From Streptomyces deccanensis (GTDB taxonomy: Bacteria; Actinomycetota; Actinomycetes; Streptomycetales; Streptomycetaceae), in contig NZ_CP092431.1 of the NCBI RefSeq assembly GCF_022385335.1, positions 4,650,001 through 4,714,000 on the forward strand: DNA of 64,000 nucleotides. Reading direction: 5' to 3'. Below, in pieces: positions 1 through 64,000 of the stretch. The notes below the pieces were generated by a model, which worked only from the letters and a program-made list of their open reading frames with translations, ran no database searches and was not told the DNA's origin. Made by a program: the position numbers and the translations under genes. How positions within the stretch are numbered: the stretch's first letter is position 1; every line of letters begins with the position of its first letter.

Positions 1-45
1 GAAGAGGGTGGCCGCACTCGCGCCGGCGACAAAGAGAACTTTCAC
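1..45 (-). CDS. Glycosyltransferase, N-terminal fragment (runs off the window)
   Basis: Only the first 15 codons are present, beginning with GTG at 45 and preceded by a clear GGAGG at about 53-57. The peptide MKVLFVAGASAATLF resembles the first strand of GT-B glycosyltransferases of the EryCIII type found in macrolide and aromatic polyketide clusters, which usually open with MRVLFVAG. It diverges from the gene at 367. If right, it would attach a deoxysugar to the product of this cluster. Too little is visible to confirm more than the start. Confidence 0.5.
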   Translation of the reverse strand, partial: MKVLFVAGASAATLF

Positions 46-366
46 AGTGGGGCCTCCTCGTTCGGGCACGCATTTCTCGGGACGCAGGATGAATCGCGTG
101 GGAACGGACCGGAACAATTCGTTTTCGGGCAGGCGGTGACGGCCGCCGCCACGGAATTCGCGGTAATTCCGGCGCCGCAGGGGCTACGCTGAAGACTTGT
201 CGCCGGGCCACGGGATTTCAATGGCCGTTCGGTCAGACCAGTGTCAAGTTGCGTCAGAGCTTGGTGGTCGCACGTCATGTCCGTCTTGCCGGGCAGGGTG
301 GCGGATGACAGCCTGCGACGTGTGCCCGTGCGACGGGACGACACGACCCACCGATGGAGGTAACAG
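46..366. promoter_or_regulatory. Divergent intergenic region
   Basis: These 321 bases separate the leftward glycosyltransferase start from the rightward gene at 367, so at least one promoter is expected for each direction. The stretch around 100-125 is less GC-rich than its surroundings. I see no clear operator palindrome, no convincing small gene and no RNA. Confidence 0.35.
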
Positions 367-1161
367 ATGGGCACCCGAGCCGACGCGCCGATAGCGGCGC
401 TGCGCTCCGGCCACGACGAACTCGCGTCCTTCGTGGCGGGGTTGACGGAGGCGGACCTGAACCGCCGCTCCGGCTCCCACGAGTGGACCGTCGCCCAGGT
501 CCTCAGCCATCTCGGCAGCGGCGCCGAGATCGGCCTCGCGATGCTGGAGGCGGCGCTCACCGTCTCGCCGGCGCCCGGCGGGGGGTTCAACGAGCGGGTG
601 TGGGACCGCTGGAACGCCATGACGGCCCGGCAGCAGGCCGACTCCTTCCGCAAGGCGGACGAGGCCCTGGTGCAGCGGTACGAAGGCCTCGACGAGGCCA
701 CCCGCTCCGGCCTCACCATCGACCTCGGCTTCCTGCCCGCGCCGCTCGACGTCGTCGGCGTCACGGGGCTGCGGCTGGGCGAGTTCACCTACCACGCCTG
801 GGACGTCCACGTGGCGTTCGACCCGGGCGCGAACCTCGCCCCGCAAGCCGTGGAGCACCTCTTCGAACCGCTGGACATGCTCATCGGCTTCCTGGGCCGC
901 ACCGAGGCACTCGACGGCAGGAAGCTCTCCCTCGCCGTGCGCACCACCGCCCCCGAGCGCCTCCTCGGCCTCGAACTGGGGGATTCGGTCTCCTTCTCTG
1001 AGACCCCGCAGCATCCCGACGGCGAACTGGAACTGCCCGCCGAGGCGCTGCTGCGCCTGACGGTGGGCCGTCTCGATCCCGAACACACGCCCGCGCAGGT
1101 CCGGTTGACCAGTGACCGGGTCACGCTCGACGACCTGCGGAGGGTCTTCCCGGGGTTCTGA
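367..1161 (+). CDS. MDMPI/DinB-type (maleylpyruvate isomerase family) protein
   Basis: This 264-residue protein has the N-terminal MDMPI/DinB four-helix fold (about residues 5-160) and a C-terminal MDMPI_C-like segment. Likely metal ligands are the His in LSHL and the pair in TYHAWDVH, the usual DinB arrangement. Characterised relatives use mycothiol as cofactor for isomerisation or transfer reactions; the substrate here is unknown. The ATG has a GGAGG at 356-360. It is the first rightward gene of the cluster and is closed by a strong terminator, so it is probably transcribed alone. It may be a resistance or tailoring enzyme; this is inferred from position only. Confidence 0.75.
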   Translation: MGTRADAPIAALRSGHDELASFVAGLTEADLNRRSGSHEWTVAQVLSHLGSGAEIGLAMLEAALTVSPAPGGGFNERVWDRWNAMTARQQADSFRKADEALVQRYEGLDEATRSGLTIDLGFLPAPLDVVGVTGLRLGEFTYHAWDVHVAFDPGANLAPQAVEHLFEPLDMLIGFLGRTEALDGRKLSLAVRTTAPERLLGLELGDSVSFSETPQHPDGELELPAEALLRLTVGRLDPEHTPAQVRLTSDRVTLDDLRRVFPGF

Positions 1162-1180
1162 CCCCTCCTCCAGCTCCCTC

Positions 1181-1216
1181 AGAACCGGCGGACACCTTGT
1201 CCGCCGGTTCTGCTTT
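1181..1216 (+). terminator. Rho-independent terminator
   Basis: A perfect 14-bp stem (1181-1194 with 1198-1211) closes a 3-nt loop and is followed by GCTTTT. It lies 19 nt after the stop of the MDMPI-type gene and separates it from the P450 operon. Confidence 0.85.
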
Positions 1217-1443
1217 TCCCGGCCCGGAGGAATCTCTGACATCGGCGCAACACAAGTTTGCACAGCTCTGTAAGAGCAGTTCTTGACCGTCCTGTCGGCG
1301 CCGGCAAAGAATGACAGGGCGTTCTTCGCGGACTGCATAACGGCGTTTTCGCCCCGCTGCGTTCGGGCGGTCCGAAAGGGAATTCACCCCTCTCGTGTGT
1401 CGTGGAAAGCCTCAGCAAAAACCGACGAGAAAGGCTGCCTGCC

Positions 1444-2622
1444 GTGACAGTGACGACTCCCGCAACCGACCTGGACCTGTATACCGACGAGGCTGTGCTG
1501 GAGCCGTACGAGAACTACCGCACGCTGCGGGGCACGGGGCCGGCGGTCTGGATGGAGAAGTACGGAGCCTTCGCCGTACCCCGCTACCGCGAGGTGTACG
1601 ACGCCCTGCACGACCACGGCACCTTCTCCTCCGCGTCGGGCGTGGGGATGAGCGAGGAACTCAACCGCGTCATGGCCGGCGGCACCATCGCCAGCGACCC
1701 GCCCGAGCACGACCGGATCCGCCGGGTCCTCGGGCGGCAACTGACGCCGAAGGCACTGCGTCAGCACGAGCAGCACGTCCAGGAGCGGGCGGCCGCCCTC
1801 GTGGACGAACTCGTCGAGCGCCGCACCTTCGACGCCGTCGCCGACTTCGCCCAGCGCTTCCCCGTGTCCCTGGTGCCCGACCTGCTCGGCTGGCCGGAGG
1901 CCGAACGCGGCAACCTCCTGGACTGGGCGGCCGCCGGCTTCAACGCCCTGGGCCCGATGAACGAGCGGACGCTGGCCGGGATGCCGGTCCTGCAGGGACT
2001 GTGGGAGTTCCTCGGCCAGCTGGCCGCCTCGCGCGACCTGCGCCCGGACAGCTGGGGCGCCAATCTGGTGGCGGCCGTGGACGACGGAGAGGTGCCGCAG
2101 GAGCTGCTGCCGACGCTGCTCGGCGACTTCCTCGTACCGTCCCTCGACACCACGGTGAGCGCGCTGGCCGCCGCGATCTGGCTGCTCGGCGCGCACCCCG
2201 AGCAGTGGAAGCGGATCCGCGAGGACCACACGCTCATCCCGGGCGCCTTCAACGAGATCGTCCGCCTGGAGACGCCCGCACGGGGCTTCTGCCGCCTGGT
2301 GACCCGGGACCACACATTCGACGGCGTGACGCTCCCGGCCGGCTCCCGTGTGTTCCTGCTGTACGCGTCCGCAAACCGCGACGAGCGCTTCTGGGAGAAC
2401 CCGGACGCCTTCGACATCGACCGCCCCAACGTCGCCGCCCACTTGGCCTTCGGTCACGGACTGCACGGCTGCGTGGGCCAGGGACTCGCCCGCATGGAGG
2501 CGCACGCCCTGCTCGCCGAACTCGCCCGGCGGGTGGAGTACATCGAGGTCGGCGAGCCGGTCTGGCGTCGCCACAACACCATCCGCGGCATGGAGTCGCT
2601 CACGGCCACGCTGCACGTCTGA
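1444..2622 (+). CDS. Cytochrome P450
   Basis: This is a 392-residue bacterial class I P450. The K-helix ExxR is E271-R274, and the heme loop FGHGLHGCVG carries the ligand Cys343. The I-helix reads PSLDTT around Asp235-Thr237 rather than AGxET, a variant known in some tailoring P450s. I chose GTG 1444 because GAGAAAGG lies 9 nt upstream; GTG 1402 is in frame but has no ribosome site. Its 3Fe-4S ferredoxin follows at 2656 and a reductase is at 7417, so a full electron chain is encoded. It probably hydroxylates or couples the cluster's scaffold. Confidence 0.9.
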   Translation: MTVTTPATDLDLYTDEAVLEPYENYRTLRGTGPAVWMEKYGAFAVPRYREVYDALHDHGTFSSASGVGMSEELNRVMAGGTIASDPPEHDRIRRVLGRQLTPKALRQHEQHVQERAAALVDELVERRTFDAVADFAQRFPVSLVPDLLGWPEAERGNLLDWAAAGFNALGPMNERTLAGMPVLQGLWEFLGQLAASRDLRPDSWGANLVAAVDDGEVPQELLPTLLGDFLVPSLDTTVSALAAAIWLLGAHPEQWKRIREDHTLIPGAFNEIVRLETPARGFCRLVTRDHTFDGVTLPAGSRVFLLYASANRDERFWENPDAFDIDRPNVAAHLAFGHGLHGCVGQGLARMEAHALLAELARRVEYIEVGEPVWRRHNTIRGMESLTATLHV

Positions 2623-2655
2623 CGACCTGTTCCCATAGCTTGAGAGGGGCCCACG

Positions 2656-2853
2656 ATGAGGGTGACCGTTGACCGAGAGCGGTGTGAGGGGCACGGGGTG
2701 TGCGAGGCGGTCGCCCCCGCCCTCTTCCAACTCGACGACCAGGGCGACCTGATCTTCCTGGCGGAGGGCCGCGACGTGCCCGCCGACCAGCACGAGCCCG
2801 CCGTGCAGTCGGTGCTCACCTGCCCCGTGGCCGCGCTGCAGATGGAGAACTGA
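2656..2853 (+). CDS. 3Fe-4S ferredoxin, P450 partner
   Basis: A 65-residue ferredoxin with Cys10 and Cys16 (CEGHGVC) and a C-terminal CP motif (TCPVAAL). A residue other than Cys fills the fourth ligand position, the pattern of 3Fe-4S ferredoxins that feed bacterial P450s. It starts 33 nt after the P450 stop with GAGAGGGG upstream, and the next gene begins 4 nt after its stop, so P450, ferredoxin and aminotransferase form one operon. It should pass electrons from the reductase at 7417 to the P450 at 1444. Confidence 0.92.
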   Translation: MRVTVDRERCEGHGVCEAVAPALFQLDDQGDLIFLAEGRDVPADQHEPAVQSVLTCPVAALQMEN

Positions 2854-2857
2854 AGCC

Positions 2858-5044
2858 ATGGAACACACGACGGAGTCCGTGTTCCGGCCGGTCACCCGCC
2901 GCACCCTGGAGCTGATGACCGAGCACAACCGGGAACAGCGGTGCACGTTCCTGATGGCGAGCAACTACGTCAACTCCGCGGCGGCCGGACTCGGCTACCT
3001 GCTCGACGCCCTCGTCCCCGCCGGATCCGGCGGCCCCCGGGTCAGCTACCTGCTGAGTTCCGGACTGGAAGCCCTGTCCGGCGCGATCAAGCTGGCCCGC
3101 CACTCGGCCGTCCGCGCCGGGCGCGACGCGGGCGGCTGGGTGCTGCTCATCGACGAGTACGGCCGCTACCAGGAGTTCATGGACCCGCTCGCCGTGGGCA
3201 CCGAGGAGGCGCTGATCCCCCACGTGGTGACGGTGTCCTCGGCCGAGGACGCCCGGCGCAGGCATCCCGCCGTCGCCTGGGAGGCCGTGGTCGTCGTCCG
3301 CGAGGACCAAACCGACCTGGACGACGCGGCCCTGCTGGACCTGACCGGCCGGTGCCGCGACCGAGGCGGTCTGGTGGTGCTGTGCGCCACCGAACTCGAC
3401 GTGTCCGCCCCGGACCTGTTCGCCAACCCCGTCGGCGCCGACGTGGTGGTCTTCGGCGAGAACCTCTCCGGGCGCCAGGTGCCGTTCGGCGTGCTGACCA
3501 TGTCCCCGGCCGCCCACCAGGTGTGGCACAACCGGGTCGACTGCTTCGCCCACACGTCGACCTACGGGGGCAACACGCTGTGCGCCTCCCTCGTACGGGA
3601 CGCCTTGGAGCAGGCGGGGCACGTCACGGAGGCGCACCGTCAGGTGCTGCGCGCCATCCACGACGACCCGCGCACGACCGTCGAGTACTGGGGCCGGCAC
3701 ATCAACCCCGACATCGCCGGCATGGCGCAGGTTTTCCACCTCAACATCGACGCGGTACGCGCCTCGGGCGGGCGGCTCACCACCCGCGCCGGACGGGACG
3801 TCATCGACTGCGCCGGCGGCTTCGGCAGCAACCTGCGCGGCCACAACCCGCCCGACCTCGTGCCCGAGGTACTGGACCGGCACGATCCCGGCCACGACTA
3901 CTTCGCCGACCTGGAACGCCGGCTCGCCCGCCTCACCGGCCTGCCGCACGCCTTCCCCTCGGTCAGCGGCGCGGTCGCCAACCACACGGCGGTCACCCTG
4001 GCGGCGCTCGCCGCACCGAAGCGCCGGACCGTCGTCACGTTCACCGGCAACTACGGCGGCAAGACGCTGTTCTCTCTCAACCTGAGCAAGCACGGCCCGC
4101 AGAAGACCGAGTCCGACACGGACGCCTTCCGCCCTTACTACGCCCACCTCGCCTACATCGACCCGTTCGCCCCGGACGCCGTCGACCGGTTCCGCGCCCT
4201 GCTCCGCACCGAGGACGTCGCCCTCGTCTGGTTCGAACTCGTCCAGGGAGCGGCGTGCCGCCCGCTGCCGGCGGACCTGGTGCGGGCCATCGACCGGCAC
4301 CGCGACGCACACGGCTACCTCGTGGGCGTGGACGAGGTGCTGACCGGCGGCTGGCGCACCGGCGAGCACTACCTCGCCCACACCGACGTGATGCGCACAG
4401 CCGACATCGTCACCCTCGGCAAGACCCTCAGCGACATGACACTGCCCGCCGCCGTGGTCATGGTCTCCGACCAGGTGCGCAGCCGGGCCGAGGAGACGTC
4501 GCCCACCCATGTGGCCAGGCTGCGCACCGAGTTCCGCCACAACCTGGGGGCGCACATCTCCGCGCACGCCCTGGACGCCGTGGACGACCCGTCCCAGCGC
4601 GCCGAACAGCTCGCCGCCTACGCCGAGTTGCGGGCCGCGCTGGACCGGCTCTGCCGCACCTCGAAGGTCCTCGGCGGCGTCTCGGGTGCCCATGCCCACC
4701 TCAAGCTCACGATGGGACACAGGCTTCTGTCGTTCCCGCACGGCTCGGGGCCCGGCACGCTGCTGACCATGGCCCTGTCGGACCTGATCCACCAGCGCTG
4801 TGGGGTGTACATGCCCCTGCTGGCCATCCGGCACCGTGTCGCCGCCGATCCCGAGGACCTGCGCGAGCTGGCCGCCCGCCTGGAGGCCGGCGTCTGCGGC
4901 ATCACCCCGCTGATGATCTACCGCTACGCTGTCGGCCGCCTGCTCCACGCGAAGTTCCCGCGCCTGAGCCGGCGCCTCATCGGCCGCGCGGCCCGTCCCC
5001 AAGTGCGCGCCACCGCGCCTGCTGTCCGGCCCGTGCCCTCCTGA
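2858..5044 (+). CDS. Tandem class III aminotransferase-fold protein (first domain degenerate)
   Basis: This 728-residue protein seems to hold two PLP class III aminotransferase domains. The second (about 285-700) has GVDEV with Asp492 and LGKTLSD with the PLP-binding Lys522, so it should be active. The first (about 30-265) keeps the helix motif SSGLEALSGAIKLAR, but at the lysine position it reads GENLSG (Glu201-Asn202), and the Asp motif is lost. The first unit is therefore probably a structural or regulatory pseudo-enzyme. Normal family length is 420-460 residues. The substrate is unknown; an amino group on the sugar or the scaffold is the natural guess. It is coupled tightly to the ferredoxin gene. 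Confidence 0.8.
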   Translation: MEHTTESVFRPVTRRTLELMTEHNREQRCTFLMASNYVNSAAAGLGYLLDALVPAGSGGPRVSYLLSSGLEALSGAIKLARHSAVRAGRDAGGWVLLIDEYGRYQEFMDPLAVGTEEALIPHVVTVSSAEDARRRHPAVAWEAVVVVREDQTDLDDAALLDLTGRCRDRGGLVVLCATELDVSAPDLFANPVGADVVVFGENLSGRQVPFGVLTMSPAAHQVWHNRVDCFAHTSTYGGNTLCASLVRDALEQAGHVTEAHRQVLRAIHDDPRTTVEYWGRHINPDIAGMAQVFHLNIDAVRASGGRLTTRAGRDVIDCAGGFGSNLRGHNPPDLVPEVLDRHDPGHDYFADLERRLARLTGLPHAFPSVSGAVANHTAVTLAALAAPKRRTVVTFTGNYGGKTLFSLNLSKHGPQKTESDTDAFRPYYAHLAYIDPFAPDAVDRFRALLRTEDVALVWFELVQGAACRPLPADLVRAIDRHRDAHGYLVGVDEVLTGGWRTGEHYLAHTDVMRTADIVTLGKTLSDMTLPAAVVMVSDQVRSRAEETSPTHVARLRTEFRHNLGAHISAHALDAVDDPSQRAEQLAAYAELRAALDRLCRTSKVLGGVSGAHAHLKLTMGHRLLSFPHGSGPGTLLTMALSDLIHQRCGVYMPLLAIRHRVAADPEDLRELAARLEAGVCGITPLMIYRYAVGRLLHAKFPRLSRRLIGRAARPQVRATAPAVRPVPS

Positions 5045-5144
5045 CCGCGCGTCCCTCGCACCGTACGCGGCGCCGTGCCGTCCCGCGTGTCCTTGCCCTG
5101 CCACCCCACGAAGCTCGCCACCACACGAGAAGGAAGTGCCGACC

Positions 5145-6167
5145 ATGCCGGCTCAGACCAGTGACGTGCCTCCTCACCTGCAGGTCCTCAACCTCGCCAC
5201 CGCGAGCTGGATGTCCGCGGCCGTGAGCGCCGCCGCCGACCTCGGGGTCGCCGACCACCTCGGCTCCGGCCCGCGCACGGTGACCGAGCTCGCTGCCGCG
5301 ATCGGCGCCCACGAGCCGACCCTCTACCGGCTCTTGCGCGCCTGTGCCGACTTCGACCTCTTCCGCGAACACGAGGGCCGGGTCTTCGAGTCGACGGAGC
5401 TGGGCGACGCGCTGCGCACCGACTCGCCGAACTCCATGCGCAACTTCGCCCGCTGGGTCAGCACCCCGGCCGACCGCTGGACCTGGTCCGGCCTGGCCGA
5501 GACCGTGCGCACCGGCACGCCCGCCTTCGCGAAGATCCACGGCACCGAGATCTGGGACCACTTCAACGCCCACGACGAGACGGGCACCGTCTTCGACGAC
5601 GCCATGACCGAGCTGTCCCGCCAGGTCATCGCCGAGGTTGTCACCACGTACGACTTCACGCCCTTCGCGACGATCGCCGACATCGGCGGCGGCCACGGCA
5701 CGTTGCTCACGGAGATCCTCAAGGCCGCCCCGGGCACCCGCGGTGTGCTCTTCGACCGGCCCGAAGTCATCGAGGGCGCCGGCGAGGTGTTCGACGCCTC
5801 CGGCGTGCGCGACCGCGTGGAGCTGGTGAGTGGCGACTTCTTCGAGGCGGTGCCGTCCGGCGCCGACGCGCTCGTGCTGTCGAACATCATCCACGACTGG
5901 GACGACGAGCAGTCCGTGCGGATCCTCACCCACTGCGAGCGCGCGCTGGCGCCCGGCGGCCGGGTGCTGCTGGTCGAGGCGACGCTCCCCGACGGCACCG
6001 AACCCGCGCCCCTCGTCAAGCTCGTCGACCTGGACATGCTGGTCCTCAGCGGGGGCAGCCAGCGCACCGCCGCCGAGTTCGACGGGCTCTTCCAGCGGTC
6101 CGGCCTGAAGCTGGCCCGGGTCGTCAGCGGCGGGCTGTGCAGCGTCGTGGAAGCCGTCCGCGCCTAG
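5145..6167 (+). CDS. SAM-dependent O-methyltransferase
   Basis: A 340-residue small-molecule O-methyltransferase of the type common in polyketide clusters. It has an N-terminal winged-helix dimerisation domain (about 10-95) and a C-terminal Methyltransf_2 Rossmann domain with the SAM motif DIGGGHG near residue 182. The stretch IIHDWDD fits the usual catalytic region, where a His acts as base. ATG 5145 is chosen because GAAGGAA lies just upstream; GTG 5136 would overlap that site. It should methylate a phenolic or enolic hydroxyl of the product. Confidence 0.9.
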   Translation: MPAQTSDVPPHLQVLNLATASWMSAAVSAAADLGVADHLGSGPRTVTELAAAIGAHEPTLYRLLRACADFDLFREHEGRVFESTELGDALRTDSPNSMRNFARWVSTPADRWTWSGLAETVRTGTPAFAKIHGTEIWDHFNAHDETGTVFDDAMTELSRQVIAEVVTTYDFTPFATIADIGGGHGTLLTEILKAAPGTRGVLFDRPEVIEGAGEVFDASGVRDRVELVSGDFFEAVPSGADALVLSNIIHDWDDEQSVRILTHCERALAPGGRVLLVEATLPDGTEPAPLVKLVDLDMLVLSGGSQRTAAEFDGLFQRSGLKLARVVSGGLCSVVEAVRA

Positions 6168-6235
6168 GTCACCGCCCGGCCACCGGGAAAAGCACGGCAC
6201 CGAGGCACCGAGGAACACCAAGGAAGAGGACGGCC

Positions 6236-6919
6236 ATGCCCTTCATCAAGGCACACGACGGCTACCTGACGGTCTTCAACATGTTCGAGGCGGACAACCA
6301 GGAGAACCACGAGCGCCTTCTGGAGGAGATGCGCGCGATCATCGACACCGGCCACACCTTCCCCGGCTGGATGTCGTCGACTTTGCACGCCTGCGAGGAC
6401 GCGCCGGGCACCGCCAACTACATCCAGTGGCGCAGCCTGCAGGACCTGGAGAACCGGTACGCGGGCGACAGGTACAAGAGCAACACGGTGCCGCTGTTCC
6501 AGCAGATCTCGACCTCCGTGCACCTGCTCAAGACCGAGGTGGTGTTCTCCCAGCACCACCCGGACCTGGAGCGGATCGAGATCTCGCCGGACCGCGACGA
6601 CTGGACCGTGATCATCGTCATGGAGGTCGCGCCGGAGCACCAGGACGAGCTGGTGAGCCTCCTCGGCCGCCCCGACGAGTGGCTGATGACGGTGCCCGGC
6701 TACCGCTCGCACGGCATCTGCCGCGGCATCGACGGGACGTTCATCGTCCTGTACGCCCAGTGGGCGAGCAAGGAGGCGTACGACGCCTACCACCACATGC
6801 GCGAGTCGGACCGGCCGGTGGAGCAGCAGGAGATCCGTGCCGCCGTGGACAAGATCATCACGGCCCGGCGCGCCCACACCTACCGTGTCGTGTACACGCG
6901 CAGCCGGCAGCAGGCCTGA
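6236..6919 (+). CDS. Two-domain antibiotic biosynthesis monooxygenase (ABM) / cyclase
   Basis: This 227-residue protein contains two ABM-like ferredoxin-fold repeats (about 5-105 and 118-212). Single- or double-ABM proteins in aromatic polyketide clusters act as cofactor-free quinone-forming monooxygenases or as late-ring cyclases; which one applies here cannot be told. Start ATG 6236 has GGAAGAGGA upstream. It sits between the O-methyltransferase and a SnoaL-like gene, and this company is the main hint that the cluster makes an aromatic polyketide. Confidence 0.8.
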   Translation: MPFIKAHDGYLTVFNMFEADNQENHERLLEEMRAIIDTGHTFPGWMSSTLHACEDAPGTANYIQWRSLQDLENRYAGDRYKSNTVPLFQQISTSVHLLKTEVVFSQHHPDLERIEISPDRDDWTVIIVMEVAPEHQDELVSLLGRPDEWLMTVPGYRSHGICRGIDGTFIVLYAQWASKEAYDAYHHMRESDRPVEQQEIRAAVDKIITARRAHTYRVVYTRSRQQA

Positions 6920-6955
6920 ACGGCCGACCGGCCAGGGGAGACAAGGAGACAGCAC

Positions 6956-7381
6956 ATGGCGCGCGAGGACAACATCGCCGTCCTGAAGCAGGCGGTGGAA
7001 CTGATCAACTCCGGTGACGCGGAGAACGGCGTCCACACGCTGTTCTCCGAGGACGCCGTAGACCACGACCTCGCCCCGGGCCAGGGCCCCGGCCGTCAGG
7101 GGCTGCTGGAGTTCTTCGCCGGGCTCACGTCGGCCTTCCCGGACCTGCGCCTGGAACCGCGGCACATCAGCGGGGACGAGGACCACGTGTCCCTGGCGTT
7201 CACCGTGTCCGGCACCCACCGGGCAGCGCTCCACGGCATCCCGCCCACCGGCCGCCGGTTCGAGGTCAGCGGGGTGGAGATCTTCCGGTTCGCGGGTGGT
7301 CAGGTCGTCGAACGCTGGGGCCTGATCGACGACTTCGGCATCCTCACACAGCTCGGCCTCGTCCAGCCGCCGTCCGCCTGA
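6956..7381 (+). CDS. SnoaL-like polyketide cyclase/hydroxylase
   Basis: A 141-residue member of the SnoaL/ester cyclase branch of the NTF2-like fold. It starts with the typical helix (VLKQAVELINSGD), and the stretch FAGLTSAFPDL and the strand SGVEIFRFAGGQVVERW are characteristic. SnoaL and AknH close the fourth ring of anthracyclines by an aldol reaction, while relatives such as SnoaL2 assist hydroxylation. ATG 6956 has AAGGAG 7 nt upstream. It is co-oriented with its neighbours and probably in the same operon. Confidence 0.85.
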   Translation: MAREDNIAVLKQAVELINSGDAENGVHTLFSEDAVDHDLAPGQGPGRQGLLEFFAGLTSAFPDLRLEPRHISGDEDHVSLAFTVSGTHRAALHGIPPTGRRFEVSGVEIFRFAGGQVVERWGLIDDFGILTQLGLVQPPSA

Positions 7382-7416
7382 CCCCGACCGACTCCGACCG
7401 GGAAGGATCCACCACC

Positions 7417-8652
7417 GTGCCCACACGTACCGTTCGCGGTGGCCGTCTCGTGGTCGTCGGTGCCAACGTCGCCGGCCTGCGTGCCGTGGAAGCGGCGCGC
7501 CGGGCCGGCTTCGACGGTGCCGTCACCCTCGTCGGCGCCGAACCGCACCCGCCCTACAACAGGCCGCCCCTGTCGAAGGAGTATCTGCGCACCGGCCCGG
7601 AGCAGCCGCCGCCTTACCTGAGCAGCGAAGCGTCACTGCGCTCGGAACTCGGCGTCGACCTTCGCCTCGGCGTCCCCGCGACCGCGCTGCGCCCCGACTC
7701 GCGGACCGTCACGGTCGGCGACGAGGACATTCCCTACACCGCGGCCGTGCTCGCCACCGGCGTGAGCGCGCGCACCCTGCCGGGCACCGAGCGCCTGGGC
7801 GGCGTGCACACGCTGCGCACCCTCGACGACGCCCGCGCCCTGCACGCCGCGTTGCGCCCCGGCGTCCGGATCGTCGTGGTGGGCGCCGGGTTCGTCGGCG
7901 CCGAAGTGGCCTGCACCGCACAGGCGCTGGGCGCCCGCGTCACTGTCCTCGAAGCGGCACCGACGCCCCTCGTACGGTCCGTCGGCGAGGAGATGGGGGA
8001 TGTTCTGGGCGGGCTGCTCGGCCGCTGCGGCATCGACCTGCGCTGCGGCACCGCGGTCGAGGCGGTGGAGGGCGGCGGGGACCGGGTCACCGCGGTCCGG
8101 CTCACCGACGGCACCGTGCTGCCCGCGGACCTCGTCGTCGTGGGCATCGGGGCGCGCCCGGCCACGGACTGGCTGGCCGGGTCCGGCCTCGACCTGGACG
8201 ACGGCGTGGTCTGCGACCGGTACCTGCGCACCAGCGCGCCCGGCGTGTACGCCGCGGGGGACGTGGCTCGGTGGTTCAACCCGGTGCTCGACCGGACCGT
8301 CCGCCTCGAACACTGGACGACGGCCGCGGAGCAGGGTGCCCTGGCCGCCCGCAACGCGATCGGCGCGGGCCCGGCCGCGGAGTGCTCGACCGTGCCGTAC
8401 TTCTGGTCGGACTGGGCCGAGCACCGTGTCCAGTTCGTCGGCGCCCCGCACGCCGACCACGTCGAGGTCGTCGCCGGCGACACCGACTCCGACGGCTTCC
8501 TCGCCCTCTACCGGCGCGGCCAACGGCTGATCGGCGCCCTCGGCCTGAACCAGCGCCGTGCCGTCATGCGCCTGCGCACGGTCATCGCCCGGCGTGCCAC
8601 CTGGGCCGAGGCCCTGGCCGGACTCGGCGAGCCCGCCCCCGCGGGGAGCTGA
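7417..8652 (+). CDS. FAD-dependent ferredoxin reductase
   Basis: A 411-residue NAD(P)H:ferredoxin reductase of the rubredoxin/putidaredoxin reductase family. The FAD site near the N terminus reads VVVGANVAGLRA, a small variant of GxGxxG, followed by the PPYNRPPLSKEYL signature. The NAD site is VVVGAGFVGAEVA at about 150. The stretch YAAGDVARW holds the second FAD motif, and a Reductase_C domain follows (FWSDWAEHRVQ). GTG 7417 has AAGGA upstream. It most likely supplies the ferredoxin at 2656 and the P450 at 1444. Confidence 0.9.
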   Translation: MPTRTVRGGRLVVVGANVAGLRAVEAARRAGFDGAVTLVGAEPHPPYNRPPLSKEYLRTGPEQPPPYLSSEASLRSELGVDLRLGVPATALRPDSRTVTVGDEDIPYTAAVLATGVSARTLPGTERLGGVHTLRTLDDARALHAALRPGVRIVVVGAGFVGAEVACTAQALGARVTVLEAAPTPLVRSVGEEMGDVLGGLLGRCGIDLRCGTAVEAVEGGGDRVTAVRLTDGTVLPADLVVVGIGARPATDWLAGSGLDLDDGVVCDRYLRTSAPGVYAAGDVARWFNPVLDRTVRLEHWTTAAEQGALAARNAIGAGPAAECSTVPYFWSDWAEHRVQFVGAPHADHVEVVAGDTDSDGFLALYRRGQRLIGALGLNQRRAVMRLRTVIARRATWAEALAGLGEPAPAGS

Positions 8653-8726
8653 GCGGAGCGGGCCGGCACCCGGCCCGTCCCGACCGGACCGCCCCACTGA
8701 AGCCGCAAGGCGGCGAAGGAGACCCC

Positions 8727-10295
8727 ATGCCCCCCGACGAGACAGCCGACGACCTCCCCCGCGCCGGGCGGCGCGAGTGGACCGGCCTCGCGCTGCTCGC
8801 CCTGCCCGCCATGCTCGTGTCGATGGACCTGACGGTGCTGCACCTGGCGGTACCCGCGCTCAGCGCCGAACTGCGCCCCAGCAGCGCCCAGCTGCTGTGG
8901 ATCGTCGACGTCTACGGATTCATGATCGCGGGCTTCCTGGTCCTGATGGGCACGCTGGGCGACCGGATCGGCCGCCGTCGGCTGCTGCTCCTGGGCGCGG
9001 CGGGATTCGGGGTCGCCTCGGTGCTCGCCGCGTTCGCCACCAGCCCCGGGGCGCTCATCGCGGCCCGCGCCCTGCTCGGCGTGTGCGGCGCGACGCTCGC
9101 CCCGTCCACCGTCGCGCTGATCCGCCACATGTTCCACGACCCCGGGCAACGGACCCGGGCCATCTCCCTGTGGTTCATGAGCTTCATGGCCGGCTCGGCG
9201 ATCGGGCCGCTGATCGGAGGCGCGCTGCTCGGGACCTTCTGGTGGGGCGCCGCCTTCCTCATCGGCGTCCCTGTGATGCTGCTTCTGCTCGTGGCGGGAC
9301 CGGCCCTGCTGCCCGAGTACCGCGACACCACGGCGACCGGGCGGCTCGACCTCACGAGTGCCCTGCTGGCGCTGGCGGCGGTGCTCAGCGGGATGTACGG
9401 CCTGAAGAAGGCAGCGGAGAGCGGTCCCGCGCCGGTTCCCGTGCTGGCGATGGCGGCCGGGGCGCTGGGCCTGCTGCTCTTCGTCCGACGGCAGCGCACA
9501 CTGCCGGACCCGCTGATCGACCTCGGTCTGTTCGCCGGGCGCACGGTGCGGGTCGCGCTGCTCGCCCTGACCGTCGGCGCGGTCGCCGTCGGCGGCATGG
9601 GGTATCTGGCCTCGCAGTACCTGCAACTCGTCCTCGACCTCACGCCGTTCGAGGCCGGCCTGTGGACCCTGCCGCCGTTCCTGGTCGGCGTGGTGACGAC
9701 CATGCTCGCCCCGGCCCTGGCGAATCGGGTGCGGCAGGGGCCGGTGATCGCGGGCGGCATGACCTCGGCCGCGCTCGGCCTGGCCGTGCTGGCCCTGGCC
9801 GGGGGCGGCAGGGCGGAGCTCGGGATCGTGATCGGCGCGCTGGTGTGTCTCTTCGGCGGTGTCATGCCTGTGCTGGCCCTCGGTGTCGACGTGGTCGTTG
9901 GAGCGGCACCGCCCGAGCGCACGGGCGCCGCGTCCGCGATCTCCGAGACCACCCAGGAACTCGGCATCGCCCTCGGCATCGCGCTGCTCGGCAGCTGCGC
10001 GACATTCGTGTACCGGCGCGGCATGGAGGACGTGCTCGCCGATTCCGCGGGACGGTCCGAGGCGGCCGACACCGCACGGGCCACGATGGGCGGCGCCAAG
10101 GGCGCGGCGGCCGACCTGCCCGCCGACGTCCTGGCGGCGGCCGGCCAGGCCTTCACCGACGGCCTGCGCGTGGCGGCGGGGGCGGGCGCGGCCCTGCTGC
10201 TCTGCGGTGCCGTCGTGGCCGCGGCCGTACTCCGCCGGGTACCGCGGCACAGCGCGCCCGCGGATCACCGGGACCAGAGCACGGTCCGCACCTGA
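8727..10295 (+). CDS. MFS drug exporter, DHA2 (14-helix) family
   Basis: A 522-residue transporter of the EmrB/QacA type. It has the motif A region GTLGDRIGRRRLLL after helix 2 and the family start MDLTVLHLAVPAL, where DHA2 proteins often carry LDxTIVNVALP. About 14 hydrophobic segments are visible. ATG 8727 is preceded by GAAGGAGA. It probably exports the finished product and gives self-resistance. A second exporter of another family lies at 11967. Confidence 0.9.
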   Translation: MPPDETADDLPRAGRREWTGLALLALPAMLVSMDLTVLHLAVPALSAELRPSSAQLLWIVDVYGFMIAGFLVLMGTLGDRIGRRRLLLLGAAGFGVASVLAAFATSPGALIAARALLGVCGATLAPSTVALIRHMFHDPGQRTRAISLWFMSFMAGSAIGPLIGGALLGTFWWGAAFLIGVPVMLLLLVAGPALLPEYRDTTATGRLDLTSALLALAAVLSGMYGLKKAAESGPAPVPVLAMAAGALGLLLFVRRQRTLPDPLIDLGLFAGRTVRVALLALTVGAVAVGGMGYLASQYLQLVLDLTPFEAGLWTLPPFLVGVVTTMLAPALANRVRQGPVIAGGMTSAALGLAVLALAGGGRAELGIVIGALVCLFGGVMPVLALGVDVVVGAAPPERTGAASAISETTQELGIALGIALLGSCATFVYRRGMEDVLADSAGRSEAADTARATMGGAKGAAADLPADVLAAAGQAFTDGLRVAAGAGAALLLCGAVVAAAVLRRVPRHSAPADHRDQSTVRT

Positions 10296-10524
10296 CGCCA
10301 CATCCACCGGACCCATGGCCCGACCGACCTGACCCGTCCCGACCCTTCCGAGCCCGTACGCGCGCCGCCTGTCCGAAGCCGGTACGCGCCGCCCCACCTG
10401 TCCGAAGCCCGCCTCCACCCCACCCACTAGCCCGGCGCCTCACGACAGAGAACCCCGGACCCTGCCCACCCGAGCCCCCGTCCGCACCCACCCATCGCGC
10501 GCAGCGCGGAAGCTGGAGCCGATC

Positions 10525-11019
10525 ATGCCCTTGTCCGAGACGAAACCCGCGCTCCCGACTGTCCGTACGTCCACCGTCCCGGCCACCGACGAGAACGTCA
10601 CCCGGCTCGTCCACCGGCTGGAGGTCGGCGCGCTCCTGGACCGCTACCTCGTCGGCCTCGACGAGCGGCGGACCGACGACGACTGGGCCGCGTCCTTGTT
10701 CACGGCCGACGCCTGCGTGGAGTTCCCGATGGCCCGGCACGAGGGGATCGAGGGGCTGGCGGAGTTCCACCGCACGGCGATGGCGAAGTTCGCGCGCACG
10801 CAGCACCTGAACTCCGGCGCGGTCGTGGATCTCGGCGACGGCCACGCCACCGTGCGCGCCAACCTGATCTCGACGCAGGTCCTGCCGTCCGAGGCCCTGT
10901 TCACCACGGGAACCTCCGCCCACGGCGAGGCCCGCCTTGACGAGGACGGATGGCGCTTCAGCCACCTCTCCTTCCGGCTCGTGTGGTCCACCGGAGAGCC
11001 CCCGGTGCCCCGCACCTGA
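10525..11019 (+). CDS. SnoaL-like (NTF2 fold) protein
   Basis: A 164-residue NTF2-like protein (about 35-155) with an unstructured N-terminal tail. The pattern LLDRYLVGLDERRTDDDWAA followed by FTADACVEFP resembles SnoaL_4/dehydratase-type proteins rather than the ester-cyclase SnoaL at 6956. Members act as cyclases, dehydratases or isomerases. ATG 10525 follows CTGGAG. A 229-bp gap upstream (10296-10524), with a short direct repeat around CCTGTCCGAAGCC, may hold its own promoter. Confidence 0.75.
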   Translation: MPLSETKPALPTVRTSTVPATDENVTRLVHRLEVGALLDRYLVGLDERRTDDDWAASLFTADACVEFPMARHEGIEGLAEFHRTAMAKFARTQHLNSGAVVDLGDGHATVRANLISTQVLPSEALFTTGTSAHGEARLDEDGWRFSHLSFRLVWSTGEPPVPRT

Positions 11020-11052
11020 CCGCTCGACGGCGCCGACGCCCCCAGGAGACCC

Positions 11053-11973
11053 ATGTCCAGCCCCACCCGCCGGACCTCCGCGTCCGTCCCCACCGCGCCC
11101 GGCCTGTCCCCCGGCGTGCGCCGCGTCACCCTGGACGCCTCCGGCGTCCCCCTGTCGGCCCTGCTCGCCGAGCCGACCGGTGGCCTGCCCCGCGCCGCGG
11201 TCGTCGCGCTGCACGGCGGCGGCATGACGGCCGGCTACTTCGACGGCCAGGCCCGCCCCGACCTGTCCCTGCTCACCCTTGGGGCGCGCCTGGGCCTGAC
11301 CGTCCTCGCCGTCGACCGCCCGGGCTACGGCGCCTCCGCCCCTGTCTTCCCCGACGGGCAGACTCTCACCGAGCAGTCCATGACCCTGCGTGCGGCCCTG
11401 GACGACTTCGCCGGGCGGTACGAGACGGGCGGCGGCCTCTTCCTCCTCGCCCACTCCTACGGCGGCAAACTCGCCCTGACCGCCGCCGCCGACGACGACC
11501 GGGGCAGGCTGCTTGGCCTGGACGTGTCGGGCTGCGGACACCGTTACGCCGTACCCGAGAAGGACCTCCCGGGCGCGGACGGACGCGTGCGCCCGCAGCG
11601 CAGCTGGGGACCTCCGGGCTTGTATCCCCCCGGCACCTTCAGCCTCAGCCAGGGCCTGGTCGCCCCGATGCCCGCCCGGGAAGTCGCCGAACTCCCGCGC
11701 TGGCCACGGGTCTTTCCCGAGGTCGCGGCCCGGGTACGGGTGCCGGTCCGACTGACCTTCGCCGAGTATGAGTCGCTGTGGCGCCACGACGACGAGGCCG
11801 TCGCCGGACTCCGAGCGCTGCTGGCCGCTCCCCGGGTGGTGGTCGACCGACTCGGCGCAGCGGGGCACAACATCAGCCTCGGCCTGGCCGCCCGCGCCTA
11901 CCACCTGCGGGCGCTGGCCTTCCTGGAGGAGTGCCTGGCGCGGCGGCCCGAGGCGGCGACCGCACCGTGCTGA
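11053..11973 (+). CDS. Alpha/beta hydrolase
   Basis: A 306-residue serine hydrolase-fold protein. The oxyanion strand is ALHGGG, the nucleophile elbow is AHSYGG with Ser135, and the C-terminal histidine is likely His272 in AAGHN. AGGAG precedes the ATG. Its last 7 nt overlap the next start (GTGCTGA), implying translational coupling with the exporter at 11967. Hydrolases in this position release or edit intermediates, or cyclise them; the role here is open. Confidence 0.85.
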   Translation: MSSPTRRTSASVPTAPGLSPGVRRVTLDASGVPLSALLAEPTGGLPRAAVVALHGGGMTAGYFDGQARPDLSLLTLGARLGLTVLAVDRPGYGASAPVFPDGQTLTEQSMTLRAALDDFAGRYETGGGLFLLAHSYGGKLALTAAADDDRGRLLGLDVSGCGHRYAVPEKDLPGADGRVRPQRSWGPPGLYPPGTFSLSQGLVAPMPAREVAELPRWPRVFPEVAARVRVPVRLTFAEYESLWRHDDEAVAGLRALLAAPRVVVDRLGAAGHNISLGLAARAYHLRALAFLEECLARRPEAATAPC

Positions 11974-13244
11974 CCGACCGCAGGCCGGCCACCGGACGGT
12001 TCGGCCCCGCCGGGATGTTCCGGTCCCTGTCCGTGCGCAACTTCCGGCTCTTCGCCGCCGGGCAGGTCCTGTCCGTCGCCGGCACCTGGATGATGATCAC
12101 GGCCCAGGACTGGCTCGTGCTGGCGCTGACCGACGACTCGGCGACCGCCCTCGCCGCCGTCACCGCCCTGCAGTTCGCCCCTCTGATGCTGTTCACCCTC
12201 CACGGCGGCCGACTCGCAGACCGCCACGACAAGCGCCTGCTGCTCATCGCCGCCAACCTGGCCTCGGGCGCCATGGCCGCGGCACTGGGCGTGCTGGTGC
12301 TGTCAGGAACGGTCCGGCTGTGGCACGTCTGGCTGTTCGCCCTGGGACTCGGGGCCGTGAACGCCGTCGAGGTGCCCACCCGGATGTCCTTCGTCGGCGA
12401 GATGGTGGGAGCCGAGCTGCTGCCCAACGCGTCGGCGCTCAGCGCGGCGTACTTCAACGTCGCCCGGGTTGTCGGCCCGGCCGTTGCCGGGCCGCTGATC
12501 GGCGCGGCCGGCACCGGGTCGGTCATGCTGCTCAACGCGGCCAGCTACCTGGCCACCGTCGCGGGCCTGCACCGGATGCGTCCGGCCGAGCTGCACCGGG
12601 CGGACGAGCCGGGCAGCCGCCCCCGGATCCTCGACGGTTTGCGGCATGTAACGGGCCGCCAGGACCTGCTGCTGCCCATGGCGCTGGTCGCGGTGGTCGG
12701 TATGTTCGGGCTCAACTTCCAGCTGACCCTGCCGCTGATGGCCAAGACCGTGTTCCACTCGGACGCCGCCGCCTTCGGGTTGCTGACGACCGCGTTCGCC
12801 GCGGGATCGCTGCTGGCCGCGCTGGCCACCACCGCACGTCGCGGGCGCCCCTCCAGCCGTACGGTGATCGTCTCGGCGTTCGCGTTCGGACTGCTCACCA
12901 CCGCTGCGGGCGGTGCGCCCGGGCCGTCCGCCGCCGCCCTGCCGGTGGCGCTCACCGGCTTCGCCGCCGTCTACTTCGCCCAGGCCGCGAACCACCGCAT
13001 CCAGCTCGGCAGCGACCCGCGCTACCGGGGCCGGGTCATGGCCCTCTACACCCTCGTACTCCAGGGCTCCACACCTCTGGGCGCCCTCGTGGTCGGCCGG
13101 CTCTCCCAGGAGTTCGGCGCCCGCTCCGGCCTCTACGCGGGCGGCCTCGCGTCCCTGGCTGCGGCGGTCCTCGCGTACGCAGTCCAGCGCGCCCGTCCGG
13201 CGTACGACGGCCCCGGCGAGAGGCAGGTCCCCCATGACGGCTGA
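11967..13244 (+). CDS. MFS transporter (MFS_3, enterobactin-exporter type)
   Basis: A 425-residue, 12-helix transporter. The opening FRSLSVRNFRLFAAGQVLSVAGTWMM and the loop LADRHDKRLLL are typical of MFS_3 exporters. GTG 11967 is the first start after the hydrolase active region and overlaps the hydrolase stop by 7 nt. Its own end overlaps the phosphopantetheinyl transferase start by 11 nt, so hydrolase, exporter and transferase are co-translated. It is probably a second efflux route for the product. Confidence 0.88.
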   Translation: MLTDRRPATGRFGPAGMFRSLSVRNFRLFAAGQVLSVAGTWMMITAQDWLVLALTDDSATALAAVTALQFAPLMLFTLHGGRLADRHDKRLLLIAANLASGAMAAALGVLVLSGTVRLWHVWLFALGLGAVNAVEVPTRMSFVGEMVGAELLPNASALSAAYFNVARVVGPAVAGPLIGAAGTGSVMLLNAASYLATVAGLHRMRPAELHRADEPGSRPRILDGLRHVTGRQDLLLPMALVAVVGMFGLNFQLTLPLMAKTVFHSDAAAFGLLTTAFAAGSLLAALATTARRGRPSSRTVIVSAFAFGLLTTAAGGAPGPSAAALPVALTGFAAVYFAQAANHRIQLGSDPRYRGRVMALYTLVLQGSTPLGALVVGRLSQEFGARSGLYAGGLASLAAAVLAYAVQRARPAYDGPGERQVPHDG

Positions 13245-14073
13245 GCCTCTCGGCGGCCCCCGGCGCGGCCCGCTCCCCGGCCACCGTGTCGTGCCGCCGG
13301 CCCCGGCGCGCGTCCTCGGGCCCGCGCAGGTGCATCTATGGGCGTCGTACGTCCCCTGGACGGACGACGCCCGTCCGTCCCTGCCGACCGGCGAACTCGA
13401 CGCGCGGGAACGGAAGCGGGCCGCCGCCTTCGTGCGCGGGCGGGACCGGCTGCGGTACGTGTCGGCGCATCTGGCGCTGCGCCGGGTGCTCGCCGTGTAC
13501 CTGGGGACCGAGCCCGCCCGGGTGGTGTTCGGCAGGGACCCGTGCCCCCGCTGCGGGGGGCCGCACGGCCGGCCGGTGCTGCCGGGCAGCCCGCCGCCGC
13601 TGCACTTCTCCCTCTCGCACAGCCATGGCCGCGCGCTCGTCGCGCTCGCCGGGGTGCCGGTGGGAGCCGATGTCCAGCGCGTGCCGTCGCCGGAGGCCGC
13701 CGAGCTGTGCCTGGCCGCGCTGCACTTACGGGAGCGGCGGGAGCTCACCGGACTGCCGCCGAGCGAGCGCCCCGCCGAATTCGCGCGGGTGTGGGCCCGC
13801 AAGGAGGCGTACCTCAAGGGTCTGGGCACGGGGCTCGCGCGCGGGCCCGGCACCGACTATCTGGGCGGCGACCTCCGCGCCCGCCCCGCCGGATGGCTCG
13901 TCGCCGACGTGCCCGGCGCTCCCGGCCATGCCACCGCCGTGGCGCTGCACACCCGTACCGACCACCTGGCGACCCTGTGGGCGCTGCCCCTCGAGTCCCT
14001 GCACACCGACGACGCCGCCGAGCTGATCACCGCCGCCGTGCCCGCCTGGCGCAGCACCGTCCGCGCACAGTGA
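13234..14073 (+). CDS. 4'-Phosphopantetheinyl transferase, Sfp type
   Basis: A 279-residue Sfp-type enzyme that would convert apo carrier proteins to the holo form using CoA. It carries GADVQ with Asp146 and the WARKEAYLKG motif with Lys190-Glu191. The third Mg2+-site residue, Glu109 in Sfp, appears as Gln148 here. A small Cys pair (CPRCGG) sits before the core. The length is above the usual 225-250 because of the N-terminal extension. GAGAGG lies about 11 nt before ATG 13234. A cluster-borne copy argues for a carrier-protein pathway next door. Confidence 0.9.
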   Translation: MTAEPLGGPRRGPLPGHRVVPPAPARVLGPAQVHLWASYVPWTDDARPSLPTGELDARERKRAAAFVRGRDRLRYVSAHLALRRVLAVYLGTEPARVVFGRDPCPRCGGPHGRPVLPGSPPPLHFSLSHSHGRALVALAGVPVGADVQRVPSPEAAELCLAALHLRERRELTGLPPSERPAEFARVWARKEAYLKGLGTGLARGPGTDYLGGDLRARPAGWLVADVPGAPGHATAVALHTRTDHLATLWALPLESLHTDDAAELITAAVPAWRSTVRAQ

Positions 14074-14135
14074 CCGGCATCGGAAGCACAGGAACCCGCA
14101 CCGCAACCCGCACAGGAAAGTGAGGGAGAGACCCC

Positions 14136-15713
<1,578 letters not shown>

Positions 15714-15726
15714 CCGAGGAGCGACC

Positions 15727-15948
15727 ATGCAGGACATCCGGGAGACGTCGGTGCTCCGCGTGGAGAAGGGCAGCCCGAGCCCGGAGGAGCTGGCCGCGAT
15801 CACCGCGGTGCTCCTCGCCCGCACCACCACCACGACCGGCCCGTACGACACCTCCCGCCGCCCCCGGCCCCGGCCCCGGGCGACCTGGACCCGCCCGGAG
15901 CGCACGCCCGGCTTCCAGGGCCCGCGCACCTGGCGCACCGGCGCCTGA
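15727..15948 (+). CDS. Acyl-CoA carboxylase epsilon subunit
   Basis: A 73-residue protein starting 13 nt after the beta subunit. The N-terminal half (SVLRVEKGSPSPEELAAITAVL) matches actinobacterial AccE/PccE epsilon subunits, small proteins that stabilise the alpha-beta complex and raise its activity. The C-terminal half is basic and Pro-rich, as usual. GAGGAGCG precedes ATG 15727. This is the last intact gene of the left-hand cluster. Confidence 0.85.
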   Translation: MQDIRETSVLRVEKGSPSPEELAAITAVLLARTTTTTGPYDTSRRPRPRPRATWTRPERTPGFQGPRTWRTGA

Positions 15949-15957
15949 CGTCTCGTC

Positions 15958-16032
15958 ATCCCGAACTGCCGGGTCGGGCACCGGGTGCGCACGTGGGAGC
16001 CGGAGCCGCTGCGCTGGCTGGGCGCCACTGAG
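15958..16032 (+). pseudogene. Fragment of a FAD oxidoreductase C terminus
   Basis: The plus-strand frame through 15985 reads HRVRTWEPEPLRWLG. The intact FAD oxidoreductase at 55524 has HRVRKWEPEPLRWVG near its C terminus, so 13 of 15 residues agree. There is no upstream domain and no stop where the parent gene would end. I read it as a relic of a related oxidoreductase left at the edge of the cluster. Confidence 0.5.
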
Positions 16033-16099
16033 CGGCCGGCCTGCCCGAGGACGTCCGTCCGTCGCCGCGTGGCCTGTGCGGCCGACTCAGGTGGTGTCG

Positions 16100-16241
16100 T
16101 GTTGTTTTTTGCCGTGTGCACCGAACCGAAGGACGGCCGGTACCGGCGGACCGAGTCCCACCGGTGGGCGCGACCGTCGAGATCCCGGCGCCCCTGAGCA
16201 TCACGCTCGATGCCGAGAAGCTCAAGGACTACGCCGACTGA
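16100..16241 (+). pseudogene. Fragment resembling a Uma2-family nuclease C terminus, frameshifted
   Basis: One frame reads CTEPKDGRYRRTES; then, after a shift near 16164, a second frame reads VGATVEIPAPLSITLD and runs to TGA at 16239. The two halves together resemble the C terminus of Uma2 (DUF820) restriction-endonuclease-fold proteins, which commonly end in this kind of strand. The upstream body is missing. Together with the neighbouring fragment it accounts for most of the 340-bp stretch between the carboxylase genes and the SOD-like gene. Confidence 0.4.
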
Positions 16242-16288
16242 CCACTACCGGCTACCGGCCGCGCCCGCGGGTTCCCTGCGGGAGACTC

Positions 16289-16927
16289 CTACTTGAACGG
16301 CACGTTCACGCAGGCCAGCCGCGCCCCGGCCGTCCCCGCGTGACCCTCGTGCGTGGAGGTGGCCGCCGCGTGCAGGACCACCGACCGGGCCCCGCCGTCC
16401 CGGAACCGCCAGTCGACGGCGGCGATCGAACGCGCCGAACCGTCCTTGTTGGTCCGCACGTCCAGCCACACCTCGTTCTCGGGGTTGGCGTACGCGGGGT
16501 CGACGGACGGCTGCTTCGGGTCCAGCTCGTCCTGGTAGTGCGGCCCGGCGTCGGCGGGCAGCTCGCCGCAGGGCTTGGTGTGGACGTGGGCGCCGTAGAC
16601 ACGGTTCGCGGCGAGGTCCCGCAGCCGCAGCTCGATCCGCGTACCGCCGTCGCGCCGCAGCTCCTCCTTGACCTGCACCCGCCCGGCGACCGGCACCAGC
16701 GCGGTGTCGTAGGTGACGGCGGGCGCCACGTCGGCGGTGGCGGCCGGGGCGAACACCGTCTTCACGACGACCTTCGCCACCGGCGCCTTCTTCTCGGCCG
16801 TCGTCTTCTCGACCGTCTCGCTGGCGCCCGCGTTCGCGGCGACGCCGAGGCCGCCGGCGATCGCCGCGACGACGGCACCGGCCGCGATGAACCGCTTGTG
16901 CTTGAGGGTGAGCTTGTGTCGTGCCAT
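16289..16927 (-). CDS. Secreted Cu/Zn superoxide dismutase-family protein
   Basis: A 212-residue exported protein with a signal peptide (basic MARHKLTLKHKRF, then a hydrophobic stretch ending ANAGA). The SOD-like domain has the copper-site strand YGAHVHT, AGPHY and SVVLHA, and ends GARLACVNV. The second zinc-site histidines and the Asp expected after AGPHY are not evident, so it may be copper-only. It would detoxify superoxide outside the cell. It is transcribed away from the OYE gene side, with a long inverted repeat upstream. Confidence 0.8.
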   Translation of the reverse strand: MARHKLTLKHKRFIAAGAVVAAIAGGLGVAANAGASETVEKTTAEKKAPVAKVVVKTVFAPAATADVAPAVTYDTALVPVAGRVQVKEELRRDGGTRIELRLRDLAANRVYGAHVHTKPCGELPADAGPHYQDELDPKQPSVDPAYANPENEVWLDVRTNKDGSARSIAAVDWRFRDGGARSVVLHAAATSTHEGHAGTAGARLACVNVPFK

Positions 16928-16979
16928 GGGATCTCGTCCGATTCGTGGGGGAAGGGGACCATCATGGGATGATCAGCAC

Positions 16980-17026
16980 GTCGGCGCCCCAACTACCGGT
17001 GTTATCAACGGAGTTGGGGCGCCGAC
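16980..17026. repeat. 15-bp perfect inverted repeat
   Basis: Arms 16980-16994 and 17012-17026 are exact complements around a 17-nt loop. It lies upstream of the SOD-like gene and downstream of the OYE gene, both leftward. It could terminate the OYE transcript, although no T-run follows, or serve as an operator. Confidence 0.6.
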
Positions 17027-17126
17027 GGCGCTGTGCCACGACACTACAACGACACATATGACGGAATTGGCTCGCTACCGCCGGGTACTGGGGAGACTTG
17101 GCGAAAGATCCCCGGCGTGGCGGCGG

Positions 17127-17160
17127 CTCACCCGGCGGTGACTCACCCGGCGGTGACTCA
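17127..17160. repeat. 15-bp tandem duplication at a gene end
   Basis: The unit CTCACCCGGCGGTGA occurs twice in a row (17127-17141, 17142-17156). The first four bases of a third copy (17157-17160) include the stop codon of the OYE gene. It looks like replication slippage at the 3' end. Confidence 0.7.
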
Positions 17161-18300
17161 GCTGAGCGAACCCAGCGCCGACGGCTCGAACGCCTTCAGC
17201 TCGTCGAAGCGGCCGTCGAGCACCTTCGCCGCCCACTCGGGGTCCTGGAGCAGCGCACGGCCCACGGCGACGAGGTCGAACTCCTCGGCCTCCAGCCCGT
17301 CCAGCAGATCGTCGATGGCCTTCGTCGACGCGTTCTCGCCGGCGAACGCGGCGAGGAACTCCCCGTCCAGGCCGACCGAGCCGACCGTGATGGTGGGCTT
17401 GCCGGTGAGCTTCTTCGTCCAGCCCGCGAGGTTCAGCTCGGAACCCTCGAACTCCGCCTGCCAGTAACGGCGCGTGGACGCGTGGAAGGCGTCGACACCG
17501 GCCGCCACCAGCGGGCTCAGCACCGCCTCCAGCTCCTTGGGCGTCTCCGCGAGGCGCGCGTCGTACGCCTCCTGCTTCCACTGCGAGTAGCGGAAGATGA
17601 CGGGGAAGTCTGCGGACACGGAGTCCCGTACGGCGGCCACGATCTCCGCCGCGAACTTCGTCCGGGCGACCGGGTCACCGCCGTAGGCGTCCGTACGGCG
17701 GTTGGTGCGCTCCCAGAGGAACTGGTCGACGAGGTAGCCGTGGGCGCCGTGGATCTCGACGCCGTCCATGCCGATGCGCTCGGCCTCGGCGGCGGACTTG
17801 GCGAAGGCCGCGATGACCTCGTCGATGTCGGCCTGGGTCATGGCCCGGCCGCCCTCGGCCGGGGTGCCGTCGACCCGCAGCCCGGACGGGCCGAACACGG
17901 GCGCGTCGGGGAAGAGCTTGCCCTGCTGCCGGACGGTCCCGATGTGCCACAGCTGCGGCACGATCGTGCCGCCCCCGGCGTGCACGGCCTCCACGACCTT
18001 CGCCCACCCCGCGAGCTGCTCCTCACCGGCGAACCGGGGCACCCGGTCGAGATCCCCCGCCGTCTCGTGCCCGACGTACGTCCCCTCGGTCACGATCAGC
18101 CCGACGCCCGCGGCCGCCCGGCGCCCGTAGTAGGAGGCCACGTCCGCCCCCGGCACGCCACCGGGCGAGAACGTCCGCGTCATGGGCGCCATCGCGATCC
18201 GGTTGGGGATGGTCAGCCCGTTGATCGTGACGGGCCGGGACAGGATCTCGGCGGCACGGGAGGTGGAACCAGTGGTGGGGGCGGTGGAAGCGGTGGTCAC
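17158..18300 (-). CDS. Old yellow enzyme family NADH:flavin oxidoreductase
   Basis: A 380-residue FMN-dependent ene-reductase. The beta-barrel start is RPVTINGLTIPNRIAMAPMTR, the substrate-binding motif is HGAHGYLVDQFLW (His in the H-x-x-H/N position), and NRRTDAYGG follows as in OYE/NemA proteins. It reduces activated C=C bonds of enones or nitro compounds. GTG 18300 is preferred because AGGAGT lies just upstream; an upstream in-frame ATG would add a basic tail with no ribosome site. Confidence 0.9.
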   Translation of the reverse strand: MTTASTAPTTGSTSRAAEILSRPVTINGLTIPNRIAMAPMTRTFSPGGVPGADVASYYGRRAAAGVGLIVTEGTYVGHETAGDLDRVPRFAGEEQLAGWAKVVEAVHAGGGTIVPQLWHIGTVRQQGKLFPDAPVFGPSGLRVDGTPAEGGRAMTQADIDEVIAAFAKSAAEAERIGMDGVEIHGAHGYLVDQFLWERTNRRTDAYGGDPVARTKFAAEIVAAVRDSVSADFPVIFRYSQWKQEAYDARLAETPKELEAVLSPLVAAGVDAFHASTRRYWQAEFEGSELNLAGWTKKLTGKPTITVGSVGLDGEFLAAFAGENASTKAIDDLLDGLEAEEFDLVAVGRALLQDPEWAAKVLDGRFDELKAFEPSALGSLS

Positions 18301-18438
18301 GTGGGGACTCCTGAGAAGGGGAGACGAGAGCGGGATGCATTCCATGCGCACGCATATAGCGGTGCCTCCTCGCACAACCGCCCCTCCTCGCACGGAATTC
18401 CGCCGCCGCACCCCCGTCCGCTGTGACCCCGGACACGC

Positions 18439-18480
18439 CCGAGGGCGGCACCCCCTGCGTCCAGGGGGTGCCGCCCTCGG
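18439..18480 (-). terminator. groEL terminator
   Basis: A perfect 19-bp stem (18439-18457 with 18462-18480) closes a 4-nt loop, 30 nt after the groEL stop on the leftward strand. It has no T-tract, which is common in Streptomyces. Confidence 0.8.
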
Positions 18481-18510
18481 TACTGAAGGACGGTGATCGA
18501 CCGGGGTCGA

Positions 18511-20241
<1,731 letters not shown>

Positions 20242-20259
20242 TCACCGACCCGGTCCTCG

Positions 20260-20286
20260 TTGTCACTCTCACCTTCAGAGTGCTAA
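20260..20286 (-). promoter_or_regulatory. CIRCE operator, proximal (HrcA site)
   Basis: On the leftward strand this reads TTAGCACTC, nine bases, GAGTGACAA: one mismatch to the consensus inverted repeat. It lies upstream of groEL, where HrcA binds to repress. Confidence 0.9.
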
Positions 20287-20295
20287 CGCCAATGA

Positions 20296-20322
20296 TTAGC
20301 ACTCGGCATGGTCGAGTGCAAG
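20296..20322 (-). promoter_or_regulatory. CIRCE operator, distal (HrcA site)
   Basis: A second CIRCE nine bases further upstream: CTTGCACTC, nine bases, GAGTGCTAA on the leftward strand. One half is perfect and the other has two mismatches. The pair should allow cooperative HrcA repression. Confidence 0.8.
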
Positions 20323-20414
20323 CGGCTCTCGATGATCCGCAGGTGAACGCGCCCGCGCGCGCCCCGTCGGCGGCACCCCGGGCCGGCCGCGGCCGGGTAC
20401 GGCCGGGCACACGA

Positions 20415-20449
20415 GAGGGCTCGCACCCCGGTGCGGGGTGCGAGCCCTC
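20415..20449 (-). terminator. Terminator of the cold-shock gene
   Basis: A perfect 16-bp stem (20415-20430 with 20434-20449) with a 3-nt loop lies 46 nt after the stop of the cold-shock gene. Confidence 0.8.
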
Positions 20450-20495
20450 CTATGAAGAACGAAGAACGTCGCTGCGTGGAACCCGGCGCGTTACT

Positions 20496-20702
20496 TCAGC
20501 CGGCCGCGAGTCGGACCATGTCCGCCTGCGGCCCCTTCTGACCCTGCGAGATCTCGAACTCGACCCGCTGGCCCTCTTCCAGGGTGCGGTAACCGTCCAT
20601 CTGGATCGCGCTGTAGTGGACGAATACATCCGCACCACCGTCGACCGCGATGAAGCCGTACCCCTTCTCCGCGTTGAACCACTTGACGGTGCCCTGAGCC
20701 AT
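20496..20702 (-). CDS. Cold-shock protein (CspA family)
   Basis: A 68-residue single cold-shock domain. The RNA-binding motifs are [11 protein letters not shown] (RNP1-like) and DVFVHYSAI (RNP2). It binds single-stranded RNA or DNA and acts as an RNA chaperone. The start is ATG 20702 ([10 protein letters not shown]), with GGGGAG upstream. The region before it (20703-21067) is unusually AT-rich for this chromosome and could be a long leader, as in other csp genes. Confidence 0.95.
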
Positions 20703-21067
20703 GCCTAACTCCCCTATTACTGGCCCTTGCACAGATCCACACTTCGCGGATCCGGGTCAGACCTCACCCCCCAACGGTTGGGGGTGTGCGCCGGAACGCG
20801 TCGACCGCGGCCGAATGTATCTGTCCAACTGCCCTCTGCAACAGGTCAATCGGACGAGAATTCTGGACACGACCGGTCGGGAATGTACGAACAATTCGCC
20901 CGAATTCAGGGCAAGTCGGGCCCCACAAAGGGAACAAAATACACAAAAGGCCTGCACACTTTGGCTACTTCATATAGGGCGTGCGGCGCGATCACATATG
21001 CGCCCGGCAAGAAATCACTACGGTGATCGGACCGGGTTCCCCAACTCTACAGTGCTCAACCATAGAG
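20703..21067. promoter_or_regulatory. AT-rich leader/promoter region of the cold-shock gene
   Basis: This 365-bp gap holds no convincing gene and has the lowest GC content of the window's first third. A short hairpin (ACCCCCCAACGGTTGGGGGT region, 20767-20786) lies in what would be the mRNA leader. Promoter boxes cannot be fixed by eye. Confidence 0.4.
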
Positions 21068-21104
21068 AATTGCCCCCTCCGCTTCTCTCACGGAGGGGGC
21101 AATT
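21068..21104 (-). terminator. Terminator of the thrC-cysO unit
   Basis: A perfect 14-bp stem (21068-21081 with 21091-21104) with a 9-nt loop lies 61 nt after the cysO stop. Confidence 0.8.
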
Positions 21105-21164
21105 CGATGAACTCTCGGTAATCAATGTTACCGACGGTTACTACCGACCGGTACGGAGCGGCGG

Positions 21165-21440
21165 TCAGCCACCGGCGACCGCGGGAATGATCGACACGCC
21201 CGCACCGTCCGGCGTGGCCGTCTCCAGCCCCTGCTCGAACCGCACATCGTCGTCATTCACGTACACGTTCACGAACCGCCGCAGCTTGCCCTGGTCGTCC
21301 AGAACCCGGGCGGCGATCCCGTTGTGGTTCTTCTCGAGATCGGCGATGACCTCGCCGAGGGTCGCCCCTTCGGCCTGGACCTCGGCCTGCCCACCGGTGT
21401 AGGTGCGAAGGATGGTGGGGATGCGGACGTTGACGGACAT
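21165..21440 (-). CDS. cysO: Sulfur-carrier protein CysO (MoaD/ThiS fold)
   Basis: A 91-residue ubiquitin-like protein ending in Gly-Gly (PAVAGG), the tail that is thiocarboxylated. The stretches IPTILR, GGQ, VNVYVNDDDVRF and the tail match M. tuberculosis CysO closely. CysO donates sulfur from its thiocarboxylate to O-phosphoserine via CysM, after which Mec releases cysteine. Neither mec nor cysM is here; instead the gene follows thrC. GGAGG precedes the ATG. A copy of the palindromic repeat family lies between thrC and cysO. Confidence 0.85.
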   Translation of the reverse strand: MSVNVRIPTILRTYTGGQAEVQAEGATLGEVIADLEKNHNGIAARVLDDQGKLRRFVNVYVNDDDVRFEQGLETATPDGAGVSIIPAVAGG

Positions 21441-21474
21441 GATCTGAAACCTCCGGGGAGTGCAGCGAACCTAA

Positions 21475-21510
21475 GGGGCGCGGGGAACTGCGCGACAAGC
21501 CCCCACTTAC
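21475..21510 (+). repeat. Streptomyces palindromic repeat, copy 1 (single arm)
   Basis: Contains the core GGGGCGCGGGGAACTGCGCG followed by a CAAGCCCCC tail, as at five other loci in the window. It lies between thrC and cysO. Confidence 0.85.
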
Positions 21511-21542
21511 CCGCAGCCGAACGACTTGCTGACGGGTCCTGC

Positions 21543-22847
21543 TTACGCGAGGCCGGCCTCACGGAACGAATCAAGGCTGGGCCGGATGGTGGCGGTGAGC
21601 CCCGTCCCCGCCACCGCGTCCAGCGTCTTGAGACCGTCACCGGTGTTGAGCACGACCGTGGTGAGCGTCGGGTCCAGCAGCCCGTCCTCGATCAGCTTCT
21701 TCGTCACGCCCACGGTCACCCCACCGGCGGTCTCCGCGAAGATCCCCTCGGTCCGCGCGAGCAGCTTGATCGCCTCGACGACCTGCTCGTCCGTGACGTC
21801 CTCCACGGCCCCGCCGGTCCGCCGCGCGATGTCCAGCACGTACGGCCCGTCCGCCGGGTTGCCGATCGCGAGCGACTTGGCGATGGTGTTCGGCTTCTGG
21901 GGGCGCACCACGTCGTGCCCGGCCTTGAAGGCCACCGACACCGGCGAGCACCCCTCGGCCTGCGCGCCGAAGATCTTGTACGGCTTGTCCTCGACGAGCC
22001 CGAGCTTGATCAGCTCCTGGAGCCCCTTGTCGATCTTCGTGAGCTGCGACCCGGAGGCGATCGGCACCACCAGCTGGTCGGGGAGCTGCCAGCCGAGCTG
22101 CTCGCAGATCTCGTACGCGAGGGTCTTGGAGCCCTCCGCGTAGTACGGCCGCAGGTTGACGTTGACGAAGCCCCAGCCCTCGCCGGCCGGGTCGCCGATC
22201 AGCTCGGAGCAGAAGCGGTTCACGTCGTCATAGTTGCCCTCGATGCCGACGAGCTCGCCGCCGTAGACCGCGGCCATGACGACCTTGCCCTGCTCCAGGT
22301 CGTGCGGGATGAACACACAGGACCGGAAGCCGGCGCGGGCGGCGGCGGCGCCGACGGCACCGGCCAGGTTGCCCGTGGAGGAGCAGGAGAGGGTGGTGAA
22401 GCCGAAGGCGCGGGCCGCTTCCAGGGCCTGGGCGACGACGCGGTCCTTGAAGGAGTGCGTCGGGTTGCCGGAGTCGTCCTTGATGAACAGCTTGCCGGCG
22501 TCGACACCGAGCGCGGCGGCCAGGTTGTCGGCCTTGACGAGCTGGGTCCAGCCGGGGTTGATGTTCGGCTTGTCGGCGACGTCGGCCGGAACGGGCAGCA
22601 GGGGCGCGTAACGCCAGATGTTCGCGGGCCCGGACTCGATCGTCTTCCGCAGCTCCTCCGTTTCGTACGCGGAGTAGTCGTACGCGATCTCGAGGGGACC
22701 GAAACACTCCTCGCAGGCGAAGACCGGTCCGAGGGGGACGCGGTGGCCGCACTCACGACAGCTCAGCGCGGCGGCGGGGCCGAGGTCTACCGTGGAACCG
22801 GTGGAGGCGGAGGATTCGGTGGTGCTTGCAACAGTCTGCGCAGCCAT
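21543..22847 (-). CDS. thrC: Threonine synthase
   Basis: A 434-residue PLP enzyme that converts O-phosphohomoserine to threonine. It has an N-terminal zinc-ribbon-like segment (CRECG and CEECFGPLE), typical of this class, and the PLP lysine in THSFKDR. The phosphate loop resembles SCSSTGNLAGA. ATG 22847 is chosen; the GAGGAGAAAGG ribosome site abuts the last helix of a SAM-I riboswitch, so translation should fall when SAM is plentiful. This controls the branch between threonine and methionine. Confidence 0.95.
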   Translation of the reverse strand: MAAQTVASTTESSASTGSTVDLGPAAALSCRECGHRVPLGPVFACEECFGPLEIAYDYSAYETEELRKTIESGPANIWRYAPLLPVPADVADKPNINPGWTQLVKADNLAAALGVDAGKLFIKDDSGNPTHSFKDRVVAQALEAARAFGFTTLSCSSTGNLAGAVGAAAARAGFRSCVFIPHDLEQGKVVMAAVYGGELVGIEGNYDDVNRFCSELIGDPAGEGWGFVNVNLRPYYAEGSKTLAYEICEQLGWQLPDQLVVPIASGSQLTKIDKGLQELIKLGLVEDKPYKIFGAQAEGCSPVSVAFKAGHDVVRPQKPNTIAKSLAIGNPADGPYVLDIARRTGGAVEDVTDEQVVEAIKLLARTEGIFAETAGGVTVGVTKKLIEDGLLDPTLTTVVLNTGDGLKTLDAVAGTGLTATIRPSLDSFREAGLA

Positions 22848-23152
22848 GGAGGCGAGGCCCTTTCTCCTCATCTTCCTCACGACGCACTTCGCCGTGAGAC
22901 GGATTTGGCACCTTCCCTAGCCGGGAGCCTCGCGGTGTGATCGACAGTGATCACTACGAGACCGGCTGGAGGGTTGCCGGGGCTTCATCGGGCCGTATCC
23001 CTCTGCCCCTCTGGATGAGCGGTATTTGGTTGTATACGCCGACGAGCCGCGACATGCGATGGTCACCAGCGTTGTCCAAGACTGTAACCGAAGGCCAGGA
23101 CAGTTGAGAGAGCCGTCCGAACCGCGAGATGAACGCAGAGGAGCCGCGCACT
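22848..23152. promoter_or_regulatory. Divergent thrC/gpgS intergenic region
   Basis: The gap is mostly the SAM riboswitch (22867-23019). The remaining bases to 23152 must hold the thrC promoter and the gpgS promoter. No further element is evident. Confidence 0.6.
22867..23019 (-). ncRNA. SAM-I riboswitch (S-box) in the thrC leader
   Basis: The leftward strand shows the conserved S-box order. P1 5' strand is CTCATC (23019-23014), then AGAGGG, then CGGCCCGATGAAGCCCCGGC with CAACC, a variable stem, GAAGGTGCCAAATCC, and P1 3' strand GATGAG (22872-22867). The P1 3' strand directly touches the thrC ribosome site, so control is probably at translation initiation: SAM closes P1 and hides the site. 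No terminator is visible between riboswitch and gene. Confidence 0.9.
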
Positions 23153-24097
23153 GTGCTGAACGAAGTCGAGCACTGGCTGAACACCCGCTCCTGGTCCATG
23201 TCCGACCGCCCGCTCCACCGCATCATGGCCGCGAAACGAGCCACGGGACAGACGGTCAGCGTCGTCCTGCCCGCGCTGAACGAGGAGGAGACGGTCGGCG
23301 ACATCGTCGCGATCATCCGCCATGACCTCATGCGGCAGGTCCCGCTCGTCGACGAGATCGTGGTCGTCGACTCCGGCTCGACGGACCGGACGTCGCAGGT
23401 CGCGGCCGCCGCCGGGGCGCGGGTCGTCCACCGCGACTCGATCCTGCCCCGTATCCCGGCCGTGCCCGGCAAGGGCGAGGTGCTGTGGCGGTCGCTGATG
23501 GTGACGTCCGGCGACATCGTCTGCTTCATCGACGCGGACCTCAGGGAGTTCTCGTCGGACTTCGTCTCCGGGATCGTCGGCCCGCTGCTCACCGAGCCCG
23601 GTGTCGACCTCGTCAAGGCGATGTACGACCGCCCCCTCGGCTCCGCCGCCGGACAGGGCGGCCGTGTGACCGAACTCATGGCCCGCCCCCTCCTCAACAT
23701 GCACTGGCCCCAGCTGGCCGGCTTCGTCCAGCCGCTCGGCGGCGAGTACGCGGCACGGCGCTCGCTCCTCGAACGGCTGCCGTTCCCGGTGGGCTACGGC
23801 ATCGAGCTGGGCATGCTGGTCGACGCGCTCCACCTGGTCGGCCTCGACGCGCTGGCCCAGGTCGATGTGGGCGTCCGCAAACACCGCCACCAGGACGGGG
23901 CGGCGCTGGGCCGCATGTCCGCGGCGATCTACCGCACGGCTCAGCTGCGGCTGGCCCGGGGGCACCTGATCCGTCCGGTGCTGACGCAGTTCGAGCGGGG
24001 GCGGGAGGGGTTCGAGCCGCGCACGTATTCGGTGGACCTGGAGGAACGGCCGCCGATGGTGGAGATCGGGGAGTACGTGCGGCGAAAGGCCGCGTGA
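23153..24097 (+). CDS. gpgS: Glucosyl-3-phosphoglycerate synthase
   Basis: A 314-residue GT81-type glycosyltransferase. The GT-A nucleotide-binding strand is VVLPALNEEETV, the metal-binding motif is DADLREF, and the signature GGEYAARRSLLERLPFPVGYGIE is characteristic. It moves glucose from UDP- or ADP-glucose to 3-phosphoglycerate, the first step to glucosylglycerate and methylglucose polysaccharides. GTG 23153 is preferred because GAGGAG lies 10 nt upstream; ATG 23129 is in frame but has a weaker site. Confidence 0.9.
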   Translation: MLNEVEHWLNTRSWSMSDRPLHRIMAAKRATGQTVSVVLPALNEEETVGDIVAIIRHDLMRQVPLVDEIVVVDSGSTDRTSQVAAAAGARVVHRDSILPRIPAVPGKGEVLWRSLMVTSGDIVCFIDADLREFSSDFVSGIVGPLLTEPGVDLVKAMYDRPLGSAAGQGGRVTELMARPLLNMHWPQLAGFVQPLGGEYAARRSLLERLPFPVGYGIELGMLVDALHLVGLDALAQVDVGVRKHRHQDGAALGRMSAAIYRTAQLRLARGHLIRPVLTQFERGREGFEPRTYSVDLEERPPMVEIGEYVRRKAA

Positions 24098-24131
24098 GGG
24101 GTGGGGTGGTTCTGTCGTCGGGCGGGTGCGG

Positions 24132-24262
24132 GCCCGGTGGGGGCCGTTCGCGCAGTTCCCCGCGCCCCTGAAAAGCCGGGGCTGCGCCCCGCGCTTTTCA
24201 GGCCCGCAGGGCCTGGTCTTTCAGGGGCGCGGGGAACTGCGCGAGAAGCCCCACCGGGCCGC
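24132..24262. repeat. Streptomyces palindromic repeat, copy 2 (complete inverted pair)
   Basis: Arms 24150-24173 and 24219-24242 carry the same 24-bp core in opposite orientations. Flanks GCCCGGTGGGG and CCCCACCGGGC also pair, and an inner GGGGCTGCGCCCC hairpin is present. The whole could fold into a long cruciform. It lies between gpgS and otsA. Confidence 0.9.
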
Positions 24263-24325
24263 GGCCGCCGACGCACCCGCACCCCCCACCCCATCAGGCG
24301 CCCGGTACACAGCCGCACCCCACGT

Positions 24326-24359
24326 TTGACCGGCGGAGCCCGTGGCTAGGTTGTGCCGT
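24326..24359 (+). promoter_or_regulatory. Candidate promoter of otsA (leaderless)
   Basis: TTGACC at 24326-24331 and TAGGTT at 24347-24352 place transcription start at or next to the ATG at 24360, which has no ribosome site. Spacing is 15 bp, short for this class, so the call is tentative. Confidence 0.4.
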
Positions 24360-25772
24360 ATGGCATCGACGCACAGCGCGCGGATCCTCGTCGCCTCCAA
24401 CCGCGGCCCCATCACGTACACGGAGGACGAATCCGGCGCCCTCACAGCGAAGCGCGGCGGCGGCGGACTCGTCTCGGGGCTCTCCGCGATCGACTCGGAG
24501 GCGGGGGCCGTCTGGGTCTGCTCCGCCCTCGGCGACGGCGACCGCGAGGCCGTACGCCGCGGCGTCGGCGAGCCCGGCGTCCGCATGCTCGACATCCCCG
24601 CCGACGTGCACCACGACGCGTACAACGGCGTCGCCAACTCCACGCTGTGGTTCGTGCACCACATGCTCTACCAGACCCCGCTGGAACCTTCCTTCGACGC
24701 GGAGTTCCGGCGCCAGTGGGCGTCGTACGAGACGTACAACCGCGCCTTCGCCGAGGCGCTCGCGCAGGAGGCGGCGGACGGCGCGGCCGTGCTCGTGCAG
24801 GACTACCACCTGACCCTGGTCCCCCGGATGCTCCGCGAACTCCGCCCCGACCTGCGGATCGGCCACTTCTCCCACACCCCGTGGGCGCCCGTCGACTACT
24901 TCCGGCTGCTGCCCGACGACATCGCCGCGCAGGTCCTCGACGGCATCCTCGGCGCCGACCGGGCCGCGTTCCTCACGCGGCGGTGGGCGGACGCGTTCAC
25001 CGAGTGCGCGCGCGCCGTCCTCGGCCCCGACGCCGCGTCCGGCACCCGGATCGGCGTGCACGGCCTGGGCGCCGACGCGGACTTCCTGCGGGCCCGCGCC
25101 CACGAGGCGGACGTCGACGACCGCATGGCCGCGCTGCGCGAGCAGATCGGTACGGCGCCCGACGGCACCCCGCGCCGCACGATCGTCCGCGTCGACCGCA
25201 CGGAACTCTCCAAGAACATCGTGCGCGGCCTGCACGCCTACCGACAGCTCCTCGACGAGCAGCCGACCTGGCGCGAGCGCGTCGTGCACATCGCCCTCGC
25301 CTACCCGTCGCGGCAGGACCTCGCGGTGTACCGGGACTACATGAGCGAGGTCCAGCGGGTCGCGGACGACATCAACGAGCGGTACGGGACGCCGGGTTGG
25401 ACCCCGGTCGTCCTCCACCTCAAGGACGACTTCGCCCGCTCCCTCGCGGCCTACCGGCTCGCCGACGTGGCCCTGGTGAACCCCATCCGGGACGGCATGA
25501 ACCTCGTCGCCAAGGAGGTGCCGGTCGTCTCCGACGAGGGATGCGCGCTGGTGCTGTCGCGAGAGGCCGGGGCGTACGAGGAACTGGGCGACGACTCGTT
25601 GGTGGTGAACCCGTACGACGTGGTGGGTACGGCGGCCGCCCTGCACGAGGCGTTGTCCCTGCCGGAGCCCGAGCGGGCGGAACGGACGAAGCGGCTCGCG
25701 GGGGCGGCGACCGCGTTGCCGCCGACGCGGTGGTTCCTGGATCAGCTGGAGGCGTTGGCGGGCGCCCGGTAA
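24360..25772 (+). CDS. otsA: Trehalose-6-phosphate synthase
   Basis: A 470-residue GT20 enzyme joining NDP-glucose and glucose-6-phosphate. The N-terminal SNRGPITY and GGGLVSGL bind phosphate, VQDYHLTLVP and HTPWAP are family marks, VDRTELSKNI lies in the second Rossmann domain, and NPIRDGMNLVAKE binds the nucleotide sugar. It ends 19 bp from the otsB stop in a convergent arrangement. ATG 24360 lacks a ribosome site and is probably translated leaderless. Confidence 0.95.
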   Translation: MASTHSARILVASNRGPITYTEDESGALTAKRGGGGLVSGLSAIDSEAGAVWVCSALGDGDREAVRRGVGEPGVRMLDIPADVHHDAYNGVANSTLWFVHHMLYQTPLEPSFDAEFRRQWASYETYNRAFAEALAQEAADGAAVLVQDYHLTLVPRMLRELRPDLRIGHFSHTPWAPVDYFRLLPDDIAAQVLDGILGADRAAFLTRRWADAFTECARAVLGPDAASGTRIGVHGLGADADFLRARAHEADVDDRMAALREQIGTAPDGTPRRTIVRVDRTELSKNIVRGLHAYRQLLDEQPTWRERVVHIALAYPSRQDLAVYRDYMSEVQRVADDINERYGTPGWTPVVLHLKDDFARSLAAYRLADVALVNPIRDGMNLVAKEVPVVSDEGCALVLSREAGAYEELGDDSLVVNPYDVVGTAAALHEALSLPEPERAERTKRLAGAATALPPTRWFLDQLEALAGAR

Positions 25773-25791
25773 TCGCTGGGCGCCCGACTGC

Positions 25792-26652
25792 CTATACGTG
25801 CTCGGCGATGGCCGCGAGCAGGCGTACGACGCCTGCCGGGCCGTCGACCACCAGGTCCGCCCGCTCCGACACTTCGGTGACCTCCGTGCTGCCGCTGCAG
25901 ACCAGCAGGCCCGGTGTGCCCTCGGCGCGGAGTTTCTCGACGGTGGCGAAGGCGGGGAGGTCGCCGAGGTCGTCGCCGGCGTAGAGGACGGACTCGGCGG
26001 CGGTCTCCGCGAGGTGGTCGCGCAGGGCCACGCCCTTGTCCATGCCCGGGGGGCGGAGTTCGAGGACCAGCCGGCCGGGTTCGACGATGAGACCGTGGCG
26101 CGCGGCGAGGTCGGTCAGGGGCGTGCGCAGGGCCTCGAAGGCGGCCTGGGGGTCGGTGGCACGGCGGGTGTGGACGGCGACCGCGCGGCCCTTCTCCTCG
26201 ATCCAGGCGCCGTCCCGGGCGCCGAGTCCGTCCAGCAGGCCGGGCAGTTCCGCGCGGACCGCGGCGACACCGGGGTGCGGGGCGGGGGCGCTGACGGTGC
26301 CGGTGGCGGCGTCCCAGCGTTCGGCGCCGTAGTGGCCGAGGACGACGAGGTGTTCCAGGCCGGGGACGTCGGCGAAGCCGCCGTGGCGGACGGCGACGCT
26401 CGCGGGGCGGCCGGTCACCACGGCGACGGAGGCGACCTTGGGCGCGAGCGCGGCGAGCGCGGCGACCGCGTCGGGGTGGGCGCGGGCCTGTTCGGGGTCC
26501 GCGACGATGGGGGCGAGGGTGCCGTCGAAGTCGAGGGCGATCACCGTACGGCCGGGTCGGTCGAGGATCGCCGCCAGCGCGTCCCGCCCGGCGGAGGTCA
26601 CGGGTGTCGGCAAGGTGGCTCGGGGGGTCTCTGCGTCCTTGTGGCTGCCCAT
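25792..26652 (-). CDS. otsB: Trehalose-6-phosphate phosphatase
   Basis: A 286-residue HAD phosphatase. The catalytic motif is LDFDGTLAPI (nucleophile and acid Asp), motif II lies near VVTGRPAS, and motif IV is YAGDDLGD. It removes phosphate from the OtsA product to give trehalose. It is convergent with otsA and starts at ATG 26652. The small gene at 26678 lies 25 nt upstream on the same strand and may be co-transcribed. Confidence 0.93.
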   Translation of the reverse strand: MGSHKDAETPRATLPTPVTSAGRDALAAILDRPGRTVIALDFDGTLAPIVADPEQARAHPDAVAALAALAPKVASVAVVTGRPASVAVRHGGFADVPGLEHLVVLGHYGAERWDAATGTVSAPAPHPGVAAVRAELPGLLDGLGARDGAWIEEKGRAVAVHTRRATDPQAAFEALRTPLTDLAARHGLIVEPGRLVLELRPPGMDKGVALRDHLAETAAESVLYAGDDLGDLPAFATVEKLRAEGTPGLLVCSGSTEVTEVSERADLVVDGPAGVVRLLAAIAEHV

Positions 26653-26677
26653 GCGTCGACCCTATCCGCCGTGTCCG

Positions 26678-26905
26678 TCATCGCTCCTCGCGGCGGGCCT
26701 CTCTGACCCTTCGCAGCCGGTTGACGGTGACCGGGTCGTGGGCGAGGGCGCGGGGGTCGTCGAGCAGAGCGTTGAGCAGCTGGTAGTACCGCACGGGTGC
26801 GATCCCGAGCCGCTCCCTTATGGCCCGCTCCTTGGCCCCCGGCCCCTCCCACCCCTGCCGCTCCACGGCGAGGATGGCCTGTTCACGAGGCTCGAGCGCG
26901 TCCAT
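26678..26905 (-). CDS. Small DUF3263-family protein
   Basis: A 75-residue, mostly helical protein (MDALEPREQAILAVERQGWE, then RERLGIAPVRYYQLLN). This looks like the DUF3263 family, whose segment around PVRYYQ resembles a helix-turn-helix. It is conserved next to otsB in Streptomyces, as far as I recall. ATG 26905 is preferred over longer in-frame starts, which would translate the palindromic repeat upstream. The function is unknown; a DNA-binding role is only a suggestion. Confidence 0.75.
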   Translation of the reverse strand: MDALEPREQAILAVERQGWEGPGAKERAIRERLGIAPVRYYQLLNALLDDPRALAHDPVTVNRLRRVREARREER

Positions 26906-26977
26906 GCGACGACGGTAACGGAAGGGTGTGACAGGGCGCCCAGTAGCTCGGGGGTGCGGGTGCGATGGCGACTGCGG

Positions 26978-27130
26978 GCCCGGTGGGGCTTCTCGCGCAG
27001 TTCCCCGCGCCCCTGAAAAGCAGGGGCTGCGCCCCAGGCTTTTCAGGCCCGCAGGGCCGTGGTCTTTCAGGCCCGCAGGGGCCTGGTCTTTTAGGGGCGC
27101 GGGGAACTGCGCGAGAAGCCCCACCGGAGC
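26978..27130. repeat. Streptomyces palindromic repeat, copy 3 (complete inverted pair)
   Basis: Arms around 26991-27014 and 27093-27115 carry the shared core in opposite orientations. The flanks (GGGCCCGGTGGGG with CCCCACCGG) also pair. The centre contains a partial duplication of TTTCAGGCCCGCAGGG (twice), so the copy has grown by slippage. It lies between the small gene at 26678 and the sugar-binding lipoprotein gene. Confidence 0.9.
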
Positions 27131-27184
27131 CGCACCCGCCAACACGCCCGAACCCCCGAGCTACTAGGCGCCCCCAAGCCGCGT

Positions 27185-28531
27185 CTATCCCTCCCGATCC
27201 GCCACAGTCGCCGTCTGCTGCAGTTGCTCCAGCACGACCCCCGGCTCCACCCCCGGCCGCACCGCCCGCCCGATCTGCTCCTTGACCGCCGCGCTGACAT
27301 CCGCCCAGGACGTCTTGCCCACGGGCGGCAACGCGGCGTCGGGAAGCGCGTCGAGGAACGGCCCGAGGGGCGCGTCGTCATCGTCCGTGCCCGCCGCCAT
27401 CGCCTCGGACGCCGACGCGGTCACCGGCAGCAGGTCGTACTCCCGGGAGAAGTCGAGCACGTTCTCGTCGCTGTAGACGAAGTCGAGGAAGTCACCGATC
27501 TCCTCCCCGTGGCCGTTCTGCTTGAAGGCCATCATCCAGTCGGCGACCCCCATGGTCGCGTGCTTCCGCCCGTCGTACCCCGGCAGGACGGCCGTCCCGT
27601 AGTCGACCCCCTCGTCGGCGGCCATCCGCATCAGACTGGGGTGCCCGTTGAGCATCCCCACCTCCCCCCGCGCGAACGCCGCGAACGCGTCGGCCCGGTT
27701 GAGTTCCGCCGGCGCGGTCGGCCCCGTGAGCTTCTTGTCGACCAGCTTGTCCTTGAGCCAGGTGAAGGTCCGGACGTTCTCCTCGGAGTCGATCCGGTAG
27801 GTGCCGACGCTGTCGGTGTAGCCGGCCCCGCCGCTGAGCAGCCACTGCATCGTCTCGGCCTGGGCCTCCTCGGGCCCGAGCGGCAGCGCGTACGGGGTCT
27901 CGACCCCGGCCGCGTCGAGGGCCGCCGCGTCGGCCGCCAGCTCGTTCCAACTGCGCGGGGCGCCGTCGAGGCCCGCCTCGGCGAAGAGCTTCTTGTTGTA
28001 GAAGAGGACACGGGTCGACGCGGCGAACGGCATCCCGTACGCGACGCGCCGCACCTTGCCCGCGTCGGCGAGCTGGGGGAGGAAACCGGCCTGGACGGGG
28101 ATGGAGATCAGGTCGTCCACCTCGTAGAGCCGGTCGGCGGCGGCGTAGTCCGCGTAGGTGCCGGCCTGCGCCATGTCAGGCGCCTCGTCGGCGGCGACCA
28201 TCTCCCTGACCTTGCGGTCGACGTCGTTCCAGGAGTAGACGGTGACGTCGACCGTGACGCCCGGGGTCTTCTTCTCGTACGCCTTCACGACCGCGTCCCA
28301 GTACTTCCGGGAGCTGTTGGCCTCGGAGTCGCCGTAGTCGGCGGCCACCAGCTTCAGGGTGACGCCGGGGCCGTCAGCCGCCGAGGCACCGCACCCCGCA
28401 AGCGTCGCCATCAGCCCCAGCGCGGACAGTGCCGCCATCCCTCTGTTCCTGACGCCGCTGTTCCTGACGCCGCTGTTCCTGACGCCGCTGTTCCAGACGC
28501 CGCTCTTCGTCCGCCGCTGCCGCTGTCGCAC
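27185..28531 (-). CDS. Sugar ABC transporter substrate-binding lipoprotein
   Basis: A family 1 solute-binding lipoprotein, about 448 residues from GTG 28531. The lipobox is TLAGC, followed by a linker and the SBP fold (VYSWNDVDRKV, PFAASTRVLFYNKKLF, GVADWMMAF). Before the hydrophobic segment the protein has four VRNSG-type pentapeptides encoded by a 15-bp repeat, unusual in a signal peptide. GTG 28612 is an alternative start adding 27 residues. No permease genes are near, so it must pair with a distant ABC system, perhaps energised by MsiK. DasR-like sites lie upstream. Confidence 0.85.
   Translation of the reverse strand: MRQRQRRTKSGVWNSGVRNSGVRNSGVRNRGMAALSALGLMATLAGCGASAADGPGVTLKLVAADYGDSEANSSRKYWDAVVKAYEKKTPGVTVDVTVYSWNDVDRKVREMVAADEAPDMAQAGTYADYAAADRLYEVDDLISIPVQAGFLPQLADAGKVRRVAYGMPFAASTRVLFYNKKLFAEAGLDGAPRSWNELAADAAALDAAGVETPYALPLGPEEAQAETMQWLLSGGAGYTDSVGTYRIDSEENVRTFTWLKDKLVDKKLTGPTAPAELNRADAFAAFARGEVGMLNGHPSLMRMAADEGVDYGTAVLPGYDGRKHATMGVADWMMAFKQNGHGEEIGDFLDFVYSDENVLDFSREYDLLPVTASASEAMAAGTDDDDAPLGPFLDALPDAALPPVGKTSWADVSAAVKEQIGRAVRPGVEPGVVLEQLQQTATVADREG
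28441..28505 (-). repeat. 15-bp tandem repeat in the lipoprotein signal region
   Basis: About four head-to-tail copies of GTTCCTGACGCCGCT (plus strand), the last with one change, encode repeated VRNSG units just before the lipoprotein hydrophobic core. Copy number may vary between strains. Confidence 0.85.
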
Positions 28532-28632
28532 TCGTACTGCCCCAAACACATCGCACGTGCCCCGCGTGGACCAGCCTGAGTCACCGGCTCCGCGCTCAAA
28601 GGCGTTGATCACTCAACTTCCCGAACCCTCCA

Positions 28633-28648
28633 TAAGGTCTACACCACC
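28633..28648. promoter_or_regulatory. dre-like DasR operator 1
   Basis: TAAGGTCTACACCACC resembles the DasR consensus ACTGGTCTAGACCACT. It is the nearest of three sites to the lipoprotein gene. Confidence 0.65.
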
Positions 28649-28655
28649 CTCCCCG

Positions 28656-28671
28656 TCAGGTCTAGACCATG
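28656..28671. promoter_or_regulatory. dre-like DasR operator 2
   Basis: TCAGGTCTAGACCATG contains the perfect GGTCTAGACC core of DasR sites. It lies midway in the divergent lipoprotein/nagK region. Confidence 0.85.
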
Positions 28672-28673
28672 CG

Positions 28674-28689
28674 AGTGGACTAGACCTCT
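28674..28689. promoter_or_regulatory. dre-like DasR operator 3
   Basis: AGTGGACTAGACCTCT has one change in the core. It is adjacent to site 2 and about 29 bp before nagK. DasR responds to glucosamine-6-phosphate and N-acetylglucosamine-6-phosphate. Confidence 0.75.
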
Positions 28690-28717
28690 CGCGGGTCGAA
28701 GGGTCACACTGTCCTCC

Positions 28718-29713
28718 GTGAGACATGTCATCGCCCTCGATGTGGGCGGCACCGGGATGAAGGCCGCACTGGTCGGGGCCGGCCCCGGGCCCCGCGGGGG
28801 AACACCCGCCGGCGCCCCCGTCCTGCTGCACCAGGCGCGCCTGGCGACCGGTCGCGAGCGCGGGCCGGAGGCCGTCGTCGCGTCGATCCTCGACTTCGCC
28901 GCCGAGCTGCGCGCGTACGGCGAGCGGCACTTCGGCGAACCGGCGGTCGCCGCCGGGGTCGCCGTGCCCGGCATCGTCGACTCCGAGCGGGGCACCGCCG
29001 TCTACGCCGCCAACCTCGGCTGGCGTGACGTCCCGCTGCGCGCGCTGCTCGCCGAGCGCCTCGGCGGCGTCCCGGTCGCCCTCGGCCACGACGTGCGCAC
29101 CGGGGGGCTCGCGGAGGGGCGCGTGGGCGCGGGCCGGGGCGCGGACCGCTATCTCTTCGTGGCGCTCGGCACCGGCATCGCCGGCGCGATCGGCGTCGAC
29201 GGCCGAGTGGAGGCGGGCGCCCACGGCTTCGCGGGCGAGATCGGCCACATCGTCGTACGCCCCGGGGGGATCCCGTGTCCCTGCGGGCAGTACGGCTGTC
29301 TGGAGCGGTACGCCTCGGCGGCGGCCGTCAGCCAGGCCTGGGCGGAGGCCTCCGGGGCACCCGAGGCCGACGCGGCGGACTGCGCCAAGGCCGTCGAGTC
29401 GGGCGACCCCCGCGCGGGCGCCGTCTGGCAGCACGCCGTCGACGCCCTCGCCGACGGCCTCGTCACCGCCCTCACCCTTCTCGACCCGCGCACCCTCATC
29501 ATCGGCGGCGGCCTGGCGGAGGCCGGCGACACCCTGTTCGACCCTCTCCGCACCGCCGTGGAACACCGGGTGACCTTCCAGAAGGTCCCCACCATCGTCC
29601 CCGCGGCCCTGGGCGACACAGCAGGCAGCCTGGGCGCGGGCCTACTGGCCTGGGATCTGCTCACCCCCACGACCCCCACGACCCCCACGGACCCTTCGGA
29701 GGTAACCCCCTGA
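28718..29713 (+). CDS. nagK: ROK-family N-acetylglucosamine kinase
   Basis: A 331-residue ROK kinase with the ATP phosphate motif LDVGGTGMK, the catalytic region GHDVRTGG, and the ROK zinc signature (GHIV, then CPCGQYGCLE). It should phosphorylate N-acetylglucosamine, judging by its overlap with nagA and the DasR sites. GTG 28718 follows a weak site. The C terminus has a Thr-Pro repeat from a short CCCACGACC repeat. The stop overlaps the nagA start (TGATG). Confidence 0.9.
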   Translation: MRHVIALDVGGTGMKAALVGAGPGPRGGTPAGAPVLLHQARLATGRERGPEAVVASILDFAAELRAYGERHFGEPAVAAGVAVPGIVDSERGTAVYAANLGWRDVPLRALLAERLGGVPVALGHDVRTGGLAEGRVGAGRGADRYLFVALGTGIAGAIGVDGRVEAGAHGFAGEIGHIVVRPGGIPCPCGQYGCLERYASAAAVSQAWAEASGAPEADAADCAKAVESGDPRAGAVWQHAVDALADGLVTALTLLDPRTLIIGGGLAEAGDTLFDPLRTAVEHRVTFQKVPTIVPAALGDTAGSLGAGLLAWDLLTPTTPTTPTDPSEVTP

Positions 29714-30957
29714 TGGCCCCCGCCTTTTCCGACACCGGGTCCGACAGCAGCGCCCTGAAAGGGGCGCGGGGAACTGCGCGACCAGCCCCCACGCACCCGC
29801 AGTCGCCGAACCCAGCGCATCCGTACGTCCTGGAAGGCGCCAACCTCGTCCTCCCCACCGGCACGGTGAAGAACGGCCGTCTCACCATCAAGAGCACCAA
29901 GATCACCGCCAACGCCCCCGAGAACGCCCACACCATCGACGTCCGCGGCCACTGGGTGGTCCCCGGCTTCATCGACCTCCACAACCACGGCGGCGGCGGA
30001 GCCTCCTTCACCTCCGGCACCGTCGACGACGTCCTGCGCGGCATCCACACCCACCGCCTCCACGGCACCACCACCCTCGTCGCCTCCACCGTCACCGACG
30101 ACATGGACGGCCTCGCCCACCGCGCCGGCTTCCTCTCCGAACTCGCCGAGCAGGGCGACATCGCCGGCATCCACTTCGAGGGCCCCTTCATCTCCCCCTG
30201 CCGCAAGGGCGCCCACTCGCAGGAACTGCTCCGCGACCCCGACCCGGCGGAGGTCCGCAAGCTGATCGACGCGGCGCGCGGCCGGGCCACGATGGTCACC
30301 CTCGCCACCGAACTCCCCGGCGGCCTCGACTCCGTACGGCTCCTCGCCGAGCACGGCGTCATCGCGGCGATCGGACACACGGACGCGACGTACGAGCAGA
30401 CGGTTCAGGCCATCGACGCGGGCGCGACCGTGGCCACCCACCTCTTCAACGCGATGCCGCCGCTCGGCCACCGCGAGCCCGGCCCGATCGCCGCGCTCCT
30501 GGAGGACGAGCGGATCACCGTCGAGCTGATCAACGACGGCACCCATCTCCACCCCGCCGCCCTCCAGCTGGCGTTCCGTCACGCGGGCGCCGACCGGGTC
30601 GCGTTCATCACCGACGCGATGGACGCCGCCGGTTTCGGCGACGGTCTCTACACGCTGGGCCCGCTGGCGGTCGAGGTCGTGGACGGGGTGGCCCGTCTGG
30701 TGGAGGGCGGCTCGATCGCGGGCTCGACCCTCACCCAGGACCGCGCCTTCAAACGGGCCGTCACCGTCGACCGCATCCCCGTCGAGGACGCCGTCGCCGC
30801 CCTGTCCGCCAACCCGGCGAAACTCCTCGGCCTCTACGACCGCGTCGGCTCCCTGGACCCCGGCAAGGACGCCGACCTCGTCCTCCTCGACGCGGACTTC
30901 GACGTCAAGGGCGTCCTGCGCAAGGGCGAGTGGGTGGTCGATCCCCAACTGGGGTGA
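29713..30957 (+). CDS. nagA: N-acetylglucosamine-6-phosphate deacetylase
   Basis: A 414-residue amidohydrolase that removes acetate from GlcNAc-6-phosphate. Metal and catalytic motifs include FIDLHNHGGGG, HFEGPF, IGHTDA, THLFNAM, and FITDAMDA with the catalytic Asp. Residues about 15-33 (ALKGARGTARPAPTHPQ) are encoded by a palindromic repeat copy and extend the normal N terminus. ATG 29713 overlaps the nagK stop. If translation began later, the repeat would lie outside the protein, but no good internal start is seen before YVLEGANLVLP. Confidence 0.92.
   Translation: MAPAFSDTGSDSSALKGARGTARPAPTHPQSPNPAHPYVLEGANLVLPTGTVKNGRLTIKSTKITANAPENAHTIDVRGHWVVPGFIDLHNHGGGGASFTSGTVDDVLRGIHTHRLHGTTTLVASTVTDDMDGLAHRAGFLSELAEQGDIAGIHFEGPFISPCRKGAHSQELLRDPDPAEVRKLIDAARGRATMVTLATELPGGLDSVRLLAEHGVIAAIGHTDATYEQTVQAIDAGATVATHLFNAMPPLGHREPGPIAALLEDERITVELINDGTHLHPAALQLAFRHAGADRVAFITDAMDAAGFGDGLYTLGPLAVEVVDGVARLVEGGSIAGSTLTQDRAFKRAVTVDRIPVEDAVAALSANPAKLLGLYDRVGSLDPGKDADLVLLDADFDVKGVLRKGEWVVDPQLG
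29755..29802 (+). repeat. Streptomyces palindromic repeat, copy 4 (inside nagA)
   Basis: The core GGGGCGCGGGGAACTGCGCG at 29761-29780 with CTGAAA before it and CAGCCCCCACGCACCCGCAG after it. It lies within the first 35 codons of nagA and stays in frame. Confidence 0.9.
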
Positions 30958-31118
30958 TCGGTCCGGTTGTTGACGGAGAGCGAAGAGTGCGGCGGTTGTC
31001 CCGGGGGCTGGGCCGACCGCCGCTCTTTTGGCATGATCGAGCCTCCGCAACCGCGTCCGGACGAGCGCACCCTGTTACTCGGCAGGCGCGCTCACCAGCA
31101 CCAAGGGGGTAGGCCCAG

Positions 31119-32045
31119 GTGATCCTCACGGTCACACTGAACACCGCTCTCGACCTCACCTATCGCGTACGGGACCTCAGGCCCCACGCCACGCACCGGG
31201 TGACCGATGTGATCGAACGGCCCGGCGGCAAGGGCCTGAACGTGGCCCGGGTGCTGGCGGCGCTCGGCCACGAGGTGACGGTCACCGGTTTCGTCGGCGG
31301 CGCGACGGGCCGGGCCGTGCAGGACCGGCTCACGCACACTCCGGGCCTCGTGGACGCGCTGGTTCCGGTGGAGGGTGCGACACGCCGGACGATCGCCGTG
31401 GCCGACGCGAGTGGTGACACGACTCAGCTCAACGAACCGGGCCCGCTCATCTCGCCCGCCGAGTGGTCCGCCTTCCAGGAGGCGTACGTCGATCTGCTGC
31501 GCTCCGCCTCGGTGGTGGCCCTGTGCGGCAGTCTGCCGCCGGGGGTGCCGGTGGGGGCGTACGCGGGCCTGGTCCGTACGGCCCGCACGCTGTCCGTGCC
31601 GGTCCTGCTGGACACCGGCGGCGAGCCGTTGCGCCGCGGAGTGGCGGCCCGGCCCGACCTGGTGAAGCCGAACGCCGACGAGCTGGCCGAACTCACCGGC
31701 TCCCACGAGCCGTCCCGCGCGACCCGGGACGCCCGCCGCCGCGGCGCGCAGGCGGTCGTCGCCTCGCTCGGCCCCGACGGTCTCCTCGCCCACACACCCG
31801 AGGGCCTGTGGCGCGCCACCCCGCCGCGCCGCCTGCGCGGCAACCCGACCGGCGCGGGCGATTCGGTGGTGGCCGGCCTCCTGTCGGGCCTGGTCGACCG
31901 CCTCCCCTGGCCCGCCCGCCTGTCCCGCGCGGTCGCCCTGTCGGCGGCGACCGTACTGGCCCCGGCGGCGGGCGAGTTCGACCGTCAGACGTACGAGGAA
32001 CTGGTGGACCAGGTGACGGTGACGGGGGAGGTCACGGCGGCGTGA
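31119..32045 (+). CDS. PfkB-family sugar kinase (1-phosphofructokinase type)
   Basis: A 308-residue ribokinase-fold kinase with the start ILTVTLNTALDLTY and PGGKGLNVARVLA, typical of the 1-phosphofructokinase/tagatose-6-phosphate kinase branch, and the catalytic NPTGAGDSVVAG. It phosphorylates a sugar phosphate; the exact sugar cannot be read. GTG 31119 has GGGGG upstream. It follows nagA after 161 bp on the same strand and may share its role in amino-sugar or hexose use. Confidence 0.85.
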   Translation: MILTVTLNTALDLTYRVRDLRPHATHRVTDVIERPGGKGLNVARVLAALGHEVTVTGFVGGATGRAVQDRLTHTPGLVDALVPVEGATRRTIAVADASGDTTQLNEPGPLISPAEWSAFQEAYVDLLRSASVVALCGSLPPGVPVGAYAGLVRTARTLSVPVLLDTGGEPLRRGVAARPDLVKPNADELAELTGSHEPSRATRDARRRGAQAVVASLGPDGLLAHTPEGLWRATPPRRLRGNPTGAGDSVVAGLLSGLVDRLPWPARLSRAVALSAATVLAPAAGEFDRQTYEELVDQVTVTGEVTAA

Positions 32046-32069
32046 GGCATCAGCTCTCGCGAGCGGGCC

Positions 32070-33053
32070 TCAGCTCTTCCAGCCCTTTTCCAGGTACAGC
32101 TGGTCGAAGTTGACGTCGCAGGAGTTGCCGTCCTCGCAGGAGATCTTGATCTCGTTGCTGCCCTTGTTGAGCTGGATGGACGCGTAAGTGTTCTGCCAGC
32201 CCTTCGCGTAGTCGCCCTCGGGGCTCTTGGCGAAGTTGTCCAGGTTGAGCGGGCGGGTCTGGGCCGTGCCGTTGACCGTGAGGGTGGCGTCGGCCTTCTT
32301 GCCCGGGACTCCGTAGAGGACGTAGAGCGTGTACTTGCCGCCCGCCGGGACGTCCTCCATCTTCCAGGTGATGGACGAGCCGACCGAGTTGAAGTTCCCC
32401 ACATAGAACCCGCCCTCCGACTTCGCACCGGGGACGTCGGAGGCGATGGCCGCGTTGCCGCCGAGGAGGAGGGTCTTGGCCTCGGCCTTGGGGAGTTCGG
32501 TGGTCTCCGCGTCCTTGGACTTGCTGGGTTTCGGGCTGGGGTCGGTGCTCTGCTCGACGGTGGGGCCGGTGGAGGCGCCGGTGTCGTTGCCCGAGGCGTT
32601 GTCGGAGTCGTCGCCGCCGAGCATGGCGACGCTGATGCCGATCACCACGGCGGCCACCACGGCGATCGCGCCGATGAGGAGGCCCTTGGTGTTGGGGCCA
32701 CGGCCCCGGCCGCCGCCCCCGCCGTTGCCGTAGCCCTGCTGACGCGTCGTCTGGGCGCCGCCGGAGAAGCTCTCGGGGGCCTGGTAGTGCGCGTTCGGCT
32801 GGCCAGGGGCGCCCTGCGGCTGGCCGTACGCCTGCTGCGGGACCTGCCCGTACTGCGCTGTGGCGGCCTGCGGGGCCTGCTGGGTCTGCTGCCCGTACTG
32901 CCGCTCGCCGACCGGTCGCACCCGGTTGACCGCGTTCGGGTAGCCGTAGCTCCCGCTGGGCGGCTGGGCTCCTCGGGCCTGCCCGTCCTCATAGAGGTAG
33001 CCGAACGGGTCGTCGTCCTCGGGCGTGCTCGCGCCGTTGTTGCCGGGCGTCAT
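32070..33053 (-). CDS. Membrane-anchored protein with CBM35-like domain
   Basis: A 327-residue protein. A Gln/Gly/Pro-rich cytoplasmic tail (1-120) precedes one transmembrane helix (about 123-146), then an acidic Ser/Thr linker, then a beta-sandwich (about 195-327). The sandwich shows the CBM35/galactose-binding pattern (FYVGNFNSVGSSITWKMEDV, then ADATLTVNG). It is probably displayed outside the cell and binds glycans; no catalytic domain is present. GAGGAGA precedes the ATG. Confidence 0.8.
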   Translation of the reverse strand: MTPGNNGASTPEDDDPFGYLYEDGQARGAQPPSGSYGYPNAVNRVRPVGERQYGQQTQQAPQAATAQYGQVPQQAYGQPQGAPGQPNAHYQAPESFSGGAQTTRQQGYGNGGGGGRGRGPNTKGLLIGAIAVVAAVVIGISVAMLGGDDSDNASGNDTGASTGPTVEQSTDPSPKPSKSKDAETTELPKAEAKTLLLGGNAAIASDVPGAKSEGGFYVGNFNSVGSSITWKMEDVPAGGKYTLYVLYGVPGKKADATLTVNGTAQTRPLNLDNFAKSPEGDYAKGWQNTYASIQLNKGSNEIKISCEDGNSCDVNFDQLYLEKGWKS

Positions 33054-33266
33054 CCCTAGGTCTCCTCAGCGGTGCGGTACTTACACGTACGGGTGGCGGG
33101 TTGTTGCGTGGGGGTGTAGAAGAGCGAGCCTACCCGCTCGCCGTGGCCCAAACGGGTGACTCGGACCTCATCACCTGACCGGCCCCTCGTCGACCAGGCG
33201 CTTTTCAGCCGCCTCACGCCGCTGACCTGGGCTTCTGCCCCGGTGTCTCCGCTGTCACACAGGGCG

Positions 33267-35021
33267 CTATCCGGCCCGCCTGTGCTGTCTGGGACGAGAT
33301 CGTTTCTCGACGTACATCCGCTCGTCAGCTGATTTCAACACCTCGTCCGCCGTCATTCCGCAGTGGGCCCATCCGATGCCGAAACTGGCCCCGACGCGCA
33401 TGGCGCGACCGTCGACGCGAATCGGCTGGATGATCTCGTTGCGCAGGCGTACGGCGAGGTCCTGGGCGTCCGCGCGGCCGAGCCCGTCGGCGAGGACGAC
33501 GAACTCGTCACCGCCGAGGCGGGCCACGGTGTCGCCGTCGCGCACACCCCGGCTGAGGCGCCGGGCCACCTCGATGAGGACGGCGTCCCCCGCGTTGTGC
33601 CCGAAGCGGTCGTTGATCGACTTGAACCCGTCGAGGTCGCAGAAGAGCACCGCGAGCCCCTTGGTCCCGTCGTCCCGCTCGTCCTCGGGCGCGACGGTGT
33701 GCACATGGTGGTCGAAGGCGTCGTAGGGCCCGCCCGCCGCGTGGAAGTCGAAGGCGTGGGCGCTGTGCCCGGCGGCCTCGTACGCGTCGAACGACGGGTG
33801 CGGCAGCCGCGCGGCGTCGGCGCCGTACTCCCCGTGCCCGTCCCCGGTCCCCTGCTCGCCGAACTGCCCGAAGGCCGCGTTCATCGAGTCGGCCGAGTCG
33901 ACCGCCGCACCGGCCGGCAGGGACTGGGGGCGCTGACAGATGCGGGCGGACAGGCGCGAGCGCAGCTCGGCCGAGTTCGGCAGGCCCGTGAGGGCGTCGT
34001 GCGAGGCGCGGTGCGCGAGCTGGAGCTCGCGCCGCTTGCGCTCCTCGATGTCCTCGACGTGGGTGAGCAGGAAGCGGGGCCCGTCGGCGGCGTCCGCGAC
34101 CACGCTGTTGCGCAGCGACACCCACACGTACGTCCCGTCGCGGCGCCCGAGCCGCAGCTCGGCGCGCCCGCCCTCGGCGGAGGTCCGCAGGAGCGTGCCG
34201 ATGTCCTCGGGGTGGACGAGGTCGGAGAACGCGTACCGCCGCATGGCGGAGGCGGGCCGCCCCAGGAGCCGGCACAGGGCGTCGTTGGTCCGCAGGATCC
34301 GGCCGTGCTGGTCGCCGCCCATCTCCGCGATGGCCATACCGCTCGGGGCGTACTCGAAGGCCTGCCGGAAGGATTCCTCGCTGGCGCGCAGCGCCTGCTG
34401 CTCCCTTTCGAGCCTGACCAGTGCACGCTGCATGTTGGCGCGCAGCCGGGCGTTACTGATCGCGATGGCGGCCTGGAAGGCGTACATCTGGAGCGCTTCG
34501 CGTCCCCACGCGCCCGGTCGGCGACCGTTTCGCGGCCGGTCCACGGAGACGACGCCGAGCAGCTCGCCGCAGGAGGCGCCACCGGCGCCCGGGGTGTACA
34601 TCGGCGCGAAGAGGCGGTCGGAGGGGTGCCACTCGTCCTCGAAGCGGGGCGCGGGGCCGTCGGTGTACCACTGGGGGACGTCGTCCTCGTCGAGCACCCA
34701 GCCCTCGGTGTGCGGTATGAACCGCAGGTCGCCCCAGGCCTCGCCCATGCTCAGCCGGCGCTCCCAGGAGGCGCGGGAGCCGACGCGGCCGGTGATCAGG
34801 GCCTCGGCGGCGCTGTTCCCGGAGAGGGCGGCGACGACCAGGTCGCCGTCGGGGCGGACGAGGTTCACGCAGGCCAGTTCGTAGCCCAGGCCGTTGACCA
34901 CACCGTCGGCGACGGTCTGCAGCGTGTCGGCCAGGCTGCGCGCGGTGTTCATGTCCGCCATCACCTGGTGCAGCTGCCGCAGCGTCGTCAGACGGACGTA
35001 GGGCTCCGACTCGGTCTCCAT
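33267..35021 (-). CDS. cdgB: Diguanylate cyclase CdgB (GAF-PAS-GGDEF)
   Basis: A 584-residue c-di-GMP synthase. An N-terminal GAF domain (about 20-185), a coiled segment, a PAS/PAC sensor (about 210-335), and a GGDEF domain with Gly503-Gly-Asp-Glu-Phe507 are present. The inhibitory site RDGD precedes GGDEF by five residues, so product feedback is expected. About 85 residues rich in Asp, Gly, His and Ala interrupt the domain between HDALTGLPN and FCDLDGFK. In Streptomyces CdgB controls the switch to aerial growth through BldD. GGGGGGAGGG precedes ATG 35021. Confidence 0.92.
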   Translation of the reverse strand: METESEPYVRLTTLRQLHQVMADMNTARSLADTLQTVADGVVNGLGYELACVNLVRPDGDLVVAALSGNSAAEALITGRVGSRASWERRLSMGEAWGDLRFIPHTEGWVLDEDDVPQWYTDGPAPRFEDEWHPSDRLFAPMYTPGAGGASCGELLGVVSVDRPRNGRRPGAWGREALQMYAFQAAIAISNARLRANMQRALVRLEREQQALRASEESFRQAFEYAPSGMAIAEMGGDQHGRILRTNDALCRLLGRPASAMRRYAFSDLVHPEDIGTLLRTSAEGGRAELRLGRRDGTYVWVSLRNSVVADAADGPRFLLTHVEDIEERKRRELQLAHRASHDALTGLPNSAELRSRLSARICQRPQSLPAGAAVDSADSMNAAFGQFGEQGTGDGHGEYGADAARLPHPSFDAYEAAGHSAHAFDFHAAGGPYDAFDHHVHTVAPEDERDDGTKGLAVLFCDLDGFKSINDRFGHNAGDAVLIEVARRLSRGVRDGDTVARLGGDEFVVLADGLGRADAQDLAVRLRNEIIQPIRVDGRAMRVGASFGIGWAHCGMTADEVLKSADERMYVEKRSRPRQHRRAG

Positions 35022-35175
35022 TCGCCCTCCCCCCGAGATCTCGTGGCAGCTCCAGGCTCCAGGTAACCTGCGTAACCTTGCTCAACCGGCTTAACTCGCG
35101 GGCTTACAACCGCTTACAGTTCCCGCTTACAGGTTCCAGCTTCCCCGCCACTGAATCACAGCGCGAAGCCCACTC

Positions 35176-35190
35176 GGTACACAGGGTCAA
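35176..35190. promoter_or_regulatory. BldD-like box
   Basis: GGTACACAGGGTCAA fits the BldD consensus nTnACnC(A/T)GnGTnAn at all but one fixed position. It lies 155 bp before cdgB, a known BldD target in S. coelicolor. Confidence 0.55.
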
Positions 35191-35203
35191 CAAAATATGG
35201 CTC

Positions 35204-35221
35204 CTGTGACTCAAGTCACAG
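35204..35221. promoter_or_regulatory. 18-bp perfect palindrome
   Basis: CTGTGACTCAAGTCACAG is a perfect inverted repeat, resembling CRP-type (TGTGA-N6-TCACA) operators. The regulator is not certain. Confidence 0.6.
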
Positions 35222-35414
35222 CGAAAGATGAGCAATTGAGTGGAGCTTATGCGTTTCCCTCGTGCGCTTCCTGAACAGGATTCAGAACTCTGTGTAGGCA
35301 CTGTGAGCAAGCTTGACCGGCGGGCTCGGGCGGCCGCCCTAGGTCGCAGGTCCGGGGGTCGGGTCGGGCCCGGGGCCGATGTGGGGGCCCGTCGGCGGGG
35401 GCTAGCGTGCGAGC

Positions 35415-36017
35415 GTGTCGAAGACAGTTCCTCTCGCAAACGCGCCCGTGGCCGAGCGCACCCCGGCCGCCCCCGGTTCCGCCCTCGCCGGGCATGCTGA
35501 GGGGGTGAGCGAAGACGAGTTCCGTGCCGCGATGTCCCGACTGGCGGCGGGTGTGGTCCTGGTGACCGCGCACGAGGCGGCGCTGGATCCGGACGGGCCG
35601 CGTGGCGAGGACGTCGGCATGACGGCCACCTCCTTCATGTCCGTCTCCCTCGACCCGCCCCTCGTCATGGTGAGCCTGCGCGAGGGCTCCCGCATGGACG
35701 ACCTCCTCGCCGAGCAGCCGCTGTGGGCGGTCTCCGTCCTCTCCGACCACCAGCGCACCGTCGCGGCCCGCTTCGCCATGCGCAACCGCGTGAGCGACCG
35801 CCTCCTCTTCGACTCCGTCCCCCACACCCGGGGCGAGACCAGCGGCGCCCCCCTCATCGACGGCGCCCTGGCCACCCTGGAGTGCCGCACGGAACAACGC
35901 GTGACCGCCGGCGACCACACCCTGGTCATCGGCAGAGTCCTGACCGCGACGTCCCCGGACACACCCCCGGGGCCCCTCACCTACTTCCGGGGCCGCTACC
36001 GGCAACTGTCCCAGTAG
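35415..36017 (+). CDS. Flavin reductase-domain protein (HpaC type)
   Basis: A 200-residue protein with a 30-residue Ala/Pro-rich tail followed by a flavin reductase FMN-binding barrel (EDEFRAAMSRLAAGVVLVT, GMTATSFMSVSLDPPLV). These enzymes supply reduced FMN or FAD to a partner monooxygenase. GTG 35415 appears leaderless; GTG 35505 is an internal alternative that would remove the tail. The partner oxygenase is not adjacent. Confidence 0.85.
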   Translation: MSKTVPLANAPVAERTPAAPGSALAGHAEGVSEDEFRAAMSRLAAGVVLVTAHEAALDPDGPRGEDVGMTATSFMSVSLDPPLVMVSLREGSRMDDLLAEQPLWAVSVLSDHQRTVAARFAMRNRVSDRLLFDSVPHTRGETSGAPLIDGALATLECRTEQRVTAGDHTLVIGRVLTATSPDTPPGPLTYFRGRYRQLSQ

Positions 36018-36033
36018 GGCCGGGCCCCGGCCC

Positions 36034-36462
36034 TCAGCCCCAGTCCCGCCCCGACCGGCCCCGCTTCGTGTCCGAGCGCTGCTTCTTCTCCCGCAGCCGA
36101 CGCTCGTTGATCCCGCGCGGGATACGGGTGGCCCGGCGCGGCTTCGGCGGCGGCGCCGTCGCCTCCGCGAGCAGCGCGGCCAGCCGTACGGCGGCGGTCT
36201 CCCGGTTGCGCCACTGCGAACGGTGCTCGGAGGAGCGGACACTGACCACCCCGTCGACGAGCCGCGACGCGAGCCGCTCCAGCGCCCGCGCCTTCCACAC
36301 CTCGGGCAGCGCCTCGGTGTTCGCGAGGTCGAACCGCAGCTCGACCTGCGAGTCACTGGTGTTGACGTGCTGTCCGCCGGGACCGGAGGAGCGGGAGAAA
36401 CGCCACATGAGCTCGGCCTCGGGAAGCGAGACGGAGCCACGGATGACGTAAGGACCGGACAT
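36034..36462 (-). CDS. arfB: Ribosome-rescue peptidyl-tRNA hydrolase ArfB
   Basis: A 142-residue release-factor-like protein with the catalytic GGQ in SSGPGGQHVNTSDSQVELRFD and a basic C-terminal tail (KPRRATRIPRGINERRLREKKQ) that enters the empty mRNA channel. It hydrolyses peptidyl-tRNA on stalled ribosomes independently of a stop codon. It is convergent with the flavin reductase gene, 16 bp apart. Confidence 0.92.
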   Translation of the reverse strand: MSGPYVIRGSVSLPEAELMWRFSRSSGPGGQHVNTSDSQVELRFDLANTEALPEVWKARALERLASRLVDGVVSVRSSEHRSQWRNRETAAVRLAALLAEATAPPPKPRRATRIPRGINERRLREKKQRSDTKRGRSGRDWG

Positions 36463-36638
36463 GCCCCCATGGTCGCGCGAATGTCCGGTCCACGTCACGC
36501 CCTTTTCCCGTTGGGTAAAGAAAGTAAAAACCGCTGGAACCTCTGGCGCCCCTCCCGACGTTCATAGGGGTACAGGTAGCTTCGTCCCCGGCACGAAGCC
36601 CGTAAGGCACGTACGCAACGAGGGAAGGACTCCCAACC

Positions 36639-37214
36639 ATGGCTGTAAGCCTGTCCAAGGGTGGCAACGTCTCGCTCACCAAGGAGGCTCCGGGCCTGAC
36701 GGCCGTCACCGTGGGCCTCGGCTGGGACGTCCGCACCACCACCGGCACGGACTTCGACCTCGACGCCTCGGCGATCGCGGTCAACCCGCAGGGCAAGGTC
36801 TACTCGGACGGTCACTTCGTCTTCTTCAACAACAAGCAGACCCCGGACCAGACCATCGTCCACACCGGCGACAACCGCACGGGTGAGGGCGCCGGCGACG
36901 ACGAGGCGATCAACGTCAACCTGGCGGGCCTCCCCGCCGACGTCGACAAGATCGTCTTCCCGGTCTCGATCTACGACGCCGAGAACCGCTCGCAGAACTT
37001 CGGCCAGGTCCGCAACGCCTACATCCGCATCGTCAACCAGGCCGGCGGCGCCGAGATCGCCCGCTACGACCTCTCCGAGGACGCCGCCACCGAGACCGCC
37101 ATGGTCTTCGGCGAGCTCTACCGCAACGGCGCCGAGTGGAAGTTCCGCGCGGTCGGCCAGGGCTACGCCTCGGGCCTCGTCGGCATCGCCCAGGACTTCG
37201 GCGTCAACGTCTGA
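36639..37214 (+). CDS. terD: TerD-family stress protein
   Basis: A 191-residue TerD/CABP protein ([48 protein letters not shown]). The Asp-rich loops bind calcium in characterised members. In Streptomyces it affects calcium-linked differentiation and stress tolerance. GGGAAGGA precedes ATG 36639, and a strong terminator follows, so it is monocistronic. Confidence 0.95.
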
Positions 37215-37264
37215 GTCCCGCGCGCGGTCCGGGGCCGACGCCCCGCCCGGCACCACCTCAACCT

Positions 37265-37293
37265 AAGGCCCCGCCGGCGCACGGCGGGGCCTT
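37265..37293 (+). terminator. terD terminator
   Basis: A perfect 12-bp stem (37265-37276 with 37282-37293) with a 5-nt loop, 51 nt after the terD stop. Confidence 0.85.
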
Positions 37294-37299
37294 CGGCCG

Positions 37300-38139
37300 T
37301 CATACGCGCCAGTCGGCGCAGTACTGGATGTGCAGCGAGGCGGGGACACGCCGCCGGTTCCGTGTCCGGGACCAGGGCCCCGGGGCGAGCTCGACGCAGA
37401 AGTGCCCGGCGTCCGGGTGCCGCCGCTGGAACGACGGCGCCTCGTCGACTAGGGCCCTTCTGATGGATCTCCGTGGAGGAAGGAGCGGCGTCCGGTGCGT
37501 GCGCTCGGCGTGCGGCGTGAAGGGTCTTGTGGCGGAGCCACCTGGCCCTTCACGCCGTGCGGCGAGCGTGCGTGCCGGGCGTCGTGACGCCGCGGAGATC
37601 CATCAGAAGGGCCCTAGGCCCCGCAGCGCGGCACCGCGCTCGCGGAACGCGGTGGGGCTGCCCACGACGAACAGGGTGTGCGCCGCGATGTCGAGGGCGA
37701 GCTGGTCGCGGTACGAACGGTGGTGCCATCTGCCGTAGTCGATGGCGTCCTCGTCCGGGAAGTCCCGCTCCGGTGTCGCCGTGGTCTGGGGCCGACCGGT
37801 GTCGAGCCGGGACCGCACCTCCTTCCACGAGGCGGTCGGGAACCGCAGGCTGTGGTGGACCAGGACCAGGTCCAGCGCGACGGGTTCGCCGTCGCCAATG
37901 CCGCCGGCACCGTCGGGAACGGCCGCCGCCCGCAGCGGCAGATGGACCAGCGACCGGGCGGACCGGGCGGCCAGCGCCCACAGGGCGACGAGCTGCTCCG
38001 CACCGGCCCGGTCGACGTACATCGACAGCCAGTGGTGGTCGTCGCGCAACGCCAGCCGTGCCGTCGACGCGGTCGGCCGGATCACCCGGAACTCGTCACC
38101 GCCCAGCCGCGCCTTGTGCACGCGTACGCGCTGTTCCAC
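37300..38139 (-). pseudogene. Conserved hypothetical gene split by a MITE
   Basis: The upstream part (38139-37615, 175 codons from GTG with GGAGGGGG before it) now ends three codons into the inserted element. The downstream part (37449-37300, 49 codons) continues in the correct frame beyond it, reading from VDEAPSFQRRHPD to HIQYCADWRV and its own stop. Removing the element with one copy of TA restores a 224-residue protein across ...RGL|VDE.... The function is unknown; the Trp/His-rich sequence resembles no family I can name. The 178-residue product left may be inactive. Confidence 0.8.
37452..37614. mobile_element. MITE-like element, 163 bp
   Basis: Perfect 22-bp terminal inverted repeats (37452-37473 and 37593-37614, outer end GGGCCCTTCTGATGGATC) are flanked by TA on both sides (37450-37451, 37615-37616). 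A further inverted repeat lies inside (37513-37524 with 37546-37557). No coding capacity. The TA duplication suggests mobilisation by an IS630/Tc1-type transposase elsewhere in the genome. Confidence 0.88.
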
Positions 38140-38214
38140 ACGCCCCCTCCGCTCCTGCGTATCCGGAGGAACTGTAGGTCCCCTGACGGGTCTTCTGGTC
38201 GATAACGTGCGGGC

Positions 38215-39291
38215 ATGCTGCTGCTCGAACCACTCCGCGCAGCCGAGGACGGAACCGTCCCCGGCCCCCTCCTCGCCGAACTCACCGCCCTGCACTCCTC
38301 CAACCGCGACTTCCACGCCCTGAGCGGTGACTTCCCGGACGCGAACGACATCCGTCCCGAACAGGTGGCCGCGGCCCTGTCGATCGAGCTGGCCAACCCG
38401 GATGTGGAGATCCTGCTCGCGAGGGAGGGCACGGAGGAGGGGGACGGCCCCGCTCCCCGGCGGCTCGTCGGGATCGCCATCACCCTCGCGCGGCATCCCG
38501 ATCCCGCCGACCCCGACCCGTGGATCGGGTTGCTGCTCGTCGACGGGTCGGCCCAACGCCGGGGGTACGGAAGCCGGTTGGCGGCCCTCGTCGAGGAACG
38601 GTTCAGGCGGGCGGGGCGGGCCGCCGTCCGGCTGGCGGCGCTCGACAACACCCCCGGCGCCCTGTCCTTCTGGACCTCCCTCGGCTACGAGTTCGTCGAA
38701 CACCGCCGGGACCGCCAACTGGGGCGCCCCTGCACGGTGTTGCGCAAGCCGCTGAGCGAACCGTCGAGCGAGCCGCCGCGCAGATCGCGCCGGGCCGCGC
38801 GGATCGCCGTACTCGATCCGCAGGGTGCCGTCTTCCTCTTCCGGTACGTCGACGAGGAGACGGGCCCGCACTGGGCCCTGCCCGGCGGCGGTCTGGAGGA
38901 GGGCGAGTCGCCGCGCGAGGGCGCCCGGCGGGAACTGCGCGAGGAAACGGGCTGGACGGACGTGGAGCCGGGCGCCTTCCTCTGCTCCTGGGAGCACGAC
39001 TTCACCCGCGCCGGCGTCCGAGTCCGCCAGTACGACGACATCTACGTGGCCTGGGGCCCCCGCCGCGAGCCGGCCGGCGGCCTCCTCACCACCACCCGCG
39101 CCGAGGAGGGCATCCTGGCCTGGCGCTGGTGGACCCCCGCGGACCTGGCCGACCCGGCGGCCGAGCCCGTATGGCCGCCGGAACTGCCCCGGCTGCTGGC
39201 GGAGCTCGGGACGGCCGCCGACGCCGGGGTCCCCGGCGCGGGGGACCCTCCGCCGGCGACGGCCGACGTCAGCGGAACCGGGCCAGCCTGA
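38215..39291 (+). CDS. GNAT acetyltransferase fused to Nudix hydrolase
   Basis: A 358-residue two-domain protein. The GNAT fold (about 1-180) carries the acetyl-CoA loop QRRGYGS and the Nudix domain (about 195-330) carries a complete Nudix box (GGGLEEGESPREGARREL followed by REETGW). GNAT domains acetylate amines; Nudix domains cleave nucleoside diphosphate derivatives. Its substrates are unknown. The 3' end overlaps that of bacF by 23 bp in convergent orientation. GATAAC just upstream suggests leaderless expression. Confidence 0.85.
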   Translation: MLLLEPLRAAEDGTVPGPLLAELTALHSSNRDFHALSGDFPDANDIRPEQVAAALSIELANPDVEILLAREGTEEGDGPAPRRLVGIAITLARHPDPADPDPWIGLLLVDGSAQRRGYGSRLAALVEERFRRAGRAAVRLAALDNTPGALSFWTSLGYEFVEHRRDRQLGRPCTVLRKPLSEPSSEPPRRSRRAARIAVLDPQGAVFLFRYVDEETGPHWALPGGGLEEGESPREGARRELREETGWTDVEPGAFLCSWEHDFTRAGVRVRQYDDIYVAWGPRREPAGGLLTTTRAEEGILAWRWWTPADLADPAAEPVWPPELPRLLAELGTAADAGVPGAGDPPPATADVSGTGPA

Positions 39292-40429
39292 CGACCGCTT
39301 CGCGGAGCCGTTCCTCCGGGGCCAGCAGACTCACCCGTACGTATCCCTCACCGTGCTCCCCGAACCAGCGGCCCGGCGACACGGCCACCCCGGCCCGGTC
39401 GAGCAGCGCGTCGGCGAAGGCGACGGAGGGCTCGCCGGCCGGTGTCGGCAGCCAGGCGAAGACGGACCGGGGGACGTCGAGGTCCCAGCCCGCCTCCCGC
39501 ACACCGGACACGAAGACGTCGCGTCGGCGTTCGTAGATCTTCGAGAGGTCGTGGACACAGTCCTGGGGGCCGGTCAGGGCCGTGATCGCCGCGCGTTGGA
39601 TGAAAGGCGGGAGCGAGACGAAGTAGTGCTCCTGAAGGAGGTCGATCGCGGCGACGACGGCACGGTTGCCGACGACGGCGCCGACCCGCCAGCCCGCCAT
39701 GTTGTACATCTTCGACAGCGAGATGAACTCGACGCCCACCTCCTTCGCCCCGTCCGCCCGCAGGAACGACACCGGGGCCTCGCCGCCGAAGCTCAGGGCC
39801 CCGTACGCGAAGTCGGAGGCCACGAGCACGCCGTGCCGGTCCGCGAACCGGACCGTGTCGGCGTAGAACTCCGGCGGTGCCGTCACCGAGGCGGGGTTGT
39901 TGGGATAGTTGAGGAACATCAGCCGGGCCCGCTCGCGTGTCGCCCGGTCGAGGGCCGAGTAGTCGGGCAGGAAGCCGTTCTCCCGGCGGAGCGGCAGGGG
40001 GTGCATCCGGGCCCCGGCGAGGGCGACACCGGCCCAGTAGTCCGGGAAGGCCGGGTCCGGCATCAGACACACGTCGCCCGGGTCCAGGAAGCACTGGCTC
40101 AGCTCCACCAGTCCGGCCTTGGCGCCGAACAGGATCGCGACCTCGGTCTCCGGGTCCAGCTCGACCCGGTGGTTCGCGGCGTACCACCGGGCGATGGCGG
40201 CCTTGAGTTCGATGAGGCCCGAGAAGGAGCCGTACCGGTGGGTGGCGGGATCGAGGACCTCGGTGCGCAGCGACTCGACGATGTGCGGGGGCGTGGGCAG
40301 ATCGGGGTTCCCCTGGCAGAGGTTGACGACGTCCTCGCCCGACCGCACGAGCCGGTCGATCCTGGCCACGGTCGTCGCGAACGAGTTCCTGGGCAGGTCC
40401 CGGAGCCGGTGGGCGGACTCGATCCTCAT
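39269..40429 (-). CDS. bacF: BacF-like aminotransferase (anticapsin pathway)
   Basis: A 386-residue class I aminotransferase. CQGNPDLPTPPHIVESLR, LMFLNYPNNPA, ASDFAYGALSF and the PLP lysine in SLSKMYNMAGWR agree closely with B. subtilis BacF. BacF transfers an amino group from phenylalanine to the tetrahydro-hydroxyphenylpyruvate intermediate, giving tetrahydrotyrosine-type amino acids. ATG 40429 overlaps the exporter stop by 4 nt (ATGA), so it is translationally coupled as the last gene of the operon. Confidence 0.9.
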   Translation of the reverse strand: MRIESAHRLRDLPRNSFATTVARIDRLVRSGEDVVNLCQGNPDLPTPPHIVESLRTEVLDPATHRYGSFSGLIELKAAIARWYAANHRVELDPETEVAILFGAKAGLVELSQCFLDPGDVCLMPDPAFPDYWAGVALAGARMHPLPLRRENGFLPDYSALDRATRERARLMFLNYPNNPASVTAPPEFYADTVRFADRHGVLVASDFAYGALSFGGEAPVSFLRADGAKEVGVEFISLSKMYNMAGWRVGAVVGNRAVVAAIDLLQEHYFVSLPPFIQRAAITALTGPQDCVHDLSKIYERRRDVFVSGVREAGWDLDVPRSVFAWLPTPAGEPSVAFADALLDRAGVAVSPGRWFGEHGEGYVRVSLLAPEERLREAVVRLARFR

Positions 40430-41802
40430 GGCCGGTCCTCACGGTCGGCGGCCGCTTCGGGGCGGCGGTCCTCGGTCACCGCCACACGGCGGTCCTCGGT
40501 GACGGGCTCGGCCTTGGGCTCGGGCCGGTCGGTCCCGGTGGGGGTTCTGGCCTCGCGGCCGCGCGCCCACTGGCTCAGGCCGCAGGCGGCGAGTGTGATG
40601 CCCGCGCAGACGAAACCGACGGCGGAGAAGCCGTACTCGGTGAACAGCGGGCCGAGCAGGGCGGCGCCCAGGGCCACCGCCAGGTTGGTCGCCAGGGTGT
40701 AGAAGGCGAGGATCGTCCCTCGGTGGGCCGGCGAGCACTCACTCAGCAGGGTGCTCAGCAGGGTGACGACCAGGCTCTGCATCGCTCCCCACAGGAAGAG
40801 GCAGAGCACCAGCAGCGGGGTGAGATGGTCGACCAGCGGGATCACGGCCAGCGCCGGGACCAGTCCGGCCAGCAGACCGACGAGCACGCGCTCCTTGCCG
40901 AGGTCGTCGGCCCACTTCCCGGTGACGAAGCTCGTCGCGAAGCCGAGGCCGTACAGCAGGATCATCAGAGAGGTGGAGGAGCTCTCGTCGCCGAACCGGT
41001 ACTGCAGCGCGCTGCCGAGGTACGTGTACATGCCGTAGAAGCCGAGCATGTTGAGGAACGTCGCCAGGACGTACACCAGCACCTTCGGCGCGCGGAAGGC
41101 CTGGACGACCGAGCGGCTCCAGCCGCCGTCGCCCTGCCGCGCCGGTGTTCCCACGGCGTCGTCCGGGGTCCGCGCGGCGCCGTCCGGTGTGCCCTGTGGG
41201 CCGGTGGGCTCGGGGCGGGCGCGTCCGCCGGCCCGGAACAGCACGCCGATCACGAGGACGCCCAGCACGCAGAGCAGCCCGAAGGTCCACCGCCAGCCGA
41301 CCCGCTGACCGACGAAGTCCCCCATGGGCACGCCCAGGACGAGGGAGAGCGACCAGCTCGACACGACGATGCCCATGGCCCTGGCCCGGTGCCGGTACGG
41401 GATCTGGTCGCCGACGAACGCGTACGCGGTCGGTACGAACGCGCCCGTGGCCAGACCGGCCAGCGCCCGCCCGGCGAAGAACACCCCCAGGGAACCGGCG
41501 GACGCGCACAGCAGCGTGCCCAGGACGAACACCGTCATCCCGGTCACCAGTCCGACCCGCCGTGACACCCGGTCCCCGAGGGGGGCGAAGATCAGGGCGC
41601 CGATCGCCGTACAGACGCCGTAGACGCTGACCGACAGCCCCATCACGGCGACCGAGGTGTCGAACGACTCCGACATGTCCGGGAGCAGCGGGGACACCAC
41701 CAGCTCCTCCGAGCCGACGGCGAAGATCCCCGCCATGAGTGCGAGGACCGTCAGCAGGGGGAACCCCGCCGCGCGCTGCCCGCCGTCCAAGCGATCCGCC
41801 AC
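40426..41802 (-). CDS. MFS exporter of the anticapsin-type operon (DHA1)
   Basis: A transporter of about 458 residues with 12 predicted helices and the loop LGDRVSRRVGL. It belongs to the DHA1/AraJ-like group and is not similar by eye to B. subtilis BacE, so it is a positional analogue. It probably exports the amino acid and protects the cell. GTG 41802 is chosen because GGGAAAGG precedes it; GTG 41841 is in frame but falls beside a tandem repeat and has no clear ribosome site. It ends with a charged cytoplasmic tail. Confidence 0.85.
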   Translation of the reverse strand: MADRLDGGQRAAGFPLLTVLALMAGIFAVGSEELVVSPLLPDMSESFDTSVAVMGLSVSVYGVCTAIGALIFAPLGDRVSRRVGLVTGMTVFVLGTLLCASAGSLGVFFAGRALAGLATGAFVPTAYAFVGDQIPYRHRARAMGIVVSSWSLSLVLGVPMGDFVGQRVGWRWTFGLLCVLGVLVIGVLFRAGGRARPEPTGPQGTPDGAARTPDDAVGTPARQGDGGWSRSVVQAFRAPKVLVYVLATFLNMLGFYGMYTYLGSALQYRFGDESSSTSLMILLYGLGFATSFVTGKWADDLGKERVLVGLLAGLVPALAVIPLVDHLTPLLVLCLFLWGAMQSLVVTLLSTLLSECSPAHRGTILAFYTLATNLAVALGAALLGPLFTEYGFSAVGFVCAGITLAACGLSQWARGREARTPTGTDRPEPKAEPVTEDRRVAVTEDRRPEAAADREDRP

Positions 41803-41842
41803 TCCAGCCAACCTTTCCCGCCCACGTGCGCTGTTGCTCACT

Positions 41843-41884
41843 CGCTGTCACTCACTTGCTGTCACTCACTTGCTGTCACTCACT
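41843..41884. repeat. 14-bp tandem repeat, three units
   Basis: Three head-to-tail copies of (C/T)GCTGTCACTCACT (41843-41856, 41857-41870, 41871-41884) fill most of the gap between bacC and the exporter gene. Confidence 0.85.
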
Positions 41885-41942
41885 TGCTCTGGCTCGCTCG
41901 TGCTTGCTCATCCGCTTCTCCGCGCCGCTTTCCGCTGCCCGC

Positions 41943-42692
41943 TCAGACGGCCGTGTAGCCGCCGTCCACGGTGAGCGCGGCGCCGGTGATGAAGGACGAC
42001 CGGTCCGAGGCGAGGAAGAGGATCGCGTTCGCGACGTCCTCGGGCGTGCCCAGACGGCCGACCGGATTCAGCTTCGCCTTCTCCTCCTTGACGGTGGCGT
42101 CGTGACCGATGGACGCGTCCGTCATGGGGGTGTCGATGATGCTGGGGCAGACACAGTTGGCCCGGATGCCGTGGCGCGCGTACTCGACGGCCAGGGACTT
42201 CGTCAGCATCAGGACACCGCCCTTGGTGGTGTTGTACGCGGCGATACCGGGCCAGGCCACCAGCCCGCTGACCGAGCAGACGTTCACGATCGCCCCGCTC
42301 TCCGCCGCCATCATCGGGCGCAGCGCGTACTTGGAGCACAGGAACATGCTCTTCAGATTGGTGTCGAACAGCCGGTCCCACTCGGACACCGGCATCTCGT
42401 GGATCGGGGTGGATATCTCGATGCCGACGTTGTTGACCAGGACGTCCACCCGGCCGGTCCGCTCCGCGGCGACGGCGATCAGGTGCTCGCAGTCCGCCTC
42501 GGCGGTCAGGTCCGCCCGGACGAAGACCGCCCGGTGCCCGTCGCTGGTCAGCTTGGCGACGACCTCGGGTCCGTTCGTCCCGTCGACGTCCGCCACGACG
42601 ACCGTGGCGCCCTGCCGGGCGAACTCGACCGCCGTCCGCTTCCCGATCCCCGACGCGGCACCGGTGACCACGACGACTTTGTCCTCGAACAA
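41943..42692 (-). CDS. bacC: BacC-like dihydroanticapsin 7-dehydrogenase (SDR)
   Basis: A 249-residue short-chain dehydrogenase. The NAD motif is VTGAASGIGK, catalytic YNTTK contains Tyr and Lys, with the Ser in CSVSGL. GIEISTPIHEM, SGLVAWP, VNPxGRLG-type and TVDGGYTAV segments match B. subtilis BacC strongly. BacC oxidises the C7 hydroxyl of dihydroanticapsin to the ketone of anticapsin. The start is TTG 42692, with GGAGGG 8 nt upstream; no ATG or GTG fits. Confidence 0.9.
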   Translation of the reverse strand: MFEDKVVVVTGAASGIGKRTAVEFARQGATVVVADVDGTNGPEVVAKLTSDGHRAVFVRADLTAEADCEHLIAVAAERTGRVDVLVNNVGIEISTPIHEMPVSEWDRLFDTNLKSMFLCSKYALRPMMAAESGAIVNVCSVSGLVAWPGIAAYNTTKGGVLMLTKSLAVEYARHGIRANCVCPSIIDTPMTDASIGHDATVKEEKAKLNPVGRLGTPEDVANAILFLASDRSSFITGAALTVDGGYTAV

Positions 42693-42706
42693 GACTCGGT
42701 CCCTCC

Positions 42707-43477
42707 TCACACACTCTTCAACTGGCCGCCGTCGGCCGAGATCTGCTGGCCGGTGATGTAGGACGCCTCGTCGGAGGCCAGGAATCCGATGAGGGCGGCG
42801 ACCTCGTCGGCCTGCCCCGGCCGGTTCATGGGGACCGCCCGTACGAGACGGTCCTCGACCTCGGGCTCCGGAACACCCTCGTCCCGGCTCAAGTGCCGGA
42901 CGGCCTGGTCGTAGCGCGGGGTCCGGATGGTGCCGGGGTGCACGCAGTTCACCGTGACGTTGTGCGCGGCGTACTGGTTCGCCAGATATTTCGCGGCGTT
43001 CGCCATGGCCGCGTTGACCAGACCGGAGAGGAACATGCCCGGCAGGGGTTCCCTGCCGATGTTTCCGACGACGTTGATGATCCTGCCGAATTCGTTTCTC
43101 GTCATCACGGGCGCGACGGATCCGATGAGATCCAGATACGGCACGAGTTTCTGATGCATCGCGGCACATACGTCGTCGTTCACCCGCACCCCGTCGAACG
43201 GGCCGGGCGCCGGCCCGGGCCCGTTGTTGACCAGGACATCGATCCGGCCGAATCGTCGTTCCACCTTCGCCACGAGTTCGGCACGGAATTCCGGCGAGGT
43301 GATGTCACCCGGAACGACATAGGTGTTCCGTTCGACGCCGGATTCCCGCGCCACCTTCTCCAGCGCGTCCCGGCCGCGGGCGGTGAGGACCGTCGCACAG
43401 CCCCCGGACAACAGCCGCAGCGCGGTCGCCCGTCCGATACCGCTGCCGGCCCCCAGCACGATCGCTACGCGCGCCAC
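42707..43477 (-). CDS. bacG: BacG-like conjugate reductase (atypical SDR)
   Basis: A 256-residue SDR-fold protein with VLGAGSGIG. GRIINVVGNIGREPLPGMF, NAAKYLANQ, HNVTVNCVHPG and EASYITGQQISADGG agree strongly with B. subtilis BacG (YwfH). As in BacG, the usual catalytic Tyr is absent at the YxxxK position. BacG uses NADPH to reduce the conjugated dihydro-hydroxyphenylpyruvate to the tetrahydro form. GTG 43477 has AGAGGAG upstream; bacB ends 20 nt before it. Confidence 0.92.
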   Translation of the reverse strand: MARVAIVLGAGSGIGRATALRLLSGGCATVLTARGRDALEKVARESGVERNTYVVPGDITSPEFRAELVAKVERRFGRIDVLVNNGPGPAPGPFDGVRVNDDVCAAMHQKLVPYLDLIGSVAPVMTRNEFGRIINVVGNIGREPLPGMFLSGLVNAAMANAAKYLANQYAAHNVTVNCVHPGTIRTPRYDQAVRHLSRDEGVPEPEVEDRLVRAVPMNRPGQADEVAALIGFLASDEASYITGQQISADGGQLKSV

Positions 43478-43497
43478 CGATCTCCTCTGCCGTCCGT

Positions 43498-44175
43498 CTA
43501 CTTGGGGACCCGGTGATACCGGGGCGGAATGAAGATGTTCAGGGAGCGCGCCACACTCTCGTGCGGATTCGCGGCACCATGCCCCTCCTGACTCTCGCAG
43601 AAGTAGGTGGCACCGAAGACGAGTTCGTGGGTCGTCTCCTCCACCGTCATGTCGTAACGGCCTTCCAGGCAGATCCCGATCTGTTCGTGGGAGTGCTTGT
43701 GGTACGGCATCTCGCCGCCGCCCGGAATGTCGGCGATCATCAACTCGATCCAGTCCTCCAGAAAGAACGTGACGTCCATTCCGACGAACTTGCGTGACTC
43801 GATCGGGCCGAGGAAGTACTCGCTCGGCGCGGTGTACTTCTCACCCGGTTTGTAGCGTTTGATATCGAGCGCGACGGTCTCCTCCGACGTCGGGTTCACC
43901 GCGGAGTGCTCGACATGGGACGGAGCGATGTACACGTCCTTCTCGGCCCGCATCAGCCGGGTCACCCCGCCGACCGTCATGGAGAGTTCACCCCGGACGA
44001 CCATCCCCACCTGCGCCTCCCTGTGGGAGTGCGGTGCCACGACGGCACCGGGCGGGAGGTACGACACCAGGACCTCCGTGTCGCCACGCCGGTAGGACTC
44101 CATCCGGATCCCGTTGTCGTGCAACACCACGGCGGAGTCGGGGAAATAGGGGCGCTCATACACGTGCGTGGTCAT
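43498..44175 (-). CDS. bacB: BacB-like bicupin isomerase
   Basis: A 225-residue bicupin. Cupin 1 has the metal ligands HSHREAQ and a later HVEH; cupin 2 has HKHSHEQ and EGHGAANP. Three His plus one Gln per site is the BacB pattern. BacB isomerises the exocyclic-diene product of BacA to the conjugated dihydro-hydroxyphenylpyruvate and also takes part in epoxide formation in related work. ATG 44175 has AAGGAAGGA upstream and overlaps the bacA stop (ATGA). Confidence 0.9.
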   Translation of the reverse strand: MTTHVYERPYFPDSAVVLHDNGIRMESYRRGDTEVLVSYLPPGAVVAPHSHREAQVGMVVRGELSMTVGGVTRLMRAEKDVYIAPSHVEHSAVNPTSEETVALDIKRYKPGEKYTAPSEYFLGPIESRKFVGMDVTFFLEDWIELMIADIPGGGEMPYHKHSHEQIGICLEGRYDMTVEETTHELVFGATYFCESQEGHGAANPHESVARSLNIFIPPRYHRVPK

Positions 44176-44798
44176 CGCGGTCCTTCCTTTTCGAGTCTTT
44201 TCGAGAAGACGGTCCACGTCATGGGGATCGGTGAGAACCGGTAGACGAACTTGAGATTGTGCTGTCTCGCCGCCTGTTCATTGGTGATGGCGATGTTGTA
44301 GAGGCCGTCGGCCACCTGGCCGGCCGCCTGGCTCGTGGAGGTCGTCGTGACCAGCTTCACGGGCCGGTCGAAGTAGTACTCCAGCAGCGGAATGGGGGCC
44401 GGATGGGTCACCACGGTGTCGGTGAAGAGCAGTTCCTCGCGAAAGGCGAAGTCGGACCGCGCGGCCAATCCGTATTCCGGTGTACTCCCTCGGAACACGA
44501 TCGACGGCTCCAGCAGCGGATTCATGTAGAAGGCGTTGATACCGGCGTAGGCGTGCGGCACCAGCGCGAGATCTAAACGCCCCTCGGTGAGCGCGTCCAT
44601 ACAGTGCTCGAAGGTCTCTTCAAGAACTATTCCGAAGCGCCCTCGGTCACCGAGTAATCGTGTCATCAGCCGGGCCACGTACTCACTGCTGGTCCCCTCG
44701 GGGCCCAAGGTGCCGAGCCTCAAGGAACGTTGCGATCCGTCCCCCATGAGCGCTATCAGCGCACGTTTCTCGTCACCGGATATACGGAGCGTCTCCAT
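44172..44798 (-). CDS. bacA: BacA-like prephenate decarboxylase
   Basis: A 208-residue prephenate-dehydratase-fold protein. LGTLGPEGTSSEY, LVPHAYAGINAFYMNP, PEYGLAARSDF and AITNEQAARQ match B. subtilis BacA. BacA decarboxylates prephenate without aromatisation, the committed step that diverts the shikimate pathway to anticapsin and other dihydro/tetrahydrotyrosines. ATG 44798 has GAGGGTGAGG upstream. It is the first gene of the operon and is coupled to bacB. Confidence 0.92.
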   Translation of the reverse strand: METLRISGDEKRALIALMGDGSQRSLRLGTLGPEGTSSEYVARLMTRLLGDRGRFGIVLEETFEHCMDALTEGRLDLALVPHAYAGINAFYMNPLLEPSIVFRGSTPEYGLAARSDFAFREELLFTDTVVTHPAPIPLLEYYFDRPVKLVTTTSTSQAAGQVADGLYNIAITNEQAARQHNLKFVYRFSPIPMTWTVFSKRLEKEGPR

Positions 44799-45078
44799 AC
44801 CTCACCCTCACCAAGAGACAGCACAGGAGAGCACACGCAAGCCTCACGAAAAATTGTTTCCACCAGATTCCGTGCACGCAACAACAAGTTGCCCCATCGG
44901 TCACGCCACCGATCACGCCATCGATTTTCGGCCTGCTCCCACACATCGCGAGTGAAGTAATTCCGCCACGAATAGAAGACATCGAAACGGACGGAATCAC
45001 CCCGCTCTCACCGCCGTCCCGCCTGACCTCGGCGGAATCGGACCACGCGAAAGCCGGCGGACGGTCGCAGCGGTGGGA
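44799..45078 (-). promoter_or_regulatory. Upstream region of the anticapsin-type operon
   Basis: 280 bp, AT-richer than its surroundings. It contains a 15-bp dyad GCAACAACAAGTTGC (44878-44892) and a 12-bp tandem repeat TCACGCCA(C/T)CGA (44901-44912, 44913-44924). Either may be an operator. No regulator gene is adjacent. Confidence 0.45.
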
Positions 45079-46527
45079 TCAAGCCAGCGGAGGCTTTCCG
45101 TCCCCGTACAGCCAGTCGTCCCAGACCGGCGTCAGATCCGCGCCCGGCGCCGCCTCCTCCGCGAACTTCTCCGCATACGCCGTGAAGTCGGCCGTGTCCG
45201 CGTTGCCGTGGCGGTGCGCGGCCGCCCAGCCCCGGATCAGCTCGAAGAAGGCGTCGTCGCCGACGGCCTCGCGGACCTTGTGCAGGACCATGGCGCCGCG
45301 TTCGTACACCGGGCTGTCGGAGATCCGGGCGGCACTCGGCGGGCGCGCGGGCGGGAAGTCCCAGACGGCCTCGTTCGAGGCGGCGTCCGCGAAGTGGTCG
45401 CCCTCGTACAACGCGTCGAAGACCTCCTGGGCGCTGTCGCCCCCGTGGTCCTCCTCCCACAACCACTCGGCGTACGTCGCGAACCCCTCGTTGAGCCACA
45501 TGTCCCGCCAGCTCTTCGGGGTGACGGAGTCGCCGTACCACTGGTGGGCCAGTTCATGGACGAGGAGGGAGAGGTCGGGGGCGCCGGGGAAGACGGGCCG
45601 GTTCTGGGTCTCCAGCGCGTACGCCGAGTCCCCCGGCCTGTCGACGATCGCCCCGGTGGAGGAGAAGGGGTACGGCCCGAAGTTCCCCTCCGCCCACCGG
45701 ACGACCTCGGGGATGCGCCCCAGCACGGCCCGGCTCTCTTCGACCTGGGAGGGATCGACCGCGACGTACACGGGAAGCCGAGGGCTGCGGCCGCCGACCG
45801 TCGAGCGACGGATCTCGAACGCGCCGATCGCGAGCGTGGCCACATAGCTCGCCATGGGTTCGGCGGTGCGCCAGGAGAAGGTCGTACGGCCGTCGCGGGT
45901 GGACTCTCCCGTCAACTCCCCGTTGGAGACGGCTCGCAGGCCCTCGGGGACGGTGACCGTGAGGTCGTAGGCCGCCTTGTCGGAGGGGTGGTGGTTGCCG
46001 GGGAACCAGGCCATCGAGCCCGCCGGTTCGCCGAGCGCGAGGGCGCCGTCGGCGGTGGGCAGCCAGCCCTCGCGGGAGCCGTCGGGATCGGTGATCGTCA
46101 CGGGGGTGCCGGAGTAGCGCACGGTCGTACGGAACGTCTCCCCGTCGTCGAGCCCCTGCTCAGGGGTGACGGTCAGCTCCTGCCCGGCCCGCTTCCAGCG
46201 CGCCGTCACACCGTCGACGGCGACCGACGCGACGTCCATTCCCTTGAGGTCGAGGTTGAAGGAGCTGAGGTCCCGCGTGGCCCGCGCGGTGATGACTGCG
46301 GTGGCCCGCAGCCGGGCCTTGGCCTCGGGGCCGTAGTCGAGGGTGAGGGTGTAGTGGGTGACGTCGTACCCGCCGTTGCCGAGCCCGGGAAAGTACGGGT
46401 CCCGGAGGCCGGCGGAGCCCTTGGCCCTCTCGGCCTCACCGCCGCCGTCGGTGCACGAGGTGAGGGTCAGGGCCAGCGCGACGGTGAGCAGGGCGGCGGC
46501 CGGGACAACCGGTGCGGATCGGGACAC
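45079..46527 (-). CDS. M1-family metallopeptidase, lipoprotein
   Basis: A 482-residue gluzincin aminopeptidase. The signal peptide ends at the lipobox LTSC, so it is anchored outside the membrane. An N-terminal beta-sandwich precedes the catalytic domain, with HELAH and NEGFATYAEW supplying the zinc ligands and catalytic Glu. It should trim N-terminal residues from peptides. GTG 46527 is chosen because TAGGAT lies 7 nt before it, consistent with a leaderless mRNA; ATG 46557 is an in-frame alternative. Confidence 0.88.
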   Translation of the reverse strand: MSRSAPVVPAAALLTVALALTLTSCTDGGGEAERAKGSAGLRDPYFPGLGNGGYDVTHYTLTLDYGPEAKARLRATAVITARATRDLSSFNLDLKGMDVASVAVDGVTARWKRAGQELTVTPEQGLDDGETFRTTVRYSGTPVTITDPDGSREGWLPTADGALALGEPAGSMAWFPGNHHPSDKAAYDLTVTVPEGLRAVSNGELTGESTRDGRTTFSWRTAEPMASYVATLAIGAFEIRRSTVGGRSPRLPVYVAVDPSQVEESRAVLGRIPEVVRWAEGNFGPYPFSSTGAIVDRPGDSAYALETQNRPVFPGAPDLSLLVHELAHQWYGDSVTPKSWRDMWLNEGFATYAEWLWEEDHGGDSAQEVFDALYEGDHFADAASNEAVWDFPPARPPSAARISDSPVYERGAMVLHKVREAVGDDAFFELIRGWAAAHRHGNADTADFTAYAEKFAEEAAPGADLTPVWDDWLYGDGKPPLA

Positions 46528-46564
46528 GTCGGCGATCCTATGAGGACATGACACCATCGCCTAC

Positions 46565-47065
46565 GTGCTCGACATCGGCTACGCCCTCTCCAACCGCTTC
46601 CCCGATCCGCCGCAGACGGACTACCGGCGCGCGGACGTCTACACGCTGCGGCACGACCTGTTCTGCGGTGACGTGTACCTCGCGGACACCAAGGCGGACC
46701 GAGAACTGTCCACAGCCTGGGGATGGGTGCCTGTGCTGGACTTCGCGTGGGCGCTGTGCGACATCGTGGAGCAGCTCGACCAGGACCCGGCCGGCTCCCG
46801 TGCCTCCCGGCCCCAGTACGCGGAACTCGATTTCACCGAGTCCACGGACCGCATGCTGTTCGAGCGCCGCTTCGGGTGGGTGGACGTCGAGGCGGACTGG
46901 ATGCCGGCCGAGGAACCACCGCTGACGTTCTCCCACGCCGAGCTCCGCCGCGAGGCCCGCGACTTCCTCCACGACGTCATCGCCGACCTTTGCGACCTCC
47001 ACGACCCCCTGGCCGAAAACCCAGCGATCTGGACCCTCCAGTCCCGCTTCCCGAGGCTGCCGTAA
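46565..47065 (+). CDS. Conserved hypothetical protein
   Basis: A 166-residue soluble, acidic protein (MLDIGYALSNRFPDPPQTDYR, then WVPVLDFAWALCDIVEQLD). I recognise no family. It has no signal peptide, membrane helix or known catalytic motif. It diverges from the M1 peptidase gene with only 37 bp between the starts. GTG 46565 lacks a close ribosome site. The codon bias is normal for this chromosome, so it is probably a real gene. Confidence 0.7.
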   Translation: MLDIGYALSNRFPDPPQTDYRRADVYTLRHDLFCGDVYLADTKADRELSTAWGWVPVLDFAWALCDIVEQLDQDPAGSRASRPQYAELDFTESTDRMLFERRFGWVDVEADWMPAEEPPLTFSHAELRREARDFLHDVIADLCDLHDPLAENPAIWTLQSRFPRLP

Positions 47066-47097
47066 GGGTGCCGCCGCGTTAGTCCGCGGCTGAGTGG

Positions 47098-47215
47098 GGC
47101 GTCTCGCGCAGTTCCCCGCGCCCCTGAAAAAGCGGGGCTGCGCCCCTGCTTTTTCGCCCCGAAATGGCCGTAGGCCTTTCAGGGGCGCGGGGAACTGCGC
47201 GACCAGCCCCCACCG
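47098..47215. repeat. Streptomyces palindromic repeat, copy 5 (complete inverted pair)
   Basis: Arms 47104-47129 and 47178-47202 carry the common core in opposite orientations, with an inner GCGGGGCTGCGCCCC hairpin. It lies between two convergent genes. Confidence 0.9.
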
Positions 47216-47309
47216 GACGGACGCTTGGGGGTCAAAGGGGCGCAGCCCCTTGAGGATGGGACGGGTAGGGGCGGCGGGGGCGAAAAACCCCACCCGACGA
47301 CCCCCAACC

Positions 47310-47978
47310 TCACCCCTCCACCCGAATCCCCATCTCCCCCGCCAACACCGGCGCCAGATCCATCAACTGCGCCGCACTGATCAACGCCCCCGACAACCGA
47401 TCCACCCCCCGAGCGATCTCCACGGACGCGGCCTCCCGCAGATCCACATCCACCAACCTCACCCCACTCAGATCCGCCCCCTTCACCGCACACCCCACAA
47501 ACGCGACCCTCTCCAGCCGCGCACCCCCGAAGTCCGGCTCGACCAGCACACAGTCCTCGAACACGACATCCCTCAACCGCGCCTCACGCAGATTGAGGAA
47601 GTCGATCTTCCCCCCACGCACGAGCACCCGCTCCAGCACGGCCCCGTGCAACTGCACCCCACCCAGCCGAGCCTCCACCAGCTCGACATCCCGCAACGTC
47701 GCCTCGGACAGATCCGTCCCGACGCCCCGTATCCCCGTGAGGACGGAGTCGAGCACCCGGGCCCGGTGCAGCCGCGTCTCGTCCAGCGCGCACCCCGTCA
47801 GCGCGCAGTCCATGAACCGGGCACCCCCACCGTCCTGCCCGACGAAGTCCTCCTCCCGGAACTCCAGCCCGTCATAGTCCCCGTCGGGCTCCAGCCCCCC
47901 GCCCGCGTACGCCTCCAGCACCGGCAACCGCACCTCAGGCCGCCGCGCCGCCTTCACCACCGACCTCGCCCTCACCAT
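47310..47978 (-). CDS. Pentapeptide-repeat protein
   Basis: A 222-residue protein whose centre (about 45-200) is built of A(D/N)LxX-type pentapeptides (ARFMDCALTGCALDETRLHRA, GADLSGVRLVDVDL), expected to form a quadrilateral beta-helix. Some family members mimic DNA and protect gyrase; most have no known role. ATG 47978 is preferred over a longer upstream frame because GGGGG lies before it. Confidence 0.85.
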   Translation of the reverse strand: MVRARSVVKAARRPEVRLPVLEAYAGGGLEPDGDYDGLEFREEDFVGQDGGGARFMDCALTGCALDETRLHRARVLDSVLTGIRGVGTDLSEATLRDVELVEARLGGVQLHGAVLERVLVRGGKIDFLNLREARLRDVVFEDCVLVEPDFGGARLERVAFVGCAVKGADLSGVRLVDVDLREAASVEIARGVDRLSGALISAAQLMDLAPVLAGEMGIRVEG

Positions 47979-48197
47979 CCCCCCATCCTGCACCCCGCCA
48001 CTGACAACGCACCTGAACCGCGTAAAGCCCCCCGAGCACCGCCCCACAGCCCGATGTCACATCCCGGCACCCCGGATCCGTCGTACCCGCGAACAGCCAC
48101 GCAGCCGCGCAGCCGCGCAACCGACCGCCGGACGCCGTCCGACGCACAGCGTCCGACGCACACCGACCGTCGGACACCGACCCGAGGGAGCCCAGTC

Positions 48198-49433
48198 ATG
48201 CACCCCACCCGACGACCCCCCACCCACCTCACCGTCATCGGCGGCGGCTTCGCCGGGCTCACCGCGGCGATCACCGCCGCCGAGGCGGGCGCGAGGGTCA
48301 CCGTCCACGAGGCGCACCACACACTCGGCGGCCGGGCCCGCACCGCGGAGGGGCCGTACCGCACGAACGAGGGACCGCACGCGCTCTACAGCGGCGGCCC
48401 GCACTGGACCTGGCTGGCGCAACGGGACCTGATCGGACCGCTCGCGCCCCTCCCGCCCCTGGAGACCACCCGACTGCGCCTGCACCACAGGGGCGCCCTG
48501 CGGCGGACCCCGCCGTTCGCGATGCTCAAGCTCCTCCGCCCGCGCCGCACGGGCCGCCCCGCGCCCGTCGACGTCGACTTCCTCACCTGGGCGACCGAGC
48601 AGGCCGGCGAGGAGGCCGCTCGCGCGGCGGCCAACTACGCGGCGGTGGCGCTGTTCCACCACGACCCGGGCTCCCTGTCCGCCGCGTTCGTCCAGGAACG
48701 ACTGCGCCGGGCCACGAAGTTGCCGCCGGAGGCGCACTACCCGCGCGGCGGCTGGGCGAGTGTCATCGACCGTATGGCGGCCCGCGCCTGGAACCTCGGC
48801 GTCCGAATGGAGACCCTCAGCCGAATCGACAGCCTCGACGCCCTCGCCAACCCCGGCCCCGGCACCGGACCCCGCACGGGCCCCGGCCCGGTCATCGTCG
48901 CCACCTCCCTGGACGCCGCCCGCCGCCTGCTCAAGGACGACTCGCTGACCTGGCCGAGCGGCCGCACCGCCCTCCTCGACCTCGCCGTACGCACCCGCCG
49001 CGGCGACGCCTTCGCCGTCTCCGACCTGGACACGCCCGGCTGGATCGAGCGGTTCACGGCCCAGGACCGCACCCTGGCCCCGGCGGGCGAACAGTTGATC
49101 CAGGGCCAGTTCCCGATCGGCCCGCACGAGTCACGGGCGGCCGGTATCACCCGCGCCGAACACCTGCTCGACCTCGGCTTCCCCGGCTGGCGGGACCGCG
49201 TCACCTGGCGGCGCGAGGCGACCGCCAACGGCCGTACGGGCGCCGTCGATCCGGTCGGCACCAGCTGGCGCGACCGCCCGGCCGTGGACCGGGGCGACGG
49301 CGTGTACCTCGCTGGCGACCAGGTCGCGGCGCCGGGCGTGCTCTCGGAGGTGTCGTTCAACAGCGCCCTGGCGGCCGTCTCGCTTGCGCTCGGCAGGAGG
49401 TCGAAGAACACCCTTGACCTCAAGCATGCTTGA
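48198..49433 (+). CDS. FAD-dependent amine-oxidase-like protein
   Basis: A 411-residue flavoprotein with the N-terminal FAD motif VIGGGFAGLTAAITAAE followed by HTLGGRARTA, as in phytoene desaturase and amine oxidase families. The C-terminal GVYLAGDQVAAPGVLSEVS closes the FAD site. The substrate is unknown. ATG 48198 has GGGAG upstream. Its last 18 bases form part of the SoxR palindrome for the next gene. Confidence 0.85.
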   Translation: MHPTRRPPTHLTVIGGGFAGLTAAITAAEAGARVTVHEAHHTLGGRARTAEGPYRTNEGPHALYSGGPHWTWLAQRDLIGPLAPLPPLETTRLRLHHRGALRRTPPFAMLKLLRPRRTGRPAPVDVDFLTWATEQAGEEAARAAANYAAVALFHHDPGSLSAAFVQERLRRATKLPPEAHYPRGGWASVIDRMAARAWNLGVRMETLSRIDSLDALANPGPGTGPRTGPGPVIVATSLDAARRLLKDDSLTWPSGRTALLDLAVRTRRGDAFAVSDLDTPGWIERFTAQDRTLAPAGEQLIQGQFPIGPHESRAAGITRAEHLLDLGFPGWRDRVTWRREATANGRTGAVDPVGTSWRDRPAVDRGDGVYLAGDQVAAPGVLSEVSFNSALAAVSLALGRRSKNTLDLKHA

Positions 49434-49437
49434 GGTC
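49416..49437 (+). promoter_or_regulatory. SoxR box and promoter of the quinone reductase gene
   Basis: A perfect 22-bp palindrome, GACCTCAAGC-AT-GCTTGAGGTC, matches the SoxR half-site CCTCAAG/CTTGAGG. It sits in the spacer between a -35 TTGACC (49414-49419) and a possible -10 GAGGCT (49439-49444), spacing 19 bp, as expected for MerR-family activators. It overlaps the stop codon of the preceding gene. Confidence 0.88.
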
Positions 49438-49512
49438 GGAGGCTGGGGTCCGCCAAGCGAAACCAGGCGCACACGCACCACGCGTGAACGACATGACTCC
49501 AGGGGGCCCTCC

Positions 49513-50484
49513 ATGCACGCCATCCGTCTGCACGCCTTCGGTCCGGCCGAGAACCTGACGTACGAGAAGGTCGCGGACCCCGAGCCTGGTCCGGGCCAGG
49601 TGCGTATCGCCGTCGCCGCGGCTGGCGTACACCTGCTCGACGCGGCACTCCGCGAGGGCGTTCCGGGGCCGGGACCGACGCCGGAACTGCCCACCGTCCC
49701 CGGCCGCGAGGTCGCCGGGGTCGTCGAGGCGCTCGGGGAGGGCGTCGCGGAGACCTGGCTCGGCCGACGCGTCACGGCCCACCTCGGCTTCGTGCCCGGC
49801 GGCTACGCCGAACTGGCCGTCACCGAGGTCGAACGGCTGCACGAGATCCCGGAGAACCTCGACTTCGCGCAGGCGGTCGCGATGATCGGGACGGGCCGTA
49901 CGGCGATGGGGATCCTCCTCTTCGCCGACCTCGGCCCGGACGACGTGGTCGTGATCCCGGCCGCGGCCGGAGGCCTCGGCACGCTCCTCGTGCAGTACGC
50001 CAAGAACGCGGGCGCCACGGTGATCGGCCTCGCCGGCGGCCCCGTGAAGACGGCCCGGGTGGCGGCGAACGGCGCCGACCTCGCCGTCGACTACACCGAC
50101 CCGGCCTGGCCGGAACAGGTCGCGGCGTACCGGGGGAAGGCCACGATCGTCTTCGACGGGGTCGGCGGCGCGGCGGCGCGTGAGTCCGTCGCCCTGCTCG
50201 CCCCCGGCGGCAGGCACCTGGTCTTCGGCTGGTCGGCGGACGGCATCAAGGACGGCGGCCCCTATGTCGTGGAGGGCGTCTCGGAGACGGTCCTCGGCGA
50301 GGAGATGCGCCGCCGGGCCGGCGGCCCCGACCCCATCCGCACCCTCGAACTCCGCGCCCTCGCCGAAGCCGCCGCGGGCCGCCTCACCCCGGCCGTCCAC
50401 CGCTTCCCCCTCGCCGAGGCGTCCGCAGCCCACCGCGCCCTGGAAGACCGCGGCACGACCGGCAAGGTCGTGCTGGAGCCGTGA
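49513..50484 (+). CDS. Zinc-type quinone oxidoreductase (SoxR target)
   Basis: A 323-residue medium-chain dehydrogenase/reductase of the NADPH:quinone reductase branch. The GroES-like N-terminal domain is followed by the nucleotide motif AAAGGLGTLLVQYAKNAGA. Zinc-ligand cysteines are absent, as in QOR proteins. It should reduce quinones with NADPH. The SoxR box upstream means expression is likely induced by redox-active metabolites. ATG 49513 follows AGGGGG. From memory, S. coelicolor SCO4266, a SoxR-regulated gene, is its counterpart. Confidence 0.9.
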   Translation: MHAIRLHAFGPAENLTYEKVADPEPGPGQVRIAVAAAGVHLLDAALREGVPGPGPTPELPTVPGREVAGVVEALGEGVAETWLGRRVTAHLGFVPGGYAELAVTEVERLHEIPENLDFAQAVAMIGTGRTAMGILLFADLGPDDVVVIPAAAGGLGTLLVQYAKNAGATVIGLAGGPVKTARVAANGADLAVDYTDPAWPEQVAAYRGKATIVFDGVGGAAARESVALLAPGGRHLVFGWSADGIKDGGPYVVEGVSETVLGEEMRRRAGGPDPIRTLELRALAEAAAGRLTPAVHRFPLAEASAAHRALEDRGTTGKVVLEP

Positions 50485-50560
50485 CCGCCCCCACGACCCG
50501 CCCCGACCGGGACACGCCCCCGACCACCGCCCTCGCGCCGGACACCCCCACGCCCTTGCC

Positions 50561-52014
50561 ATGCCCGACCCCCGCCGCTGGTGGGCCCTCGTCGTCATCG
50601 CGCTCGCCCAGCTGATGGTGATCCTGGACGCGACGATCGTGAACATCGCGCTGCCGTCGGCGCAGCGGGACCTCGGCATGTCCGACGGGAACCGGCTGGG
50701 GGTCCCCCCACGCCCTTAAGGCAGTGGGGGAGGGTGATCACCTCGTACACCCTCGCCTTCGGCGGACTCCTCCTGCTCGGCGGCCGCGTCTCGGACCTGA
50801 TGGGACGCAAGCGGGCCTTCGTCGTCGGACTGGCCGGCTTCGCCGCGGCCTCGGCGCTCGGCGGCGCGGCCGACACCTCCGGAACGCTGTTCGCGGCCCG
50901 CGCCCTCCAGGGCGTCTTCGCCGCCGTCCTCGCCCCCTCCGCGCTGAGCCTCCTCACCACCACCTTCGCGGACCCGGCGGAACGCGGAAAGGCGTTCGGC
51001 GTCTACGGGGCCATCGCGGGCGGTGGTTCGGCGATCGGCCTGATCTCCGGCGGGCTGCTCACCGAGTACCTGGACTGGCGCTGGTGCCTGTACGTCAACG
51101 TGCCCATCGCCGCCGTCGCCCTCGTCGGCGCGACCGTCCTGCTCCGCGACCGCCCGGACCGCACCGGCGCCCGCCTCGACGTACCCGGTGCCCTCCTCGG
51201 CTCCGCCGGCCTCGTCGCCCTCGTCCACGGCTTCGGCGAGGCCGAACCGCGCGGCTGGACGGACACCCGCGTCCTGGCCCTCATCGCGGCGGGCGTCGCC
51301 CTGCTCACCGGCTTCGTCCTGCGGCAGCGGACGGCACGGCACCCCCTGCTCCCGCTGCACATCGTCCGCGACCGCGACCGCGCGGGCTGCTTCCTGACGA
51401 TCTCCCTGGCGACCGTGGGCATGTTCGGGATGTTCCTGTTCATGACCTACTACCTCCAGGTCGTGCTCGCCTACTCCCCCGTGCGCACGGGGCTGGCCTT
51501 CCTCCCCCTCACCGCCGCGATCATCACGGGCTCGACCCAGATCTCGGCCCGGCTGATGCAGCGGGTCCCGCCCCGGCGGCTGATGGTCCCGGGCGCACTG
51601 CTGGCCGCGACCGGCATGCTGATCCTGACCCGGCTCACGGTCGACTCGTCGTACGTCACCGGGATCCTCCCGGCGCTGATCCTGATGGGCCTGGGCATGG
51701 GCATGACCTTCATGCCGGTCTTCGCCACCGCCACCGCCGGGGTCGCCCCGCACGACGCGGGCATCACCTCCGCGACGCTCAACACCGCCCAGCAGGTGGG
51801 CGGTTCACTGGGCACGGCCCTGCTGAACACCATCGCCACCAGCACCGGCGCCGCCTATCTCGCAACCCACGACCACACCCCGACCGCAGTCCACGACAGC
51901 ATCGTCCACGGCTACACCACCGCACTCTGGTGGGCCGCAGGCATCCTCCTCCTCGCCTCCACCATCGCCGCCACGATGATCACAGCAAAGCCCCCGAACC
52001 ACACCGCCGCCTGA
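50561..52014 (+). pseudogene. MFS drug exporter (DHA2) broken by a small palindromic repeat
   Basis: Frame 1 starts at ATG 50561 and encodes the normal first helix with LDATIVNIALPSAQRDLGMSDGNR. It then reads into a 26-bp insertion (50696-50721) and stops at TAA 50717. The rest of a 14-helix DHA2 exporter continues in another frame from RQW, with 6 more inserted bases (50728-50733), to 52014 (VITSYTLAFGGLLLLGGR, then motif A LMGRKRAF). Removing 32 bases restores ...GNRQWVITSY.... The gene should be inactive unless ribosomes shift frame. Confidence 0.85.
50696..50733. repeat. Small palindromic insertion (GGGGGTCCCCCCA type)
   Basis: CTGGGGGTCCCCCCACGCCC, then TTAAGG, and GTGGGGGAGG can fold on each other. 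This short repeat type is common in Streptomyces genomes. Here it splits the MFS gene. Confidence 0.75.
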
Positions 52015-52035
52015 GCCCACGGCCCACGACGACGA

Positions 52036-52071
52036 CAGGTGGCCCCGCCCGTTTTCGGGCGGGGCCACCTG
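52036..52071. terminator. Bidirectional terminator
   Basis: A perfect 16-bp stem (52036-52051 with 52056-52071) with a TTTT loop lies between the convergent MFS pseudogene and the large secreted protein gene. Confidence 0.85.
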
Positions 52072-52146
52072 GGCACCGACGACGCCGGGCGCAGAGCACC
52101 GACGCGGCACTCGGCGCAACGTGGCTCGAACTCGGCTCGGCTCAGC

Positions 52147-55100
52147 TCACTTCACGACCGCCTTGGTCGCCCTGCTCACCGCCGAACCGTCCTTGTGCCC
52201 CGTGCGGTGCGCGACCACCTTCACCGTGATCTTCTTGCCCTTCTGCGCCGCTTTCAGGACCAACGACGCCTTGGTCGCCCCCTTGATCATCTTGCCGCCC
52301 GCGTACCACTGGTACCCGTACGAGGTCGCGGCCGGACTCCAGGTCCCCTGGCCCGCCTTCAGCGTCTTCCCGACCTTCGCGGTCCCGGTGATCACGGGCA
52401 CCTTGGTCGCCTTGGGCGCGGCGCCCTTGGCGACGGTCACCGGGGCCGAGGTCGACGTCCCGCCGTCCCAGCCGGGCCTGGCGGCGCCGACCGTCACACT
52501 CAGCCTCTTGCCCAGCAGCCCCGCCGGCACCGTGTACGTCGAGCCCGTGGCGCCCTTGATCGCCTTGCCGTCCGCGTTCCACTGGTACGTGTACGACGAC
52601 GGCGCCGAGGACCAACTGCCGGGCGTCGCCGTCACCTTGGCGCCGACAGCGACGGTGCCGGACACCTTGGGCGCGGCGGTGTTCCTCAGCTGCGCCCGGG
52701 TGACCGTGAAGGTGCCCCGCTGGAACTCCCAGCCGCGCGCGATCACGCTGACGCTCCACGTGCCCGGGGACACACCGGTCAGATCGAGGACAGCCGTCAA
52801 CGTCCGGTGGTCCGTGGACACCGACTCCGTCTTCGCCGTGATGCTCCGGCCGCTCTGGTACAGCCGGACCTCGGCGTTCACGGGCAGCGCCGTGCCGGTC
52901 ACCGTGAGCGTCACCTTGCTCTCGGCCGCCCCGGTGTCCGGGCCGACCGAGGTGACGCCCACGTCCTCCGTCCCGCACAGCGAGGGCGAGCAGACCAGGC
53001 TCGCCCGGTAGGAGGTGGTGGACGCCTTCTCCGGCAGGCCCAGCAGGAACAGGCTGGGGGTGCTCTGGCCGAACGAGCCGTCCACACCGCAGCGATAGCC
53101 GTCCGAGGAGTTCACACAGCCGTTGGACCACGACGACATGGTGTAGAGCGCGGGCACCGCCGTCGTCGTGGCACCGGTCGTGTCGCTGATCTCGGTGCCG
53201 AAGGTGTCGAAGCCGGCGGTGGGCAGCACCGCGCACACCGCGGTGCGCGACTCGTCGAGGCTGCCGGTGACCGGGCCGTACCCGTACGCCACGCTGGGCA
53301 CCTTCTCGCACTCGGCGGCCGGCCCGTCGGCGGTGGCGATGCGCAGAGCGTCCAGACGGTAGTCGGGCGCGGTCTTGAGGTGGGCCGGGACCTGCACGAG
53401 CACCTGGTGGCTGGTGGACCCGCTCACCGCGCAGGCCCGGTTGCGGAACGAGCACTCCATGCCACCGTCGCCACCGAACACCGCGATGTTGCCGGTGCCC
53501 AGCCTGTCCCGGGCATCGATGTGCACGACATCCGTGGTGGCGCCCGTGGTGACGCGGTGGCAGCGCAAGGTGCCCGGCGCCCCGTGGGTCCCCGGAACGG
53601 AGGCCCCTCCCACCTTGGTCGCGGCGCTCGTGACGCAGCCGGCCGAGGCCGCGGACTCCGTGACGTCCCGCCGTGCGAGTGTGTACGTGGCCGTCTGGTC
53701 CCTGCCACTGACGAGCACGGTGTGCGCCTTGCCGGGGGTCAGCGCGCACAGCACCCACCCGTTGGTGGCGGCGCTGCGGTCGCAGACCTTTTTGCCGTCG
53801 GCGTCGACCACGGAGAACCGGGCGGCGACACCACCGGACGTGGCGATCAGCTGGAAGACCTCGCCCTCCGTGTGCTCGCCCGCCGGAACGCTCAGACAGC
53901 GCGAGAAGACCCCGCCGCCGGTGCCGAACGTGGCCCGTGCGCCGTCGTCGGCGAAGCTCCCGCTCGGCAGCTCGGCACAGCCCTCGGGGGTGTCGGTGCG
54001 GACGAGGTCGAGCGCGTACGCCCCGCTCGTGCCGGAGTCCGCGTGCACGAGCAGCCGGTAGGGCGCGGTGCCCGTCGGCTCACAGGTACCTGTGCTCAGC
54101 GCGTCGTCGGTGCACTGGGTGACACCCTCACCGTCCACGACCTCGACCGCCGGCCGGGGCCCCGGCCCGCCGAGCTTGGTCAGCGCCGCGAACCGCGCCC
54201 CCTCGGATCCGGGCAGCAGCAGGCAGTCGTACTCGCCCACACCGCCGAACTCGCCCTCGTGGCGCCCCCATACGACGGACCGACAGCCCTCGGTGCCGGT
54301 GCGGTCGAGGAAGGCGGTGGCGTACTCGGGGTCACTGATCCGGTTCGGGTCGCCCACCACCAGGGTGTGGCGCCCGGCGACGGCGAAGGTGCACCAACCG
54401 CCCGCCTGGCAGACCTTCTTGCCCTCGCCGTCGTAGACGTACGACCACAGGGCCTCGTTCTGCTCGGGGTTCAGCGCACTCACCAGGAACCGGCCCGCCG
54501 AGGGCACGGTCAGCGAGCGGCAACGCAGCGTGCCGGGCGCGGGCGGGGTGCCGTACACACCGGTCGTCAGAACGGGGCAGCCCTCGGCCTTGGAGAGCCG
54601 ACGGATCTGGACCCGCTCGTCGACGGGCAGCCCACTGTCGGAGAACCCGTACGCCAGCACCCGGTACGGGCCGTCGCCGGGCAGGACGCAGCCGTGCTCG
54701 TCGTCCTCGCCGCGCCCGCAGATGTCCGCACCGGTCTCATCCGTGATCCACTGCCGGACCTCGCCCCTGTACACGTTGACGCGTTCGCCCGGTTCCCCCC
54801 GGAACGGCAGGCAGTCGACCTGCACCGGGCTGACCACCTTGAACGTCGCCGGGGGCAGGTCCCACGAGGTGCCCACGGCAGGGGCACAGCCCTCGGACCC
54901 GGCCAGCGGGACCACGCTGACCTGGTAGTCGGTGGCGTCGAAGCCCCCCGAGTTGTCCACCACCACGGTGTAGGCCCCGGCCGCCGGGAAGTCGCACCAG
55001 CGCACACCGTAGTTGGGGGCCGTGCACTCGGCCTCGGTGCCGTCGGCACCGCGCACGACCAGGAAGGCTTCCTGGTGAGGGTCCGCGAGCGACACCTGGT

Positions 55101-55356
55101 GGCGGCCCGGCTCCGCGGTGACCGTGTGGCAGGCCTTCGCCCCACCGGCGAGCGTGCCACGGGCGACGGAATCGCCCGGATCCCCGAACGGCGCGAGCGC
55201 GAGCGGCGCGCACTCCACCGGGTCGTCGGCGCGGGCGGTCCCCGCCCCGGTCAGGGTCAGCAGCGAGGTGAGCAGCGAGACCAGAACGGTCAGCACGAGC
55301 AGCGGCACCACGGGCCGCCCGCGTCCGCGTCTCATGGGCAGGCTTGTGGTCAACAT
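52147..55356 (-). CDS. Large secreted repeat protein with C-terminal Ig-like repeats
   Basis: A 1069-residue exported protein. The signal peptide (MRRGRGRP, hydrophobic stretch, ARA cleavage) is followed by about five or six degenerate repeats of 120-140 residues, each with paired cysteines and an EGC...R pattern (for example ECAPLALAPF, EGCAPAVGTSWDL, EGCPVLTTGVYGT, EGCRSVVWGRHEG). An IPT/Ig-like domain and two YQW-type repeats (YTYQWNADGKAIKG, YGYQWYAGGKMIKG) end it. There are no catalytic motifs. It is probably an extracellular adhesin or matrix protein. GGGGGG precedes ATG 55356. Confidence 0.75.
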   Translation of the reverse strand: MLTTSLPMRRGRGRPVVPLLVLTVLVSLLTSLLTLTGAGTARADDPVECAPLALAPFGDPGDSVARGTLAGGAKACHTVTAEPGRHQVSLADPHQEAFLVVRGADGTEAECTAPNYGVRWCDFPAAGAYTVVVDNSGGFDATDYQVSVVPLAGSEGCAPAVGTSWDLPPATFKVVSPVQVDCLPFRGEPGERVNVYRGEVRQWITDETGADICGRGEDDEHGCVLPGDGPYRVLAYGFSDSGLPVDERVQIRRLSKAEGCPVLTTGVYGTPPAPGTLRCRSLTVPSAGRFLVSALNPEQNEALWSYVYDGEGKKVCQAGGWCTFAVAGRHTLVVGDPNRISDPEYATAFLDRTGTEGCRSVVWGRHEGEFGGVGEYDCLLLPGSEGARFAALTKLGGPGPRPAVEVVDGEGVTQCTDDALSTGTCEPTGTAPYRLLVHADSGTSGAYALDLVRTDTPEGCAELPSGSFADDGARATFGTGGGVFSRCLSVPAGEHTEGEVFQLIATSGGVAARFSVVDADGKKVCDRSAATNGWVLCALTPGKAHTVLVSGRDQTATYTLARRDVTESAASAGCVTSAATKVGGASVPGTHGAPGTLRCHRVTTGATTDVVHIDARDRLGTGNIAVFGGDGGMECSFRNRACAVSGSTSHQVLVQVPAHLKTAPDYRLDALRIATADGPAAECEKVPSVAYGYGPVTGSLDESRTAVCAVLPTAGFDTFGTEISDTTGATTTAVPALYTMSSWSNGCVNSSDGYRCGVDGSFGQSTPSLFLLGLPEKASTTSYRASLVCSPSLCGTEDVGVTSVGPDTGAAESKVTLTVTGTALPVNAEVRLYQSGRSITAKTESVSTDHRTLTAVLDLTGVSPGTWSVSVIARGWEFQRGTFTVTRAQLRNTAAPKVSGTVAVGAKVTATPGSWSSAPSSYTYQWNADGKAIKGATGSTYTVPAGLLGKRLSVTVGAARPGWDGGTSTSAPVTVAKGAAPKATKVPVITGTAKVGKTLKAGQGTWSPAATSYGYQWYAGGKMIKGATKASLVLKAAQKGKKITVKVVAHRTGHKDGSAVSRATKAVVK

Positions 55357-55392
55357 GGTTCCCCCCGGAACGGTCGGAGCCCGCCGAATGCT

Positions 55393-55408
55393 CCGGTACC
55401 GGTACCGG
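55393..55408. promoter_or_regulatory. 16-bp palindrome upstream of the large secreted protein
   Basis: CCGGTACCGGTACCGG is a perfect, internally repeated palindrome 37 bp before the start codon. It may be an operator. Confidence 0.4.
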
Positions 55409-55523
55409 GCTCAAGTGGCGGTCAGTGAGGCGATGTTCGCACAGAGGTGTGACACACCACTCATGGGTTTCCCGGAGCACCACCCGTATCGAGCCATGCC
55501 GTCGACACCCGGTCGGACCGTCG

Positions 55524-56933
55524 CTACCGCCCCGCCACCCGGTCCGCCCACCGCGCCAACCGCGACGACTCCCCCCTGTTCGAGGCCGCCTCGCGCCGAT
55601 CCGCCACGCGATACGTCGCGTACATCCCCTGCACGCCCACCCAACGCAGCGGCTCCGGCTCCCACTTGCGCACCCGGTGGTTCACCCACGGCAGCGAGGT
55701 CAGCTCGGTGGCCCCGCCCTGCCCGGAGTCGCGCAGGACGAGGTCGCGCAGGGTGCGGGCGGCGAGGTTGGTGGTGGCCACCCCGGACCCGACGTAACCG
55801 CCCGCCCAGCCGAGCCCCGTGGCCCGGTCCAGCGTGACCGTCGCGCACCAGTCGCGGGGCACCCCCAGCACCCCCGACCAGGCATGGTCGACCTTCACCC
55901 CGGTCAGCGACGGGAAGAACCGCACGAGGATCTCGTACAGCGCCTCGATCGTCGCCGGCTGCGTACGCCCGTCGTTGTCGGTCCGCGACCCGAAGCGGTA
56001 CGGCACCCCGCGACCGCCCAGCGCGATCCGGTCGTCGGCCGTGCGCTGGGCGTACATATAGGCGTGCGCCATGTCGCCGAGCGTCTCGCGCCCCTCCCAG
56101 CCGATCGCCGCCCACTGCTCGGCGGTCAGCGGCTCGGTGGCGATCATCGACGAGTTCATCGGCAGCCACGTCCGCCGCTGCCCCTTGAGGTTCGCCGTGA
56201 ACCCCTCGGTGCAGCGCAGCACATAGGGCGCCCGGACGGTCCCGTACGGCGTGACCGCCTGCCCCGCCCCGATCTCGGTGACCGGCGTCAACTCGTGCAC
56301 GGTCACCCCCAGCCCCTCCACGACGGCCGCCAGCCCGGACACCAGCTTCACCGGGTTCAGCCGCGCCCCGTGCGGCGTCCACGTCGACCCCACCGCGTCC
56401 GCGACCCTGATCCGCTCGGCCGTCTCCCGGGCCCCGTACAGCTCACGGTCGACCTCCCCGTAGGCCGCCTCATGCTCATGAAAGGCCTTGAGCCGCCCCA
56501 ACTGCGCCGGTGTGCAGGCCACTTCGAGCACACCACCCCGGTGGATGTCCGCCTCGACACCCTCCTCCCCGGCCACCCGCACGACCTCGTCGACGGTCTC
56601 GTTCATGGCCCGCTGCAACCGCACTGCGGCCTCCCGGCCGTGCAGACGCGCGTACCGGTCCCGCCCCGCGATCCCGTTGTAGAGCCAGCCGCCGTTGCGC
56701 CCCGAGGCCCCGTACCCGCAGAACTTCTGCTCCAGGACCGTGATCCGGAGCGAAGGGTCGGCCTTCTTCAGGTAGTAGGCGGTCCACAGCCCGGTGTACC
56801 CACCCCCCACGACCACCACGTCGACAGCCGCGTCCCCGCCCAGCGGCTCCCGCGGCACGGGAAGACCGGCCTGCGCGTACCAGAAGGAGACCCCGCCGTT
56901 GGCGGCGCCCGCGATCGCGTCCGAGCTGCTCAT
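55524..56933 (-). CDS. FAD-dependent oxidoreductase (DAO family)
   Basis: A 469-residue DadA/glycine-oxidase-like flavoprotein. The FAD motif is VVVVGGGYTGLWTAYYL near residue 40, followed by CGYGASGRNGGW. The C-terminal GWAGGYVGSGVATTN closes the cofactor site. Substrates in the family are amino acids, amines or betaines. It starts at ATG 56933, divergent from the kinase gene at 57050. A relic of a related C terminus lies at 15958. Confidence 0.88.
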   Translation of the reverse strand: MSSSDAIAGAANGGVSFWYAQAGLPVPREPLGGDAAVDVVVVGGGYTGLWTAYYLKKADPSLRITVLEQKFCGYGASGRNGGWLYNGIAGRDRYARLHGREAAVRLQRAMNETVDEVVRVAGEEGVEADIHRGGVLEVACTPAQLGRLKAFHEHEAAYGEVDRELYGARETAERIRVADAVGSTWTPHGARLNPVKLVSGLAAVVEGLGVTVHELTPVTEIGAGQAVTPYGTVRAPYVLRCTEGFTANLKGQRRTWLPMNSSMIATEPLTAEQWAAIGWEGRETLGDMAHAYMYAQRTADDRIALGGRGVPYRFGSRTDNDGRTQPATIEALYEILVRFFPSLTGVKVDHAWSGVLGVPRDWCATVTLDRATGLGWAGGYVGSGVATTNLAARTLRDLVLRDSGQGGATELTSLPWVNHRVRKWEPEPLRWVGVQGMYATYRVADRREAASNRGESSRLARWADRVAGR

Positions 56934-57049
56934 GCCCGGACGCTAGCCGCTGCCGGGCACCCTGTCTCCTACGGATTCCGTGGCGAACGGGCCCCCGAAG
57001 CCCGGAAATCCAAGGGACTCCGGGCGGGCCCGCGCGTAGTGTCCCCCGC

Positions 57050-57928
57050 ATGATCGATGTTCCGGAGGAACTGGCCGAGACTCAGGCAGAGATCAACGGA
57101 GAAGCGGGCCGCAGATTCGTCGCGAACCTCCCCCGCCTGACCGCGGACTTCCTGGACCGCTGGAACCTGCGCCTCGACGGCCGCCCCATGCACGGCATGT
57201 GCGCCCTGGTCGTCCCGGTGGTGAGTACGGCCGACGACACCCCGGCGGTCCTCAAGCTCCAGATCCCCGACGACGAGAGCGAGGGCGAACCGGTGGCCCT
57301 GCGCCACTGGAACGGCGATGGGGCGGTACGGCTCCTGGACCACGACCCCGACACGGGCACCATGCTCCTCGAACGCCTCGACCCGGCCCGCATGCTCAGC
57401 CACGAGCCGGACACCCACAAGGCCATCCTGGTCATCGCCCGTCTCCTGGCCCACCTCACCGCCACCCCGGCCCCACCGACCGTGCGCCGCCTCTCCGACA
57501 TCGCGGCGAACATGTTGGAGCGCACCCCACCGGTCCTGGCCCGCATCCCGGACCCGTCCGACCGCCGCCTGCTGACGGACTGCGCGGCGGCACTCCGCGA
57601 GGTCGTCACCGAGCCCGGCGACCGCCTCCTCCACTGGGACCTGCACTTCGACAACGTCCTCGGCGCCGACCGGTCCCCCTGGCTCGCCATCGACCCCAAA
57701 CCCCTGGCGGGCGACCCCGGCTTCGACCTCTGGCCGGCCCTCAACAACCGCTTCGACCCGTCCGAGGTCCGCTGGCGCTTCGACGCGATGACCGACGTCC
57801 TGGGCCTGAACCGCGAACGGGCGAGGGCCTGGACCCTCGCCCGCCTCCTCCAGAACGCCCTCTGGGAGATCGAGGAGAACCGCTCCCTCGACCCGGACGA
57901 CCTGGAACTCGGCCGCCGACTGCGCTGA
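57050..57928 (+). CDS. Aminoglycoside phosphotransferase, APH(6)-like
   Basis: A 292-residue kinase-fold protein. The catalytic loop HWDLHFDNVL and the metal motif IDPKPLAGDPGFDLW are those of the streptomycin 6-kinase/hydroxyurea resistance family. It would phosphorylate a small hydroxylated compound; whether this gives antibiotic resistance is not shown. TAGTGT (57037-57042) seven bases before ATG 57050 points to a leaderless transcript. Confidence 0.88.
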   Translation: MIDVPEELAETQAEINGEAGRRFVANLPRLTADFLDRWNLRLDGRPMHGMCALVVPVVSTADDTPAVLKLQIPDDESEGEPVALRHWNGDGAVRLLDHDPDTGTMLLERLDPARMLSHEPDTHKAILVIARLLAHLTATPAPPTVRRLSDIAANMLERTPPVLARIPDPSDRRLLTDCAAALREVVTEPGDRLLHWDLHFDNVLGADRSPWLAIDPKPLAGDPGFDLWPALNNRFDPSEVRWRFDAMTDVLGLNRERARAWTLARLLQNALWEIEENRSLDPDDLELGRRLR

Positions 57929-57949
57929 CCGAGCCCCACCGGGAAAAGA

Positions 57950-58513
57950 TCACCAGGTGTGGGCGACGTCCACCACGACACGGTCCGGCAGCTGGATCAC
58001 CCGGAACGGCAACCGGGCGCGGACACCGAGGCCGACCTGACTCTGCCCCTCGAAAGTGCCGCCGAACTTGGCGTCCCGGAAGGTGCTGTAGCCACTGAGG
58101 TTCACCCCGGGCAGGGCCTTCCCGTACGTCCCGGGATACGTCGGCTCCCCGGCCTCCAGGTCATAACTCCAGGCACCGATCCGGATATCAAGGACCGCCC
58201 CACCGGCCACCGATATGTACTCACCCGACGGGTCCGCCTGGAACCGGTCCACGTACTGCACGTGATACCCGACCGAACTGCCCCCACCAGGCACGTCGAA
58301 CACCATCCGGTCATAGCACTCGTGCCGCCCGGCCCTGACGTCCACCAGATGATCGGCCCCCTGAGCGGCACCCCCCTTGGCCCCACTCCCCCACCCGGTC
58401 GGACAGGCAACCGCAGCCCGCGCCCCCTCCACCGCCCCCGCGACCCCCGCGGCCGCCCCCAACCCGGCCCCCGCCAACACGAGCACCGCCGCAACCGCTC
58501 CGATCCGCCGCAT
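57950..58513 (-). CDS. Secreted AMIN-like domain protein
   Basis: A 187-residue exported protein with a signal peptide (MRRIGAVAAVLVLAGAGLG, cleaved near AVEGARA) and a mature part of the actinobacterial AMIN-like family (CPTGWGSGAKGG, HECYDRMVFDVPG, YVDRFQADPSGEYI). AMIN-like folds often bind cell-wall polymers; this role is inferred from fold only. Two cysteines (CPTGWG, HECYD) may pair. It is convergent with the kinase gene. Confidence 0.85.
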   Translation of the reverse strand: MRRIGAVAAVLVLAGAGLGAAAGVAGAVEGARAAVACPTGWGSGAKGGAAQGADHLVDVRAGRHECYDRMVFDVPGGGSSVGYHVQYVDRFQADPSGEYISVAGGAVLDIRIGAWSYDLEAGEPTYPGTYGKALPGVNLSGYSTFRDAKFGGTFEGQSQVGLGVRARLPFRVIQLPDRVVVDVAHTW

Positions 58514-58765
58514 CCCATCCCCCTGCGTCTCTCCACCCCAACACCGCTGACGCCGAAGAAGACCCCCCGCCCCACCGGAAGGTTGTACGACAGAAAGGGG
58601 CAAACCAGGGATTCCCGGCCTCCACTTAAAGAGTCAGTGCGGGCCGGCCGTCGGCACGCACAACAGCCGTCATCCAACACCGCGCAGTCCCCCTGCCCCC
58701 GGGCTCGTGCCACCATTCCGATCACGACGCGGTCGACTATCGGCACGCACCGGGAGGGGAAAACC

Positions 58766-59005
58766 ATGGCGAAAGAGCGGCCTTGGAACCGAGCGGAGTA
58801 CACCACACCCCCAGCGCAGGACGGGCTCAACCTCGGGAACGCCAGCGACGAGGAAGTGCGCGCCTACTGCCTCCAGCGCTCGCGCGCATTCCTGGCCAGA
58901 GCGGAGACCACGGAGGCCGCGATAAGCAGTGGCCGCCAACTCGAGATCGCCGCCCAGTACGCGATCATCGCGCAAGCCTTCCGCCCGGGCCCTCAGCCGG
59001 AGTGA
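58766..59005 (+). CDS. Small conserved hypothetical protein
   Basis: A 79-residue, soluble, probably helical protein (MAKERPWNRAEYTTPPAQDG, then EVRAYCLQRSRAFLARAETTEAA). No family recognised. ATG 58766 has an excellent GGGAGGGGA ribosome site. The next feature downstream is a terminator and the tRNA gene on the other strand. Confidence 0.7.
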   Translation: MAKERPWNRAEYTTPPAQDGLNLGNASDEEVRAYCLQRSRAFLARAETTEAAISSGRQLEIAAQYAIIAQAFRPGPQPE

Positions 59006-59083
59006 CATCAGCCGCGCGCGGAGGGCCTGCGCAGGCATCCCGGTTCAGCCGCCTATGCGTGGAGCCGCTCGGAAACACGAAAA

Positions 59084-59114
59084 ATCCCAGGTCAGAGCGC
59101 ATCTGACCTGGGAT
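59084..59114 (-). terminator. tRNA-Thr terminator
   Basis: A perfect 13-bp stem (59084-59096 with 59102-59114), 5-nt loop, and a TTTT run on the leftward strand immediately after, 9 bp beyond the tRNA 3' end. Confidence 0.85.
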
Positions 59115-59122
59115 CGAAGCAG

Positions 59123-59196
59123 AGCCCCCTGTCGGAATCGAACCGACGACCTCGAGATTACAAGTCACGCGCTCTGGCCAACTGAGCTAAGGGGGC
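59123..59196 (-). tRNA. tRNA-Thr (anticodon TGT)
   Basis: A 74-nt cloverleaf: acceptor GCCCCCT/AGGGGGC, D-arm GCTC...GAGC, anticodon loop CTTGTAA giving TGT, T-arm GTCGG-TTCGATT-CCGAC. The anticodon stem has one T-T mismatch. No CCA is encoded. It reads ACA threonine codons, which are rare in this genome. Confidence 0.95.
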
Positions 59197-59378
59197 ATCG
59201 CGCAGACAACATCACGCGCGAAAGCGGCTCCACTCTACACAGAGGCCCTTTCCCGAAGCCATGACGTTTCGCCCGCACCTTGATCGCCCGCAACCTTGTG
59301 TAACCGACCGCTCACTCGTTCGTTGATCGACCTGACGTGCTGTTCCGAAGATCGGATCGTCGGGGAGGGGTGGGCGAC

Positions 59379-60788
59379 ATGAGGCGGCCTGCTGAGTTGA
59401 CGAAACTGCAGGCGGTGAACGGCACGGAAGCCGAACGCGTCAAGCGCGACGCCCTCGGTATCGCCGGCCGCCGCAAGCACCACACCCGCAAGGCGACACC
59501 GCTCAGGAGCCACACCAAAGAGGCCGACACACACCACCGCGTCTACCGGTTCCGCTTCTATCCGACCATCGAGCAAGCCGAGCAGTTGGGAAGGACTTTC
59601 GGCGCCTGCCGCTGGGTCTACAACGAGGGTCTGGCCTTGCGGGCGGCGGCCTGGGAGCAGCATCGGGTGAAGGTCGGGTTCGCTGAATCCTGCCGTGCGC
59701 TGACCGGCTGGAAGCGGGTCGAGGACACTGCGTGGCTCAAGGACGTGTCATCGACCGTGCTCCAACAGGCCCTGCGCCACGTCGACCAGGCGTTCACCCG
59801 GTTCCTGAACGGCCAGACCAGGTGTCCCGAGCGGAAGAAGAAGGGGAGGTCGCGGGAGTCCGCGATCTACGTGCGCACGGGCTTCAAGTGGGTCGAGGAC
59901 CCGGCTCTGCCCGGGACCGGTCTGATCACGCTTGCCAAACAGTCCGAGCCACTGCGCATCCGCTGGTCACGGGCACTGCCTGCCGGCGTGGTCCCGGTCC
60001 GCTTGTCGGTCACGCGTGACAAAGCCGGACGGTACTTCGTAGCAGCGCTCGTCGAGGAGCGCATCGCGCCACTGGCCGCCGCCTTCCTGCCGGACACCCA
60101 GGAGCCGAAGGCTGTGGGACTGGACCTGGGGCTGGCGTCACTCGTCACGCTCGACGACGGAACGAAACTGGATCAACCTCGGCTGTTGAAGCGGTACGCG
60201 GAGAAGCTGGCACGGCTCCAGCGCGAACTGCACAACAAGGTGAGGGGATCGAACAACCGGAACAAGGTCCGACAGAGGATCGCCCGCCTCTACACACTCA
60301 TCTCTGACATGCGCAAAGACATGCTGGACCAGTTCACGACCCGCCTCGTGCGCGAGAACCAAGTGCTCGTCGTGGAGGACCTGTCCATCGTGACCCTGCT
60401 GCGTCCGGCCCTCGGCAAGGGCCGACGGCGAAAAGCGAGGCTGAACGAGGCCATCCTCGACGCCGGGTGGGGTGAGCTGCTGCGGCAACTGCACTACAAG
60501 TGCGCGTGGTACGGCCGCACCCTGGTGATCGTCGACCGATTCTTCCCTTCAACTCGGCTGTGCTCGGCGTGCCGCTCGAAGGGGCCGAAGATAGACCTTT
60601 CGGTACGGGAGTGGACCTGCTCCCCTTGCGGGGCCGTCCATGATCGAGACGTGAATGCCGCCGCGAATCTCCGGGTCGAAGGGATGCGCCTGTACAGGCA
60701 GGTGACCGCCGGCTTGCCCCCGGGCACGACGGCGCCGACTGTGATCAGAGCTTCGGAACTGAAGGGGCCTCTACCGACCGCGTGCTAG
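59379..60788 (+). CDS. tnpB: TnpB, RNA-guided nuclease of IS200/IS605-type elements
   Basis: A 469-residue TnpB. The RuvC acidic residues are Asp249 (VGLDLGLAS), Glu333 (VVEDLSI) and Asp424 (DRDVNAAANL); the zinc ribbon is CSACRSKGPK with CSPCG. All key residues are present. About 50 residues precede the usual TnpB start (RVYRFRFYPT). ATG 59379 has GGGGAGGGG 8 nt before it. No tnpA is adjacent, so the element needs help to move. Family members cut DNA guided by an RNA from the element's right end. Confidence 0.9.
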   Translation: MRRPAELTKLQAVNGTEAERVKRDALGIAGRRKHHTRKATPLRSHTKEADTHHRVYRFRFYPTIEQAEQLGRTFGACRWVYNEGLALRAAAWEQHRVKVGFAESCRALTGWKRVEDTAWLKDVSSTVLQQALRHVDQAFTRFLNGQTRCPERKKKGRSRESAIYVRTGFKWVEDPALPGTGLITLAKQSEPLRIRWSRALPAGVVPVRLSVTRDKAGRYFVAALVEERIAPLAAAFLPDTQEPKAVGLDLGLASLVTLDDGTKLDQPRLLKRYAEKLARLQRELHNKVRGSNNRNKVRQRIARLYTLISDMRKDMLDQFTTRLVRENQVLVVEDLSIVTLLRPALGKGRRRKARLNEAILDAGWGELLRQLHYKCAWYGRTLVIVDRFFPSTRLCSACRSKGPKIDLSVREWTCSPCGAVHDRDVNAAANLRVEGMRLYRQVTAGLPPGTTAPTVIRASELKGPLPTAC

Positions 60789-60879
60789 CGGTCGGCTGCG
60801 TCACGGACCGACGGGCCGTCGGCCGGGATGCCTGTGGAGCGTGCGTAGGACCGCTCGGGCTCCCCTCATCAGGGGTGAT
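60774..60879 (+). ncRNA. Candidate TnpB right end / omegaRNA region
   Basis: Three compact hairpins follow one another over and after the tnpB stop: CCGACCGC/GCGGTCGG (60774-60795), CCGACG/CGTCGG (60808-60822) and CCCCT/AGGGG (60862-60875). Right ends of IS605-type elements give the guide RNA from this position. Boundaries are not established. Confidence 0.4.
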
Positions 60880-61161
60880 GCACGCGTGGCAGTGCGCGAA
60901 GAAGCAGGAAGCGTCGAAGCAAGGTCAAAAGTGCGGTGCTCTGCCTCCGCCGACGAGAATCACCACGACGACCTCTCCCCCGTCGAAAATTTCCGCGAAG
61001 TTCACAGGCGTCCAGGTACTGACAGACCCGGTGAACGGGAGGTACCGTCCTGACCCAATCCACTCCCGTGGACTACACCACCATGGCCCGGCCGTGGTGG
61101 ATCACCACCTTTACAACGGATCGTCCGGCACGTTCCTGCCGGTGAAGGGGGCCTACGACCC
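60880..61161 (+). promoter_or_regulatory. msiK upstream region
   Basis: No gene seen. It contains a dre-like site (61067-61082) overlapping an inverted repeat (CCACCATGG...CCGTGGTGG, 61078-61100) about 62 bp before the msiK start. The RNA start is not evident. Confidence 0.5.
61067..61082. promoter_or_regulatory. dre-like DasR operator before msiK
   Basis: CGTGGACTACACCACC matches the DasR consensus at about 12 of 16 positions. DasR control of the chitobiose ATPase gene msiK would fit. Confidence 0.5.
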
Positions 61162-62298
<1,137 letters not shown>

Positions 62299-62367
62299 TC
62301 CCCGACACGGTGGACGCGACCGTTCGCGAAACCACCGGCCCGGGATAAATCACCCAGGTTGACGAAG

Positions 62368-62398
62368 AAGGCCCCGCAAACCTCTGCGGGGCCTTTTT
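62368..62398 (+). terminator. msiK terminator
   Basis: A perfect 11-bp stem (62368-62378 with 62385-62395), 6-nt loop, and a T-run after it. Confidence 0.92.
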
Positions 62399-62538
62399 CC
62401 TTGTCGCCAACTACCCCGGCAAATCGGCTCATTTCGACCAGTGTGCGTCAACCCGCCACCTCAAGAACGGCGCTCGCGCATCCCCCATACCGGTGACCCA
62501 ATGTCGCCATATCACTACCCCGCGCTACCCTCACTCGC

Positions 62539-63003
62539 GTGAAGCACACCCACACCTACACCCAACGGACGCGGCGCGGCCGCGGTCCCGCCCGCCGGAT
62601 CGGCCGTTCCCTGGCCCTGGTCCTGCCCGTCGTCCTCGTCCTCTCCGGCACCCTCGCGGTCACCAAGGTCCAATGGACCACCACGGACCCCGACCAATCG
62701 GTCCTCGCCGCCTCGGACGTGGCCGAGCTGGACTCCACCGAGCGCACCAAGCACCGCGCCCCGCACGAGGTGCTCCAGGACAAGCTCCTGCTGGAGCTCC
62801 AGGACGAGGACCCCGGAGTCGCCCTCACCCACCTCCAGGAAGCGGTGAACGAGCGCCCGTCGCTGGCCAAGCACTGCACCTCCATCGCGCGCGCCCTCGG
62901 CCGCGCCGCCGTCCGCGCCTACGGCCCCACCCGGGCCCAGGGCTTCGCCCGCCCCGTCTGCGACACCTCGTACGCGACCGGAGTGGCCGCCCAGTTCGCC
63001 TGA
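62539..63003 (+). CDS. Membrane-anchored hypothetical protein
   Basis: A 154-residue protein with a basic N terminus (RTRRGRGPARRIGRS), one hydrophobic segment (about 24-42, LALVLPVVLVLSGTLAV) and an outside domain of about 110 residues with two cysteines (KHCTS, PVCDTS) that may bond. No family recognised. GTG 62539 is preceded by TACCCT, suggesting a leaderless transcript. It lies between msiK and the nucleotidyltransferase gene. Confidence 0.75.
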   Translation: MKHTHTYTQRTRRGRGPARRIGRSLALVLPVVLVLSGTLAVTKVQWTTTDPDQSVLAASDVAELDSTERTKHRAPHEVLQDKLLLELQDEDPGVALTHLQEAVNERPSLAKHCTSIARALGRAAVRAYGPTRAQGFARPVCDTSYATGVAAQFA

Positions 63004-63107
63004 CCACCCCGGCGACCCACCGGGGCACGCCACCCCGGTGACACCCCCTCCCGCGCCGATCACAGGGCCGTGCTCCCGCGAACGGGGCGCCACGTACAGT
63101 TCGGGTC

Positions 63108-63839
63108 ATGACCGATCCGAACGCCGCGTCGCGCCCCGTTCAAGCCGTGGTCCTCGCCGGTGGCCAGGGCTCCCGGCTGCGTCCGTACACCGACGACCGG
63201 CCCAAGCCCATGGTCGAGATCCCCGGTACGGGCACGCCGATCATCGGCCATCAGCTCGCCTGGCTCGCCGAGGAGGGCGTGACCGACGTGGTCGTCTCCT
63301 GCGGCCATCTCGCCGACGTCCTGCAGAAGTGGCTGGACTCCGCCGACCTCCCGGTCCGCGTCACCACGGTCGTCGAGACGGAGCCCCTGGGCCGAGGCGG
63401 GGGCCTCAAGTACGCCGCCGCCCACCTGCCGCACCCCGACCGGCCCTGGTACGCCACCAACGGCGACATCTGGACCCGTTTCTCGCTCCGCGACATGGCG
63501 GACTTCCACACCGAGCGCGACGCCGTCGCCACCCTCGCCCTGGCCCGCCCGCGCATCCCCTGGGGCGCCGTGAAGACGGACGGCTTCGGCCGCGTCACGG
63601 ACTTCATCGAGGCCCCGCCCACCACGTACGAGATCAACGCCGGCGTCTACGTGTTCTCCCCGGAGTTCACCGACCTCCTCCCGGCCCGCGGCGACCACGA
63701 ACGCACCACGTTCCCCCGCCTCGCCCGAGAACGCCGTCTGGCGGGCTTCCCCCTCCCCCAGGGCGCCTACTGGCGCGCCATCGACACAGCGAAGGACCTG
63801 ACAGAGGCAGCGAAGGAACTGGCGGCCCAGAACCGCTAG
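63108..63839 (+). CDS. Sugar nucleotidyltransferase (NTP_transferase)
   Basis: A 243-residue nucleotidyltransferase. The nucleotide motif is LAGGQGSRLRPYTDDRPKPM, with the metal-binding Asp in NGDIW and the sugar-site stretch EINAGVYVF. It activates a sugar-1-phosphate to an NDP-sugar; the related families make GDP-mannose or glucose-1-phosphate adducts. It is shorter than GlgC or ManC because it lacks a C-terminal beta-helix. ATG 63108. The precise sugar cannot be stated. Confidence 0.88.
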   Translation: MTDPNAASRPVQAVVLAGGQGSRLRPYTDDRPKPMVEIPGTGTPIIGHQLAWLAEEGVTDVVVSCGHLADVLQKWLDSADLPVRVTTVVETEPLGRGGGLKYAAAHLPHPDRPWYATNGDIWTRFSLRDMADFHTERDAVATLALARPRIPWGAVKTDGFGRVTDFIEAPPTTYEINAGVYVFSPEFTDLLPARGDHERTTFPRLARERRLAGFPLPQGAYWRAIDTAKDLTEAAKELAAQNR

Positions 63840-63868
63840 GGGCGCCTTTCGAAGTCACGGCTCTCATA

Positions 63869-63915
63869 GGGGCGCGGGGAACTGCGCGAGAAGCACCACG
63901 CACCCGCAGCCGCCG
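63869..63915 (+). repeat. Streptomyces palindromic repeat, copy 6 (single arm)
   Basis: The core GGGGCGCGGGGAACTGCGCG (63869-63888) is followed by AGAAGCACCACGCACCCGCA, much like the nagA copy. Confidence 0.88.
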
Positions 63916-63960
63916 AGGAAACCCGCTGCCCCGAGCTCCCAGGCGCCTCCTCACACACCA

Positions 63961-63997
63961 ATGGGCCCCGCGTCGCAAAACCTCACGCGGGGCCCAT
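63961..63997. terminator. Terminator
   Basis: A perfect 13-bp stem (63961-63973 with 63985-63997) with an 11-nt loop, 121 nt after the nucleotidyltransferase stop. It may also serve a gene beyond the window. Confidence 0.7.
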
Positions 63998-64000
63998 CAC

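Follow-up and report, generated by a model that had tools for sequence, protein, structure and literature searches.

Anticapsin, identified in the available passages of one paper as a selective inhibitor of GlmS (PMC9272926), goes back, as far as reference lists tell, to a 1970 description from a Streptomyces, and excerpts of two papers name S. griseoplanus as its source (PMC9293202, PMC9272926). In Bacillus, the steps catalyzed by BacC and then BacD are the last two of the pathway, according to the portions at hand of a review, which leave the epoxide-making step unclear (PMC9147277). On the Streptomyces side, the accessible text of a genome announcement for Streptomyces sp. JV178 records a cluster matching anticapsin, the evidence being an antiSMASH/PRISM match only (PMC5754491). 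JV178 proteins were also returned by our protein searches, and the statement in a preliminary description of the present DNA that no genes were in hand for Streptomyces anticapsin is not supported. Beyond that cluster match, the excerpts returned by our literature search include no paper tying Streptomyces anticapsin production to genes.

The window, i.e. the whole 64-kb stretch of Streptomyces deccanensis DNA analyzed here, carries a bacA-B-G-C-MFS-F operon of six minus-strand genes at 39269-44798 (Table 1), with the position and shared orientation first given for it. With the start of bacB best placed at the ATG at 44175, where an ATGA is common to it and the bacA stop, the remaining junctions are 4-base overlaps (BacG/BacC and MFS/BacF) and gaps of 20 bp (BacB-BacG) and ~100 bp (BacC-MFS), all of these figures following from start codons of our choice. 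A minus-strand frame at 41908-42714 in the mechanical ORF list is an out-of-frame reading and was discarded in favor of the BacC gene in the table. An Rfam scan of 38000-46600 at gathering scores returned no regulatory RNA.

Table 1. Features of the operon and its surroundings in the window
Feature	Coordinates	Strand	Evidence
bacA-like; predicted prephenate decarboxylase (non-aromatizing), first step	44172..44798	-	PF00800 4.6e-8 + own family
bacB-like bicupin; predicted isomerase/oxidase step	43498..44175	-	3h7j 1.7e-80; two metal sites intact
N-terminal cupin of BacB: metal motif H-x-H-x3-Q, with a His as fourth ligand later in the chain	44011..44031	-	hand-counted from protein
C-terminal cupin of BacB: metal motif H-x-H-x3-Q, with a His as fourth ligand later in the chain	43681..43701	-	hand-counted from protein
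bacG-like atypical SDR; predicted conjugate reductase	42707..43477	-	3u49 4.1e-67; aligned columns
bacC-like SDR; predicted dihydroanticapsin dehydrogenase	41943..42710	-	5itv 1.5e-84; Ser-Tyr-Lys conserved
MFS transporter, putative exporter	40426..41841	-	PF07690 1.2e-65
bacF-like PLP aminotransferase	39269..40429	-	6l1l 2.7e-108; NCBIfam NF005977 522.9 bits
Stretch bounded by convergent stops of GNAT-Nudix gene and M1 peptidase gene	39292..45078	.	
GNAT-Nudix gene, operon neighbor	38215-39291	+	
M1 peptidase gene, operon neighbor	45079-46557	-	

All five biosynthetic enzymes (BacA-B-G-F-C) are present, and homologs of BacA, BacB, BacG and BacF are encoded together, one mark of a bac operon. 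BacB, BacG and BacC match the solved B. subtilis enzymes 3h7j, 3u49 (ywfH) and 5itv (dihydroanticapsin 7-dehydrogenase), and BacF matches the 399-aa aminotransferase 6l1l, all far beyond chance, which bears out the strong likeness to the B. subtilis proteins claimed at the outset; the motifs then cited, LGPEGTSSEY in BacA, EASYITGQQISADGG in BacG and NPDLPTPPHIVE in BacF, are likewise present. BacF, judged from its full-length match rather than from individual residues, additionally scores above the NCBIfam cut-off of 494. The catalytic Ser-Tyr-Lys of BacC is kept in the alignment with 5itv, and BacG has no tyrosine four residues ahead of the lysine, a feature that it shares with B. subtilis BacG. 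BacA has no PDB relative in the structure-database search, and its probable identity draws on its own protein family and the operon context. That family includes 48 relatives beyond the window's own cluster, shows 65-97% identity across the 11 named actinobacterial loci, and its conservation is the measure by which the catalytic signature was judged.

We consider it probable that the operon was acquired horizontally and is a self-contained unit for producing L-anticapsin as a free amino acid and exporting it. Assigning the steps by analogy with known pathways, BacA would decarboxylate prephenate to a dihydro-hydroxyphenylpyruvate, and BacB would shift the double bond through its N-terminal cupin and may install the epoxide through its C-terminal one. 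The conjugated double bond would then be reduced by BacG, transamination by BacF would yield dihydroanticapsin, and oxidation of the ring alcohol by BacC would give anticapsin. The MFS protein would export it, so shielding the cell's own GlmS, and without BacD no L-alanine would be added. Of the ligase-free anticapsin pathway initially proposed, the gene set and the lack of a ligase are well supported by the sequence, whereas the product, like its export and the split of functions within BacB, is a prediction. A ligase-free gene set fits the old finding of free anticapsin from a Streptomyces, and the six-gene cassette makes the link from genes to anticapsin testable at once.

An ATP-grasp profile search detected no ATP-grasp, BacD-like or other, in the window and in the fetched flanks of the 11 named actinobacterial loci; the same profile picks up the confirmed BacD of Bacillus sp. 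V3-13 (L116) and the ATP-grasps of two Legionella loci, among others. Of 12 other actinobacterial loci examined, 10 have the six genes in the same order and without a ligase; the other two are the related operon of S. coeruleorubidus, which lacks bacC, and one cut by a contig end. With the ligase missing from these loci too, its absence here is more than a peculiarity of a single genome. The end product might still be a bacilysin-like peptide, if anticapsin from the operon is joined to another amino acid by a ligase or NRPS whose gene lies in another part of the genome, and such a peptide might make the better weapon, as uptake of free anticapsin into cells is poor according to the available part of PMC9293202. 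The genome does encode seven ATP-grasp_4 matches, and LAL_C2 (L-amino-acid-ligase-like ATP-grasps) occurs at five places, from which it could act in trans. However, the nearest ATP-grasp_4 gene lies 0.94 Mb from the operon; six of the seven proteins match BacD in part only (24-31%) and the seventh gives no match, leaving none that is linked or BacD-like over its length in a genome-wide search that covered these two families. The genome-wide look for bacD recommended in the preliminary description thus agrees with its report that BacD is absent, which holds for the window and, as regards a linked ATP-grasp_4 gene, for the genome. Moreover, in 12 of 13 operon genomes the contig with the operon, in several cases a short one, has no ATP-grasp_4 gene less than 100 kb away. 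In the thirteenth, CB02261, the gene ~18 kb from the operon encodes a protein that is a closer match to the L-amino acid ligase BL00235 than to BacD; in the 10 predicted genes scanned, it falls into a separate group that also contains methyltransferase, CobW-like and FemAB-like genes, past a terpene synthase and a P450. This gene is a point in favor of a peptide. Neither the window nor any of the 11 named loci showed an NRPS condensation-plus-adenylation pair in a crude motif search. Taken together, we regard a peptide end product as unlikely.

The preliminary description had considered inactive BacB or BacC homologs, a case that does not apply to this operon, to judge from its protein sequences: the BacC triad and both BacB metal sites are intact. 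This bears on the quite improbable alternative of another product, be it dihydroanticapsin, a non-epoxidized tetrahydrotyrosine or a stereoisomer. The S. coeruleorubidus operon suggests that such an end point may exist naturally, and stereochemistry is unreadable from sequence; however, the window's bacC is intact, and its BacB differs from the cyanobacterial AerE-type proteins of the Choi pathway, having two complete sites as in Bacillus. Among the 46 aligned rows of the actinobacterial group, 42 have a broken N-site and all 46 an intact C-site, S. xanthophaeus being one source of a BacB with the C-site only; the cyanobacterial rows have lost the C-site (31/31) and kept the N-site (31/31). 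This opposite loss of sites in the two groups is a new observation, and the titles, abstract starts and passages covered by our literature search contain no published split of BacB functions. We infer that the N-site is probably the isomerase and the C-site the epoxidase. A broader reading, which we offer tentatively and at somewhat less than even odds, is that the N-site moves the double bond and the C-site installs the epoxide; cyanobacteria, which make no epoxide, would have kept N only, and most actinobacterial anticapsin operons C only, having to isomerize otherwise, with Bacillus and the window's small group keeping both. The actinobacterial operons would then be a ligase-free sister branch of bacilysin whose members yield free anticapsin or, if bacC has been lost, dihydroanticapsin. 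No second BacB replacing the lost N-site was found at E<=1e-12 in 13 genomes. The full-length BacB tree places the window protein with that of MNU76 and with P0057 (99) beside the rest of the actinobacterial group, and P0058, also with two intact sites, nests within that rest (59/89), a position implying that the N-site may have been lost more than once; a tree of the C-domain gives no resolution. The opposite losses offer a concrete and cheap route to finding the epoxide-making half of BacB.

The operon is rare: a close BacA occurs in 2 of 392 sampled genomes of the genus, including that of the window, and S. griseoplanus is not among the 80 loci kept in the BacA comparison. Flanking genes vary among the operon loci, with no further gene widely common. 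In 10 of 24 relatives the window's neighboring genes lie together with the operon missing, and operon-free relatives with adjoining GNAT-Nudix and M1 peptidase genes lack the stretch bounded by their stops. These differing flanks and operon-free relatives identify the operon as a transferable cassette. As candidates for an additional conserved pathway gene, we rejected a 97-aa Dabb protein that three loci have in common and the window lacks. We also rejected the genes ahead of bacA in L045 and L047, for an aldehyde dehydrogenase, an ABC transporter and a DAO oxidoreductase, which are confined to those two near-identical loci. GC3 is 0.78-0.87 in bacA, bacB and bacG versus 0.91-0.93 in the two neighboring genes; that of bacC, the MFS gene and bacF (0.93-0.95) does not differ from the neighbors. 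A silent or decayed operon without a product under ordinary conditions, which its rarity and the low GC3 of three genes, as in arrival from elsewhere, might suggest, is highly improbable given six open frames with intact signatures and a near relative, MNU76, that keeps the six genes at 92-98% identity.

All of the 12 other actinobacterial loci but the one cut by the contig end have a related MFS gene (11 of 12). A single BLASTP comparison of the window's MFS protein with the one that occupies the BacE position in Bacillus sp. V3-13 gave no significant match; the exporter noted earlier is there as an MFS gene, and this one comparison did not let it be recognized as a BacE. No self-resistance gene was seen adjoining the operon. 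The genome has two full glmS genes, which may be ordinary (S. coelicolor also carries two), and both are too distant from the operon to serve as a linked resistance gene.

Compared with the B. subtilis bac operon, the window shares homologs of BacA, BacB, BacC, BacG and BacF, with the BacB, BacC and BacG signatures kept, but is without BacD, and its exporter gives no significant BLASTP match to the Bacillus sp. V3-13 protein. Its order, A-B-G-C-MFS-F, also differs from that in Bacillus, which is A-B-C-D-E-F with G apart. Streptomyces sp. JV178 has BacA (P0031) and BacB (P0079) of the same protein families, but the N-terminal metal site of its BacB is broken, unlike that of the window. The Legionella bacilysin-like island (L058, L084; described in the accessible passages of PMC2859405) likewise has BacA-B-G-C homologs in line and both BacB sites intact; however, its loci hold an ATP-grasp gene, its transporter is EamA-like by eye, and its aminotransferase is only 25-26% like that of the window. 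The cyanobacterial AerD-AerE-AerF pathway to the Choi moiety of aeruginosins also employs BacA-, BacB- and BacG-like proteins from prephenate, but usually lies beside NRPS genes (the crude motif pair is present in 29 of 30 cyanobacterial loci), whereas the window has no such pair, and its BacB retains both metal sites rather than the N-terminal one only.

The operon of the window comprises six genes, with three start/stop overlaps of 4 bases among them, and homology searches together with a check of the reading frames agreed with the preliminary description on its coordinates, motifs and gene identities (see the table). The structure matched by BacF, 6l1l, is presumably that of the B. subtilis enzyme. 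Its length of 399 aa is consistent with BacF as given in the accessible part of PMC9147277. A protein search with BacA returned 49 matches, counting the window's own cluster as one, and a structure-database search found no relative of BacA in the PDB.

Positions and database matches of the operon, related loci and other features
Feature	Source	Position	Strand	Match or content
Six-gene operon	window	39269-44798	minus	bacA, bacB, bacG, bacC, MFS transporter, bacF
BacA	window		minus	PF00800 protein
BacB	window		minus	3h7j, 1.7e-80
BacG	window		minus	3u49, 4.1e-67
BacC	window		minus	5itv, 1.5e-84
BacF	window		minus	6l1l, 2.7e-108
Possible small biosynthetic cluster	window	1402-8652	plus	on one strand, P450, 728-aa class III aminotransferase-domain protein, O-methyltransferase, ferredoxin reductase-like protein; perhaps a further cluster
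FAD amine-oxidase-like ORF	window	47094-49433	plus	contains the next ORF; one of the two is probably a shadow ORF due to GC-rich coding
Pentapeptide-repeat match	window	47310-48047	minus
IS605 OrfB/TnpB-like protein	window	59337-60788	plus	TNB domain Cas12f1-like
glmS, full-length	same genome	G000:C1:3802820-3804631		not near the operon
glmS, full-length	same genome	G000:C1:6332235-6334076		not near the operon
L044	Streptomyces coeruleorubidus	10001-14588		natural operon version without bacC
L080	Chengkuizengella axinellae	9941-12655		shrunken bac operon: BacA front in frame with a piece resembling a transporter end (by eye), then bacF, bacG; no bacB match within the locus
L116	Bacillus sp. 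V3-13	10069-13365		decayed bac operon: bacA and bacC fragments, full bacD, MFS gene where bacE would stand, bacF remnant of 93 aa

At both cupin metal sites, the window BacB keeps the His, His, Gln and His of B. subtilis BacB, which we take to be metal ligands, as fits the cupin motif, and the Ser-Tyr-Lys of BacC is retained in all 11 actinobacterial rows with a BacC, the window counted. Since these signatures are kept, the objection entertained at the outset, namely that dead BacB or BacC homologues would undo the anticapsin-type reading, does not apply. BacG is without the usual SDR Tyr four residues ahead of the Lys in 12/12 actinobacterial rows, as is B. subtilis BacG.

The preliminary description had also held that BacD is missing, and this is borne out for the window and, as regards a linked ATP-grasp_4 gene, for the genome: a genome-wide search of ATP-grasp_4 gave seven genes, the closest 0.94 Mb from the operon, six of them partial matches to BacD (24-31% identity) and the seventh with no BacD match at E<=1e-3. 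A profile built from six ATP-grasps of the window's genome detected none in the window or in the 11 named actinobacterial BacA loci, covered for 10 kb either side of bacA in eight of these and for less in L039, L041 and L047. The same profile was positive in the Bacillus locus L116, whose ATP-grasp is BacD (3vmm, 7.8e-223), and likewise in two Legionella and six unrelated loci. In 12 of 13 operon genomes, several with short contigs, ATP-grasp_4 was absent within 100 kb on the operon contig; the genus-sample genome G270 has one about 143 kb away. The sole exception, CB02261, carries one about 18 kb away in a separate gene group, and it is nearer the L-amino-acid ligase BL00235 (1.4e-19) than BacD (4.6e-16).

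In Bacillus, the last two steps are those of BacC and then BacD, and a bacC-deficient strain contains dihydroanticapsin and dihydrobacilysin, according to the accessible part of PMC9147277. A bac set minus BacD would take the pathway as far as anticapsin, and by analogy this should be the product of the window operon. The accessible parts of PMC9293202 and PMC9272926 give S. griseoplanus as an anticapsin producer and anticapsin as a GlmS inhibitor poorly taken up by cells. The MFS protein, not recognisable as BacE, is likely the exporter.

A BacA scan of one genome per species, using an alignment of nine BacA proteins and keeping 80 of 84 relatives, found a close actinobacterial BacA in 11 of those 80 (65-97%; Streptomyces, Actinomadura and a Thermomonosporaceae MAG). 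All six genes stand in unchanged order in nine of the 11 close loci and in G270, and the locus L047 stops after bacC. The best BacC-like protein anywhere in S. coeruleorubidus has 41% identity, compared with 76-98% in a further three genomes checked, which predicts dihydroanticapsin as the product of the L044 operon. Outside the six genes, the recurrent genes, as roughly called, are only generic or rarely shared. Some BacA-family match occurs in 54/392 genomes of the genus sample and a close BacA only in the window's genome and G270; a strict BacC search was positive in 4/394 family genomes, the window's among them.

The operon is flanked by a GNAT-Nudix gene on one side and an M1 peptidase gene on the other. 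We took 24 relatives from the same genus, none with a close BacA, and surveyed their best M1 loci: in six, a GNAT-Nudix-like gene ends no more than 150 bp from the M1 stop (four of these matches spanning the GNAT half only), in four more a TerD gene is found no more than 161 bp from that stop, and the site was not seen in the remaining 14. The near relative MNU76 has the operon at the identical site; at the other ten named loci, its neighbours differ from the window's. GC3 is lower in bacA (0.78), bacB (0.87) and bacG (0.86) than in the M1 (0.93) and Nudix (0.91) genes, and is not below these neighbours in bacC, the MFS gene and bacF. Taken together, the patchy spread, differing neighbours, operon-free sites and GC3 mark the operon as a transferable cassette.

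The actinobacterial group of BacB comprises 46 rows, contributed by the window, 12 loci and 33 proteins; five pairs are near-identical and six proteins lack an organism name. The C-terminal metal site is intact in all 46 rows and the N-terminal site in only four: the window, MNU76, P0057 (Streptomyces sp. NPDC002643) and P0058. The other 42 have at most two of the four N-site ligands left. All 31 cyanobacterial rows have an intact N-site and none of them an intact C-site; both sites occur in B. subtilis BacB (3h7j), the proteins P0090-P0092 (one from Tumebacillus) and P0093, and two Legionella loci. Identity to B. subtilis is 32-43% for the N-domain of ten C-only loci versus 49-54% in the four both-site proteins, and 57-61% versus 60-63% for the C-domain; by sequence identity, the N-domain of the C-only loci has drifted and the C-domain has not. 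The cyanobacterial loci are aeruginosin-type, with an NRPS motif pair in 29/30. AerE, whose structure 5zbe presumably is, is an isomerase of the BacB kind, and Choi is not known to carry an epoxide. Choi is made by AerD, AerE and AerF of the aeruginosin pathway (PMC10143770, accessible part). We infer that the N-site of BacB isomerises and the C-site epoxidises. Against this assignment, an isomerase at the N-site would leave most actinobacterial operons without an isomerase site, so that isomerisation would be spontaneous or due to the C-site, or else the assignment is wrong; no second BacB as a replacement was found in the genomes searched for one.

The mere presence of a bac-like set in Streptomyces has a precedent, since an anticapsin-matching cluster was already named in the accessible text of the Streptomyces JV178 genome announcement (PMC5754491). 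In the accessible literature, thin on subscription journals, we found no description of the ligase-free conservation, the cassette boundaries, the natural bacC-less variant or the loss of opposite metal sites of BacB in cyanobacterial and most actinobacterial rows. In the Legionella loci L058 and L084, homologues of BacA, BacB, BacG and BacC are accompanied by an ATP-grasp gene and an aminotransferase. Both also show, by eye, an EamA-like transporter, and L058 a DAHP synthase-like gene ahead of bacA. A bacilysin island was published for Legionella strain Alcoy in 2010 (PMC2859405, accessible part). Since BacD was sought and found neither in the window nor, at full length, among the genome's ATP-grasp_4 genes, the window operon does not count as a bacilysin operon; it would act like the part of bacilysin biosynthesis that leads to anticapsin.
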